Below, piece by piece: positions 1-64,000 of a stretch of 64,000 bases of DNA (position 1 is its first letter; every line of letters begins with the position of its first letter). Origin of the DNA: Prostheceraeus crozeri (taxonomy: Eukaryota; Platyhelminthes; Polycladida; Euryleptidae); assembly GCA_907163375.1 (NCBI GenBank), contig CAJQUW010008924.1, positions 620,001 to 684,000 on the forward strand, written 5' to 3'. The translations under genes and the position numbers were made by a program. The notes beneath the pieces are model-generated. The model saw only the letters and a program-made list of their open reading frames with translations, ran no database searches and was not told the origin of the DNA.

Positions 1-2665
1 TAGATTTATGATTGCTACATAATCTTTTCTGTATCGTTCGACTCTGGTCAAATAGAGCAGAAATTTCTCTATTCTTCCATAATTCCAGTCTTCTTTCGAT
101 GCATTGCCTGATTTCACTTGTTTTGCACTTTTTTGAAGTTCTTTGTAAGATAAGAGCAGGCATAGTCATAAGAGCTTTCTAGCATACATCTCCATCTGGT
201 AATTTTGAACACCAATCATTGATTTGTATGGTCATTTCATTTATGAATATCTTTCCACAATTACCTTTGAGCAGATCAAACAAATTATTTCTTCAGATTA
301 CAATTTCTTCATAAATATTTTCTATGCTTGATCGACAAGAATTCGGTAAGTTGCAAGTGATTAAACCTCAGACACCTGGGCCTTTCCACACCCTCTGAGA
401 CCTGAGGGGGGTCCAGTGGACCCCTTTTACAAATTCCTTGTTTACCTGCTTATATCGATGTCAAATCATTAGGAAAGTTGATTTCAAGTAAAAAAATGAT
501 GCTTCCGTGTCGCAAGTTGATATAACTAATCCTTAAATTGCATTTTATCCTTCTCAGTAAACACATGCGAAAATTTGGTGTTTTGTATTTCAACGACATT
601 TAGCACGGTATCAGTTGTACTTAGAGTCGATTTTACGATGTTTGCTGTCGCCATGTAACCTCAGATAGTTGATTTTAATCAAATTGATTTATTCCATGCA
701 GCATGGGCCCTACATTTAGCCATTTTTCAAATTTATCCGCATCAATCGGAAATAGGCCTAAACTGAGCCATACCTGCTGCATTTTAAGACCCTCAAAAGT
801 GGAGATCTCAAACTCATCAATTACTGTGAAAACTTTGCCAACAGTCTGTTTTTAGTGAACTATGAACTATACTTTTTTTGAACTATGAATGTAATAATGG
901 CTTTCATTTTGAACATTGATTTATGCGGATTTGTTCATGTAGGCCAACCATGCACGATCATGTGCGAAAACAAAATATTCCCATTTTGCGACCTTCTAAC
1001 ATAACGCACATGTGCGACCATGATGCAAACATTGAATAAATGAATTTCACTCATTATGCACCAATGTGGACATGCACGAAATCATTTTTCATCTGATAGT
1101 TATGGGAATTGTTATGGGAATTTCTACACTCTCTGGTGAGGGGTCCAGTGGACCCCCTAGGCCTATCTACCATACTTCTACCGATTCAATTGAAATGAAA
1201 TAGCACATGCAGATTCCTTGTCAAAAATGATGATTTTACATGGCCATAAACGGTTGATACATCCTCAGCACAAAAAGTGAAATAGAAAAATATGGCTCCG
1301 CCCCTCAGACTTGAGGGCGAAACGTTTTGTGATATTTATTTCTTGTTTTACAATATATATAACTCTCTGTTGAAGAACACATCCTTTCTGAATTGATAGC
1401 CTATATACCAACCGATTAATTCAATGGATCAAATATTTCAATGTGCAGTAACCTGATAGAATTATATCGATCGATGGCTTCGAGATCGGCAAAATTGATA
1501 CACATCCTTAAAAATACCAAGTATGCAAATTTGCTATTTTGATTTCTGCAGGCTTTAAAATCCCAAAAAAACATTTTCTAATAACCATGCAGACATTATT
1601 TGCGGATATTTTTCTACCTTCTTCGCACCATCGGATAGATCAATTCGCTATCTATCGCAGCAATATTTCAAATTTTCTATGCTGTTTGTATGACATGTAG
1701 TCAACAGGTTCAGTAGCTTAGAATAAGACAAACTGTTTTTGTTAAAGGACCCATCATGCAGGGAAACAGGTTTTTCGAAAATTCAAGGAGCTGACAGAAA
1801 GCTTCGGCTATGTGCTACCCATACGCCAAAATGAAAAGTCATCCTAGTACTAGAACTTATAAAAAGTCGCTTTATGAAAAAGAGTAGTCTTGTACCAGGA
1901 CTATTTTAAACATTGCACTAATAATTCGGTGGCTGAAAAGCTAACGAGAGATGTTATGTAGGTACCGGTCCGATACTCAAGCATGAATTTTTTTATTGAT
2001 ATAATTAACTGACGTCTGTGTATCTGCGGTAAATAATTACTTTTTCCTTATCGTTGAATAAATATAATTGCAACAATCTCACTGGTGTTGATCAATAATT
2101 GCAACTAATTACTGGCACCTGAATGCGTCATATGTAAAGCAGTCCTACTATAGCGATAGCGTTTTAAATAAAATCTTGATGCAATAATCGAATTACGATA
2201 TTACGAATTTAATTCAACCGGTTTCAAATGGAGGCCAAATTTGAGTTCCCACCCTTCGTCAGTAATTTGAACAAAATTCTGTTTGTTGGCTACAAGCCCC
2301 TGAAGAAGAGTGAGAGTTCGAATTTGGTTTCCACTCGAAACTGGTTGAATTAGCACTCATTATCGAGATTTCAGTTAAGATTTCTTCTCTAAACAATTGA
2401 ATTATTTTGCATCGTCAAGCGATCCGTCGCCTAGAGCCCTTTTCACAACTTTATATCTATAGGCCTCCTTTTCACAAATTGTTGGCCATTTTCACATTGA
2501 ACATATATGTGAAATTCATCTAGGTATGTCGCAGCAATGGTAAACCATGCTTGATATTGACCTCTACTTGAAACAAAGGATAAAAGCATGTATCACTTGA
2601 TCGAATTGAGGAAAATAATAGCCAACATTTATCACTAGCTTTACGGACACTTTGAAGTTTGAAAT
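1..2665. other. AT-rich intergenic DNA, no gene recognised
   Basis: I find no credible coding region here on either strand. The one structural feature is a 17-base near-palindrome, GGGGTCCAGTGGACCCC, at 408-424 and again in the same orientation at 1140-1156, each preceded by a similar CTCTG...GAG context. Such short hairpins sit near the ends of piggyBac-like elements (compare the next element), so a decayed non-autonomous element is possible, but I could not define its ends. Confidence 0.5.
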
Positions 2666-2666
2666 A

Positions 2667-2698
2667 CCTAGATTGACTGAGGTGTCGTTTTCGACACC
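2667..2698 (+). repeat. piggyBac left terminal inverted repeat with hairpin
   Basis: CCTAGATTGACTGAGGTGTCG followed by TTTTCGACACC; inverted partner at 5113-5145. The internal GGTGTCG/CGACACC halves fold on themselves. Confidence 0.75.
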
Positions 2699-2939
2699 AA
2701 CTCGCAATTTCTTTTCTAGTATTGCTTTTTGATTCGTGATATAAAATATTGATAATCAATATCCCTGCAAACTTTGTCAGAGAAAGAATACCACGAAAAT
2801 ATTGATGATTTCAAAATGCTAACGCATGCATGCGAAAAAATTACTACAGCGTTTTCACCAAATCTCTGACAAAAATGTTCCAAATTCAATCGAAATTCAT
2901 CTTCATCAACAGTTAAGACATCTAACAAGAGTAAGTTTG

Positions 2940-4553
2940 AATTTTGGACTTGCACAGCGGCCACATGTTGACTTGCTACAGGATGTGCACTAAGTCAGTG
3001 CCGCATTTTGACAAGAGGATGTATGACATTCTCGGCGTTTCCTTTGTTCGATGTTCACATTTATTGTGAGTGGGGTATTTGTCGAAGAAGCATCTATTTT
3101 TCTCAAATGTTCAATAAGTTCTAGGAGAAAGCACCGGCGCGTTATTGCTTTCTTCGACACATGAGTGAATAGCACTCCTGCTTTGATGACCGCAATGTCT
3201 ATGATATTTGACCACATAGCCAACGGCCATCTCCTTGATGCTGAACGCGTTGTGTAAGGACGCAGCACTTTATCCACAGAATCGACACCAACTTTATTCT
3301 TGTTATAATTAAAAGCCATTTCAGGCTTTCGCTTTCCTTCATGTTGAGTATCGGGTTTTGAGTGCAGCGTAGAGTATAGACAGACGGTTTTCCTCTCTTT
3401 CGTTTGGTATTTCACAAATGGTGAGTTGTCGTGTAGATAGAAAGAACTTGTGTGTTTCAGCCTTCACAGGATTTGTCACTGTGTCGCATAATTCACGTCG
3501 ATTTTTTCAGATGGTCCCTACAATCGAAGTCTTGTGGTGAAGGGCAAGCTTTGTGGCAAGAGGGAGCGAAGTAAAAAGTTATCGCAACAAATGTTGTAAC
3601 CTTGCCCACGAATTTGTTTGAATCAATTTCAATACGACAGATTCAGCCAACGGAATATCGCCACGCTCATTACGCTCTTGTGCACCAAGATATGGAATTA
3701 TATTGATGACATATTTCGTTTCGACGTTGACCAACAGCCAGAATTTCAAACCAAACTTATCGGGCTTGTTTTGCATGTGTGCTATGAAACCGCATCGTGT
3801 CTGGAGAGATAGTAATTGTTCATCTATAGTCAACGAATAGTTACAAGTGAACTTAAACTAACATTACTCACAAATTTCTGAAACACTTCACGCAATGGAA
3901 GAAATTGTCATTTGAAGGAGATCTCAAGCGTTTAGGTTTGTCATCAAGTCTTAGAAACTTCAAAATTTTGAGGAAACGATCACGTGCCATAGTTCTGCTA
4001 AACATTTGAATTCCGTAAGTAGTGTTCAAGAAAAACGACACAGGATGATTTTTTCCATTACAGACCACGAGCATACATCAGAGACAAGAATTTCTCAATT
4101 TCTGCAGTTAGTAGAAAGTTTTTGTCGCCTCTTCCTTCAGCTTCTTCATTCGTATGCGCAACAATCTGGCGTAGAACAGACTCGTCAAGGTATTGCTTCC
4201 ATGCGTCAAGGTGTCAAGACAGAAGATTGAATGGAGGTTCGGCAACCAGGAGAAGCAGCAAAAATATTATGGGCCGCAGTCCTTCCTAGACAAGAAGCAT
4301 TTGAAGCATTTGATGGAATGGAAGTCCATATAGCACCATGTCGACCAGTTACACTCACAGATCTTCATGATCTTGACGAATTTGAATGATTGACCACATC
4401 GCTCTGGTATTGCCAGAGTCAGAGTCTTCTGATGCGCATTCGTGAACTATATTATGATTCTGCAATTTCTTCGTCGGATAACTCATTATCAGTGTCCCAA
4501 TCATTTAGAATTCTAACTGTATCTGTCACGGTCAATTTTTTTCGTGTTGCCAT
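2940..4553 (-). pseudogene. piggyBac transposase pseudogene (DDE_Tnp_1_7 family)
   Basis: Read on the minus strand from a likely ATG at 4553. The order is: an acidic N-terminus containing ILNDWDTDNELSDEE; a segment with FLSLMYARGL and then MARDRFLKILKFLRLDD (about 4074-3940); MTIDEQLLS and KPDKFGLKFWLL (3833-3700), the piggyBac catalytic core region; and KPEMAFNYNKNKVGVDSVDK...RRWPLAMW (3330-3200). It closes with a Cys-rich C-terminus (CHTSSC...CTSC...TCGRC, about 3010-2950). The order and motifs match piggyBac transposases. The frame is broken by several stops and shifts, for example the TAA at 4452-4454, the TGA-interrupted region near 4080, and a stop inside the Cys-rich tail. It is a dead gene and the only coding content of the element. 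Confidence 0.85.
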
Positions 4554-5112
4554 TTTGTGTCGCGATTGAATATTGCAGTGTTTCTGTAAGTCACAGCTAT
4601 GAATACAAGCTCGTAGATCTACACAGCAGTCAGTCAAATGCTAGTAAATCAATAAATGTATTGCAATCTGAAGTAGGCCTATGATGTGTAAAACGTGGTT
4701 GACTTGATGTATAGACATTTCACAGGCACAGTTTGAGGACAGTGCAAAATTGTAGACATCGCAACTAACTGAATGGTCTGTCTCATCTCTATGAATTCCC
4801 TGAGGAGATATCTATGCTGCCATATTACTTTCCTGAGAATCGACATGTTCCATCACTTAGTGAAAGTAATCACTTTATCCATTCATGAGTCTACCGTGAA
4901 TTGACTAACTGGCACTAACACTTTGGTGTCGAAACCGACACCTCAGCAAAAATAGGGGTTCTTTCCTAAACAGTGGCCCTCTCACTGTCCTAGAGCATCA
5001 ATGTCAAGTATTAGCATCAACTACAAGCTCATACCGAACTATGAAAAGTCAGTTAATCTGTTGCCATTATACGACGAATACATGAAAAATTAGCATTGTA
5101 CAAAATTTTGTT

Positions 5113-5149
5113 AGTGTCGAAAACGACACCTCCGTAATTCTAGTGTTAA
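5113..5149 (-). repeat. piggyBac right terminal inverted repeat plus TTAA
   Basis: The inverted partner of 2667-2698. It contains GTGTCGAAAACGACACC and ends at 5145, directly against TTAA at 5146-5149. Confidence 0.78.
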
Positions 5150-5834
5150 GACATACATCAAAAACAACATCAATAGAAAACACTTAGCTTTCCAGACTGA
5201 TGCTTGAAATAAATGCATCAATACTGTAATCGCCAACTGAATATATCACCTGGCGGAGTTCCATTTCAGATTGACTTACAATTTTATTGCATAAATCTCA
5301 CTGTTTCAAGCCATATGGTATATACATGCATGTCATTCAAATCAGCGAGATCGAGGCGATTCAGCATCACTAAATGTGGCACTTGGAATACATTCAACCT
5401 CAGAAAGCGATCGTCCTGATAAGAGATTTAGTACGTATTTTTGTTTCTCTGTCAAAAAGTTGTCTATATGCGCACATCTGACGGATTTATTTGTAGATCA
5501 TATTCTTTAAAATTAAAGAGCAACAGTGTAATGAAATACTTATTTTAGTCATTTGTATCGCCGCTTACCAAATGTACGTCATGAAATATGCTGACAATGA
5601 AAATGTTCCTGTACCTATTTTTAACGACTGTAATCAAATCAAATAGGTTGATTTTAAAACCAAACCTGTAGAGGAACCTGAAGGAATCAGACAGATCGCA
5701 GCAGAAGGAATCTTTATTTATTGTCAATCAGCAATACTCCATGCTACAGAGTGCTTAGAATATATACACGCTGAAACTCAAATGCATATTCAGATGTCAA
5801 AAGCTCGAAAAATGATTGCGGAACGATACTTTAT
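5150..5834. other. Intergenic, nothing recognised
   Basis: AT-rich sequence between the piggyBac element and the start of the duplicated unit. I see no gene, RNA or clear repeat. Confidence 0.5.
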
Positions 5835-6046
5835 TTATTTAATTAGGTACAATGAAATCAAGCAATTGGAGACAACAGATCGATAAAATTTACTGATATT
5901 TAAACTACATTATTTATACATGCACTAAGATCAATTAGATGACTCAGAGAAGTTGCAAGCTCCTCAGTCTTGCTCCTGATGTATTGCGCAGTGGGTTATC
6001 AATCTTAGTGTCTCAGGAAAACCATGCATAGATGACATGGATTTGT

Positions 6047-6421
6047 TCATTCTCTATGCTGAGGAGGTTCTTCCTCTCCTTGAGCAGCTAGCATGCCCGC
6101 GACACCTATCCCATTTGTTAATGTTCTGCCTCGACTCCTTCTTCCTCCTCTTCGTCCCAATCGAGCACTTTTTCGAAAAATTTTTTTGAAAAATGGTCTC
6201 TTACTTCTTTCATTCTTGACTATTGAGTCCTGAAAGAGACCCGCATATTCTCTTTTCACAATCTCGTGCTTGTTCACATCCAGCTTATTGCTTTCACTTT
6301 TCGCCTTACCATGCAATTCAGTTTTTCTTTCAATATCATTGCTTGGAGCATGGGACATTCCACCGAGAATAAAACTGGCCATGAGAACTCCGAGAATTAT
6401 GAAGAGTACGGAAGTCGGCAT
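6047..6421 (-). CDS. Secreted cationic peptide precursor, copy A (candidate antimicrobial peptide)
   Basis: 124 residues from the ATG at 6421. I chose this ATG because a good splice acceptor (TTTATCTTTCAG) lies three bases upstream, so the 12 upstream in-frame residues are probably intron and 5' UTR. Residues 1-25 form a signal peptide (MPTSVLFIILGVLMASF, then ILGGMSHA). A mixed-charge propiece follows, with dibasic sites: VKR at about residue 58 and RSKR at about 76. After RSKR comes a strongly basic core starting PFFKKIFRKSARLGRR, then GGRRSRGRT, then a Gly/Ala stretch and an acidic tail ending QHRE. Signal peptide, propiece, dibasic cleavage and cationic core are the architecture of invertebrate antimicrobial peptide precursors. 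There are no cysteines. I do not recognise a named family, and the function is inferred. Copies B and C share the first half but not the core. Confidence 0.6.
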   Translation of the reverse strand: MPTSVLFIILGVLMASFILGGMSHAPSNDIERKTELHGKAKSESNKLDVNKHEIVKREYAGLFQDSIVKNERSKRPFFKKIFRKSARLGRRGGRRSRGRTLTNGIGVAGMLAAQGEEEPPQHRE

Positions 6422-6440
6422 TATCTGAAAGATAAATATA
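6422..6440 (-). promoter_or_regulatory. Predicted splice acceptor before the peptide exon
   Basis: On the minus strand a pyrimidine-rich TTTATCTTTCAG ends at 6425, followed by ATA and the ATG. It is conserved in copies B and C. It implies an upstream non-coding exon, which I could not place. Confidence 0.45.
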
Positions 6441-7914
6441 TATTTCATAAGATTCAAACCATCAGAAACTAATTATAATTTCATATCATAAAATAAAGAA
6501 TAGCGGCTTCAGCAGATACCGAGGGCACAGAATTAGATTCATCTGCGCGCTTCGGTTTCCTAGAAAGGAAGGGTTACATGTAACCTTAATATCGAAGTGG
6601 CACATGGCACATCACAGAATTGGACAACTTGCTCCTTCTCGAATGGATAATTCGTGGAAATGGCAAACAATAAGCTGTCAGCAGAGGACGCCAGAGCTAG
6701 TGAGAGATGCGTGCGTGCTGTGATATATCACTTCGCACACACCAAAACACACATCGCTGTCTTGGCTGACATTTGATTCAGTATGCACTATACAGCGAGA
6801 AATGCCGAGAGGATGTGAAAACATCAAATGAACTATTTTTCGTACGCCTGCTACTTTTTTAGTAATGATCGGAAGGGCCAACATTATGGAGAAAACTTGT
6901 GCGCAATGATCTGAATTCTTCGGATCTGAAGGAATTTTGGCTATCGAAGCACATATTAGGTAGCAGGTATTAGGAATTCCTTTTTGCCCACTAAATACGT
7001 TCCTCGATGTGCCGTCTATTTCGTATTAATCACACTTCTAGCAAACCGAAGCAGATAAACAAAATATTTAATTCTGTGTATCACACTATCAAGTATCTTG
7101 ATAGAAGGGAGACTTGGTCTATAATCACTGGAAAAGGGCCTCCAGTGTGCATTTTATGTACCTTTAATCAGTCGCATAGTATTTTTGTGTTTGCATATGA
7201 AATACGTGTGGATTAAAAAAATTTGGATTCAAAAGTAGGATGGGCTCTCTCATCTACCCTTCTTATTGCACGGGTTCCCAAACTCCGGACTGCGGTTCGA
7301 ATCCGGATCGCGGCATTATTTTCACGGACCGACATGATCTCGTGACGAACACGCTTCATATGATCTCCCTGCAACATATTTCGCTATCAATCAAGCTTCA
7401 GTTCTATTTCTATAAAGCACAACCAGTTTCTTGTCTCGCATTAACTCTCTCTAGATGGATCCTTTTATGCAAGAACGTTTGGTAGTCTCACATTTCAGTG
7501 TTTTCCAAATCAAAATGTTGGAAGCTGTAGCTCGATTTTGCCTGATAGAGCGACAAAATTCTGTAGTAATTTCTCACCTCTTTGAACGACGTCGTTTCTT
7601 TCATAGAAAACTTTTGAAATATTATCGGAATCGAAGGTCAGTACTAACTGCAGGTAAAAAGATTAGTAGAAAATAGAGAAGGATATCACTAAATATTTTG
7701 AAATCAGGCGCAGGGGTAGTGAATGAATCAAAGATTAATATTTGTACGTAAAGCTTACATAAAAGTACAAGATTTGAGATTGAATACATAATGATGCCTA
7801 AGAAGAACTGCAAATTGCAACGAGCAAATTGCACGATTTGTTGTAATATCTGAATTAAATATCATATTGCATCGTTTCTTGAAATTTACATCTTTATTAC
7901 ATATAAAATCCGAT

Positions 7915-10482
7915 AAATATATTTATATTATTTATACTCCCTGATGATATTGACCGGTGGTCAATGAAATGCGTATCGGAGTTTGTAATAATTTTTCTAA
8001 TTCATACATTTTTTATATTTTCTATCAATATAATAAACACTTGGCCTATTCCCAGATTTTCTAATTATTTTATAATGCACGGTCAAGGCATTTTCTACAC
8101 TTACGCTAGTTTTATTAGCGTGCTTAAGTCTCTCAAACCCGTTCAAATATAATATAATAAGCTTATTCTAGCAAACAATTGAGTCAGACCTCAGTCATTT
8201 GTAAAAAAAGTGAAACAATGTTTCCACGCGATGCAAATTCAAAAACTGAAGGAAATCTGCATGCATACATTTTCCTAGTCTTATTTGTACGTATGGACAA
8301 GTGTTTTATGTAGACGTCGTCGATTGGCAGTTCTGTGTAGTACAGTCGAATCGCTAAATTTAATGATCAGTGACTTCATGTCATTATAGACCCTCTAATG
8401 AAAAATATATTAATTAATACAAGTACAGTAATTATATGATTGCACAACAACACATGAATTATATTGCCTGATTAATCACATTACAACAATCACTACCGGG
8501 GAAATATTTATTAAGTTATAAGACAAACACTGAACAATAATTCAAACTTAATCACTGATCTGAGCTGCGTGTCATGTCACGACTGCCACGAATTGACGGT
8601 GCTTCATCTCCTCATCCATGAAACATGTCATGTACACATGTCTTGATTATTTTATTGTTATGCATGTCTTGTATTTATGTGCCAATCTAATAACACTGTT
8701 CTGTCTATTTTTATGGTAAATTTGAAAATAAACAAATTCCTATCATTATGTTATCCTATTATTTTGATGAGCCATTGACATGCTTTGATGTTTTGAATAT
8801 AAGGCGAATGGTCTTAATTTGAATGCAACGTGATTTACGTTGATCACAACAACCTTTAATCTGACTTGAGTTTTAAAATAGAATACTGCAGGTTTCTGTC
8901 TGAATGCAGCACATTTGAATTGAAATTCAAAAGGCATTGTTACTTAACCGACAAATGGAATTTTCTAGGTCTAGATATTGCATTATGTGGAAAAATGCAT
9001 GTGACGAAATGACAAAAAATTTCATAACACCTTATCCTAATGCAGTCGAATATCGCTTAATTGTCGGCTAAGTAAAACATTTCAGGAAAAAGACTACCTT
9101 TGTATACCGTAGGAAGCATCAACATACTATTATTTGTAATTTGAAGTGACGATAAAGGAAATGCATTACCTCTATGATGCGTTGGTTTTCTCGAAATGTA
9201 TCAACTAAACCAAAAATAGTAACTGAATGATGATGCAGACAGATCACAAAAGGCAACTTTTTCAATATCAATTTGAATAATCGAAGTGTGTTGCTATAGC
9301 TAGAATCGATTTTAATTTTGAATACTTATATTGATGAACATAGAAATGGATTTATATGCATTATTCATTTCTATCATATCATAGAGCGCGATATGAATGA
9401 AAAATTCAATGCTGCTGTGGTGATAGCAGTTATGCAATACATGTGCAATATCTTACCCGCCAGGAGTAAATAAATGGTTAGAATGTAGCCATGATGCGAC
9501 TGAAGAGATAAGATATTAGACCCCTTCGCTTGTTCTAGACCCATATGGACAACATGCTCTGATATGCAACAAAGGAGGAGATGTGGTGACGCGGCACAAC
9601 AGCATACGAAACGTTCTTTACGATTCCTGTAAACGTGCTTTACTGCGACCCCAACTCGAGAAGGGGAATGGACTTGGTCAGCTTAATCCGGAAACGCGTC
9701 CAGCTGACATTTGCATACCTGATTGGTCTCTCGGCAAGCCAGCGGCCGTGGATGTGACTGTTACGCACCCGCTCAACCACACGAATATAACAGGAGCGAG
9801 CCTAACAGTCCAACATGTGACAGCCACAGCTGAGGACAGGAAGCGGAGCAATAACGGAAAAAATGCCGCGAGTTGGGATGGATATGTCTCCCATTTGCTC
9901 TAACAGCATATGGTGCCCTTGGAGACGAAGCCACCCATTTTATCACTCGCCTTAGTCGCAGACTGTCGACACAAACAGGAGCGGCATTCAGAGATGTTGT
10001 GACATTGTCTATATGTGGAAGAGTCTCCATCTCACTTGTTCGTGCAAGTGCGCAAGGTATCATCAAGCGAAATGCTGCCTCTGTTGGCCGATCAGAGATC
10101 GAGCAATCGGTCAGAACTTTTCCTTGACGGCTTTCTTTTTCGCTTTACTTTTTTCTTTTCATGATTTTTTATAGTTTTTTGTCACCATGGACTCCTAGAT
10201 ATCTTCTGGACAGGAAACTATCACAATTTATAATAACAAAATTATATGGCATAGAAATCAACAATACCATAGAAGCTGTTGTCCACTTACATGGTTGCAG
10301 GTGAGTAATACAAACATGGACGGTAATTAGCTTAAAAATTCACAAATTCAGAATTCAAAGTTCAATGTTGTGTCATCAGGCGGTTTTAAGTGGTCAGCAT
10401 TTTCGGGTTTATATTCAAATCTGAACAGAAAGCGGTAGCTCTGAACGGCGAAATGCTTGCTACCATGTTTGTCGCGAAGAGG
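7915..10482 (+). repeat. Segment repeated inverted at 56288-59507
   Basis: Runs from an ACTCCCTGATGATATTGACCG junction to GCGAAGAGGCC. The inverted copy is near-identical except for a 631-bp hAT MITE inserted at 57288. 8150-9500 has no gene. The last 180 bases (about 10301-10482) also occur at 28507-28690, downstream of a different retroelement tail. A diverged, GC-richer relative of 8480-9385 lies at about 19360-20420. Confidence 0.8.
9520..10127 (+). pseudogene. C-terminal fragment of retroelement polyprotein with restriction-like endonuclease
   Basis: Begins with LDPYGQHALICNKGG, then RHNSIR (9595 on), RPADICIPDW (9694-9723) and AVDVTV (about 9745-9762). It continues in another frame with GWICLPFALTAYGALG and ends SLVRASAQGIIKRNAA. 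This order (Cys/His knuckle, RHN, then a PD-x(n)-D-x-T/K core) parallels the endonuclease domain C-terminal to the reverse transcriptase in R2/CRE/NeSL-type non-LTR elements. One frameshift lies in the A-run near 9860. The reverse transcriptase is missing upstream, where a stop occurs at about 9517. A near-identical inverted copy with an extra stop is at 56648-57255. Confidence 0.65.
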
Positions 10483-12194
10483 CCATGCATAGATGACATG
10501 GATTTGTTCATTCTCTATGCTGACGAGGTGCTCCCTTTCCTAGAATAGGTACCAGGAAATCCTCAAATAATCTTTTCACAATCTCGTGCTTGCTCACATC
10601 CAGCTTATTGCTTTCACTTTTCGCCTTACCATGCAATTCAGTTTTTCTTTCAATATCATTGCTTGGAGCATGGGACTTTCCACCGAGAATAAAACTGGCC
10701 ATGAGAACTCCGAGAATTATGAAGAGTACGGAAGTCGGCATTATCTGAAAGATGAATATATATTTCATAAGATTCAACCCATCAGAAACTAATTATAATT
10801 TCATATCATAAAATAAAGAATAGCGGCTTCAGCAGATACCGAGGGCACAGAATTAGATTCATCTGCGCGCTTCGGTTTCCTAGAAAGGAAGAATTGTATG
10901 TAACCTTAATATCGAAATGGCACATCACAGAATTGGACAACTTGCTCCTTCTCGAATGGATAATTCGTGTATTGCTTGCTATTGGAAATGGCAAACAATA
11001 AGCTGTCAGCAGAGGACACCAGAGCTAGCGAGAGATGCGTGCGTGCTGTGATATCACTTCGCACACCAAAACACACATCGCTGTCTTGGCTGACATTCGA
11101 TTCAGTGTATGCACTATGCAGTAAGGAATGGTGAGAAGACGATGGTGAAAGCATCAAATGAACTATTTTTCGTACGCCTGCTACTTTTTTTCATAGTGAT
11201 CGGAAGGGCCAACATTATGGAGAAAACTTGTGGGCAATGATCTGAATTCTTCGGATATCTGGCTATCGAAGCACTTTGCTGGAACTCACATTCATCCGCA
11301 AGCGACGCACGACTTTTTTCCTATCTCTGTAAGGTATTAGGAATTCCTTTTTGCCCACTAAATGCGTTCCTCGATGTGCCGTCTATTTCGTATTAATCAC
11401 ACTTCTAGGAAACCGAAGCAGATATACAAAATATTTAATTCTGTGTATCACACTATCAAGTATCTTGATAGAAAGGAGACTTGGTCTATAATCACTGGAA
11501 AAGGGCCTCCAGTGTGCATTTTATGTACCTTTAATCAGTCGCATAGTATTTTTGTGTTTGCATATGAAATACTTGTGGATTAAAAAAATTTGGATTCAAA
11601 AGTAGGATGGGCTCTCTCATCTACCCTTCTTATTGCACGGGTTCCCAAACTCCGGACTGCGGTTCGAATCCGGATCGCGGCATTATTTTCACGGACCGAC
11701 ATGATCTCGTGACGAACACGCTTCATATGATCTCCCTGCAACATATTTCGCTATCAATCAAGCTTCAGTTCTATTTCTATAAAGCACAACCAGTTTCTTG
11801 TCTCGCATTAACTCTTTCTAGATGGATCCTTTTATGCAAGAACATTTGGTAGACTCACATTTCAGTGTTTTCCTTGGAAGCTGTAGCTCAATTTTGCCTG
11901 ATAGAGTGACAAAATTCTGTTGTAATTTCTCACCTCTTTGAACGACGTCGTTTCTTTCATAGAAAACTTTTGAAATATTATCGGAATCGAAGGTCAGTAC
12001 TAACTGCAGGTAAAAAGATTAGTAGAAAAGAGAGAAGGATATCACTAAATATTTTGAAATCAGGCGCAGGGGTAGTGAATGAATCAAAGATTAATATTTG
12101 TACGTAAAGCTTACATAAAAGTACAAGATTTGAGATTGAATACATAATGATGCCTAAGAAGAACTTCAAATTGCAACGAGCAAATTGCACGATT
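10483..12194 (-). repeat. Duplicated peptide-gene unit, copy B (5' part)
   Basis: A direct repeat of copy A joined abruptly to the preceding segment at GAGGCC|ATGCATAGATGAC. It continues at 16761-17475 after the copia insertion, so the unit was present before copia entered. Confidence 0.85.
10508..10741 (-). CDS. Secreted peptide precursor, copy B, with a different core
   Basis: 77 residues from the ATG equivalent to copy A. The signal peptide and propiece differ from copy A at only a few positions (GGK for GGM, VSK for VNK). After the first dibasic site (EIVKR) the sequence changes to LFEDFLVPILGKGAP and then rejoins the shared terminus QHRE and stop. LFEDFLVPIL followed by GK would be a classical amidation signal after dibasic or monobasic processing, giving a short amphipathic peptide. 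This is inference. Alternatively the copy is a deletion product that happens to stay open. The shared stop region argues that the frame has been kept. Confidence 0.5.
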   Translation of the reverse strand: MPTSVLFIILGVLMASFILGGKSHAPSNDIERKTELHGKAKSESNKLDVSKHEIVKRLFEDFLVPILGKGAPRQHRE

Positions 12195-12500
12195 TGTTGA
12201 AATTTGCGCTTTAAACTTAATTAACCTTTGTCTCGCCCTACTCATTTGCGTTACAGTAGATTTATGATTACGTGCTGTCAATTTGTTCCCAGAAGACTAT
12301 TTTTATCACGTCATGAACATTTGCCCTGTATCATTGGTAACGAGGTCATGTTTCCCGCTCTCTATATTAAGTGCGTGTGCCGTTCGATGTGATGTTACAC
12401 TCAGCTTTCTTTCTCCTTGATGCACGTGAATAAAAGTTCGTCTCACGATGACTTTTGTCTTGTCAATCACTGCGTTAATAATCTGTTAATAATTTCAACA
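12195..12500 (+). repeat. copia 5' LTR
   Basis: 306 bp, TG...CA ends. TATATTA at 12363-12369 is a plausible TATA box and AATAAA at 12429-12434 a polyadenylation signal, so transcription would start and end within the LTR. Confidence 0.95.
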
Positions 12501-12514
12501 GGTTATGGGCCCAG
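12501..12514 (+). other. Primer binding site for a half tRNA-iMet
   Basis: GGTTATGGGCCCAG directly follows the LTR. It is complementary to CTGGGCCCATAACC, the anticodon stem-loop of initiator tRNA-Met (anticodon CAU), not to its 3' end. Drosophila copia is known to prime from such a cleaved internal fragment. Confidence 0.85.
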
Positions 12515-12631
12515 AACGGCAAATTGACTTTTAAGGTGCTCAACGGAACTATACGCCCACATTACTCGACGTGATACGACAGTTATTGAGTATTCGCTGT
12601 GATAGTGATCTTCGGCTGAGTGTGTTTCAAG

Positions 12632-13705
12632 ATGGCGGAGTCAAAAGTAGCCATCATACCTCTAAACGGTGTGAACTACAACACTTGGAAAATCCAATGT
12701 CGAATGGCGCTCGTGAAGGAAGTAGTATGGTCAATCGTTAATGGTGACGAAATCTCACCTCCTTCTTCAGACGGAGAAAAATACGCGAAGTTTGTCAAAA
12801 GAAGCGATCGAGCCTTAGCGACAATAGTGCTATCTATCGAGACTTCTTTGTTATACCTTATCGGCGATCCGACGGATCCTACGGTGGTATGGAATATTTT
12901 GCAAAATCAGTTTCAAAAGAAAACTTGGGCAAATCGACGCGAACTTCGACGTAAGCTCCACTCATTACATTTGAGTGAAGGTCAGTCTGTGCAAGAGCAT
13001 ATCAAAGCTCTGAGTGAAATATTCGACGGATTGGCGGCAATGGACGACCCATTAACCGATGAAGATCGGGCTATCTATCTTCTGGCCAGTTTACCGGACT
13101 CTTACAATATGTTGGTGACAGCTCATGAAACAAATAGTGATGTTCCTTCTGTGGAGACTATTACTGAACGTTTACTCAACGAGGAGCGACGGATTAAAGA
13201 GCGGTCTGAAGCGGTAAAGGTCTCAGAAAGGGTGTTAGCAACGACGGAACGATACTCAAGAAAGAAGAAGACAGTTACGTGTTACTTTTGTAAGAAAACT
13301 GGACACATCAAACGCCACTGTCGTGAATTCATTAAAGTGCGGAATTCGTCGAGGGATTCAAAAGTAAAAGTGAGTGGGCGAGACAACTTAGATTGCAGTT
13401 TATTTACTGATCATATGCTAACTATGAACAGTGAGGTGCGTGAGAGCTGTTGGTTGATTGATTCAGGTGCTACCAGTCACATGTGTTCTGATGTGGCATG
13501 CTTTGTTGATATCAAATATTTTGATCTACCGAATGAAATTGCTCTAGGAGACAAACGTATGAGAGTAAAAGCGGTAGGATGTGGTACTGTAGTACTTGAT
13601 ATGATATCACCTGATGGTAGGACTTATGTATCTTCTTTGCATGATACGTTGTATGTACCTGATTTATCTTTCAATCTTTTGTGTCTAAAGCCATTGAGAA
13701 AGTAG
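12632..13705 (+). CDS. copia gag and start of protease
   Basis: From the ATG at 12632, 357 residues. The N-terminal copia-type Gag region (residues about 5-200) contains LNGVNYNTWKIQCRMAL. A CCHC zinc knuckle, CYFCKKTGHIKRHC, lies at about 13279-13320; it binds RNA during particle assembly. The aspartic protease active site is WLIDSGATSHM at about 13450. The frame ends at TAG 13703-13705, just after the usual LSFNLL motif. The rest of the polyprotein continues in the -1 frame from about 13681. The homologous family normally has one continuous frame, so this is a frameshift in this copy. Confidence 0.92.
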   Translation: MAESKVAIIPLNGVNYNTWKIQCRMALVKEVVWSIVNGDEISPPSSDGEKYAKFVKRSDRALATIVLSIETSLLYLIGDPTDPTVVWNILQNQFQKKTWANRRELRRKLHSLHLSEGQSVQEHIKALSEIFDGLAAMDDPLTDEDRAIYLLASLPDSYNMLVTAHETNSDVPSVETITERLLNEERRIKERSEAVKVSERVLATTERYSRKKKTVTCYFCKKTGHIKRHCREFIKVRNSSRDSKVKVSGRDNLDCSLFTDHMLTMNSEVRESCWLIDSGATSHMCSDVACFVDIKYFDLPNEIALGDKRMRVKAVGCGTVVLDMISPDGRTYVSSLHDTLYVPDLSFNLLCLKPLRK

Positions 13706-16431
13706 ACGTTATATTTAAAGGCGATAAGTGTCTTATTCAAGAGAGGGATGGAAGAGTTATTGCTCATGGAAATAAGTTGGGACGCCTGTACAAGCTAGAA
13801 TGTCGACCTAGGAGTCAGATGTGCATGTCTAGTTCTGAGATACTTTGGCATCAACGTTTTATTCATCTTAGTCAAAATAATCTGAAGGTTTTTGCTAACT
13901 CAGACTTAGTTAGTGATTTTGACTATGACCCATCCAAAGGAATAGGAATTTGTGAGCCCTGTATTGCTGGAAAACAATGTCGGGAACGATTCCCTACTGT
14001 CCAAGCTATGAGAGCGGCTGAGCCTTTAGGACTAGTTCATAGTGACGTCTGTGGCAAAATTAATACACCGTCTTTGGGAAAAGGAGAATACTTTCTGACT
14101 TTTATTGATGATAAGACGAGGTATACATGGATTTATATTATCAAGAGAAAGAGCCAGGTATTTGAATGCTTCCTTGAGTGGAAATCATCTGTTGAAAAGT
14201 CATCAGGTTTTAAGGTCAAGGCTATACGTTCAGATAACGGGGGAGAATATATGTCCAGAGAATTTCAAAGTTATCTGAAGGATGAGGGTATTTCTCATCA
14301 GTTGACTGTTCCGAAAACGCCGGAACAAAATGGAGTCGCAGAGAGGATGAATAGAACTCTGATTGAAGCTGTGTGGTCTATGCTCATTAACGCTGATTTA
14401 CAGCAAGAATTTTGGGTCGAAGAGATCTCAACAGCCGTTTATGTTAGAAACAGATGTCCGACATCAGCTGTCCCAGGAAAAACACCGTATGAGGCATGGA
14501 CGGGTCATAAACCCTCGGTAGGACATTTGAAAGTTTTTGGATGTGTTGCGTACGTTCATATCCCAAAAGATGAGAGGCAAAAGTTAGACTCTAAATCGCG
14601 AAAATGCATCTTTCTCGGTTATGGAACAGACACGAAAGGTTATCGCATTTTTGATAGTCAAACTTCAAAGGTAACTATAAATCGAGATGTAAGGTTTGAC
14701 GAAAAATCTTTTATCAAATTGAACGAGCCAAAACAGAAGGAGCTATCTCCTCTCATCACGTTTGATACGCAAATTATCGAGGATGAAAACAATGAGTCAG
14801 TTGAAGAAAGCGCAACGGTCAGGCGGTCAAGTAGAAATATAAGGCCTCCAAATTTTTTTATGTATGAAAATTTTGCTAACACAGTTGAAAGTATCGCAAC
14901 GGAACCTACTTCAGCGACCGAAGCTTTGAATAGTCATGAGAAGGATAACTGGATACAAGCCATGAGATCTGAGTACGACTCGCTGCAAACAAATAATGTT
15001 TGGGACCTGGTGGAATTGCCAGAAGGCAAACAAGCGGTCGGAAGTAAATGGGTTTTTAAGAGAAAACTGGATGAAGATGGTTTTGTATCTAGATATAAAG
15101 CACGTTTGGTTGCTCAGGGTTACTCTCAGAAATTCGGAGTAGATTACAAAGAGGTATTTAGTCCTGTAGCGAGATTTGAATCAATCAGGATTTTGCTTGC
15201 GTATGCATTAAAGAATGGTCTGAGACTACATCAAATTGATGTTACTACGGCATTCTTGAACGGAGTACTTACAGAGGAAGTTTTCATGAAACAACCCGCA
15301 TGTTTTGAGGTTGAAGGGAAGGAACATTTAGTGTGCAAACTAAATCGTAGCATTTATGGTTTAAAGCAGTCTTCACGCTGCTGGAATGACATTTTGCATT
15401 CACATCTATTAACCATGAATTTTATCGCAACAGATGCGGATCCCTGTATTTATTTGTCAAAAGCAAAGGAAATGCTTTTTATTGCTGTGTATGTCGATGA
15501 CATGATTATTATTGGAAAAAATCAGCATGATATTGAATGGGTTAAGCAATCTTTTCTTAACAAATTTGAGGTCAAGGACCTGCATGAATTGCATGACTTC
15601 CTTGGTATGAAAATTGTGAAAGGTGATGATACGTTATGGTTAGGACAACCTGCATACACTAAACATGTACTGAGAAAATTCAAAATGGACGATGCAAATC
15701 CGGTAACAACTCCAGTGGAACCAGGTCTGAAACTTAGAAAGGCAGCAGTTGACGAATCCGTTTTTGATAAGAAACTGTATCAGTCTGCTGTAGGAAGCTT
15801 ACTCTTTTTAGCTGTATGTACACGACCTGATATTGCTTTTGCAGTGAATAATGTTGCGAAGTTTTGTTCTCAACCAACAAATTTACACTGGATGGCTGTT
15901 AAGAGAATTTTCCGTTACCTTGTCGGAACATGTGATTATGGCTTATGTTATCGGAAAGGTGGATCTATTGTTGGTTATTCCGATGCGGACTGGGGAGGCG
16001 ATCAGGATGATAGGAGATCGACCTCTGGTTATTTATTCAAGGATTGTGATGCTGCGATAAGTTGGTGTAGTCGAAAGCAAAGTTGTGTTGCGTTGTCTAC
16101 TGCTGAAGCAGAATATATGGCTTTATCGTTAGCGTCACAAGAAGCAGTTTGGATAAAACAAATCTATGGCAATTTGGGTTACAGGGAGGAACCATTGACT
16201 ATTTTTGAGGACAATAAAGCTGCTATAAGTATTTCAAAAAATTCCCAGTTTCACGGTAGAACGAAGCACATAGAGATAAGATACCATTTTGTTAGAGAAC
16301 ATGTTATCGAGAATAATATTTCAGTTGTTCATTGTTCGAGTAATGATATGATTGCTGATGGGCTTACTAAGGGTCTACCTCGTGATCAGTTTGAACGTTT
16401 GAGATCGAGTATGGGTGTGAGGCAGTTGTGA
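13681..16431 (+). CDS. copia integrase, reverse transcriptase and RNase H
   Basis: An open frame of about 916 codons with no proper ATG at its start; it is the continuation of the polyprotein after the frameshift. Integrase: zinc HHCC (LWHQRFIHLS...CEPCIAGK, 13845-13970), then the DDE triad HSDVCG (14038), SDNGGEY (14230) and EQNGVAE (14323). Reverse transcriptase: RYKARLVAQGYSQ (15091), QIDVTTAFLNG (15234) and the catalytic YVDDM (15488). RNase H: YSDADWGG (15976), STAEAEYMALS (16099), EDNKAAISI (16207) and DGLTKGLP (16357). All key residues are present. The protein copies element RNA into DNA and inserts it. Stop TGA at 16429-16431. Confidence 0.95.
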   Translation: MSKAIEKVDVIFKGDKCLIQERDGRVIAHGNKLGRLYKLECRPRSQMCMSSSEILWHQRFIHLSQNNLKVFANSDLVSDFDYDPSKGIGICEPCIAGKQCRERFPTVQAMRAAEPLGLVHSDVCGKINTPSLGKGEYFLTFIDDKTRYTWIYIIKRKSQVFECFLEWKSSVEKSSGFKVKAIRSDNGGEYMSREFQSYLKDEGISHQLTVPKTPEQNGVAERMNRTLIEAVWSMLINADLQQEFWVEEISTAVYVRNRCPTSAVPGKTPYEAWTGHKPSVGHLKVFGCVAYVHIPKDERQKLDSKSRKCIFLGYGTDTKGYRIFDSQTSKVTINRDVRFDEKSFIKLNEPKQKELSPLITFDTQIIEDENNESVEESATVRRSSRNIRPPNFFMYENFANTVESIATEPTSATEALNSHEKDNWIQAMRSEYDSLQTNNVWDLVELPEGKQAVGSKWVFKRKLDEDGFVSRYKARLVAQGYSQKFGVDYKEVFSPVARFESIRILLAYALKNGLRLHQIDVTTAFLNGVLTEEVFMKQPACFEVEGKEHLVCKLNRSIYGLKQSSRCWNDILHSHLLTMNFIATDADPCIYLSKAKEMLFIAVYVDDMIIIGKNQHDIEWVKQSFLNKFEVKDLHELHDFLGMKIVKGDDTLWLGQPAYTKHVLRKFKMDDANPVTTPVEPGLKLRKAAVDESVFDKKLYQSAVGSLLFLAVCTRPDIAFAVNNVAKFCSQPTNLHWMAVKRIFRYLVGTCDYGLCYRKGGSIVGYSDADWGGDQDDRRSTSGYLFKDCDAAISWCSRKQSCVALSTAEAEYMALSLASQEAVWIKQIYGNLGYREEPLTIFEDNKAAISISKNSQFHGRTKHIEIRYHFVREHVIENNISVVHCSSNDMIADGLTKGLPRDQFERLRSSMGVRQL

Positions 16432-16440
16432 TATTTTTTT

Positions 16441-16454
16441 AAAGCGAGAAGGAG
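16441..16454 (+). other. Polypurine tract
   Basis: AAAGCGAGAAGGAG, all purine but one base, abuts the 3' LTR and would prime plus-strand synthesis. Confidence 0.8.
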
Positions 16455-16760
16455 TGTTGAAATTTGCGCTTTAAACTTAATTAACCTTTGTCTCGCCCTA
16501 CTCATTTGTGTTACAGTAGATTTATGATTACGTGCTGTCAATTTGTTCCCAGAAGACTATTTTTATCACGTCACGAAGATTTGCCCTGTATCATTGGTAA
16601 CGAGGTCATGTTTCCCGCTCTCTATATTAAGTGCGTGTGCCGTTCGATGTGATGTTACACTCAGCTTTCTTTCTCCTTGATGCACGTGAATAAAAGTTCG
16701 TCTCACGATGACTTTTGTCTTGTCAATCACTGCGTTAATAATCTGTTAATAATTTCAACA
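16455..16760 (+). repeat. copia 3' LTR
   Basis: 306 bp, 303 identical to the 5' LTR. The differences are one C/T near 16509 and two close together near 16575-16579. AATAAA at 16689-16694. Confidence 0.95.
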
Positions 16761-17475
16761 ATTTGTTGTAATATCTGAATTAAATATCATATTGCATCGT
16801 TTCTTGAAATTTACATCCTTATTACATATAAAATTCGATAGACCCACTATTCATCAAAACCTTTAATCAGAACCTCTGACAAAATAGTAGGGAGTCGTCG
16901 TGAATAGAACATTTTAGAAAGAGCAAGTAGCTTATCATCACGAGTATACTCGTTTTAGACGCGAAAGGGTGAAGCCATTTTTGTGAATCATGTATTATAG
17001 TTTCTGTTATCACGAGACCACACCCAACGACTGATTTAAACGAAGAAAACAAACGCGTGAAATGTGCACTTTTCAATGATAATCACAAAAGAGGAATAAG
17101 TCTTATGCTAGCAAAAATTCATGCGCAAATTAAAAAAGGATATTTTAAATTATTTTTGCCAGCCATTTTGAATTTTCGTTTCTGTAGGATAGCCAACACA
17201 CATTTTAAATGTTTAATTTTTGGCGTTAATATTATTAGTTGACCACATGGAGCAACCAAAACAAAAGTTGGCGATGATGCATTCCAGCACTTCGTGCTGT
17301 TAGTTGCGATGATCTACTTGTCGGATAGGAGACACATTTCTTTACGGTGTCATTTACTAAATATGATTTGTGTGGTGGGAAAAAGAAATGTTGGAGCCTT
17401 CATTGATAAATCATTGATAGGTCAAGACGTTTTCAAAACAAATCTTCACTACATGATGGATGAACATTCATTTAC
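16761..17475 (-). repeat. Peptide-gene unit copy B (3' part)
   Basis: Continuation of copy B after the copia insertion; matches 61310-61990 inverted. The match stops abruptly after ATTTACTGTA near 17475. No gene is recognised within it. Confidence 0.8.
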
Positions 17476-18420
17476 TGTACACTGTAAATCGCTGGATACG
17501 AAAATTACATAAAAACACATACCAAGTTTACATACAATTTGAAACCAACATTTGATACGAGATTCTGGTATATATAAAGAAATCTGGTATGTTTTTCATA
17601 CGAATGGCCATTTACTTTCGTATGTGATTGGTATGTAAACGATACGAACTATGCTAACTGTGATTGGCTGTTTTACGTTGAAATACGAATTCTTGAAATT
17701 TTTTATATACGAGACCCGATGCAAATTGGTATGTGTTTCGTATGTCTTTCGTATGAATAGCTTTATGTCATATGGCAAAAATATGTTATACTACATACTA
17801 CTTACAAATAACTTTTTTCCAGTAATACCAGCCGTGAATATTTCTTTGTGAAAGTGTGGTATTTAACTAGGTTAGATTTGTTGTGGAATTAAAGCCGCAT
17901 GTCATCTTTGCAACTTGTCTTATAGCATTCACAAGACTCATAATTAGCTCATTTACTTGAACTAAATTGATAAACATCATTTCAATAAAACGATAACTTT
18001 TCAGCAACCATGTTGACTTATGTATCTCAAACATAACTATTTTTGCGTTCATGAATTATAATGTGTCTTTATTTTGGATTGATAATAGGCCTATGCTTAG
18101 TTCCAAAATTACATAATGCATAATTGTTGATGGTCAAATACTTATTGATTATTCATGAAATGCCTCGGACTTACATGTATTAAAATCGAATTCAGTATTG
18201 TTAGTTTGACTATAAAATGTCATTATCTCACTACTTACACAAGGCCTTAAATCAACATACTTTGGACATGATTGATGCTTTCTTTTAACATTGTGCTGGT
18301 ATGGCTTTAGTATGTAAAGCATACCACACTTGAAATAACATGCGAAAAGCATACAAATATATATCAAGATCATACAGAAATATACAAAAAAAATATTTTG
18401 GTATGCATCCTTCGTATGTG
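17476..18420. other. AT-rich spacer with recurring CGTATG/CATACGA motifs
   Basis: Between about 17510 and 17770 the motifs CATACGAA, TTCGTATG and GGTATGT recur many times in both orientations, and GGTATGC/GTATG recur to 18420. No gene is visible. It may be an old inverted-repeat element. Confidence 0.35.
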
Positions 18421-20432
18421 AGGGGGAGGGAGCGTCGTGTTTCAGTGGGTGTGCATGGCTGGGACGGTGGCCCTCGGCCCGTCTCATTGGGCGGGACCTG
18501 GAATCATGTGTGGTCTGGGCCGTTAGCGGCTTACTGTTCTGGCGCCCACCTGAGGCAGTACATGTATTCGGCATTGGGACTTCGTGGGCTGTTTGGGCAC
18601 AGGGTTCTGATAATACTGGCATGTATACTGGATCCGCGTGACTAGCTGTCGGGCTGCAACGGTATCATGGAATTTGGTCCCCCCTCGGGGCTCTGCCATC
18701 TTTGTGGGTGCTGAATGATGTAGCGGCCTGGCGTATGCCGTGCACGGGTACGGCACGGGGGATTTGACTGCCTGTGAAATATTTTGTTTTAGAACTGGGG
18801 TTGGCTCACCTTCGGATGCGCACACATATTGGGCCGATTTCGTTGAGGAATTGTAACGGTTAGCCATCTGAATGCTGGACTGGGTGTGTGCTTGAGCCTT
18901 TTTCTCTGTCCTTCTTCGGGACATGGGCGCCCGCGTTCTTGGAGTCGGGGGGCCCCCGGGCCGTCTCTCTATGGAGTCGAGGATCTTGTGCGGGATATTT
19001 TGGCATAGGTATGAGACTGGGTGTGGGGAGGGGATGGGGGCGTTGTTTGATGGCTTCGTACTATGTCTTGTCTTGCTGTGTAGGGACTAAGGAGGCAGAG
19101 TAGTCGCTCCTTAGTGGTGGTCATGGCTTGCTCGGGTGATTCTGGGTAGTTGCAGAAGGGTCTGGGGCGTTTGTGGGTGAGGCTGGGGCCAGGTCGGGCC
19201 GGTTATTTGTGGGGCCTGTATAGGGGGTTAACATTGGGGGAGTGTGCAGGGGCTGGCTTGTTACTGGATAGGGTGAGATTTTGTGAGTTTAGGTATGAAA
19301 GGTACAGATGGACACAACATACATCTGGTCGGTGATGGGCGGATGGTGAGTTGCTCATGACAACTATTCACCACGAGGGGAAAGAAGTTATGTAAGTTAT
19401 CAAGGCAAACTCCTGAACAATAATGCAAACTTAATTACTGAGTCTGAGCCCGGCGTGTCTGGTCACGAAGGCCTCAGTCGGGTCAGTGGATGATGCCGCC
19501 CGAATTTCCAGGATACATGGCAGGGACATCCTATCTTGTTCAGTTTCGGGGTTGGCTGGGCCGTGGTTGTGTGGGGAACCTTGACGTTGGTTACTAGGGG
19601 CGGGACGTGCTTAGGTAGGCTTTTGGGGTTTTGTATAGTGCCTGGACGTGTGCAAAGGTTTGAGAGAAGTGTAGTTTGATTTTCCTAGTGCCCCGTGTCA
19701 GGTTTTGAGGCGTTTTGTTATTATAGGCGACATGGTCTTAATTTGTATTGCATAAACGTGATAGGGTCGTTCTGTTCACTACATACATCTTTATTCTGAC
19801 TTGAGGGGGACAAATAGCCAATACTGCAGGTTTTATGTCTCGATGCAAGCTCTTTTGAATTGAATTTTCAAAAGGCATTGCTACGTACCGACAATTATGA
19901 TTTTCTTGGTCTATGCTTTGCTTCATTGGCAGTATCGTGGATGTATTATGCTTGTGTAGGCTACCCTCTGGGTCACTTTTTTTCTGGGCTGTATACTCAT
20001 GTGAACCACGTTTGGAAGGGCGCTTGTTGCGCAGGTTTGGGGAACGACCACAGTTGGGTTTTCATCGGCCGGATTGGTATTAGGCTCAGTACGGGAGTGT
20101 CCCGGCTGGTAGCCCTGGACTTCTGTAGTGCGCTGTGCGGGTAGTTGACAGTGACGATATTAGGATAATGCCATGAACGCGGGCGTGGCGCGTGGTGGGT
20201 CGCGACTTGGGTGCTTCTAAAACTTATTTTATTTTGGGTCCCAGGTGCGTGGCAGTCTGTCCTCATCTTTGGCTTCGGGGTCTTGAGCTATGTGTTTATA
20301 TAGCGAAATGGGGGTGGCCTCCTGTTCAGACTTAGTATGCGAGGTTGTGTTGGATTGCGGGCGTTTTGGAGGAAACCCATTCAGTTAATGGAGGGTTTGC
20401 AGGAAGGGCATATCATATCATAGAGCGCGATA
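18421..20432. other. GC- and G-rich island, partly a diverged copy of the unit at 8.5-9.4 kb
   Basis: The composition changes sharply at about 18420 from AT-rich to G-rich (runs such as GGGGGAGGGAGCG) and returns near 20400. From about 19360 onward short identical blocks align in order with 8480-9385, for example CTGAACAATAAT, GGTCTTAATTTG, AATACTGCAGGTTT and TTCAAAAGGCATTG. The sequence between blocks is replaced by GC-richer bases. Long open frames here are by-products of the composition and resemble no family I know. Confidence 0.5.
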
Positions 20433-20874
20433 CAGCGCAGGTAGAACTTCACGCCATGCAGCTCTGAATGAGGCAGATGTATGGTATGGGATGCCACATG
20501 TTCCGACACGCTCTCTCGCACGAATTTGTCGGCATCTGCCACTGGAGCTGGAGCTGCTGCGAATGCGGCTGAAGCGAGGAAGTTAGCCAAATACATCACT
20601 CTCGCTGACCGCTTTGTAGTCCAACTAGCGTGTTGAGATATGGGGAAGTCGACCAAGACCTTCTTGGAATCAGTTGGGAGGCGTCTCACAATGACAACAG
20701 TAGACAAGAGGGAGGCTGCGTGGCTGATGCAGAGAATTAGTCTCAACATCAAACGAGGGAATGCTGCCTGTTTGCTAGGAGCAGGGAAATAGAACTTTTT
20801 TATTAACATTTTATTACTTGTAGTGTTCATCCTTTTGTAAAACCTTTTTTTCTTGAAATAGAGTATGTTTTTGC
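20433..20874 (+). pseudogene. 5'-truncated retroelement tail with 11-bp target duplication
   Basis: Flanked by AGAGCGCGATA at 20422-20432 and again at 20875-20885; the uninterrupted target is visible at about 9384. The plus strand encodes a tail with LAKYITLADRFVVQLA, then FLESVGRRLTM and QRISLNIKRGNAACLL (about 20600-20790), with one internal stop. This matches the C-terminal end of retroelement polyproteins related to, but distinct from, the endonuclease fragment at 9520-10127. There is no poly(A) tail. Confidence 0.55.
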
Positions 20875-20885
20875 AGAGCGCGATA

Positions 20886-21010
20886 TGAATGAAAAATTCA
20901 ATGCTATGGTGATAGCAATTATGCGATGCAATTGCAATATCTTTCCCGCCAGGAATGGTTAGAATGTACGAGGCGAGTGGGGAGGTAAGATATTTGGCTA
21001 TATTAATCAC
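20886..21010 (+). repeat. Fragment matching 9385-9510
   Basis: Continues the interrupted target after the retroelement tail (ATGAATGAAAAATTCAATGC...), so it is the end of the diverged unit that starts near 19360. Confidence 0.6.
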
Positions 21011-21552
21011 AAGATGTCTGTGGACTTAGCTCTGAATGCCGTCAGAGTATGGATTATTGCCTTCTATCACTTGCCATGGACATCTAAAAATCCATGCACT
21101 AGCCATAGACTTCTAAATTTCTCTGGACAGATAAGTGAGTAAAATTTGAAATCATTTTCTACATGTTCAGGCCAACCAACAGTTGTGTTACAGAAGATCG
21201 AATTTTATAGCTAATCGAAGTGATAGATGACTATTTGAAGTGAGTCTCTTGTGCGATTCAGTCGAATGTAAATACCAAACAAAAATATCGCTGGTGATTG
21301 TCAACCGAAATGCAATGACAGTGTAACATCAATACATTCCTCTACATAACCCGATGTCAACGGACGGAAGAGCCACCCATAGCAATGACCATTGAAAGGG
21401 ACAATATGGAGCGGAAAAGAGAATCCACCAATTCCCACACCATGAATGTCCTGAATCAAGGGGAACAGAACAGGGATCACGACTGTGAACTAAACGGAGA
21501 TCCTTCTTTGCATTTACTTTCATGAAAACAATGATGATGGACATAATAAGCA

Positions 21553-21764
21553 TTCCCAACCTGAGCATCCACTTCTGAGGAGGTTGGAACAGATATGGAG
21601 CGATCCGACGAGTGATGGAGCTCTTCTGAGAACAATGACAAGTAGCCTACTTGGAAAAGAACATTCGTATTATCTTGAGAAGTGTTTTGACTGGATACGT
21701 GAAATGACTGAAGCAAATTATTTTATCTCCATCGTCATCGCACAGAGAGTGACAAGAAAATAAA
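21553..21764 (+). pseudogene. Helical death-domain-like segment, unit 1 copy
   Basis: An in-frame stretch HPLLRRLEQIWSD...DGALLRTMTSSLLGKEH..YLEKCFDWIREMTEAN ending at a TAA at about 21764. It matches the unit 2 copy at 23579-23815, with a clean 3-base insertion. The pattern (amphipathic helix with a central Trp, a DG/TV turn, then L..L..LG..) resembles helices 5-6 of a death domain. This is a weak, pattern-based call. Confidence 0.3.
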
Positions 21765-21822
21765 AACAATTTCTTTATTGAAGTTTTCCAGACTCAGTCT
21801 GAAAAATGTTGATGAGAAAATA

Positions 21823-22120
21823 TCATGCAGTCAACCACAGTAGATGAAATGTATACAAGATGTAAATGTTTGAGTGCAAATGCTGATTTCAATATGAATC
21901 CTAATAATCAACATGATCCCAATGGTGCTTGTTGCCTTTCACTTCTGAAATGTAAAAAATGTGATTCCTGCTGTGAATGCATTGTCAGAAATATTTAACG
22001 GCAATGTTCGACATCTCTGAAGCTGCAAAACTTTGGAATAGAATTTATCATGTGATCTTTTTCATCAAACGCATCTGTGCTGCAACCATGCATTCTTTGT
22101 TGGAAGGTATTCTATGAGAT
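21823..22120 (+). pseudogene. Cys-rich reading frame, unit 1 copy (interrupted)
   Basis: Same protein as at 23877-24170, with GACCLSLLKCKKCDSCCEC conserved. Here a 1-base change at VRNI*RQCS breaks the frame. Confidence 0.35.
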
Positions 22121-23578
22121 CAAACTGAATAGTTGTCTAAAAAAATAGATTCTTTCTTAAAAAAAAATGATAAAAGCGGTATTCAGAATATCGATATGTC
22201 ATTTTTCTTGGTGACTTTCCACTTAATTCTTCGCAAAATCTCGATGTACATGCGTCCTATAAACTAGTGTTCATAAATATACATACATAATGTGCTTGAC
22301 ATGTATTGTGCTGACTAAAATTTGATAATGCAGAGTGACAGTCTATTTGTAAGGTAGTCAAATTCAGGATTTCTGGCCTGATCATGTAGGAAGCCAATTT
22401 CAACCTATCTGTCCAGAGAAATTTAGAAGTCTATGCACTAGCGCAGTTGGTCTACATCTTAGAAGTCTATGGTTTACATGAAGAAGTCTGTGGATTTCTA
22501 TTCATGTAGCATCTATCCATAGACTTCTAAATTTCTCTGGACAGATAGGTGAGCAAAATTTGAAATCATTTTCTACATGTTCAGGCCAACCAATAGTTGT
22601 GTTACAGAAGATCGAATTTTATAGCTAATCGAAGTGATAGATGACTATTTGAAGTGAGTCTCTTGTGCGATTCATTCAAATGCAAGTACCAAACAAATAT
22701 ATCGCTGGTGATTGTCAACCGAAATGCAATGACAGTGTAGCATTAATACATTCCTCTGCATAACAATGAAATTTGAATCTGTTGTTGCATCGAGTTAGTA
22801 GAAAGTATTATATCCCAACTAAACATTCCGTCTTGTATCTTCAATTCCATGAATGTTACTTCAATGCCACCACGAAGGATATACATCATCATGATGGCAA
22901 GTAAGGAGGAAAAATGGAAGAATTGAAAAGCGTAATCTAAAGGACTGCCATCATACTTCCAATTTCTGCCTAGATGCTTCTCCAAACAACTACAAAGCCA
23001 TAATCCGGCATGGCCACATTTTCAAGTGTATGTCCTGGCAATGGAAACACATCCGGAGGATTTCTTGTTATGTCGATTTTGTCTAAAATCTACGAGGAAG
23101 CCATTCTATCTGGGTTTGTGACATCTCAAAATGATCATGGATTAAAAATTGCGATCATGAGTTGAAATCTTCTTGTCAGCGTCGTCGCATTATTGACTGT
23201 CGAAATATCTGCGAAATTTCGCATCTATAACAGAGAGAAATCCATTCCAGCAAGCACATGATGTATTTATGATTTATCACAAGTTTTCCAAAGTTGTCAA
23301 TATGATGACTTTGTATAATCTCTCTGGGTGACCAGCCAGCAATAGAAATTCGAAATCAGGTACAATTATTTTGCACTTCGGAATGATTGTCAAAGTTGAT
23401 GATGAACCCGAAGTCAACGGACGGAAGAGCCCCCATAGCAATGACCATTGAAAGGGACAGTTTCGAGCGGAAAAGAGAATCCACCAATTCCCACACCATG
23501 AATGTCATGAAATCAAGGGGAACAGAACAGGGATCAGGACCGTGAACTATACGGAGATCCTTCTTTGCATTTACTTTC

Positions 23579-23815
23579 ATGAAAACAATTAATGGACATA
23601 ATAACCAATCCCAACCTGAGCATCCACTTCTGAGGAGGTTGGTACAGATATGGAGTGATGCGACGGTTGATGGAGCTCTTCTGAGAACAATGGCAAGTAT
23701 ACTTGGAAAAGAACATTGGGATTATCTGGAGAAGTGTTTTGACTGGATACGTGAAATGACTGAAGCAAATTATTTTATCTCCATCGTCATCGCTCAGAGA
23801 GTGACAAGAAAATAA
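23579..23815 (+). CDS. Hypothetical protein, death-domain-like helices
   Basis: A 78-residue open frame. Residues 14-55 contain HPLLRRLVQIWSDATVDGAL, then LRTMASILGKEHWDYLEKCF. The reading frame is kept in the diverged unit 1 copy even where DNA and length differ by three bases, which suggests past selection on the protein. It may be one exon of a longer gene, since the ATG is not well supported. The death-domain resemblance is by pattern only. It sits inside an inverted-end unit, so it may be a captured gene fragment. Confidence 0.35.
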   Translation: MKTINGHNNQSQPEHPLLRRLVQIWSDATVDGALLRTMASILGKEHWDYLEKCFDWIREMTEANYFISIVIAQRVTRK

Positions 23816-23876
23816 AAACAATTTCTTTATTGAAGTTTTCCGGACTCAGTCTGAAAAATTTTGATGATAAAATATC

Positions 23877-24170
23877 ATGCAGTCAGCCACAGAAGATGAA
23901 ATGTATACAGGATGTAAATGTTTGAGTGCAAAGACTGATTTCAATATGAATCCTGATAATCGAGATGATCCCAGTGGTGCTTGTTGCCTCTCACTTCTGA
24001 AATGTAAAAAATGTGATTCCTGCTGTGAATGCACTGTCAGAAATATTAAGTTGGCAATGTTCGACATCCCTGAAGCTGCAAAACTTTTGAATAAAATTTA
24101 TCATGTGGCCTTTTTCACCAAACGCATATGTGCTTCAAACATGCATTCTTTGTTGAAAGGTATTCTATGA
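23877..24170 (+). CDS. Hypothetical Cys-rich protein
   Basis: 97 residues from an ATG, with CKC near residue 14 and a dense cluster GACCLSLLKCKKCDSCCEC at about residues 35-52, then a helical C-terminal part with two further Cys. There is no signal peptide, so a metal-binding intracellular domain is more likely than a secreted disulfide peptide. I do not recognise a family. An interrupted relative lies in unit 1. Confidence 0.35.
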   Translation: MQSATEDEMYTGCKCLSAKTDFNMNPDNRDDPSGACCLSLLKCKKCDSCCECTVRNIKLAMFDIPEAAKLLNKIYHVAFFTKRICASNMHSLLKGIL

Positions 24171-24500
24171 GATCAAACTGAATAGTTGTCCAAGAAAATA
24201 GATTCTTTCTTTAAATAAATGAAAAAGCGGTGTTCAGAATATCGACATTTTATTTTTCTTGGTGACTTTTTCGCTTGATTCTTCGCAAAATCTCGCTGTA
24301 CATGCGTCCTAAAACCTAGTGTTCATAAATATACATACATAATATGCTGGACATGCAATGTGCAGAGTTTTTTGAGAGTTTTGAAATTTGATAATGCAGA
24401 GTGACAGTCTATTTGTAAGGTAGTCAAATTTAGGATTTCTGGCCTGAACATGTAGGAAGCCAATTTCAACCTATCTGTCCAGAGAAATTTAGAAGTCTAT

Positions 24501-24744
24501 GATCTATCTTTCGAGGTCGCCTAGAGATCTACGGAGGTAGACGTTTCCTTCAAGAAGTCTCATGATCAAAAAGCAGGAATGCGCGTTTTGACTGTCTAAG
24601 TAATTCTAATAATCAAAGTTGTGAAATTTGTATGCGCTTAATGAAATTTAAACTATCCAAGATTATCTTGAAATGTATTTCTGCTATCTAAAGTTTTGGT
24701 GAAATTTCATAGCCATCCCTATCCCTGGAAATCCGGGGCAGGCA
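24501..24744. repeat. Short dispersed repeat, inverted copy at 45422-45508
   Basis: About 80 bases (24575-24655, containing GACTGTCTAAGTAATTCTAA) recur inverted at 45422-45508. Otherwise nothing is recognised. Confidence 0.5.
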
Positions 24745-25803
24745 TGGATACTAACATTACCATAGAAAGTCCTAGAATGGAAATTGCATGAAAATCATGG
24801 CACACGCCGGGGGAACTTAGTTGGGGCAAAACGCAAATTTTGCAGATCAACTTTCTTGTTTTCTGGTTGGTATTTTCATTTCAATTATCAAGTCAATTTG
24901 TGATCTGGAAAGTTGCCCCTTGTCCAAAGATCATGTACACAAAAGCAACAATGAATTTACAAAATACTGCGGCAACAGGATGACAAAGAAGGAAATCCCT
25001 TAAGACGTTCTGTACGTTCATCATTTTGAAATATCGCTCATATAATCTATCAAGAGTATAATCAGACACATATGCAACTTGCAATGTCAATTTTCAGAAC
25101 ATGCATTATTCCAGCTTGAAATCAGAGGCCAATCAACCTTCAGCTATTCATCTTATAAGATGAAGCTTACTTTAAAGGGTTTTCGTGTTCTTTACATTTG
25201 AACAATATTAAAATCTTTGCATACTTTCGAATATCAGCTGCCAAGATATCATCAAACTATTTCACATAAGTCATTCAATGATTAATTGAAGAGTTCCAGC
25301 GACATTCTATTTATCTAAGAAATGATTGTAGGTAAAGAAGCTTTCAGTGTGTTTATTCCAGAAGAGCGCTAGGTTTCTTAACCGCTTGACCGAGAAATTG
25401 TCCAAAAATTAGAAATTTTATCTGTGCATTCTTGAGATGTTCTTCCAACCAGTGCACCGAGAACTTTCAATATGACTCTGAACCAAATTTTAATTCGCAT
25501 TCCAGCATTGAAAAATTGCATAATAGTTGTGAATGACTGGCACAAATAGACACAGCATGTTAATTCATGGAATAGTGGGCTATTTCATAATGAAACAATG
25601 CCACCATCTCACTAAAATTCTCTTGATGAAGACCCTGTGATTTGCTGTCAACAACTTCAATAACCAACCTGGCAAACAGTTTGACTATGATATAATGTTT
25701 TAGATCGAATCTGATCTACAAACGATAGATTTTTGCATGTGCCATTATTGTACAAAGGCGAGATATCAAACTTCCATTCTAGTGTACTATTATCCACTTC
25801 TAT
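24745..25803 (+). repeat. Left arm of an inverted repeat pair (partner 34188-36437)
   Basis: From ACCATAGAAAGTCCTAGAATGG to CCATTCTAGTGTA, matched inverted at 34188-36437, where a Penelope-like element interrupts the partner. The 24800-25090 part is nearly identical; the rest is diverged to perhaps 75-80% by eye. There is no recognised gene. The two open frames inside are mirrored shadows shared by both arms. Confidence 0.7.
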
Positions 25804-26175
25804 GGGGGCAGGTTAACAAAACATAGACATATTTTTCTGTAATGCAAAAATTATATTCTAACCGGTCTCGAGCCTGAAACGTATCCGACCTCAATTGATT
25901 TACTGGCACTGAATATGTTGGAGTACTGTTTAGATACAATTGGCATGGATGTCTGGAACATTTTATAAGGTGGTTGTGATAAATGATGAGTAATTCAAAC
26001 AATCTTGACAACACCATTTGCGACATAATCGAAGAAGCGAGGTTATGGGCCGACCAATTTGATTACAACTTGTGAAGAGAAAGAGCAAAGCGATTCAGAC
26101 ATATCACATAAATGCGCTCCCAACATTTCAAAGATGGTTACTGGTGTGCCTTGTCCAGTGAAAGACTGTTTATAG
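25804..26175. other. Spacer before the retroelement
   Basis: No gene is seen. The last bases may belong to the 5' part of the following element (a degenerate C..C...H pattern near 26150). Confidence 0.4.
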
Positions 26176-28311
26176 CGTTCGGCACCTTCAATGTTGTACC
26201 ATCATCTTGAGAGACATGTTTTAGGCTTTTATTCGGGTACAATTCCTCCTGCATGGCTCAATGAAAAAAGAAAGTACATATGCTCATGTAACCGCTTGGT
26301 TTCAATTTCTCAAGTTGATAACCACAATGAAAAGTGTACTTTCAATACTATTTCGAACACTTCTTCGCCGTCAAATGAGTCACATAATGCTCAAGAGATA
26401 AACTCAGACGATGCTAAAGCCTTGCCATCTTGGAGTGAAATCATGTCCCTGAAAAGACCTACTCTAAAGGCTATTCCATACAAGACTCGCTTTATATTTG
26501 CTCAGATTCTTTCAGATGCTTTAATTGACATTATGATTTCAAACTCAGAGGATTCCTGGAAGAGGCTGTGTATGCTTCCGAAATCCGTGCTACCATCACA
26601 GAAACGTGCCGGTAAAGGTCATCGCCTACCTGATGTTACTAAATTTTGCAAACAATGGAAATAAGGAAGACACATTGAACTATGGAATGCAGCAAAGACG
26701 ACATCCATTCAACGTCGCGGCATTATTCGAACAAGTAAAAAGCAACAATTAATCCGCGGAATATGTAGATATATCAATTATCGATGCTGCTTTGAACAAT
26801 ACTGCAAATGGTCAGTATGGAAGGGCGTGTCGTATTTTGATGTCAAATGGCATTGCTCCGAACAATTAAGAAACATGGTTAGCTCTTCAGTCAAAGCATC
26901 CAGATGGACGACTTCCCACAATTTTCATAGATGATGAAGTTTCACCACCCCAATTGGGTCCGAACTTCAACATTGAGACTGTCCTGAAGTCTTTTCCTAA
27001 AGACACAGCTTGCGGTCCTACAGGTCTCAAATTCCAACACATTGTAGACGCCTGTGAAGTGTCTTTGCCAGTGCAAATAATTTCTTCATTGCGTCACGTC
27101 ATCAATATCCCTATCTCAGAAAAAATTCAAATGCAGCTGCTCCTTTCATCGGTAGTGCTTTTTTAACAGCTTTGAAGAAGAAAAATGGCTCATCCGGAGA
27201 TGTTCGATCCATTGCTGTTGGGAATGTTATTCGACGATTGACAAGTAAGTGCATCTGTAACCTCTACAAAGATCCGACAAAAGAATTTTTGTCACCTTGG
27301 CAGCTTGGCGTTGCAGTCTCAAGCCGAACTGAAAAAGTAATTCATAATATGAGAGAAATGGTGAGAATGCATTGGAATGATGACTTTGCAATGCTGAAAA
27401 TTGATTTTAAGAACGCATTCAATTCTGTTTCCAGACAAGTCATGTTCGATGAATGCTCCAAGCATTTTCCAGATCTCCTACCTGATCTATCCACGTGTTA
27501 TGGCCAGCATCCTCAACTGTATCACACTCTCGGATCACTTTTATCTGCTCGCGGTGTTCAACAAGGAGATCCCTTAGGCCCGTTTCTATTTTCCATTGCA
27601 CTAAAACCGTCTCATTTCATCCATTGTTGAGAATGTACCTCAGCTTTCATTTCACTTATGGTATTTGGATCATGGGGTTTTCTGTGGCACCAGAGAGAAT
27701 ATTCTTAAAACGCTGAATATTATTGAAGACGCTTCGTCATGGAATGGTCTAGAGGTCAATTACAGAAAGTGCGAATTATTCTCAGCCTCAAACCTTGAAA
27801 TGTTTCCTGAAGATATTAAAAAATCTCACTTGCCAAATTTTGAAATTTTTGTCGAAGAAGTCATCTATCTCCAAAGCTTGAACAAGAAGGGGAGAGTAGT
27901 GACCAGCGCTGCCCAGCAGATATTTTGCTTCCGTCCTGGCATCTGGGTCAAACATCAGCACTCGACATTCCGATTGTGCATCGGCTGAATAAAGCTAATT
28001 TAACCGCAGCGAGCACCAACCCTGATATCGCAGTTGCCGATGCTGAGGACAAAAAATCGATAGCAATACCGAAAAGTGTCTTGTTGTAGGATGGCATTGT
28101 GCTCCCATTGTCGTATCAACATACGGGTGATGGGGTAAAATCGCAGCGATTTTTTGTCGCGAGTTTCGGTCAGGCTGTCCATGAAATCCGGACTGATGAC
28201 CAGCAACACGTTGCCCATAATATTTGAGCGCCTCTCAGTGACTCTCATGAGATCGAACGCGAGAGCACTTCTCTTGCGATCCGAAAGTCCGAGTTAGCTC
28301 GTATCTTTTTC
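26176..28311 (+). pseudogene. Non-LTR-type retroelement polyprotein, degenerate, with internal deletion
   Basis: The N-terminal part has a Cys/His finger (LYHHLERH, then CSCNRLVS...HNEKC; 26191-26340) and LPKSVLPSQKRAGKG. Then come SFPKDTACGPTGLKFQH (26990 on), the reverse transcriptase fingers VRSIAVGNVIRRLTSK (27200), palm motif A KIDFKNAFNSVSRQ (27400), motif B GVQQGDPLGPFLF (27554) and motif C as YLDHG (27660), where the second catalytic Asp is replaced by His. After 27988 the sequence jumps to the extreme C-terminus (GWHCAPIVVSTYG, FERLSVTLMRSNARALL; 28090-28270). It therefore lacks the endonuclease core seen at 9694-9762. Stops occur at 26662 and about 26870, and there is a frameshift in the T-run near 27162. 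Confidence 0.75.
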
Positions 28312-28506
28312 TTTTTTACTTTCATTGAACTTTTTATCTTTGACTTTTAGTGTTTTGCATCCTAATCTTGTACTTTGTGCTGTTTTGTGTTGGAATTTAG
28401 AATATATATAAATTTCTTGTAATGACCAGGGGACTACTAGGATATCTACGTAGAAAACTTAATAGTCCCTGGATGAGCTCACACAAGGTAAGTAGATGCC
28501 GATGAG
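28312..28506 (+). other. 3' flank of the retroelement
   Basis: T-rich sequence after the polyprotein tail, comparable in position but not in sequence to 10128-10300. A shared 180-bp block starts at 28507. Confidence 0.4.
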
Positions 28507-29736
28507 TAATACAAACATGGACGGTAATTAGCTTTAAAATTCACAAATTCAGAATTCAAAGTTCAATGTTGTGTCATCAGGCGGTTGAGTGGTCAGCATT
28601 TTCGGGTTTATATTCAAATCTGAACAGAAAGCGGTAGCTCTGAATGGCGAAATGCTTGCTACCATGTTTGTCGCGAAGAGGCCATAACGGCAAGAGGAGG
28701 AGATGAGGAGTCGCAATGCAGTTATTGTGCACCCAAACTTAAGCGCTTTTCTCCATATACACGTCTACGCACCTAGGTCGGTGACCTTGGTCGTTGATTT
28801 TCTTGGATAATTGCTTATTGCCTGAAATAAAGAAAAATTGCTACTTATGGTTATTTATATCAATGAAATCATAAACGTAACTGATAATAAGGCAATCATA
28901 AAGCTATGTTATAATGAATAATGAACTTAGTAATTACTGATTGATACCTTAATAATGATCAAAATGATCAAAATTCCTCTATTTAAATTTTTGATCCAAT
29001 AAAAACTAAATATAGACCTGGTTCACGCTATATCTAAGGAGATGCGCACAAGATAGGAAGACAGTGACCAGTGAATAATAGTTCACTGCGCTTTACTTAC
29101 TTATTATATTCCGGGTATTACACCGGCCTACAAGCGTGTATCTGACATTACCGTACATGTACTACGAATTGAATTCACTGTAGGCCTACTAATTTTGCAT
29201 AAATATCTCGAGAATACATGTATCAAAATGTTAATTCTTCATAGGTTTTTGTGCTGAATAGGAAAATACAGATATATAACTAACTTGATCCAAACATTGC
29301 CAGTTGAAGTACAATAATTCAGATGTATGTACTCACAAAAATCATACACCCATATAGGCAATGTCAAATGAATTATAGCTAACATCTTACAGAAGTACAA
29401 CTGTCGCAACACTGCAGTCTCTGTGCTGCAGATTGATCTTAGGTCTTACCTCTCATGTCAATAATTCATGCCACAGTTGCCGGCGCACGCTTTGACGCGA
29501 ATAGATATGGCAGTGGCATTGTGCACCGGTTGATGCTGAAGCCGCAAATAAATCACTAAATTACTCTTCAAAATTGTTTCATCGAACAGGAAGTCAAACA
29601 AGCCTTGGTTGTCATTCATCTAGCATAAAAGGAAATACAATAAAATTTGAAATTCAAAATTATCCGACTTCTATGTGTTAACCGGCCCTGCTAACCTGCC
29701 CTGTGAGCATAGAGATAATCTGACATAGTTTAAAGC

Positions 29737-29863
29737 GGATAAACGTGGATTTATTAAGATTTGCCGATATCTCGGTCAATCATTAGAGTGAACTGCCCTT
29801 TGAGCAGTTAGCTAGATAATTGTCCTCGTTATTTCAGCAAATCTAAAAAATCCACGTTTATCC
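29737..29863. mobile_element. 127-bp palindromic MITE
   Basis: Ends GGATAAACGTGGATTT and AAATCCACGTTTATCC are perfect inverted repeats, and the pairing continues imperfectly across most of the element. The same 127-bp element is in the partner arm at 55032-55158. No clear target duplication. Confidence 0.7.
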
Positions 29864-31288
29864 ATTACATAATTGCAATGACAGATAGATATGTTTGCTT
29901 AGACTACAGTGTGGAACTACCTAGCAACAATGTAATTTTGTAACAAGTACTGACAGTTACGGCTTCAAGCCGACAAATGCAACGGATTGAACAACCTGCA
30001 GAGCTGCCCCAGTAGACAAATGGAGCGGAACGCCTTCAATCGACAAATGTAGGGCTTCTACAAATGTCGGCTTTGCCTACTTATCTTGCGGCCCATAAAG
30101 TGTTGAAGGAGACGCGACCTTTTGTTGACATCACCGACGTCACACGAATCCGTTGGCGGCTTTTGTTTTATTTTTGGAAAAGTCAGCAATACTTCCTTTG
30201 ACGGAAGTGACTCACGCACAAATACAGAGCATTTATCGGTCTACATCACATGCTACAACCAAAACAATTGCCCTTGAAATGTACATACATGCATAATCAA
30301 TATGCTTTCGACTTATTTTCAGCAGCCACTGAAAGATGCGTGTCCTGAAAATTAAATGTATTAAAATTTTGCATACTGATGGAAGGTTATTTTTTATTAT
30401 CCATTTTGAACAGTACTTTTCTTGAAGATCTGAATCTTTGTGTGATAGCATTCAACGGATTGGCTCAGTTTTCAAAATGAGTGCGTGATTTGGAAATTCA
30501 TATGCTTTGTAAATACAACTTATTAAAATTTCAAATAGCAATGGCACATTTAAGTAGTCATTTTTGTGTCTTTTTCTGAATTACTTGAATTCTTTGGGCA
30601 TCAACAAGTATTCATTCCTCTTTATAATCACATTTGAGGTCAATTGGAGATACAGAACATCATCTCCCAGGACCACATATGGTTACTTTTGGGTGAGATG
30701 AGAGTCTTCCTCATTTCGCAAACGCATATTTTAGTTGTATTCTTTGGACAAATCAAGCTGATCAATCGCTGTTGCACTCATAATCAATATCTTTGTACAT
30801 TAAGCCAATTTGGAATCGTAAAAACAATCACTAGAAGATGCATAGCCAGCACTTGTTAATTAAAATTAAGCAACTAAATGTGAAAAATTTCAAAAATTGA
30901 TCGGCAGAATAGAATAGAATAGAATATAAAAGGCGCATACATGTATTTTGCAAATAAAAATCTAGACATAAACGAGACAAAATTTACAAAATGATATCAA
31001 TATCAATTGAATGTTCAATCAAAATACGTACGTCGGTTGAATAAAATTGGTGATTTTAACATTTCAATTGTTGTTTGCAGTAGGAAGATGAGCCAGTTAG
31101 ATCAAATAGATACAATTACCACCATTAAGGCTGGATTATAGTCTTTGAGTTTTTTCCGGAAGTTTGAGAGAAAAACGCAGGCTTGAAGCATTCACCGCAA
31201 GTTGGCACAGTTTCTGCCTCGCAACTGCGGTAAACTTAAACGCAAGATCGTGCGGGTTTCAATTTCATATTTAGAGTTGACGCTTGCC

Positions 31289-32453
31289 ATGAGATATCAC
31301 TTCATGATGCAGGAGTCTTCCGAAGAAGTCGTCAACGACATGGTGCCCTTGATTTCGATAACTCACTTGCTCAAAAATCGTAGGCGACGGTGGAGTGTAA
31401 GACCTATAAATCGATCGAGAAAGGAAAATGGTGAAGGACGTCTAGTGGAGGCGATCAGACTGTATGACAAGGAGACTCATTTAAAATATTTCCGCATGCG
31501 CCGTAAAAGTGTTGATCAGTTGTTCCACGTCGTTGGTCCCCATATAACTCATCAATGAAATCATTTGTTGCCTATCGGCCATTACCTTGAGATACTTATC
31601 CACGGGTGACTCATTTCAGACTATTACCATAAGTTTTCGTTGCGGTGCCACTACATTGAGCCTGATTGTCTACAAAACCTGTGAACTAATTTGGAAACTT
31701 CTCCGTCAACAGTTCCTACCTGAAACTAGCAGGCCTAGTGACCTCTGAATGAATAATGCCAGAAATTTCGAGACCTTGTGGAGCTTCCCAAATTTTGTCG
31801 GCTCGATTGCCGGATAGCATATATCTCTAAAGGCCCCACGAAACAGTGGCAGTGAGTATTTCAATTATAAACATGTTGCATCAATTGTTTTGCTAGCATC
31901 CGTTGACGCAGACTATTGTTTAAAGATAGTTGACATGGAGCGTTCGGGAGAGAAAGTGATGGCGGAGTTTTGAGTAGATCGACGTTTGGAAGAGACATCG
32001 AACTGAATCAATTACAAATTCCTAGATCAGGTAACAATTTGCCTGGGACAAGTATCACTTCACCATTTGTATCTCCATTGAAGGAGAATATTATGAAACC
32101 GCACTCAAGAAGCACAAATCTGACGTATGAACAGAAAGCATTCAATATCAATTGAGCCGTGCAAGACGTGTCATTGAAAACGCCTTCGGGATTATTGTCC
32201 TCTACATGGCGAGTGTTTCGCAGGTCCATGGAAGCTCTCCCGTCGAATGCTATTCTGGTTACTAAAGCAGCTGTTGTTTTGCACAATTTCCTTCGAAAAA
32301 TGGACTCTGATGGTAGCAATGCCCGAAATACAATGTACATGCCTCCATGCAGCGTTGACCACGATGATCATGAAGGCAATAGTCTACCGGATGACTGGCG
32401 ATTTGAAGAGGAAAATTGTTTTCGAAACATTGTTCATCAAGAAAGTAACAACT
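31289..32453 (+). pseudogene. Harbinger transposase pseudogene
   Basis: From the ATG at 31289. The N-terminal part has RRRWSVRPINRSRKENGEG and LKYFRMRRKSVDQLFHVVGP (31380-31540), then a SFRCGATTLS stretch, GSIAG-stop-H at about 31800 where the family has G-x-I-D-G-x-H (first catalytic Asp lost), and SGSEYFNYKHVASIVLLASV. Later come LPGTSITSPFVSP, SRARRVIENAFGI in a shifted frame (32157-32195), and WRVFRRSMEALP...VVLHNFLRKM. Many frameshifts and stops; not functional. The same disruptions appear in copy 2, so it was dead before the duplication. Confidence 0.85.
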
Positions 32454-32566
32454 AAACTGATTCAATCTCTTCTACGCGTGAACAATTTATGAAACATTTT
32501 GAAGAAAGTAACAACTAAACTGATTCAATCGCTTCTACGCGTGAACAATTTATGAAACATTTTGTT
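32441..32566 (+). repeat. 63-bp tandem duplication
   Basis: GAAAGTAACAACTAAACTGA...CATTTT is repeated twice in a row at the end of the transposase. It is present in both Harbinger copies, so it predates the inverted duplication. Confidence 0.8.
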
Positions 32567-32599
32567 TCAATTTCTTCATCAAAATTTCTACTGTTGTTC

Positions 32600-32919
32600 T
32601 TTCTCTAACGAAGTCATCTAAAACGTTCATGGACTCAAAGTATTTCCACTTTGGTTTTGGATTTCTGCCAGGATTACCGTGCCGTGTGGATAATTCTAGT
32701 TTCTTCTTCCGATGGATGTCACGGAGATATCGCTACATATCTTTGCATTATTACTTGTCGCCTCATTTGTTTAGCAATCTCAGACCAGGAGTTGTTTTGT
32801 TGATGATATGGTCCAGAGATCAGAATAATTTCGTACCATCTTTTAATGAGCCTCTCCTCATCAATAAAACTTTCGATCATTACGGGATGTTTGCAGCTGT
32901 TAGTTCCTTCCATCACCTC
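32600..32919 (-). pseudogene. MADF-domain protein of the Harbinger element
   Basis: On the minus strand from about 32919: MIESFIDEERLI, NNSWSEIAKQM, then in another frame RYLRDIHRKKKLELSTRHG and PKWKYFESMNVLDDFV. This is the MADF layout (Trp-containing helix, R-Y-L-R-D, then W-K-Y-F...FL). In PIF/Harbinger elements such a protein brings the transposase to DNA. One frameshift near 32725 breaks it. Confidence 0.7.
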
Positions 32920-33531
32920 ACAATCGGCGTTAGTTTACAAAATGCAATTGATTATCTATCAATTGGCTACAATAGCAACGATTCATGCCAGTTTCCCTAA
33001 TCGTAATCGATGATATTACCTGAGATGTCGACACTGCCAAACATCCAATCTCCATCCTGCGGCTTGTGGAAAAGTAGACAGCACCTCAGCCTGCGTTTCC
33101 ATCGTGCGGCACAAATTCAGACCGTCTCAGATATCATCAATGTCTGCGCTTCCGCATGGACCTGCGTTTCGCCGCAGCTTCTTGCGTTTCAAACCTGCGT
33201 TTCTCTACCGCAAGATAGCGAGATGAAAAACGCAGGAACTATAATTCAGCCTTTAGAAAGTTCACGCACTGAATATGTTGCACGTGTTAAGATGGTCCGC
33301 TTCAATATCGGATGCGGCATTAAGTGGCTACACCGTCACTGGCTCGAACCGACCTATAATAAAATGAGGACCAACAGGTCGAAACTTGTCTCATGGTGGT
33401 TGCATCTGTTGTGATTTGATAAATCCTTCAGATTACTTCATCCTTCATATCGTTAATTCTTGCATCAAGTCCTTCTCGAGGAGTAGGTACCTCATTTATA
33501 AGTTTGGTTGTTCTTCGCCTCGCCAAATACC

Positions 33532-34187
33532 TCAAAAAATGGAGATGTGATATTGATGGGGTTCGTGCAATCATAGCTCAAACTTTATTTGTTCCAAAGT
33601 GAGTTCGTTATGTCTTCGATAATCTCCACTGCCGTCCAGTAAATGACATCGAAGACTTGATTTCCCCGTGTCTTTACTCCTACTTCCACAACCCCTTCAA
33701 ATTCATGGTCTATTGCCCACAAATGGCAACAGAAGAGTCAATGCATATTTTAGCTTCAATAATGTTTGCATCTAATTGCATCAATTTGCTTTATCTTTTC
33801 AATTCTCGACCTGGTTAGCACGATGCATGAGCTACATTTTAGAGTACATATTAAATGTTATGAGGGGTAAATATTTATGAAAGGCACCTTGAATGACACT
33901 CGATCTGTCATCATCATCCTAAATGATAGTCTCTACAGTGATTGATGATTAATCTGTACAATCTATTGATGAGCAGCTACATTTGATCTGCATATTTCTA
34001 CACTTGATCACATACATTTCTGTGCTTCCACATTTCATACTGAATATGTCTACATTTGATCTGCATACTTCTACATTAATGTCGGAAGACCTATATAATG
34101 CTTTTATTGACTAGCTATGGAAGATAGAAACTTCGCCTACGGCTCAGTTTATATCCCGCCATAGCTAGTCAATAAAAAGCAGCATAA
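33532..34187. other. Spacer between repeat arms, nothing recognised
   Basis: AT-rich; short phrases such as ACATTTGATCTGCAT recur around 33970-34070. A short inverted repeat (ATAGCTAGTCAATAAA) brackets 34108-34175. No gene. Confidence 0.4.
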
Positions 34188-34889
34188 ACCATAGAAGCAG
34201 ACAATAATACACTAGAATGGAAGTTTGATATCTTGCCTATGTACAATGATGGCACATAGAAAAATTTATCGTTTGTAGATCAGATTCGATCTAAAACATT
34301 ATATCATAGTCAAACTATTTGCCAAATTGGTTGTGGAAGTTGTTGACAGCAAATTACAGGATTTTCATGAAGAGAATTTTAAGTGAGATGGTGGCATTGT
34401 TTTATGTGCCTACTATTCTGTGGATTAATATACTGTGTCTATTTGTACCAGTCATTGACAACTATTTTCCAATTTTTTTTAACACTGGAATGCGAATTGA
34501 AATTTGGTTCACAGAGTCATAATCGAAAGTAGTTGGTGTACTGGTTGTAAGAACATTTCAAGAATTCAAAGATAAAATTTCTAATTATTGGATAATTTCT
34601 CCTTCTAACGGTCAAGAAACCTAGCACTCTTCTGGAATAAACACATCGAAGGCTTCTTTAGCGACAGTCATTTTTCAGATAAATGAAATGTCGTTGGAAC
34701 TTTTCAATTAATCACTAAATGATTTATATGACATAGTGTGATGATATTTTGGAGGCTTATGTTCGAAAGCATGCAGAGGTTTTGAAAATTGTTCAAATAT
34801 AATGAATAGGGGAATCCTTCAAAGTAAAATGAATACTTTTTATCTGTTTGGAAGCTCCCCATGTCAGATATTTGACACATTAGTGAAAA

Positions 34890-36057
34890 GCAAAAATAAG
34901 CTAGTCTCGCGCGAGCGCTTTCGACGACCGTCGGCCACCATAATCATGCGCAAGTGAATTTATTCATCATTATTGCAGACGGAACGAAATGATAACAATT
35001 CAAGAAGACTTATTCATTTACAAGAATGAAAAATTTAGAAATTCAAGACTACTAATAAAATAAGAAGTTAGTAAAGTCAAAATATGTAAAAATCATATAC
35101 AGTCACAAAACAGAATCATAGAGAGTTCCAATCTCTGCCTTAGTCTTATTGGATGATCTCAGCTTTCGAGTCCACAACGCCTCTTTGGTGACTCGACGCC
35201 GCCAGTTCTCCTCCCTGTCAACACACTCCATCCGATCTAGAGCAACCATGTGACCAGTGTCGCAAAGATGTTTGGCCAGCTCCGACCGGTCGACGTCGAG
35301 GGTCTGTAGATCTCTTCTATGTTCTTTCTTCCTTTCGTTCAATGGTCGACCACTCTCACCGACATAGGAGAAGCTGCAATCTGACTCAGAACACGGGATA
35401 TGGTATACCGAGCCCAGAGTGATTGCAGGCGAAGGACGTTTCTTGACTAAAAGGGAACGCAAAGAATTGGCAGGTCGAAGGGCTACATTAATGTTCTCAG
35501 AAGCCAGAACAGACCTGATTCTCTCACCAATGCCAGGTGTGTAGGGAATTGAGGAGACGGGAGTTGCTCTGTCGCTGTTGCCGGAAGATTACTGATCAAT
35601 CGACCATCTGTCAAGCTCTCTATGGTCATAACCATTGTTACTCAAAACACCTTTCAGATGGTCTTTCTCCAACCTTAACGTGGACTGTGAGCATAACCGC
35701 TCTGCTCGCACATTGAGACTTCGCACGTGACCCTTGAATGTACTCACAGGATGACACGAGCGACGATTGAGGTAAATGTCTGTATGCGTAGGCTTTCTGT
35801 AAATGGAGAAAGACAAACTTCCTTCAGACTTGTCGATTAATAGGTCGATGAAAGGCAGCACCCCATCTGTCTCCATCTCCATTGTAAAGGATATAGTTTC
35901 CTCCCTCGAATAAAAGAAAGACAGAAAACCAATCAACTCTTGAGGGGAATGATCCCAGCACGCAAGGACATCGTCCACATATCTGTACCATAGAGAAGGA
36001 TAAGGAATACCAAGCTCCTGTAAGAAGCTTGGTATACTAAATAAGAAATACTGTAAG
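34890..36057 (-). mobile_element. Penelope-like retroelement, 5'-truncated
   Basis: Inserted into the repeat arm. The minus strand encodes the end of the reverse transcriptase and a GIY-YIG endonuclease, the combination diagnostic of Penelope-like elements. The 5' half is missing and a 3' untranslated stretch covers about 34890-35102. Confidence 0.82.
35103..36000 (-). pseudogene. Penelope RT C-terminus and GIY-YIG endonuclease
   Basis: Read on the minus strand: RYVDDVLACWD (catalytic YVDD at about 35985), DGVLPFIDLLIDKSEGSLSF, YRKPTHTDIYLN, then after a linker LGSVYHIPCSESDC, SYVGESGRPLNERKKEH (GIY-YIG core, 35400-35330) and a His-containing HLCDTGH. A single in-frame TAA at 35589-35591 separates RT and endonuclease; otherwise the frame is continuous to the stop at 35103. 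The endonuclease nicks DNA to prime reverse transcription. The fragment lacks the RT fingers. Confidence 0.85.
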
Positions 36058-36552
36058 ATTTCTTGGCCTCTGATTTCGAGCTGGAGTAGTGTAGGTTCTG
36101 TAAATCGACATTACAAGTTGTATATGTGTCTGATTATACTCTTGATAGATTATATGAACGATAATTCAAAATGATGAACGTACAGAACGTCTTAAGGGAT
36201 TTCCTTCTTTGTCATCCTGTCGCCGCAGTATTTTGTAAATTCACTGTTGCTTTTGTGTACATGATCTTTGGACAAGGGGCAACTTTCCAGATCACAAATT
36301 GACTTGATAATTGAAATGAAAATGCCAACCAGAAAACAAGAAAGTTGGTCTGCAAAATTTGCGTTTTGCCCCAACTAAGTTCCCCCGGCGTGTGTCATGA
36401 TTTTCATGCAATTTCCATTCTAGGACTTTCTATGGTATTGCTAATTTCTATGGCACTAACCTCAAAAGCTAACTATTACTATTGCATATATAAAATAAAA
36501 TTGATATCATCAATAGTCTGCATTACGTTCATGTAGTTGTTCGGTTAAAATA

Positions 36553-37167
36553 ATGTCTTATAAGCTCATTTACTTTGACTTTCAAGGGCGCGGAGAAATC
36601 ATTCGGATGATTTTCAAAATGGCAAGAGTGGACTTTATTGACAAACGCATTTCATTGAAACAGTGGTACTCAAACAAAAGGCCTGAAACACCAACGGGAG
36701 TTCTTCCTGTCTTAGAAACTGAGGGTAGAAGACTTGTGGAATCTGGTGCAATCATCCGACACTTAGGTCGTAAGTTTGATTTAGCTGGTCAAAATCAAAT
36801 GGAGCGCTATGAGATCGATCGAGTACATGAGCATGTTATTGACATTATGAATGGTGCTTCAATGCCTATCAAGAATCATCGATCTGAACTTGATGTTGGT
36901 GTAAAGAAAATGAAGGAATTCATGCAGAGTACTGGCTTTGACATGATGAAGCAGGTGGAAGGATTCATTTACCCAAATTATTTGACTACTGAGAGTGGAT
37001 TGACGATCGGTGATGTTGTAGTTGTTCATTTGACTGAGTTCATGAACCAACTAAATCCTGAATTTATAAAGGACTTCTCAGTTTTAAAAAGACATCATGA
37101 CACCGTGATGAAAATGTCTCCTGAATTGAAGAGGTGGATTGATGAACGCCCTAAAACCATGTTTTAA
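36553..37167 (+). CDS. Sigma-class glutathione S-transferase, single exon
   Basis: 204 residues, ATG in a good context (AAAATAATGT), complete. The thioredoxin-like N-terminal domain begins MSYKLIYFDFQGRGE. Tyr7 is the expected catalytic Tyr, Trp38 and Lys42 are glutathione-site residues, GVLPVLE holds the cis-Pro52, and VESGAI (Glu63-Ser64) replaces the usual QS-x-AI. The all-helical C-terminal domain (about 84-204) ends SPELKRWIDERP as in sigma GSTs. It conjugates glutathione to electrophiles or isomerises prostaglandin-type substrates in the cytosol. There is no intron, unlike most animal sigma GST genes, so a retrocopy is possible. AATAAA follows at 37280. This is the most gene-like locus in the window. 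Confidence 0.88.
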   Translation: MSYKLIYFDFQGRGEIIRMIFKMARVDFIDKRISLKQWYSNKRPETPTGVLPVLETEGRRLVESGAIIRHLGRKFDLAGQNQMERYEIDRVHEHVIDIMNGASMPIKNHRSELDVGVKKMKEFMQSTGFDMMKQVEGFIYPNYLTTESGLTIGDVVVVHLTEFMNQLNPEFIKDFSVLKRHHDTVMKMSPELKRWIDERPKTMF

Positions 37168-37279
37168 GCGTGTTTCTAATGACATTGGATTATCTAGCAC
37201 ATTTTTTGTGTATGATTACATAACCGATTATGTTAAATATATATGTCGGTCGTATGTTTCAATGTGTGGAAAGAGCAGC

Positions 37280-37285
37280 AATAAA
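37280..37285 (+). terminator. Polyadenylation signal of the GST gene
   Basis: AATAAA 113 bases after the stop codon; no better signal lies nearer. Confidence 0.6.
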
Positions 37286-37299
37286 GCTTGACCACAGAG

Positions 37300-38499
37300 A
37301 GGTTGTGCTATCCCTTTTGAATGCCTTAGAACTGAATCAAAACGCATGTAAGGAATATTCACATTACCTTAAGATGGCTGCAAATAATTCTCATGAATAA
37401 AGAATTTTGGTACAAATTTTCCACCAGAAATTTGTATGAGTGGCTTGACAGTTACTCGACAACCCTACGATTTACAGATTCATATTATGAGGAAGGCGCA
37501 ACGAAATGTGCTGCAGTGAATAGATCTGTCTATGTATTGTACTACAATATGTACCGTCGATTGATCCGGTACCGGTCAAAACTTTGCACCGGCCATCCAT
37601 ACTGGCTATTTGAAGCTACCTTGTTGATGTTTAATTTACGAAGCATGCTCGCATTTTTCAGTCAATTTCACATTGCATATCTTCAACATTTTCTACTGAT
37701 TTAACATAAAGGACCTCTATGCTCTCTAGACCTTTCATTTAAAAAGCGACCAAGTTGCACACATGTTGAAAATAGTCGGGGTTCAATATTTTGACGAAAT
37801 TTAATGAAGCAATTCGCTCAGTTGGGAATCGGTGTCAAGCATTGAGCCAACAACGAAGGATTTCATGTTGTATGCCTATCAATCGTATTCTCATCGAGGG
37901 CTGAACCATTTAATCGACACAATATCCATGCAATAGTGGACACTCACGAGTTTTCAATATTTCTTCTTTTGTTCTTCATTTGGCTTGATCCAAATTGACT
38001 TTATGCTTCATCTAATAGTAGAGAATGGAATACAATGCTTCTACCACTGCTTCAGCAACTGAATAAGGGACATAAAGCAAAATACTGCATGCAGTCAGCC
38101 AACAGCATGTACTCGGCTAGTTGCGCTTCGACCGCTAACCTTGCAATGCCCATTAAGTAGTCTAATTTAGCTATCTACTACTAATGAAGTATAAGTTACT
38201 TATAAAGAGTAAAAGTTACTTATAAATAGTTACTTATTAAAAGAGAAGAGAGAGAGAAAATGAATTTATTTGTAAATGGAAATAAAAAAATAAAGGATGT
38301 CATAAATTCCCTAAACAAACATAACAAGAGAGAAGAGAGAAAATGAATTTATTTGTAAATGGAAATAAAAAAATAAAGGATGTCATAAACTCCCTACACA
38401 AACATAACATTTTTTAGCATCTCTAGCAGCACACCAGAACAGATTTACGGTATCACGTTGTCAGCAGACGTAATGTGAATGCTTATAAAGAGTCATGAG
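37300..38499. other. Intergenic with an 80-bp tandem repeat
   Basis: No convincing gene. Two adjacent copies of an about 80-bp unit (AAAATGAATTTATTTGTAAA... to CAAACATAACA) lie at about 38249-38409. Confidence 0.5.
38492..38499 (+). repeat. Target duplication of the hAT element, left
   Basis: GTCATGAG, identical to 44937-44944. Confidence 0.9.
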
Positions 38500-39315
38500 T
38501 AGGGTTGGCACGAAATATTTCGCGAAGTTTATTCTTTATTTTCTCCGAAGTTTATCGAAGTTTATTTTTTCGAGTGCAATGTCGTTTTTCTTATGCACTG
38601 ATATCATATCGAAGTTCTGCTTATGAAAAGTATACTTTAATTTATCATTTAAGAATTAATTACTACTTCAAAGGCTGTGATAAGTTGGTGTTCATCAATA
38701 TATTAACTGATTTTTCTTCACCAGCCAATCAAATCAAGACAAAAGCATAATCCGGTTACCGTGAATGCAGTTGCGGAAATAAGACTGCTGCAACGTGCGC
38801 AATTGTTTTATTCGTCTTTCAAGGAACTCATGATTCGATGAGTAAACGATTCATCATTTGATTATTCCGCTCTTTAGTGTGCAGTGCATACATAGCAGAG
38901 GACCGTCATTATTTAGTAGTCCGTAAAGATTTTCGGTAAAGAGCTTATTCCTTATTCCTATAGTAATCTGATCTGAGTCACAATCACAACTCACAATGTG
39001 CTTCAAGCGTTTGTAATCATATCATGTGTGTACAAAGTATAGTACATTTACAATGGATGTGGTGTGTGGTAATTGTGTGGTAATGCCGTAGCTGGCAGCC
39101 TCAAAGGGAGATGAGGTGCGGCAAAATTTTCACGTTGTAACAAATGATATTCAATAGGGAGGCGGAATTGAGTTTTATAAAATTTCAATGCGCTACATAA
39201 AAGTTAATAGTCAGCCTGTTTATTACCGATAGGTTATTTATTAATTGAGAACCCACAATGCTTGTAATTCTCAGCTTTGAAGTTTCAATCAACACGTGAC
39301 TTGCAGCAACAATTT

Positions 39316-39323
39316 TGAATAGC
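39316..39323 (+). repeat. Target duplication of the P element, left
   Basis: TGAATAGC, identical to 43389-43396. Confidence 0.88.
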
Positions 39324-42300
39324 CAGGGACGTACAGATACTAGGGACGGCCAACGGCTGCAGTTGCCAAATATCTGTGAGGCGGGCACAAATTTCAACAT
39401 TATTTTTTAATTATGAACCATGAACTATCCTACAATAATCAATGACTTTATAATGATAATTTTGTCAACAATTGATGTGAAATGATTAGAATTTACTGAA
39501 ATATCAATGAGAATATGCACATTTTATCAATGAAAGAAAACAATGAAATGTAAACAAATGTTGATATATTTCAATTACAACGATGGAAAATGAAAATGCA
39601 CAAAACAATCCAATGTCCAGTGAATGCAATAAAGAAGCAAGGCAATGCTAAAATACAAATCATGTGATTTTTGAGAATTATTTACTCATGACTTTAGTCC
39701 TTTTACGCTGGGAGCTCAAATTTCTTTGTTGAAGAGAAAGGACAGGCTCTTTGATTATCATGTTATCATTCTGTTTTCTAACTAATCCCTTGAAGAAGAC
39801 ATTTCCGATTCTAGTGAAAGTGGAATCTTTTATTTCGTGACACATTTCAGGAAAGTACGATTCACCAATAACGCGAAACAGTCTTGCCTGGCGGTTCAAA
39901 CAGCTGGGACCAGTTTTTTCAAAAAATGCATGGCAAAAAGTAGTAAAGTGGAAAAGCCAGTCTGGTGGATAAGATAATCGACCACGAGAACATAAGTCAC
40001 TGAATTCAGACTGAGCATCTATGTTGGTATTCATATTTGTAACAGTATAACCATGTTTATAAGCTATGTAACAAGCAACATAGAAAAGACTTACAGCCTC
40101 TGCCTTTGAAATGTTTTCAATGTAATCAGGACATTCATCGAGAACTAACTCGTTTTCAGTAAACTCTGATTTACAACAGCTACTGAAGCTACATTTATAA
40201 GGACTTTCTTCCGCAGACGACAAGGAGGCATGTAATTTAAGTCTGCGAAGTCGAGCGCTCTTCAAAATCTGCTCGACAGAAAGAAAATAATTCCCTGCGC
40301 TCATTCGGCGATAAATACCGAACTCTTGTTCGACACAGTCGGACTGAAATTCAGAAAGCAATACATAATCAAAATTATGTTCATTAAGCAACATTTTGCA
40401 GAATATGGTCTCGAAGTGTTTGAATCATGGCAAGTCTAGTTTCACTGGTGAAAGTCTTAATCCGACATTTGCCTCTTCCAGACTTCATTAATGAAAGCGC
40501 TTCAGACAAATCAGTCAGAAATTTGATACTGGGATGATCAACAGAACTTATTGGTGATTTGTCAGGATCATTGCGCTTGATCGATTCGACTGTGTTACTG
40601 CAGTTGACAATCTTCCAAAAGCGAACAATGTTTTCTATAAAAATTGCCGTGTCAGTCTTACCATCCATCCGCAGAGCTGCGGCCACTTTTTCATCAAAAA
40701 TCTGAAGGACAAGAGAGACTTTCGTTTTCTGAATTCCGTTTGGGTGGCACGCATTAGGTAAGACGAGTGCGTCGTATCACATTGTTTTCTTCCGACTTCT
40801 ACAAAGCTATGATGTCTGACCACCTAGCACATACTATTCTATCGTCTCCTGGAATTTTGAGGTTGATCTGGCCTAATTTCTCCGTATGCCAATTATTTCT
40901 AAGACATTTCAGTAAATGAACTGTGTCAAAGAGAAGATGGATATCTTGATCATCCACTGAAGCAATCCACGGAGATTCCTTTTCCTGAGAGACATCGTTG
41001 AAACAACCTCGATTGGCTGGGTGGTTATCACATACTAATGCAACTATGCGGCCTCCATGTTGTCGAACTGACAAGATGATCTCATTAACATGTTTTGCTA
41101 ATAAATCAGACGTTAGACAGTATAGAGGAATCATCCTACATATAAATGGTTTTCCACCATACAGTGGCCTAAGCATAAAAGATAAGACTGTTCTTGCTGG
41201 GTTGTTCGGTTGATCTTCAGAATATCCAATTACATGACGGTTACGGTATCTGATTGAAGCGCGAATGTAAATCTCATCAAAAGATAAAACTAACAAACGC
41301 TGGTTACCACCTAAATGCTCAAGTTGATATCTAATAGCTTCATGACAATCTCCATCGGTTCCTGCTTCTCCAATACCTGAAAGACAGTGTCTTATTGTGT
41401 TTGGATGTCGTAAGGACGTAAGTGTTCGAAATTGGCGATAACATGCTGGACTGATCAGATACAAAAAAGCTGCTTGCCTTAATACCATCGCTTCATAACT
41501 TCGGAAGTTTGGGTGAATATTTAAATTCATTCCCTGAGATATAAGGAAAGAAGTTCGCATTTCTAGAGAATCTTGTTGAAGATCAGCATTTAACGAAGAA
41601 AAATAGCTTGATATTTGTGCTTCAAGAGATATGTTAGTATTCTTACATCGAACTATTTTTAAATCGATTTCAGAATATTTGATCGTCCAAGAAGATCACT
41701 AACAGCTACCTTCACACTGTCGTACTTAAAACATTCAACCGACATATCTGGGTGGATAAAGATCTTAACGGTTGGATCACCGGAATTTGAAAATATATAA
41801 AGAAAAATATTACCGTTCAACTCTGAGATGGACACATCTAAACTTTTCAAGTCGCTGTTTCCCTTGAGAAAGTCAAATAATTCACTAAATTCTGGAATTG
41901 TATCCGCTTGGATGAATGATTCGAGTTGATCTTCTTGACAATGGCGAGTCTCTGCTGCTATTTTTCTTTCCTTGACGCTTCTAGGTGGACCTGAAAAGAA
42001 AATACATTATTTAATGAACTGGATTCTACTCGATATAGCTTAAAGCAACAATTATAATATCCGTTATGATTTTTAGCAATAATTTAAGCCTAGTTAACAC
42101 AGAAGTGAAAAGGAAAAATTATATTTGAAGCATATTGGAATATGTGGGCCCTTATATGTTAATTTTAAAATGTACTTTGCTTAGGAACATTGCACTCCTG
42201 TATTTTATTAGTCTCTAAACTTAATTATAATATTTAGTACCAAAATACTAGATTATGTTGGAAGCAGTTAAGTACAGGAGACATGAGTGCTCATAATGCT

Positions 42301-43388
42301 AGTGGATCGAAACAGGGAAACATTTGACAAAACAATTTATTTACACATTGTAGGCTAGCCCAAATATTTTTTTGATTAATAGTAGGATGTAACCTGCTTA
42401 TCGATGTAAATCAGTTTTTAGGTTTATTTTACAGCTTCTTGAATTATGACATTGAAAATATGGTAGGTCTACAAGTTTATTCAACTTACCGGACGTAGTC
42501 TGTCTTAATGTAGATTTGGGAACACAGAATACTGATGGAGGTGCAGCAGGTGACATATATCGACTTTTCTTCTTCGTTTCCATATTTTCCGGCCAGTGAA
42601 GGCGACAGATCCCCATGTTTGACGTTACATTCTGAAAAAAAGATAAGAACATAAATAGTCTATTTTTGCACGGATAAGAAAGGATATGCAACTTCTTTCA
42701 TAGTTTTTAGAGTTAAGTAAGCCTTCAACATTCAGTGAAAATTGTGTAATTCATGGCTATAATACACGCAGTGTTATTTCATCTAAGGCCTATATGAATT
42801 ATGAAATATGAAGCTTGGTGAAACTATGGAATGACTTGAGTACACCAAAGTTGCAAGAAATTGTATTCGTGTATAAACGGCTATACATCATATCAAAACT
42901 TCTTTTACTTTATTTACAGAAGAATTACAGAAGTAGGATCTAAGCTCACAGCTAATATTATTTGATTAACAGAATAATGTATTAGTTAAGTATAGGCTAC
43001 TTACCATTAGTTTGTTCGGCAATGCTTCAATCCACTTTCGCCTTTCGTCCAGCTGTTTTGGAAAAGTAAAAACTTTGACATACGGTTCATTAGCATAATA
43101 GTTGGATTTACATCCATACACACTGCAACTCCGAGGCATGAAAGTTGAGTGTTAAGATACGTTGTCACATGAAGTCGATGCTATGGAAGGCGAAGAGACA
43201 CCATGATCGATTATGAATGCAGAAGAACTGTTATAAAAAACTCTCACTGAGATCGGCTGGAATGTGGAATGTGGATTCTCAATGAGCAAGAGCCAATCAG
43301 AGCGCAGAAACGTAGAACAATACAGGACGGTAGCGTGAGACCGTCCGCCTCACAGATATTCGGCAACTGCAGCCGTTGGGCGTCCCTA
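39324..43388 (-). mobile_element. P element with THAP-domain transposase
   Basis: 4065 bp, with 8-bp duplication TGAATAGC, the P-element hallmark. The inverted ends contain GGGACG..CAACGGCTGC followed by AGTTGCC and ATCTGTGAGGCGG; the left end has an extra 18 bases with a second AGGGACG. The transposase is on the minus strand with introns. The element is nested in the hAT element and is therefore younger than it. Confidence 0.9.
39678..43139 (-). pseudogene. P-element transposase (THAP, catalytic core, C-terminal domain), multi-exon, broken
   Basis: Exon 1 (43139-43005) starts MPRSCSVYGCKSNYY and gives the first zinc ligands of the THAP DNA-binding domain; it is followed by a GTAAGT donor. 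Exon 2 (42631-42490), after TTTTTTTCAG, carries GICRLHW, the last C-x2-H ligands, then GTAAGT. Exon 3 starts at 41990 after TTCTTTTCAG. The catalytic RNase H-like domain is at 41560-40800 (LSFDEIYIRASIRYRNRHVIG, CDNHPANRGCF). The C-terminal part is at 40690-39678 (KVAAALRMDGK, SEFQSDCVEQEFGIYRRMS). Breaks: a frameshift near 41670, TAG at 40799, and frameshifts near 40740 and 40390. Inactive, but with few lesions. Confidence 0.87.
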
Positions 43389-43396
43389 TGAATAGC

Positions 43397-43991
43397 TTAT
43401 ACTTTCTAGATGTGTTTTATTCATATATAGTCGTATGCCTACATAGGCCAAAAAATTCAACGTATATGCGTAGATTTATAAAGTAAATGGTGTATGGTCA
43501 GCTAAGTATGTTATGACTTATGAGCATAAGGGTTATAGTCTACAAAGTACGCTACGTAAAAAGAACTTTCTACCTGAATTCGATCCTTAGTCTCTGCATT
43601 ACAGTCATGTTGATAAATAAATTTATCTCATTACATTGGATGCGATCTCATTTTATCAATGCACATGTATGCTAAAAATTGCAGAAAGCCTTTTGACAGG
43701 AGAAGTAGATCGCATATTAATAATGATTGAATGTAACTGAATAGGGCTATTCAAACGAAATGTGATAATTGAAAGTTTAGTAAATTGTGGAATTATCAAA
43801 ATGTTAAGAATACTATTGCCTGTAATCCATTAATTCTATTAATCTAATTGATTATTGATGATTAATCTAATTAATCAATCGCACTCGATTCAAAGTTCAA
43901 ATATGCTAGTAGAGACAGTATACTAAATCTGAAATCTCATCTACATGTACGTGTACATGTATATGGAAGTCGAAGTAGACTGCGGTTAATT
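43397..43991. other. hAT interior, no gene seen
   Basis: AT-rich sequence between the P element and a short reading frame. ATTAATCTAATT and its relatives recur near 43830-43880. Confidence 0.4.
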
Positions 43992-44156
43992 ATGCGCAAA
44001 TTCATCCAAATGAAAGAAATGAAGCAAGCCGACATAACGGGAAGTGTTGAGATGGTGGACTTCTGCTTCAGTGGCGAGGTGGCAGTGGGACCAGAATTGG
44101 CGCAGGAATATGGGTTAACGGTGAAGGAGAATCAGGAGGATGACGATGACTTTTAA
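43992..44156 (+). CDS. Short acidic-tailed reading frame inside the hAT element
   Basis: 54 residues, MRKFIQMKEMKQADITGSVE... ending QEDDDDF. Codon use and a coherent amphipathic start followed by a strongly acidic end look protein-like, perhaps the last exon of a transposase or captured gene. I do not recognise it. Confidence 0.25.
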   Translation: MRKFIQMKEMKQADITGSVEMVDFCFSGEVAVGPELAQEYGLTVKENQEDDDDF

Positions 44157-44936
44157 AGCGCTAATGTATATGTTTTCTAATGCCAATTTTATTCTTGATG
44201 AACATCAATGTCGTAGAATTAACATCATTGTCGATAAGCTAAATCGTTGCACCGGTCATATAATCTGAGCATATTCTGTACAAACTCTGATAACTGTTGA
44301 CATAGCCCTGAAAATGCTAACTTCTAAATCTTCTAATTTGCATCAGAATTTACAATGCTGAAAGTTGAACTCAAAAAGTTACCTGTAGTCAATAGGAAAG
44401 CGTTCTTCGGCTCGTCATCGCATCAGAATGACTTTTACATGTTACAGTATGACGAAGCCGGAAATTTCCATTGTTCACATAATAAAGTCATTTTTAGTGT
44501 AAACACTGTTTTGCGTCGGCAGCACATTAAAACAGTGTACATGTCTTCACTAATTTGGACCCACCAATTCCAAGAAACATTTTTTGAGAATTGAAGCCTG
44601 AAACAACTTCAGGGCATTGCCCAAAGGTAAACAAGATATCGTGACTGTACTCGAACAGGAACTGTCTCTAAGAAAAGATCTAGAAAATGCGCGGTTACAC
44701 GTATGTTTTACGGCTAACTGCATATTTAAAAAATTATGCCCAATATTGACTGTTTCTGGGTTACATGTCATCCAGAATAACCGGCGATATAAACTTCGAA
44801 CAGTTCCTGATCATACTCTGGGGAAATTCTTTCGCATTCATCCAAAAATAATAAACTTCGATAAATTTTGCGAAGCATTTGATTTTTTTTATTTCCTCCG
44901 AAGCAAAAAATAAACTTCGGAGTTTTGCCAACCCTA

Positions 44937-44944
44937 GTCATGAG
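44937..44944 (+). repeat. Target duplication of the hAT element, right
   Basis: GTCATGAG, identical to 38492-38499. Confidence 0.9.
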
Positions 44945-46160
44945 TGACAGCATTAGTGCGTTGCACACAGAGATAAATTGCTTTGTCTGCGTTTATCAGC
45001 GACAGACGAATCCATCTCTGTGGTGTTGCATGTCAACTGTGTGAGGTGATAGAAATATGAATTCATAGAAAGTAATTTAGGTTTCTGAATGTATATAAGT
45101 TAAAGCTGTGTGATTGCTTTTGCTTCACTAAATTCTGTGTTTGCGTGTTCGTGAGATTATTAGTGAAATCTACTTGGAAGCACCATTTCCATTACTACCA
45201 TTACTCTTCCGACTTAAATGCTTATAGTATGCGCTATAGTGGAGCAGCGATTATTTATGACCCCCTGTTCTCACGGCGCCAGGTCATAAATGTACGCACC
45301 GGACCGTCTTTCTCAAAGACAGTGGTGGAATATTATGTACATAGTTTTTTTGTCCTGCCGATGCAGATTACACTGTTACTATAGCACGTGCTAGGCAAAC
45401 ACATCTGTCATTGCAATCATATTTCGTTAAGCGCATACCAATTTCACAACTTTGATTATTAGAATTACTTAGACAGACAGTCAAAACGTGCATTCCTGTA
45501 CGTTTGCCGCATTCATTTATTAAATATAAAAGTATTTCAATATTTTTAAATTGCTTTTATCACTTGTAAAGCAATTTCAGAATCAACATATTCTTAGTGT
45601 AATTCCGATTCTTTTGGACCTTGCTTTTCTTAATAGTACAATTACTATAGATTCCAGAAGACGCTTGACTTCGAATGCCATGTTAGATGTTTCCACTTAT
45701 CGTATCCACAGTATTCTATAGATGTTTATGCCCTATCCACATTGGTCTCTGAAGCACATCAAGATTCCGAGAATGGAATGCTAACTATATTAAATTAAAA
45801 CACGACACGGAAAAAATTCGAAGAATCCAGGAAACGGAAGATGCCAAAGTTAAACAACTATCCTAGTGGATAATCGTGTAAATAATTAGGTACCTTAAAG
45901 TCAAGAGAGAAACGAAATACATTTATAGGCTAGCCGACCCAACTTTTGGAAGGAATGGAAATAAATCAAAACCTACTTTTATAATCAATTTTATTATACA
46001 ATCAAAGAGCTAAAATGAATGTTTGTCATGGAAATGACGAGAAGCTGACCGAAAATTGCAAATGGTGAAAATCAAGAAAGCTAATTAACCAAAATAAGAT
46101 CGCTATGTACAGAGTTATGTGTTTATTTTTTTGCAACAATATGTAATTGCTAAAATTAAG
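44945..46160. other. Intergenic with dispersed repeat pieces
   Basis: 45242-45421 is a close copy of about 54864-55025 (contains CGGCGCCAGGTCATAAATGT). 45422-45508 is an inverted copy of 24575-24655. No gene. Confidence 0.55.
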
Positions 46161-46260
46161 AACTAACTCGTGGAACGAAGGCATGTGCCCACGATAAACA
46201 CTTACATGTGTATGAAATACCTATCGGATCGAATGTTTACTGTCTGTAAAAATTTCAAGA

Positions 46261-46292
46261 ATGTAACGACCGGGATATCCCGGTCGTTACAT
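46261..46292. repeat. Perfect 32-bp palindrome of the TGTAACGACCGGGAT motif
   Basis: ATGTAACGACCGGGAT is directly followed by its exact reverse complement. The same 15-base motif recurs at 47853-47881 (two tandem copies), 48060-48074 and 48223-48238 in plus orientation. Confidence 0.9.
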
Positions 46293-46519
46293 TACCTCTG
46301 TAACAAACGGGATAGTGTGCATCCCATCGTGTATCTGTCTGTTTGGTTTGGAAATGTCAAAGCACTCGTATGTAAGTCAAGCATGAATTCATGTTAAATG
46401 TCCTGATAATTTCCATTATTGATTTTGGTTTGTGCTATGCATTGGCTCCTGTCACCGGGTTTGATGCATGCGACCAACGATGAATTGAAAAGCATGCTCT
46501 GTGTGTTTGTGTAACTGAC

Positions 46520-47670
46520 GCCTGTCGAAGTCTTAAATGTGAATCTTGCAAAGATGGTAGGGTGTTCAGGTTTATAGGTCCGGTGAGAGATTCCAGTACC
46601 ATCAATTACGTGTGGTGGAGCAGATCTGAGGAAGGTCGGATGGAACAGACAAGAATTCATCAAGATGCTGATGATGCTCAGGAAAGGCTGATTGAGATGC
46701 TTCCTATCTTCCAAGAGCACCACACTGTCAAACGATATCAAGCTGAAGAGTTTCGCCGACAGAAAGAGTCTCTCTCAGAGGACCCTATTGTTATTCACTT
46801 TGACTTTAGTTAGAAGTTTGCTTGTGGACAGCAAGATGCCATTCAAAGCGCATATTGGGCGCAGTCGACAGTGACAATCTCCATCGTTGCTGTCTACAGG
46901 CGTGATCATGATCCACAAATGATCGCTCTAGTATCCGATGATCCGGATCAGACAAGAGCAACTATTCCAGTCTATATTTCATTCATCATGGACGAGTTCA
47001 TCAACGTACTGTTTATGGAGCGACGGACCGCCGTCGCAATTCAAGAACCGATTTATGGTTCTTTTTTTGAAAAATTTGAAGGATCGCTATTACCTAGACG
47101 GCACTTCATGGAATTTTTTCGCCACGTCGTATGGTAAGGGCGCCATCAACGGAGTAGGCGGTGCACTAAAGCGCCATGTCTTCAACAAGATATGGTCACG
47201 TAAGTCGATAGTACATAATGCAAAAGAATTTGCCGATTCCTGCGTCGACTTACACAAAATTCGATGCATTCATGTGAGCTCTGACTTTCTTTAAGAACGC
47301 ATAACTAACTTGGTACTTGATGACGCACCAGATCAATCTGCAATCAAAAAATCTCATTGCTGGCAAATTTCAGATTCTGATGCAGTGTTGTCTTCTTTGT
47401 CGCACGATATACCGTGCGTTTACCACGTTTACCAATTCGCATTCGATATAATGTCGGTGATTGGGTGGTTGTCAGTTATGACGACATTGAGTATCCCGGA
47501 CAAATAACAATCGTTATAGAAGACGACTATAAAGTGAATATTATGCACCGACAACGGGGATTGTTCATGTGGCAAAAAAACCTAGAGATCACATTTTCTA
47601 CCATGCTAAGGATATTTCAAGAAAACTTTCAGCGCCTAAAAATGTTGAACAATCACTCCTTCCATTTTTG
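46520..47670 (+). pseudogene. DDE/RNase H-type transposase pseudogene with C-terminal SH3-like tail
   Basis: Order: CESCKDGR near 46540, HTVKRYQAEEFRRQKE (46722), IVIHFDFS-stop-KFACGQQDAIQSAYWAQ (46787-46870), LVSDDPDQTRA, then in another frame WSDGPPSQFKNRF (47018 on), WNFFATSYGKGAINGVGG...KR (47110-47190). After more shifts comes YNVGDWVVVSYDDIEYPGQI (47440-47510). The pattern D, WSDG, QFKN, HGKG-like, DGIGG-like is a family I know from many invertebrate genomes as transposase-like proteins of uncertain superfamily. A TAG at about 46812 and at least two frameshifts make it a pseudogene. Confidence 0.6.
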
Positions 47671-48752
47671 AACTTTTATCAATGTCATTGACCGTTGTGT
47701 CTGAGTTTTACTCTCCGTTGAACTATATTAGAAGCGTTGATGTTCATTTTCCAGCAATACATTCATATGAACATAATGCGTTCTTACATATTATGAATTG
47801 AAGGGAAATAGGGACATTGAAGCATTTACATTTTACAACACAGTTCATTTTTCGTAACGACCGGGATGTAACGACCAGGATGTTGTAATTTCAAAAGTTT
47901 CAAAATAACTACTTTCCGGAAACGTAACAAAACTTGTGTCAAACACAATGTGTTTTTTCAGGAACACTACATAAAAATATTACGATGTGACATTCAGAAT
48001 TTAGGCATTAATCAAAGGTTACCAAATAAAAGAAAAATAGGCCTAGTCAAATTTCTGGCTGTAACGACCAGGATGGCATCTACAAATGTTTCATCCTAAC
48101 AACAAGAATAGGCGGTGCCCGAAAATTCTTGGTATGATAGCCTACCATGAGCTATTAATGTACAAGAAGTTTCGGCTTCTTGAGTAATGTAGTTTCGTTT
48201 TGCCAGTTCGAAAACAATCGAAATGTAACGACCGGGATTATATGGAATCGACCATATTGTGTAGATAGAATTTCTAAAATCATTGACATCAATACTTGTC
48301 TTTCAAAACCATTTTTTAACTTGGACAAGACGAATTGTCGCATAGAGCATATCCGAATTGAAATGAATATCAAGTATCGCTTGCCATACAACTTTGAATG
48401 ATACAACTCTTTAGAGCAATAGTTTAAATATCATATGAGCTATACTGAATATGAATTTGGATAAGGTGTAGAAAAATACATAAAAGCAACGAAAAGACTA
48501 CATTTTTTATATCAGCGTCAAAAATATTAATGTTTATACAAAGTAACTATCTAAACACAATTCTGTGATATCTGAATTACTGTATTTGTCTACATGAGCA
48601 TTCAGATATTATTCCATCCTTAATTCAACTAAATCCATTGGTTTAATGCCATAAAAGTACAGTTCATGTCGTCACAATGTTCATAAAGCAAATTTCACAA
48701 TAAAAAGTAAGTCTGTGCAAACTTTGTGTCGTCGACTGTACCCATGATGGAA
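47671..48752. other. 3' region of the transposase locus with motif copies
   Basis: No gene; contains four copies of TGTAACGACC(G/A)GGAT. The spacer of the large inverted duplication ends at 48752. Confidence 0.5.
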
Positions 48753-49363
48753 GGTATTTGGCGAGGCGAAAAACAACCAAACTTATAAATGAGGTACCTA
48801 CTCCTCGAGAAGGACTTGATGCAAGAATTAACGATCTGAAGGATGCAGAAATCTGAAGGATTTATCAAATCACAGCAGATGTAACCACCATGAGACAAGT
48901 TTCGACCTGTTGGTCCTCATTTTGTTATAGGTCGGTTCGAGCCAGCGACGGTGTAGCCACTTAATGCCGCATCCGATATTGAAGCGGACCATCTTAACAC
49001 GTCAACATATTCAGTGCGTGAACTTTCTAAAGGCTGAATTACAGTTCCTGCGTTTTTCATCTCACTATCTTGCGGTAGAGAAACGCAGGTTTGAAACGCA
49101 AGAAGCTGCGGCGAAACGCAGGTCCATGCGGAAGCGCAGACATTGATGATATCTGAGACGGTCTGAATTTGTGCCGCACGATGGAAACGCAGGCTGAGGT
49201 GCTGTCTACTTTTCCACAAGCCGCAGGATGGAGATTGGATGTTTGGCAGTGTCGACATCTCAGGTAATATCATCGATTACGATTAGGGAAACTGGCATGA
49301 ATCGTTGCTATTGTAGCCAATTGATAGATAATCAATTGCATTTTGTAAACTAACGCCGATTGT

Positions 49364-49680
49364 GAGGTGATGGAAGGAACTAACAGCTGCAAACATCCCG
49401 TAATGATCGAAAGTTTTATTGATGAGGAGAGGCTCATTAAAAGATGGTACGAAATTATTCTGATCTCTGGACCATATCATCAACAAAACAACTCCTGGTC
49501 TGAGATTGCTAAACAAATGAGGCGACAAGTAATAATGCAAAGATATGTAGCGATATCTCCGTGACATCCATCGGAAGAAGAAACTAGAATTATCCACACG
49601 GCACGGTAATCCTGGCGGAAATCCAAAACCAAAGTGGAAATACTTTGAGTCCATGAGCTTTTTAGATGACTTCGTTAGAG
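49364..49680 (+). pseudogene. MADF-domain protein of Harbinger, copy 2
   Basis: Identical in layout to the copy 1 gene (MIESFIDEERLI, NNSWSEIAKQM) and broken by the same frameshift, on the strand opposite the transposase. Confidence 0.68.
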
Positions 49681-49827
49681 AAAGAACAACAGTAGAAATT
49701 TTGATGAAGAAATTGAAACAAAATGTTTCATAAATTGTTCACGCGTAGAAGCGATTGAATCAGTTTAGTTGTTACTTTCTTCAAAATGTTTCATAAATTG
49801 TTCACGCGTAGAAGAGATTGAATCAGT

Positions 49828-50994
49828 TTAGTTGTTACTTTCTTGATGAACAATGTTTCGAAAACAATTTTCCTCTTCAAATCGCCAGTCATCCGGTAGA
49901 CTATTGCCTTCATGATCATCGTGGTCAACGCTGCATGGAGGCATGTACATTGTATTTCGGGCATTGCTACCATCAGAGTCCATTTTTCGAAGGAAATTGT
50001 ACAAAACAACAGCTGCTTTAGTAACCAGAATAGCATTCGACGGGAGAGCTTCCATGGACCTGCGAAACACTCGCCATGTAGAGGACAATAATCCCGAAGG
50101 CGTTTTCAATGACACGTCTTGCACGGCTCAATTGATATTGAATGCTTTCTGTTCATACGTCAGATTTGTGCTTCTTGAGTGCGGTTTCATAATATTCTCC
50201 TTCAATGGAGATACAAATGGTGAAGTGATACTTGTCCCAGGCAAATTGTTACCTGATCTAGGAATTTGTAATTGATTCAGTTCGATGTCTCTTCCAAACG
50301 TCGATCTACTCAAAACTCCGCCATCACTTTCTCTCCCGAACGCTCCATGTCAACTATCTTTAAACAATAGTCTGCGTCAACGGATGCTAGCAAAACAATT
50401 GATGCAACATGTTTATAATTGAAATACTCACTGCCACTGTTTCGTGGGGCCTTTAGAGATATATGCTATCCGGCAATCGAGCCGACAAAATTTGGGAAGC
50501 TCCACAAGGTCTCGAAATTTCTGGCATTATTCATTCAGAGGTCACTAGGCCTGCTAGTTTCAGGTAGGAACTGTTGACGGAGAAGTTTCCAAATTAGTTC
50601 ACAGGTTTTGTAGACAATCAGGCTCAATGTAGTGGCACCGCAACGAAAACTTATGGTAATAGTCTGAAATGAGTCGCCCGTGGATAAGTATCTCAAGGTA
50701 ATGGCCGATAGGAAACAAATGATTTCATTGATGAGTTATATGGGGACCAACGACGTGGAACAACTGATCAACACTTTTACGGCTCATGCGGAAATATTTT
50801 AAATGAGTCTCCTTGTCATACAGTCTGATCGCCTCCACTAGACGTCCTTCACAATTTTCCTTTCTCGATCGATTTATAGGTCTTACACTCCACCGTCGCC
50901 TACGATTTTTGAGCAAGTGAATTATCGAAATCAAGGGCACCATATCGTTGACGACTTCTTCGGAAGACTCCTGCATCATGAAGTGATATCTCAT
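49828..50994 (-). pseudogene. Harbinger transposase pseudogene, copy 2
   Basis: Carries the same stops and frameshifts as copy 1 (for example the stop after KAFNIN). A difference near the start (GTTTACCTCTCTTGAGG instead of a longer AACTGCGG-containing stretch) shortens the 5' end. Confidence 0.82.
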
Positions 50995-51319
50995 GGCAAG
51001 CGTCAACTCTAAATATGAAATTGAAACCCGCACGATCTTGCGTTTAAGTTTACCTCTCTTGAGGTAAAACTCAAAGACTATAATCCAGCCTTAATGGTGG
51101 TAATTGTATCTATTTGATCTAACTGGGTCATCTTCCTACTGCAAACAACAATTGAAATGTTAAAATCACCAATTTTATTCAACCGACGTACGTATTTTGA
51201 TTGAACATTTAATTGATATTGATATCATTTTGTAAATTTTGTCTCGTTTATGTCTAGATTTTTATTTGCAAAATACATGTATGCGCCTATTATATTCTAT
51301 TCTATTCTGCCGATCAATT

Positions 51320-51960
51320 TTTGAAATTTTTCACATTTAGTTGCTTAATTTTAATTAACAAGTGCTGGATATGCATCTTCTAGTGATTGTTTTTACTATT
51401 CCAAATTGGCTTAATGTACAAAGATATTGATTATGAGTGCAACAGCGATTGATCAGCTTGATTTGTCCATAGAATAGAACTAAAATATGCGTATGTAGGC
51501 ACCATGTCGTTGACGACTTCTTCGGAAGACTCCTGCATCATGAAGTGATATCTCATGGCGAGCGTCAACTCTAAATATGAAATTGAAACCCGCACGATCT
51601 TGCGTTTAAGTTTACCGCAGTTGCGAGGCAGAAACTGTGCCAACTTGCGGTGAATGCTTCAAGCCTGCGTTTTCTCTCAAACCTGCGGAAAAAACTCAAA
51701 GACTGTAATCCAGCCACATATGTCACATTTAATTTTTAAAAAATTTTCGCATTTAATTGCTTGATTTTAATTAACAAGTGCTGGCTATGCATCTTCTAGT
51801 GATTGTTTCTACGATTCCAAATCGGCTGAATGTACAATGATATTGATTATGACTGCAACAGCGATTGATCAGCTTGATTTGTCCATAGAATAGAACTAAA
51901 ATATGCGTTTGCGAAATGAGGAAGACTCTCATCTCATCTAAAATTAACCATGTGGTCCTG
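51320..51960. repeat. Tandem duplication flanking a Harbinger end fragment
   Basis: A segment with GCGATTGATCAGCTTGATTT occurs at 51320-51490 and again at 51727-51906. Between them 51500-51715 is a 3'-truncated Harbinger terminus ending GTAATCCAGCC. The left arm has only one copy and no fragment, so this arose after the arms separated. Confidence 0.7.
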
Positions 51961-52660
51961 GGAGATGATGTTCTGTATCTCCAATTGACCTCAAATGTGA
52001 TTATAAAGAGGAATAAAGACTTGTTGATGCCCAAAGAATTCAAGTAATTATTAAAAAGACACAAAAATGACTACTTAAATGTGCCATTATTATTTGAAAT
52101 TTTAATAAGTTGTATTTACAAAGCATATGAATTTCCAAATCACGCACTCATTTTGAAAAGTGAGCCAATCAGTTGAATGCTATCACACAAAGATTCAGAT
52201 CTTCAAGAAAAGTACTGTTCAAAATGGATAATAAATTTAACCTTCCAACAGTATGCAAAATTTTAATACATTTAATTTTCAAGACACGCATCTTTCAGTG
52301 GCTACTGAAAATAAGTCGAAAGCATGTTGATTATGCATGTATGTACTTTGCAAGGGCAATTGTTTTGGTTGTAGCATGTGATGTAGACCGATAAATGCTC
52401 TGTTTTTGTGCGTGAGTCACTTCTGTCAAAGGAAGTATTGCTGACTTTTCCAAATATAAAACAAAAGCCGCCAACGGATTCGGGTGACGTCGGTGGATTG
52501 TTGATTTAGGTGATGTCCACAAAAGGTCGCCTCTTCTTCAACACTTTATGGGCCGCAATATAAGTAGACAAAGCCGAAATTTGTAGAAGCCCTACATTTG
52601 TCGATTGAAGGCGTTCCGCTCCATTTGTCTACTGGGGCAGCTCTGCAGGTTGTTCAATCC
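51961..52660. other. Arm sequence without genes
   Basis: Matches 30050-30730 inverted. Nothing coding is recognised. Confidence 0.5.
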
Positions 52661-53299
52661 CTCTCGAAAATTCCTCATGATTTTTCATGAGATTTTTTTT
52701 CATTTATGTCTCATGAGATTTCATGCGGATTTGGAACGTTTTCGCATGAAATATCTCATCAAATTTCATGAGTTTCTCATAAAAATCTGATAAGTAAATT
52801 AACAGTTGCTCCTTCATTTTCTGAATATATTAATGTCTGTCATTTAGTTGTTGAGGCATTCTTAGCCTCGCCAATTTGCCCTGAAGTGTTCCTACGCCAT
52901 GTCCATTAAATTATTTCAGTATTCGCAATAGTTTGTTATTAATGTGATTGTAATTTGAATTCGAAGGTGATTGTATTATATCTCTATTTTCAGCGTCTTG
53001 CATTCAACATCTAATTGCAAAGTCAAATTATATATGCATCATTTCGGGAAGGTTGTTGCAGATCGCCATAATATATTCTATATCGTTACTTTTTATCCTT
53101 TATAGGCTAAACTTGGAGATTCTTATCGATTGAATAAGATTTCTTATGACTCTTTCCTTTCGTGGCTAGCATGCATGCCGTACTACTTGTAAACTTATTT
53201 TCGCAAAACCCTCATTATATTCTCATCAAAGCATTATGAGAACATCATGAGACTCACATAACCTCATGAGTTCTCATGAAAACTTTTCGTGAGGAATTC
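52661..53299. mobile_element. 639-bp insertion with inverted ends and many CTCATGA motifs
   Basis: The left arm shows the empty site (TTCAATCC joined to GTTGCATTTG). The insertion has imperfect inverted ends (TTCCTCATGA... and, inverted, TTCCTCACGA...). TCATGAGA/TTTCATGAG motifs are repeated many times within 100 bp of each end. No coding capacity and no clear target duplication; a MITE of unknown family. Confidence 0.6.
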
Positions 53300-53383
53300 G
53301 TTGCATTTGTCAGCTTGAAACCGTAACTGTCAGTACTTGTTACAAAATTACATCGTTGCTAAGTAGTTCCACACTGTAGTCTA

Positions 53384-54990
53384 CCAGACCTCCGTAATCC
53401 GAGGGTTCAATGCTCTCTAATGATTCACCATTATGCTTAGACGTTCATGTCATTTTTCATACCTCCAGCATCTCCTATAATTCTTTGCACATCGCTAATC
53501 AGATGTGAAGAGGCGACCATGTACTCTTTAGTTTGCTATGATAAAAGGGTGTCATTTTTCTATTCTACGACTGTCAGCCCTGAAGTGAGTAGGCATCCGC
53601 TTCTTTTGTGAGAAGCGCTGCCAGCCAGCTTCGTCAAGCCATCCCAGATTGGGCCGGGATGCCAACCATCTCCCTCCCCCTCGTAGGATGAATCGATTCA
53701 CCACTAAATTTTCGAGGAATTGTTGGAAACAAATCCCCCACAACTTAAGGCCTATGGATAGCGGCGCATATGTACAAGGATTGAATGAAATTCTAGGATG
53801 GCAAAAAGCATTTCCTCATGAGCATCTGTAAATGGAGTGGGATAAACTCCTGCCACCTGGCATCGGCACCTAGGCATATATTTTTCATAGGTCCACCGCT
53901 CCCCCTTGAAAATCCTGCTTACGTCCCTGAATATGGAGTATGGAAATTCACTCAGACTCTGAAAATGATTGTATACAGTCATGTTTTTCTGTTTTTGTTG
54001 CCAGTCATACGCAAGCTAAATCTTTGTAAGCTACACATTTGTTATTATTTCATAGACAGTCAAATGCACAGAACACGAGGAGTTACAACGCACCACCTCT
54101 TGTTCTGAACTGAACCAATGAACTGATTTCGTTTGACGATTTTTACGATGTCAAATAGTACGTTATGGTGTGAGAAAATTCTACTCTTTGTATAGAAGAC
54201 TAGATGTAGAAGTAGATCAGGAAGTCTTTGCATGTCACGTCTTCGGCACCTCACAGCGTGGCCATTTAGGGCTCCCTGAGAATTCGATTTAGTCATAGTA
54301 TTACATGTATATGTATTTATCACACTCTGCCAGTGTTATACCATAGCTAATGGAGTACATTCTGATCGTTTATTGTATATTGGCTTGTCGAATAAACGCA
54401 AAGTACATTTGCTTTTATTTTTCCTCATAAAGAAATAATTGATAAAAGTCGAATGGTATGCATATCAATTTTATTCATATATTCAACCTTAGGCCTGTCA
54501 GGTCAGATAGTAAAACAATCAACAGCAACACGTTAAGTCAAATCCTTCAAGTTTAGTCAACAAGAAGTTATTTAGATTGTTTATTTTATAACCTCTATAA
54601 AATTCCAGAATCATCTGTTGATGATAAATTCACCTTGATGTTAGCATTTTTCCTATTTTTTCTTCCTTTTCAGTCGAACAACCACAAGGACCATACAATG
54701 CAATTGACATGCTTTGTCAACATAATCTTCATCTGCGGTCGATAGTCTTCCCGCTTTCTTTTCAGTAACTTCTTGAGGAATTCCGTATTTTCTTATTTGA
54801 TCAACTGATCAATTAAGGACCATTTCTGTCTGTCAAGCAGCCATCCGTTGAAGATACTTATTATTTATGACCTTCTGTTCTAACGGCGCCAGGTCATAAA
54901 TGTACGCACCTTTCTCAAAGACAGTGGTGGAATATTATGTACATAGTTTTTTTGTCCTGCCGATGCAGATTTCACTGTTACTATAGCACG
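53384..54990. other. 1.6 kb present only in the right arm
   Basis: Absent from the left arm near 29905. Its right end (54864-55025) repeats at 45242-45421. No convincing gene; 53680-53790 faintly resembles the end of a LINE polyprotein, but too weakly to call. Confidence 0.45.
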
Positions 54991-55031
54991 TGCTAAGCAA
55001 ACATATCTATCTGTCATTGCAATTATGTAAT

Positions 55032-55158
55032 GGATAAACGTGGATTTTTTAGATTTGCTGAAATAACGAGGACAATTATCTAGTTAACTGCCCAAAGGGC
55101 AGTTCACTCTAATGATTGACCGAGGTATCGTCAAATCTTAATAAAGCCACATTTATCC
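55032..55158. mobile_element. 127-bp palindromic MITE, right-arm copy
   Basis: Inverted counterpart of 29737-29863, starting GGATAAACGTGGATTT and ending with ATTTATCC, with a few substitutions. Confidence 0.7.
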
Positions 55159-56287
55159 GTTTTAAACTATGCCAGATTATCTCTATGCTCACAGGGCAGG
55201 TTAGCAGGGCCGGTTAACACATAGAAGTCGGATAGATTTGAATTTCTAATTTTATTGTATTTCCTTTTATGCTAGATGAATGACAACCAAGGCTTGTTTG
55301 ACTTCCTGTTCGATGAAGCAATTTTGAAGAGTAATTTAGTGATTTATTTGCGGCTTCAGCATCAACCGGTGCACAATACCACAGCCTTATCTATTCGCGT
55401 CAAAGCGGTCGCCGGCAACCGTGGCATGAATTATTGAAATGAGAAGTGAGACCTAAGATCAATCTCTACTTATTTAACATGTGCTACGCATCTGACTTAA
55501 GTTATACAATAACCTAAAATTTCCTAACTTTAATACCTGCTGCAGTTTTTATTGTATGAAATTGATTTAAATTTATTGTGCATCAGCTGTAGAATGATTT
55601 AGTCCTTTTGCATTTTAGGTAGAAGCACTTCTGTAAGATGTTAGCTATAATTCATTTGACATTGCTTATATGGGTGTATGATTTTTGTGAGTACATACAT
55701 CTGAATTATTGTACTTCAACTGGCAATGTTTGGATCAAGTTAGTTATATATCTGTATTTTCCTATTCTGCACAAAAGTCTATTAAGAATTAACATTTTGA
55801 TATACATGTATATTCTCGAGATATTTATGCAAAATCAGTAGGCCTACAGTGAATTCAATTCGTAGTACATGTACGGTAATGTCAGATACACGCTTGTAGG
55901 CCGGTATAATACCCGGAATATAATAAGTAAGTAAAGCGCAGTGAACTATTATTCACTGGTCACTGTCTTCCTATCTTGTGCGCATCTCCTTAGATATAGC
56001 GTGAACCAGGTCTATATTTAGTTTTTATTGGATCAAAAATTTAAATAGAGGAATTTTGATCATTTTGATCATTAAGGTATCAATCAGTAATTATGTTCGT
56101 TATTCATTATAACATAGCTTTATGATTGCCTTATTATCAGTTAGGTTTTTGATTTCATTGATATGAATAACCATAAGTAGCAATTTTTCTTTATTTCAGG
56201 CAATAAGCAATTATCCAAAAAAATCGCAGGTCACCGACCTAGGTGCGTAGACGCATTGCGACTCCTCCTCATCTTCTAAATTGCCGT
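55159..56287. other. Arm sequence without genes
   Basis: Matches 28690-29736 inverted with small differences. Nothing coding is recognised. Confidence 0.5.
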
Positions 56288-56647
56288 TATGGCCTCTTCG
56301 CGACAAACATGGTAGCAAGCATTTCGCCGTTCAGAGCTACCGCTTTCTGTTCAGATTTGAATATAAACCCGAAAATGCTGACCACTTAAAACCGCCTGAT
56401 GACACAACATTGAACTTTGAATTCTGAATTTGTGAATTTTTAAGCTAATTACCGTCCATGTTTGTATTACTCACCTGCAACCATGTAAGTGGACAACAGC
56501 TTCTATGGTATTGTTGATTTCTATGCCATATAATTTTGTTATTATAAATTGTGATAGTTTCCTGTCCAGAAGATATCTAGGAGTCCATGGTGACAAAAAA
56601 CTATAAAAAATCATGAAAAGAAAAAAGTAAAGCGAAAAAGAAAGCCG

Positions 56648-57255
56648 TCAAGGAAAAGTTCTGACCGATTGCTCGATCTCTGATCGGCCAACAGAGGCAG
56701 CATTTCGTTTGATGATACCTTGCGCACTTGCACGAACAAGTGAGATGGAGACTCTGCCACATATAGACAATGTCACAACATCTCTGAATGCCGCTCCTGT
56801 TTGTGTCGACAGTCTGCGACTAAGGCGAGTGATAAAATGGGTGGCTTCGTCTCCAAGGGCACCATATGCTGTTAGAGCAAATGGGAGACATATCCATCCC
56901 AACTCGCGGCATTTTTTCCGTTATTGCTCCGCTTCCTGTCCTCAGCTGTGGCTGTCACATGTTGGACTGTTAGGCTCGCTCCTGTTATATTCGTGTGGTT
57001 GAGCGGGTGCGTAACAGTCACATCCACGGCCGCTGGCTTGCCGAGAGACCAATCAGGTATGCAAATGTCAGCTGGACGCGTTTCCGGATTAAGCTAACCA
57101 AGTCCATTCCCCTTCTCGAGATGGGGTCGTAGTAAAGCACGTTTACAGGAATCGTAAAGAACGTTTCGTATGCTGTTGTGCCGCGTCACCACATCTCCTC
57201 CTTTGTTGCATATCAGAGCATGTTGTCCATATGGGTCTAGAACAACCGAAGGGGT
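56648..57255 (-). pseudogene. Retroelement C-terminal endonuclease fragment, inverted copy
   Basis: Same fragment as 9520-10127 (GWICLPFALTAYGALG and SLVRASAQGIIKRNAA intact in one frame). An added TAG lies where the other copy has CAG (near 57097), and the RHN/PD region is otherwise conserved. Confidence 0.6.
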
Positions 57256-57279
57256 CTAATATCTTATCTCTCCAGTCGC

Positions 57280-57926
57280 ATCATAGCCAGGGCCGTAGCC
57301 AGGAATTTGGAAAGGGGGGGGGCTAATTTTGGATATTTGATAAGGCATGTATTCTATTAAATACGCTTATTATAAATACAATTCAAATACACCTGAATGT
57401 ATGTAGATCGAATATCCATGTTTCCAGTTCTTCGCCTTTTGGCTGGTGGCTCTGGGTCAGACCTATTAAAAAAAAGATGTGTATCGTAGGAGTACACGAG
57501 ATCGAATTAACACACACAGAAAGTGAAACTTAACAGATGGCAAGAATGGAGACTCGGAAAGATTCACACGTCCGGCCGAGTAAGCGTTACACCATTAAAC
57601 AGATAGCATAGGTAGGATGCTAACTAACTGTTGAATTGGATAATGTGTCCGAAATTTTTGTTTACATTTGGCAACTAGTTGAACAACTCAATGATTATCA
57701 AATTGGATCTCGCTGTCAATCGCAACTTTCTTTGAAGTGGTCAAACAAAGGGGTCTTGTTACTTGTACATTGCGTCACCAGATGACCGAACGAAACGATG
57801 ATGTGGCGTAATATTGCAATCTCAGGTTTGAGATGAAATTTGAGAGGAAATTTAAAATTGATCTCATCTCTAAGGGGGCGCTATAGCCCTAGCAGCCCTC
57901 CCCCTAGCTACGCTACTGATCATAGC
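57280..57926. mobile_element. hAT-type MITE with 8-bp target duplication
   Basis: Element 57288-57918 (631 bp). Ends CAGGGCCGTAGCCAGG and, inverted, CAGTAGCGTAGCTAGG. The duplication ATCATAGC is at 57280-57287 and 57919-57926. The near-empty site is visible near 9490. No coding sequence. Confidence 0.88.
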
Positions 57927-59337
57927 TACATTCTAACCATTTATTTACTCCTGGCGGGTAAGATATTGCACATGTATTGCATAACTGCTATCACCACAGC
58001 AGCATTGAATTTTTCATTCATATCGCGCTCTATGATATGATAGAAATGAATAATGCATATAAATCCATTTCTATGTTCATCAATATAAGCATTCAAAATT
58101 AAAATCGATTCTAGCTATAGCAACACACTTCGATTATTCAAATTGATATTGAAAAAGTTGACTTTTGTGATCTGTCTGCATCATCATTCAGTTACTATTT
58201 TTGGTTTAGTTGATACATTTCGAGAAAACCAACGCATCACAGAGGTAATGCATTTCCTTTATCGTCACTTCAAATTACAAATAATAGTATGTTGATGCTT
58301 CCTACGGTATATAAAGGTAGTCATTTTCTTGAAATGTTTTACTTAGCGGACAATTAAGCGATATTCGACGGCATTAGGATAAGGTGTTATGAAATTTTTT
58401 GTCATTTCGTCACATGCATTTTTCCACATAATGCAATATCTAGACCTAGAAAATTCCATTTGTCGGTTAAGTAGCAATGCCTTTTGAATTTCAATTCAAA
58501 TGTGCTGCATTCAGACAGAAACCTGCAGTATTCTATTTTAAAACTCAAGTCAGATTAAAGCTTGTTGTGATCAACGTAAATCATGTTGCATTCAAATTAA
58601 GACCATTCGCCGTATATTCAAAACATCAAAGCATGTCAATGGCTCATCAAAATAATAGGATAATATAAGGATAGGAATTCGTTTATTTTCAAATTTACTA
58701 AAAATAGACAGAACAGTGTTATTAGATTGCACATAAATACAAGACATGCATAACAATAAAATAATCAAGATATGTGTACATGACATGTTTCATGGATGAA
58801 GAGATGAAGCACTGTCAATTCGTGGCAGTCGTGACATGACACGCAGCTCAGATCAGTGATTAAGTCTGAATTATTGTTCAGTGTTTGTCTTATAACTTAA
58901 TAAATATTTCCCCGGTTGTGATTGTTGTAATGTGATTAATCAGGCAATATAATTCATGTGTTGTTGTGCAATCATATAATTACTGTACTTGTATTAATTA
59001 ATATATTTTTCATTAGAGGGTCTATAATGACATGAAGTCACTGATCATTAAATTTAGCGATTCGACTGTACTACACAGAACTGCCAATCAACGACGTCTA
59101 CATAAAACACTTGTCCATACGTACAAATAAGACTAGGAAAATGTATGCATGTAGATTTCCTTCAGTTTTTGAATTTGCATCGCGTGGAAACATTGTTTCA
59201 CTTTTTTTACAAATGACTGAGGTCTGACTCAATTGTTTGCTAGAATAAGCTTATTATATTATATTTGAACGGGTTTGAGAGACTTAAGCACGCTAATAAA
59301 ACTAGCGTAAGTGTAGAAAGTGCCTTGACCGTGCATT

Positions 59338-59654
59338 ATAAAATAATTAGAAAATCTGGGAATAGGCCAAGTGTTTATATTGATAGAAAATATAAAAAAT
59401 GTATGAATTAGAAAAATTATTACAAACTCCGATACGCATTTCATTGACCACCGGTCAATATCATCAGGGAGTATAAATATAATAAATATAATAAATATAA
59501 ATAATATAAATATATTTATACTCCCTGATGATATTGACCGGTGGTCAATGAAATGCGTATCGGAATTTGTAATAATTTGTCTAATTCATACATTTTTTAT
59601 ATTTTCTATCAATATAAACACTTGGCCTATTCCCAGATTTTCTAATTATTTTAC
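59338..59654. repeat. Fold-back inverted repeat, arms about 143 bp
   Basis: 59338-59480 and 59512-59654 are inverted copies (CGGTCAATATCATCAGGGAG and its complement) around an AT-only loop of about 31 bases (TAAATATAATAAATATAA...). The same sequence occurs once, without fold-back, at 7930-8070. Confidence 0.88.
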
Positions 59655-59659
59655 TAGCA

Positions 59660-61188
59660 TAAGTGGCAACCCTATAGCAACATTTGAAAATTTTAATTTA
59701 ATTTTGCTTCACACTTATGGTGATGAATGGCAGGTCGATTTTCAAGTAGACATATGAACTTGTTGAATGTTCATGTATAGTCGACACGCACGTAAGTGGT
59801 AGGGCAACATCCCTGTATTAATTACATCGCCAATATGATCACAGTTTCAATTGGATTAAATGAACTATTTTTGATATCTGGCACTGCATGTGAGATTGGC
59901 ATTTTGACTATTTTGGAAAAAATTACCAATAAACTTGCTGGCATGATAGCAATGCAAATGAAAGAATGATATTTTACAAATAGGCCTACAAAAAATCGCT
60001 AAGTAGTTTGGAGAAGTCATGTTATTATAATTACCTTCGATGGGATGTGATATTACTTCAAAGCAAAGCGCTTTCAATAGTACTATTATCATTAAAGTTT
60101 GTTGTTTCACAAATTACCCTGATGCTGAAGGAATAAAATATATCAGAGTCCGCAGTATTATTCCGATAAAATCTCTACCTGATTTTGTTGAGGGGAGTGT
60201 CATAAAATCGTACCTTAGAATGTATTTATTAGCATGTGCGATTACAGACATTTGAAATCGATCAAGTTGAGCAAAGCAAGTTATGGCACTGCACATTGAT
60301 TTTTATTGACCTCAGAAAGTATTGTGTTAGTTAGGCTAATATCTAATTTAGTTAAGTGCAAGCTTAATTAAAGTATGAAAGTTAATAAAAAGCAGCAAAC
60401 TCGAAAATTTCCCAAAAAGCAGAAGTAGGTGTTCAATTTTTGCATGAAGACTAATTAAATATATAGCTGTTCAAGAAATTTCTTTCGCAATTAAATTCCT
60501 TTTCAAGCTAAGTGTTTTAGGACTCTCAGGAAAATTTTCATTCTATTTGATTTTTATAAGTTTCATGCCACTAAACTAAGTATTTAAAAATCTCTAGCAT
60601 CTCATGGATAGCATTAAACACAAAAATAGCTTGCAAAGATCTACCCTTGTTAAAAATTGATCAGATATTTTTTCAGACCTCAGGAACATAATCACCATAA
60701 AAAACTGAACCTATGATATAAAACTTTTCACTGCTTGCCATGACCTACCTCTCTTTGGAGTTTATACTCTGCCTCCTTAGTCCCTCCATGCATACATACA
60801 TGTACGTTGAATACTTAATAGAACATGAAATAAAATCTAATGGCGATGTACGTGAATTTGTGAAAATATTGTGCAGATAGACTGTGTTACAAAAAGAAGA
60901 ATTTTCGAAGAAAATTTTCTTCGAATTGAATTTTTGCGCTTATATCCATTCCAAATTCATTTCCTTAAAGTTTATGAAGAGTAGTTTTAGAAATTTGAGC
61001 TGATTGTACTTCACATAGTTTAATTTTGTGGCTACGATGATTTGAAATCGATGTGAAGTAAAGATCATGTCGAATGGACGCTATGTATCACCATATTTTG
61101 GGATGTGACACTACAATTCAGTTCAGTTGAGACAGACAGATGATCAGTTCATGTTTAAATGAATGATTCAAACACTTGAATACTGAAA
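59660..61188. other. Spacer, nothing recognised
   Basis: AT-rich; no gene, RNA or repeat that I can support. Confidence 0.45.
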
Positions 61189-64000
61189 TCATGTCCAAAT
61201 GAAGAAATATTGAGAATCTGTGAGACATTTAAGTTGAAATTTAGGAACTGTATAAATGTGATGGACAAAATTGTGTCCCTCCCTCCGACAAGAATGCACT
61301 ACAGTAAATGAATGTTCATCCATCATGTAGTGAAGATTTGTTTTGAAAACGTCTTGACCTATCAATGATTTATCAATGAAGGCTCCAACATTCCTTTTTC
61401 CCACCACACAAATCATATTTAGTAAATGAGACAGTAAAGAAATGTGTCTCCTATCCGACATGTAGATCATCGCAACTAACAGCACGAAGTGCTGGAATGC
61501 ATCATCGCCAACTTTTGTTTTGGTTGCTCCATGTGGTCAACTAATAATATTAACGCCAAAAATTAAACATTTAAAATGTGTGTTGGCTATCCTACAGAAA
61601 CGAAAATTCAAAATGGCTGGCAAAAATAATTTAAAATATCCTTTTTTAATTTGCGCATGAATTTTTGCTAGTATATGACTTATTCCTCTTTTGTGATTAT
61701 CATTGAAAAGTGCACATTTCACGTGTTTGTTTTCTTCATTTAAATCAGTCGTTGGGTGTCTCGTGATAACGGAAACTATAATACATGATTCACAAAAATG
61801 GCTTCACCCTTTCGCGTCTAAAACGAGTATACTCGTGATGATAGGCTACTTGCTCTTTATAAAATGTTCTATTCACGACGACTCCCTACTATTTTGTCAG
61901 AGGTTCTGATTAAAAGTTTTGATGAACAGTGGGTCTATCGAATTTTATATGTAATAAGGATGTAAATTTCAAGAAACGATGCAATATGATATTTAATTCA
62001 GATATTACAACAAATCGTGCAATTTGCTCGTTGCAATTTGAAGTTCTTCTTAGGCATCATTATGTATTCAATCTCAAATCTTGTACTTTTATGTAAGCTT
62101 TACGTACAAATATTAATCTTTGATTCATTCACTACCCCTGCGCCTGATTTCAAAATATTTAATGATATCCTTCTCTTTTCTACTAATATTTTTACCTGCA
62201 GTTAGTACTGACCTTCGATTCCGATAATAATTCAAAAGTAATTTTCTATGAAAGAAACGACGTCGTTCAAAGAGGTGAGAAATTACAACAGAATTTTGTC
62301 GCTCTATCAGGCAAAATCGAGCTACAGCTTCCAACATTTTGATTTGGAAAACACTGAAATGTGAGACTACCAAACGTTCTTGCATAAAAGGATCCATCTA
62401 GAAAGAGTTAATGCGAGACAAGAAACTGGTTGTGCTTTATAGAAATAGAACTGAAGCTTGATTGATAGCGAAATATGTTGCAGGGAGATCATATGAAGCG
62501 TGTTCGTCACGAGATCATGTCGGTCCGTGAAAATAATGCCGCGATCAGGATTCGAACCGCAGTCCGGAGTTTGGGAACCCCTGCAATAAGAAGGGTAGAT
62601 GAAAGAGCCCATCCTACTTTTGAATCCAAATTTTTTTAATCCACACGTATTTCATATGCAAACACAAAAATACTATGCGACTGATTAAAGGTACATAAAA
62701 TGCACACTGGAGGCCCTTTTCCAGTGATTATAGACCAAGTCTCCTTTCTATCAAGATACTTGATAGTGTGATACACAGAATTAAATATTTTGTTTATCTG
62801 CTTCGGTTTGCTAGAAGTGTGATTAATACGAAATAAACGGCACATCGAGGAACGTATTTAGTGGGCAAAAAGGAATTCCTAATACCTGCTACCTAATATG
62901 TGCTTCAATAGCCAAAATTCCTTCAGATCCGAAGAATTCAGATCATTGCGCACAAGTTTTCTCCATAATGTTGGCCCTTCCGATCATTACTAAAAAAGTA
63001 GCAGGCGTACGAAAAATAGTTCATTTGATGTTTTCACATCCTCTCCTCGGCATTTCTCGCTGTATAGTGCATATACTGAATCAAATGTCAGCCAAGACAG
63101 CGATGTGTGTTTTGGTGTGTGCGAAGTGATATATCACAGCACGCACGCATCTCTCACTAGCTCTGGTGTCCTCTGCTGACAGCTTATTGTTTGCCATTTC
63201 CACGAATTATCCATTCGAGAAGGAGCAAGTTGTCCAATTCTGTGATGTGCCATGTGCCATTTCGATATTAAGATTACATGTAACCCTTCCTTTCTAGGAA
63301 ACCGAGTCGCGCGCAGATGAATCTAATTCTGTGCCCTCGGTATCTACTGAAGCCGCTATTCTTTATTTTATGATATGAAATTATAATTAGTTTCTGATGG
63401 TTTGAATCTTATGAAATATATATTTATCTTTCAGATAATGCCGACTTCCGTACTCTTCATAATTCTCGGAGTTCTCATGGCCAGTTTTATTCTCGGTGGA
63501 ATGTCCCATGCTCCAAGCAATGATATTGAAAGAAAAACTGAATTGCATGGTAAGGCGAAAAGTGAAAGCAATAAGCTGGATGTGAACAAGCACGAGATTG
63601 TGAAAAGAGAATATGCGGCTCTTTCTCAGGACTCAATAGTCAAGAATGAAAGAAGTAAGAGAACATTTTTAAAAAAAATTTTGGAAATGTTGTTCCATTT
63701 GGACGAAAAGGAGGAAGGAGTCGAGGCAGAACATTAACAAATGGGATAGGTGCCGCGGGCATGCTAGCTGCTCAAGGAGAGGAAGAACCTCCTCAGCATA
63801 GAGAATGAACAAATCCATGTCATTTATGCATGGTTTTTCTGAGACACTAAGATTGATAACCCACTGCGCAATACATCAGGAGCAAGACTGAGGAGCTTGC
63901 AACTTCTCTGAGTCATCTAATTGATCTTAGTGCATGTATAAAAGATGTAGTTTAAATATCAGTAAATTTTATTGATCTGTTGTCTCTAATTGCTTGATTT
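61189..64000 (+). repeat. Peptide-gene unit, copy C (inverted)
   Basis: Inverted counterpart of copies A and B, continuing to the end of the window (5835 pairs with the last bases), so the duplication extends beyond the right edge. Confidence 0.85.
63438..63737 (+). CDS. Secreted peptide precursor, copy C, frameshifted tail
   Basis: 99 residues from the ATG after the conserved TTTATCTTTCAG acceptor. The first 75 or so residues match copy A almost exactly through ERSKR. One T fewer in a T-run near 63680 then shifts the frame, replacing the basic core with TFLKKILEMLFHLDEKEE and an acidic end. The DNA downstream still encodes the copy A-like tail in another frame. This is either a pseudogene, a genuinely new tail, or a homopolymer sequencing error. 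Confidence 0.5.
   Translation: MPTSVLFIILGVLMASFILGGMSHAPSNDIERKTELHGKAKSESNKLDVNKHEIVKREYAALSQDSIVKNERSKRTFLKKILEMLFHLDEKEEGVEAEH

Follow-up and report, generated by a model that had tools for sequence, protein, structure and literature searches.

In planarians, processing of precursors of less than 200 amino acids by convertases and amidation is established, and two Planarin prohormone genes are near neighbours in opposite orientations (PMC2953531). Antimicrobial peptides of anurans and mussels are documented to combine a conserved prepro region with a hypervariable mature region (PMC6245896, PMC5577615), and a review of planarian innate immunity, in its available part, describes no planarian antimicrobial peptide gene (PMC7958881). 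Flatworms are known to trans-splice spliced leaders, and the reported leaders of parasitic flatworms end in ATG (PMC8629364, PMC12582326).

Here, we describe a peptide precursor-like gene, copy A, in a stretch of 64,000 nucleotides of the polyclad Prostheceraeus crozeri (hereafter the window). We tentatively explain it, with confidence somewhat short of even, as a lineage-restricted flatworm gene for a secreted prepropeptide, the product most likely acting on membranes in host defence (or, as a secreted agent, in offence).

Anatomy of copy A

The features of copy A, of its two further copies and of the surrounding DNA are collected in Table 1. The protein is free of Cys. Its signal was judged by hydropathy, the -3/-1 rule and inspection rather than by a predictor, and an alternative upstream in-frame ATG is present at 6448. 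Beyond the two propieces, the core opens with PFFKKIFRKSARLGRR from position 6196, and the residues that follow the 13-mer read GRR GGRRSRGRTLTNGIGVAGMLAAQGEEEPPQHRE. The ends of the segments (signal, two propieces, core, and tail) are predicted processing points, and GRR is a standard amidation and dibasic end. The acceptor-like stretch ends in TTTCAG, the last base of which is 6425. It is a candidate acceptor, either of a cis intron in the 5'UTR or of a spliced leader, as judged from its sequence. Two GTRAG[TA] donor-type sites lie in the 1.5 kb upstream of copy A. If a leader that ends in ATG were joined at 6425, its ATG would be in frame with copy A (ATG-ATA-ATG), which has a one-in-three chance of occurring. 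On the other side of the gene, AATAAA signals are found about 210 nt 3' of the stop codon.

Table 1. Features of the locus, in window coordinates
Feature	Position	Strand	Basis or remark
Copy A, CDS of the whole 124-aa prepropeptide, ATG to stop, single coding exon	6421-6047	-	ORF translation
Copy A, splice-acceptor-like TTTATCTTTCAG	6425..6436	-	3 nt 5' of ATG; shared by A, B and C, the last with one T-to-C change
Copy A, signal-peptide-like segment MPTSVLFIILGVLMASFILGGMSHA	6347..6421	-	predicted boundary, -3/-1 rule
Copy A, first propiece PSNDIERKTELHGKAKSESNKLDVNKHEIVKR, ends in VKR (6259-6251), net charge +2	6251..6346	-	sequence
Copy A, second propiece EYAGLFQDSIVKNERSKR, ends in furin-type RSKR (SKR 6205-6197)	6197..6250	-	sequence
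Copy A, predicted mature cationic 13-mer PFFKKIFRKSARL	6158..6196	-	sequence; A-B divergence focused here
Copy A, GRR, putative amidation and dibasic cleavage-type signal	6149..6157	-	sequence
Copy A, Gly/Arg stretch and C-terminal tail, last residues EEEPPQHRE	6050..6148	-	sequence
Polyadenylation-type signals AATAAATAAA downstream of A	5830..5839	-	offsets 211 and 215 from 6050
Copy B, inverted; same signal and propiece	63438..63737	+	alignment
Copy C, tandem; signal and propiece up to VKR	10741-10508	-	alignment
High-copy interspersed repeat, about 550 nt, starts about 100 nt upstream of copy A, duplicated with the gene	6526..7078		genome search
Left arm, part with A	4091..10486		three blocks pairing with 56289-65756
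Left arm, inner part	28762..33532		blocks pairing with 48752-56253
Right arm with B	48752..64000		goes past the window to about 73.5 kb
copia LTR retrotransposon, long gag and pol frames, LTRs 99% identical	12195..16760	+	inside the copy C tandem unit

A sequence-only reading of this DNA had described a signal-like N-terminus, VKR and RSKR sites, a Cys-free core, a Gly/Arg stretch and an upstream acceptor, all of which we found at this place. It had also likened the architecture to that of linear antimicrobial peptide precursors. The precursor architecture is supported; the propiece, at net +2, is not acidic. The second segment has a charge of +1 and all residues from GRR onward sum to +3. In many antimicrobial precursors the charges balance each other; here they do not.

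The length of the copy A ORF is by itself unremarkable and is no evidence for a gene: the window has 11 ORFs of at least 124 aa starting with ATG, while 20 first-order Markov copies average 1.25. A Pfam scan of ten long window frames gave four transposon families, one GST and five without a match. We then combined a hydrophobic N-terminus, RX[KR]R and a charge of at least +4 over the next 13 residues. This set, chosen after seeing the ORF and thus post hoc, retrieved one window ORF (copy A, read from the ATG at 6448) and none in 150 Markov windows. These results bear on a reading that we hold to be unlikely, in which copy A is a non-functional, accidental or decaying frame in a segmental duplication, and the changes in its core come from gene conversion or from hotspot mutation in a stretch rich in A/T tracts. 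That the window has a number of ORFs this long speaks for such a frame, as does the interspersed repeat that makes up the upstream DNA, whereas the ordered precursor motifs of copy A speak against it.

The peptides of the three copies were judged by composition and hydrophobic moment, with moments ranked against 5000 permutations. The 13-mer of copy A has a charge of +5 and a moment of 0.77, which 110 of the 5000 permutations reach. The 13-mer that copy B encodes in its own frame (TFLKKILEMLFHL...) has a charge of +1 and a moment of 0.56 (63/5000), falling to 0.26 (991/5000) when the acidic tail is included (24 residues). The peptide of copy C, LFEDFLVPIL, has a charge of -2 and a moment of 0.40 (495/5000).

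Copies and the inverted duplication

Copy A is part of an inverted duplication that we mapped using flanks beyond the window (20 kb to its left, and 18 kb of additional sequence to its right). Numbered as in the window, the left arm of the duplication runs from about -1.6 to 33.5 kb and its right arm from 48.8 to 73.5 kb, with a spacer of about 15 kb, and a displaced extra block at -11.2 to -8.3 kb pairs with 69.8-72.8 kb. The identity of the blocks ranges from 92 to 99%. It is 99.1% in the innermost block, 93-97% at 28.8-31.2 kb, 99.3% at 9.5-10.5 kb, 97-98% around copy A and 92-95% farther out. An additional 18 kb or so in the left arm (10486-28497) carries copy C and is broken by the copia element.

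Copy B has a 1-nt indel in the core and a 3-nt indel after it; its frame is shifted in the core and meets an early stop, and as it stands the copy reads ...SKR followed by TFLKKILEMLFHLDEKEEGVEAEH. Copy C has lost the core and RSKR in frame, VKR running directly into LFEDFLVPILGKGAPRQHRE. It keeps the frame of A and the final QHRE, reading KR-LFEDFLVPIL-GK-GAPRQHRE, and has neither AATAAA nor ATTAAA within roughly 500 nt 3' of its stop. Since the core is frame-shifted in B and missing in C, the described peptide is present in A only, and two of the three copies may be decaying. Protein searches of the assembly of this species (2.05 Gb in 14165 contigs) brought up no copies beyond these: the whole protein of copy A gave four matches at E <=0.001, namely A, B (in two parts) and C, and the signal with the propiece gave three at E <=10, again A, B and C (4 of the 4 first-look candidates were scored).

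The local tandem and inverted duplication proposed in the sequence-only reading is thus supported, with C as the tandem and B as the inverted copy, all in this region. Its idea of a peptide family being multiplied is right as to the three copies and wrong in so far as B and C do not encode the cationic core of A. The "duplicating unit" that it had seen is a segmental duplication of tens of kb with transposons, to which the tandem copy C is added, rather than a peptide-specific mobile unit.

The interspersed repeat upstream of copy A had 5296 first-look candidates genome-wide, 40 of which were scored. Of the matches listed (42), the window copies account for 3 and other places in the genome for 39, all of the latter staying within 6526-7078 or a few bases beyond. 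A 115-aa ORF at 6681-7025 is covered by this repeat.

The arms could also have arisen in the assembly. In such a case A and B would be two alleles in an inverted haplotig misjoin and the frame shift of B would be an allele or a homopolymer-length error, which is compatible with the other readings. An identity of 92-99% is within the heterozygosity of some outbred invertebrates, and the protein searches of the assembly gave only these copies. The extra 18 kb of the left arm, with copy C and the copia element, and the spacer between the arms point in the other direction, and we regard a misjoin as improbable.

Several other elements were observed in the window. The innermost duplicated blocks (31229-33532 and 48752-51054) have open frames that look Harbinger-like by eye, two of which were scanned with Pfam and had no match. 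The spacer has a single-exon GST-like ORF (36517-37164), whose closest solved relatives include sigma-type enzymes. A transposase-like ORF with a TNP-like RNase H domain, presumably of the THAP/P-element type, is found at 40802-41695 (minus strand). Frames at 35106-36110 (minus strand) resemble by eye a Penelope-type retroelement with a GIY-YIG end, the frame at 35106-35588 having no Pfam match. The right arm contains a palindrome of about 315 nt (59339-59653), self-inverted and 95% identical to its own reverse complement.

Distribution of the differences between copies

Copies A and B differ by 39 substitutions in 2055 aligned columns, on which three aligner settings agree, and the loci are otherwise about 98% identical. 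Nine of these substitutions fall in the 39 nt of the core and all nine are non-synonymous in the frame of A. Nine is also the maximum in any 42 columns, a value reached by 1 of 20000 random placements. With the core chosen after seeing it, the contrast between its 9 substitutions in 36 counted nt and the rest has a Fisher p of about 8e-9. Counted by codon in the frame of A, there are 0 non-synonymous (N) and 0 synonymous (S) changes from the signal to VKR, 2 N and 1 S from VKR to SKR, 9 N and 0 S in the core, and 2 N and 0 S in the tail. The total of 13 N and 1 S, on 283 and 80 sites, does not reject neutrality (p about 0.15), nor does the 9:0 of the core (about 0.11), and the change in the core of B may be one single event. 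Frame-neutral substitution between copies had been named beforehand as a point against a peptide gene; the codon counts are compatible with it, and the placement of the substitutions is non-uniform.

The signal and first propiece show 0 differences in 171 nt between A and B, against 25/1684 in non-coding DNA, which is not significant (p 0.16). Between A and C, 2 of the 171 nt differ, both changing an amino acid (one, M to K, lies in the signal-like segment), against 27/492 upstream (p 0.016), a yardstick that may be inflated because the upstream DNA is largely interspersed repeat. A cluster of the same density, with 9 substitutions in 42 columns, appears in the comparison of C with B near 11118, where the sequence is non-coding and, by its offset, inside the interspersed repeat. 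Hence, clustering can arise without selection, e.g., by gene conversion. The remaining arm-to-arm blocks of the window that are longer than 400 nt peak at 6 substitutions per 42 columns.

For the reading of copy A as a non-functional frame, these data are two-sided. The cluster in repeat DNA and the non-significant N/S ratio are in its favor, together with the frame shift of B and the truncation of C, which lacks a polyadenylation-type signal. The prepro region is more conserved than the upstream DNA between A and C, though with the yardstick just mentioned, and the lower peak of the other blocks also argues against it.

Proposed maturation and function

If copy A encodes a secreted peptide, as we tentatively favor, the acceptor that ends 3 nt 5' of the ATG would serve in the processing of its transcript, and the signal peptide would let the product enter the secretory pathway. 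Cleavage by a proprotein convertase would then follow at RSKR, and probably at VKR too, after which trimming of GRR and amidation would leave a cationic amphipathic helix of 13 residues, PFFKKIFRKSARL-amide, which may be membrane-active. An inverted duplication of tens of kb with a nested tandem duplication would have produced the three copies. Their prepro regions would have stayed nearly fixed while the mature part was altered, possibly under selection, through clustered substitutions between A and B, the frame change in B and the in-frame loss in C.

Convertase release could equally yield an amidated 13-mer (...ARL-amide) acting on a receptor, i.e., a neuropeptide or peptide hormone. Signalling peptides are normally the conserved part of their precursor. 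Here, the predicted peptide is the part that diverges most between copies at otherwise nearly identical loci, which argues against a hormone, as does the lack of a family match in Pfam. The GRR at the end of the copy A 13-mer and the opposite orientation of two close genes, as in Planarin, fit a hormone. So do the published planarian prohormone criteria (signal sequence, flanking basic sites and less than 200 aa; PMC2953531), all three of which copy A shows, the signal by inspection. This last point makes the hormone a serious rival, although we find it unlikely. What makes us prefer host defence or offence is that no part changes more than the predicted mature peptide, as in the anuran and mussel peptides.

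If expressed, copy A would give a flatworm a lineage-restricted secreted peptide, possibly antimicrobial. The locus would also show the evolution of a hypervariable mature part behind a conserved prepro region in copies that are about 98% identical and that allow substitution, frame change and deletion to be distinguished.

Mitochondrial genes of the assembly

The mitochondrial genes of this genome lie in a 100.7-kb contig (C6227), which has the genome's one COX1 match, with 8 TGA inside. At what we take to be conserved COX1 positions, TGA stands at Trp, AGA at Ser, ATA at Ile and one of two AAA at conserved Asn, as in code 9. This COX1 has an apparent long in-frame N-terminal extension. ND6 (below the Pfam cut-off, 26.6 vs 33.2 bits), ND5 and COX3 follow in this order on the same strand; the nad6-nad5-cox3 block is described as more likely an apomorphy of Trepaxonemata (PMC5446695), and together with code 9 it makes a trepaxonematan flatworm the probable source. 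An echinoderm source, considered since echinoderms share code 9, was set aside on account of this block. Against an arthropod source there is a weak sign, namely that Chitin_bind_4 had no match in the genome, with the control silent as well; the GST-like ORF of the window did not place the host. Three long COX3 frames, with partial ones, are arranged in tandem with a period of about 1.06 kb and up to 98% identity.

Searches for relatives

Pfam searches of copy A with E up to 10 gave only DUF4834 (0.085, below the cut-off), those of B two sub-cut-off matches to unrelated families, and those of C none. NCBIfam had no credible match. Among PDB sequences there was one chance-level match (E 1.2) in one search and none in another, and six peptide strings had no match in open-licence PubMed Central text. 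Viral contigs yielded 14 stretches and the genome contigs of a prokaryote collection 317, none of them confirmed; this says little, since animal relatives are not expected in such collections. The kind of peptide is known and its family appears to be unnamed within the collections searched (Pfam, NCBIfam, PDB sequences, open-licence paper text, and viral and prokaryote contigs), which agrees with the earlier failure to recognise a named family.

Comparison with known systems

The peptide prohormones of planarians (Schmidtea), the Planarin family among them, are probably from the same phylum and share with copy A a signal sequence, basic cleavage sites, amidated peptides (predicted here) and a length below 200 aa (PMC2953531). 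Set against Planarin by description only, this locus differs in having its greatest divergence in the predicted mature peptide. The Hydra arminins are likewise genus-restricted, clustered and fast-evolving secreted peptides. They were compared with copy A by description only, Pfam giving no arminin match, and most Hydra peptides have a strong bipartite charge distribution (PMC10945409).

Centrocins and styelins, to which the sequence-only reading had pointed, have a cationic chain behind a propiece, and the centrocin heavy chain has an FKK-type start, as here. The comparison holds as an analogy. Centrocins are Cys-linked dimers of a heavy and a light chain cut from one precursor (PMC4805251), whereas the protein of A has no Cys, and the KHK motif described in the mature peptide of styelins and botryllin (PMC9966394) is absent from A, B and C.

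The mussel myticalins and modiocalins resemble copy A in being linear, Cys-free and cationic with a hypervariable mature region, a Gly/Arg amidation end and clustered genes with pseudogenes (PMC5577615, PMC12294457). They have an intron right before the ATG; copy A shows an acceptor-like CAG 3 nt before its ATG, a candidate for such an intron. In the mussel peptides the mature part comes directly after the signal, the C-terminus is extended by an anionic stretch and a second intron interrupts the coding sequence, and the myticalin signal consensus is unlike the signal of copy A by eye. The myticalin layout (signal-mature-KR-anionic extension) is not that of A, whose core comes after two propiece segments and whose residues from GRR onward are net positive.

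Copies A, B and C had no Pfam match to the curated anuran prepro profile, which we take to be FSAP_sig_propep. The amidation ends of anuran skin antimicrobial peptides are GK or GR, and the anuran-type KR-peptide-GK layout is seen in copy C. The precursors of these peptides have in common with the locus a conserved signal and propiece, KR and a hypervariable mature region, and differ in their negatively charged propeptide (PMC6245896). It is conceivable, if quite improbable, that the locus is a flatworm-only defence or offence locus with a frozen signal-propeptide cassette that was copied within a large inverted repeat, and behind which the mature peptide was replaced by clustered substitutions that change amino acids, by a frame change giving another amphipathic peptide (TFLKKILEMLFHL...) and by in-frame deletion (LFEDFLVPIL-GK after KR). 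If true, a diversification like that of frog skin peptides would have arisen separately in Platyhelminthes.
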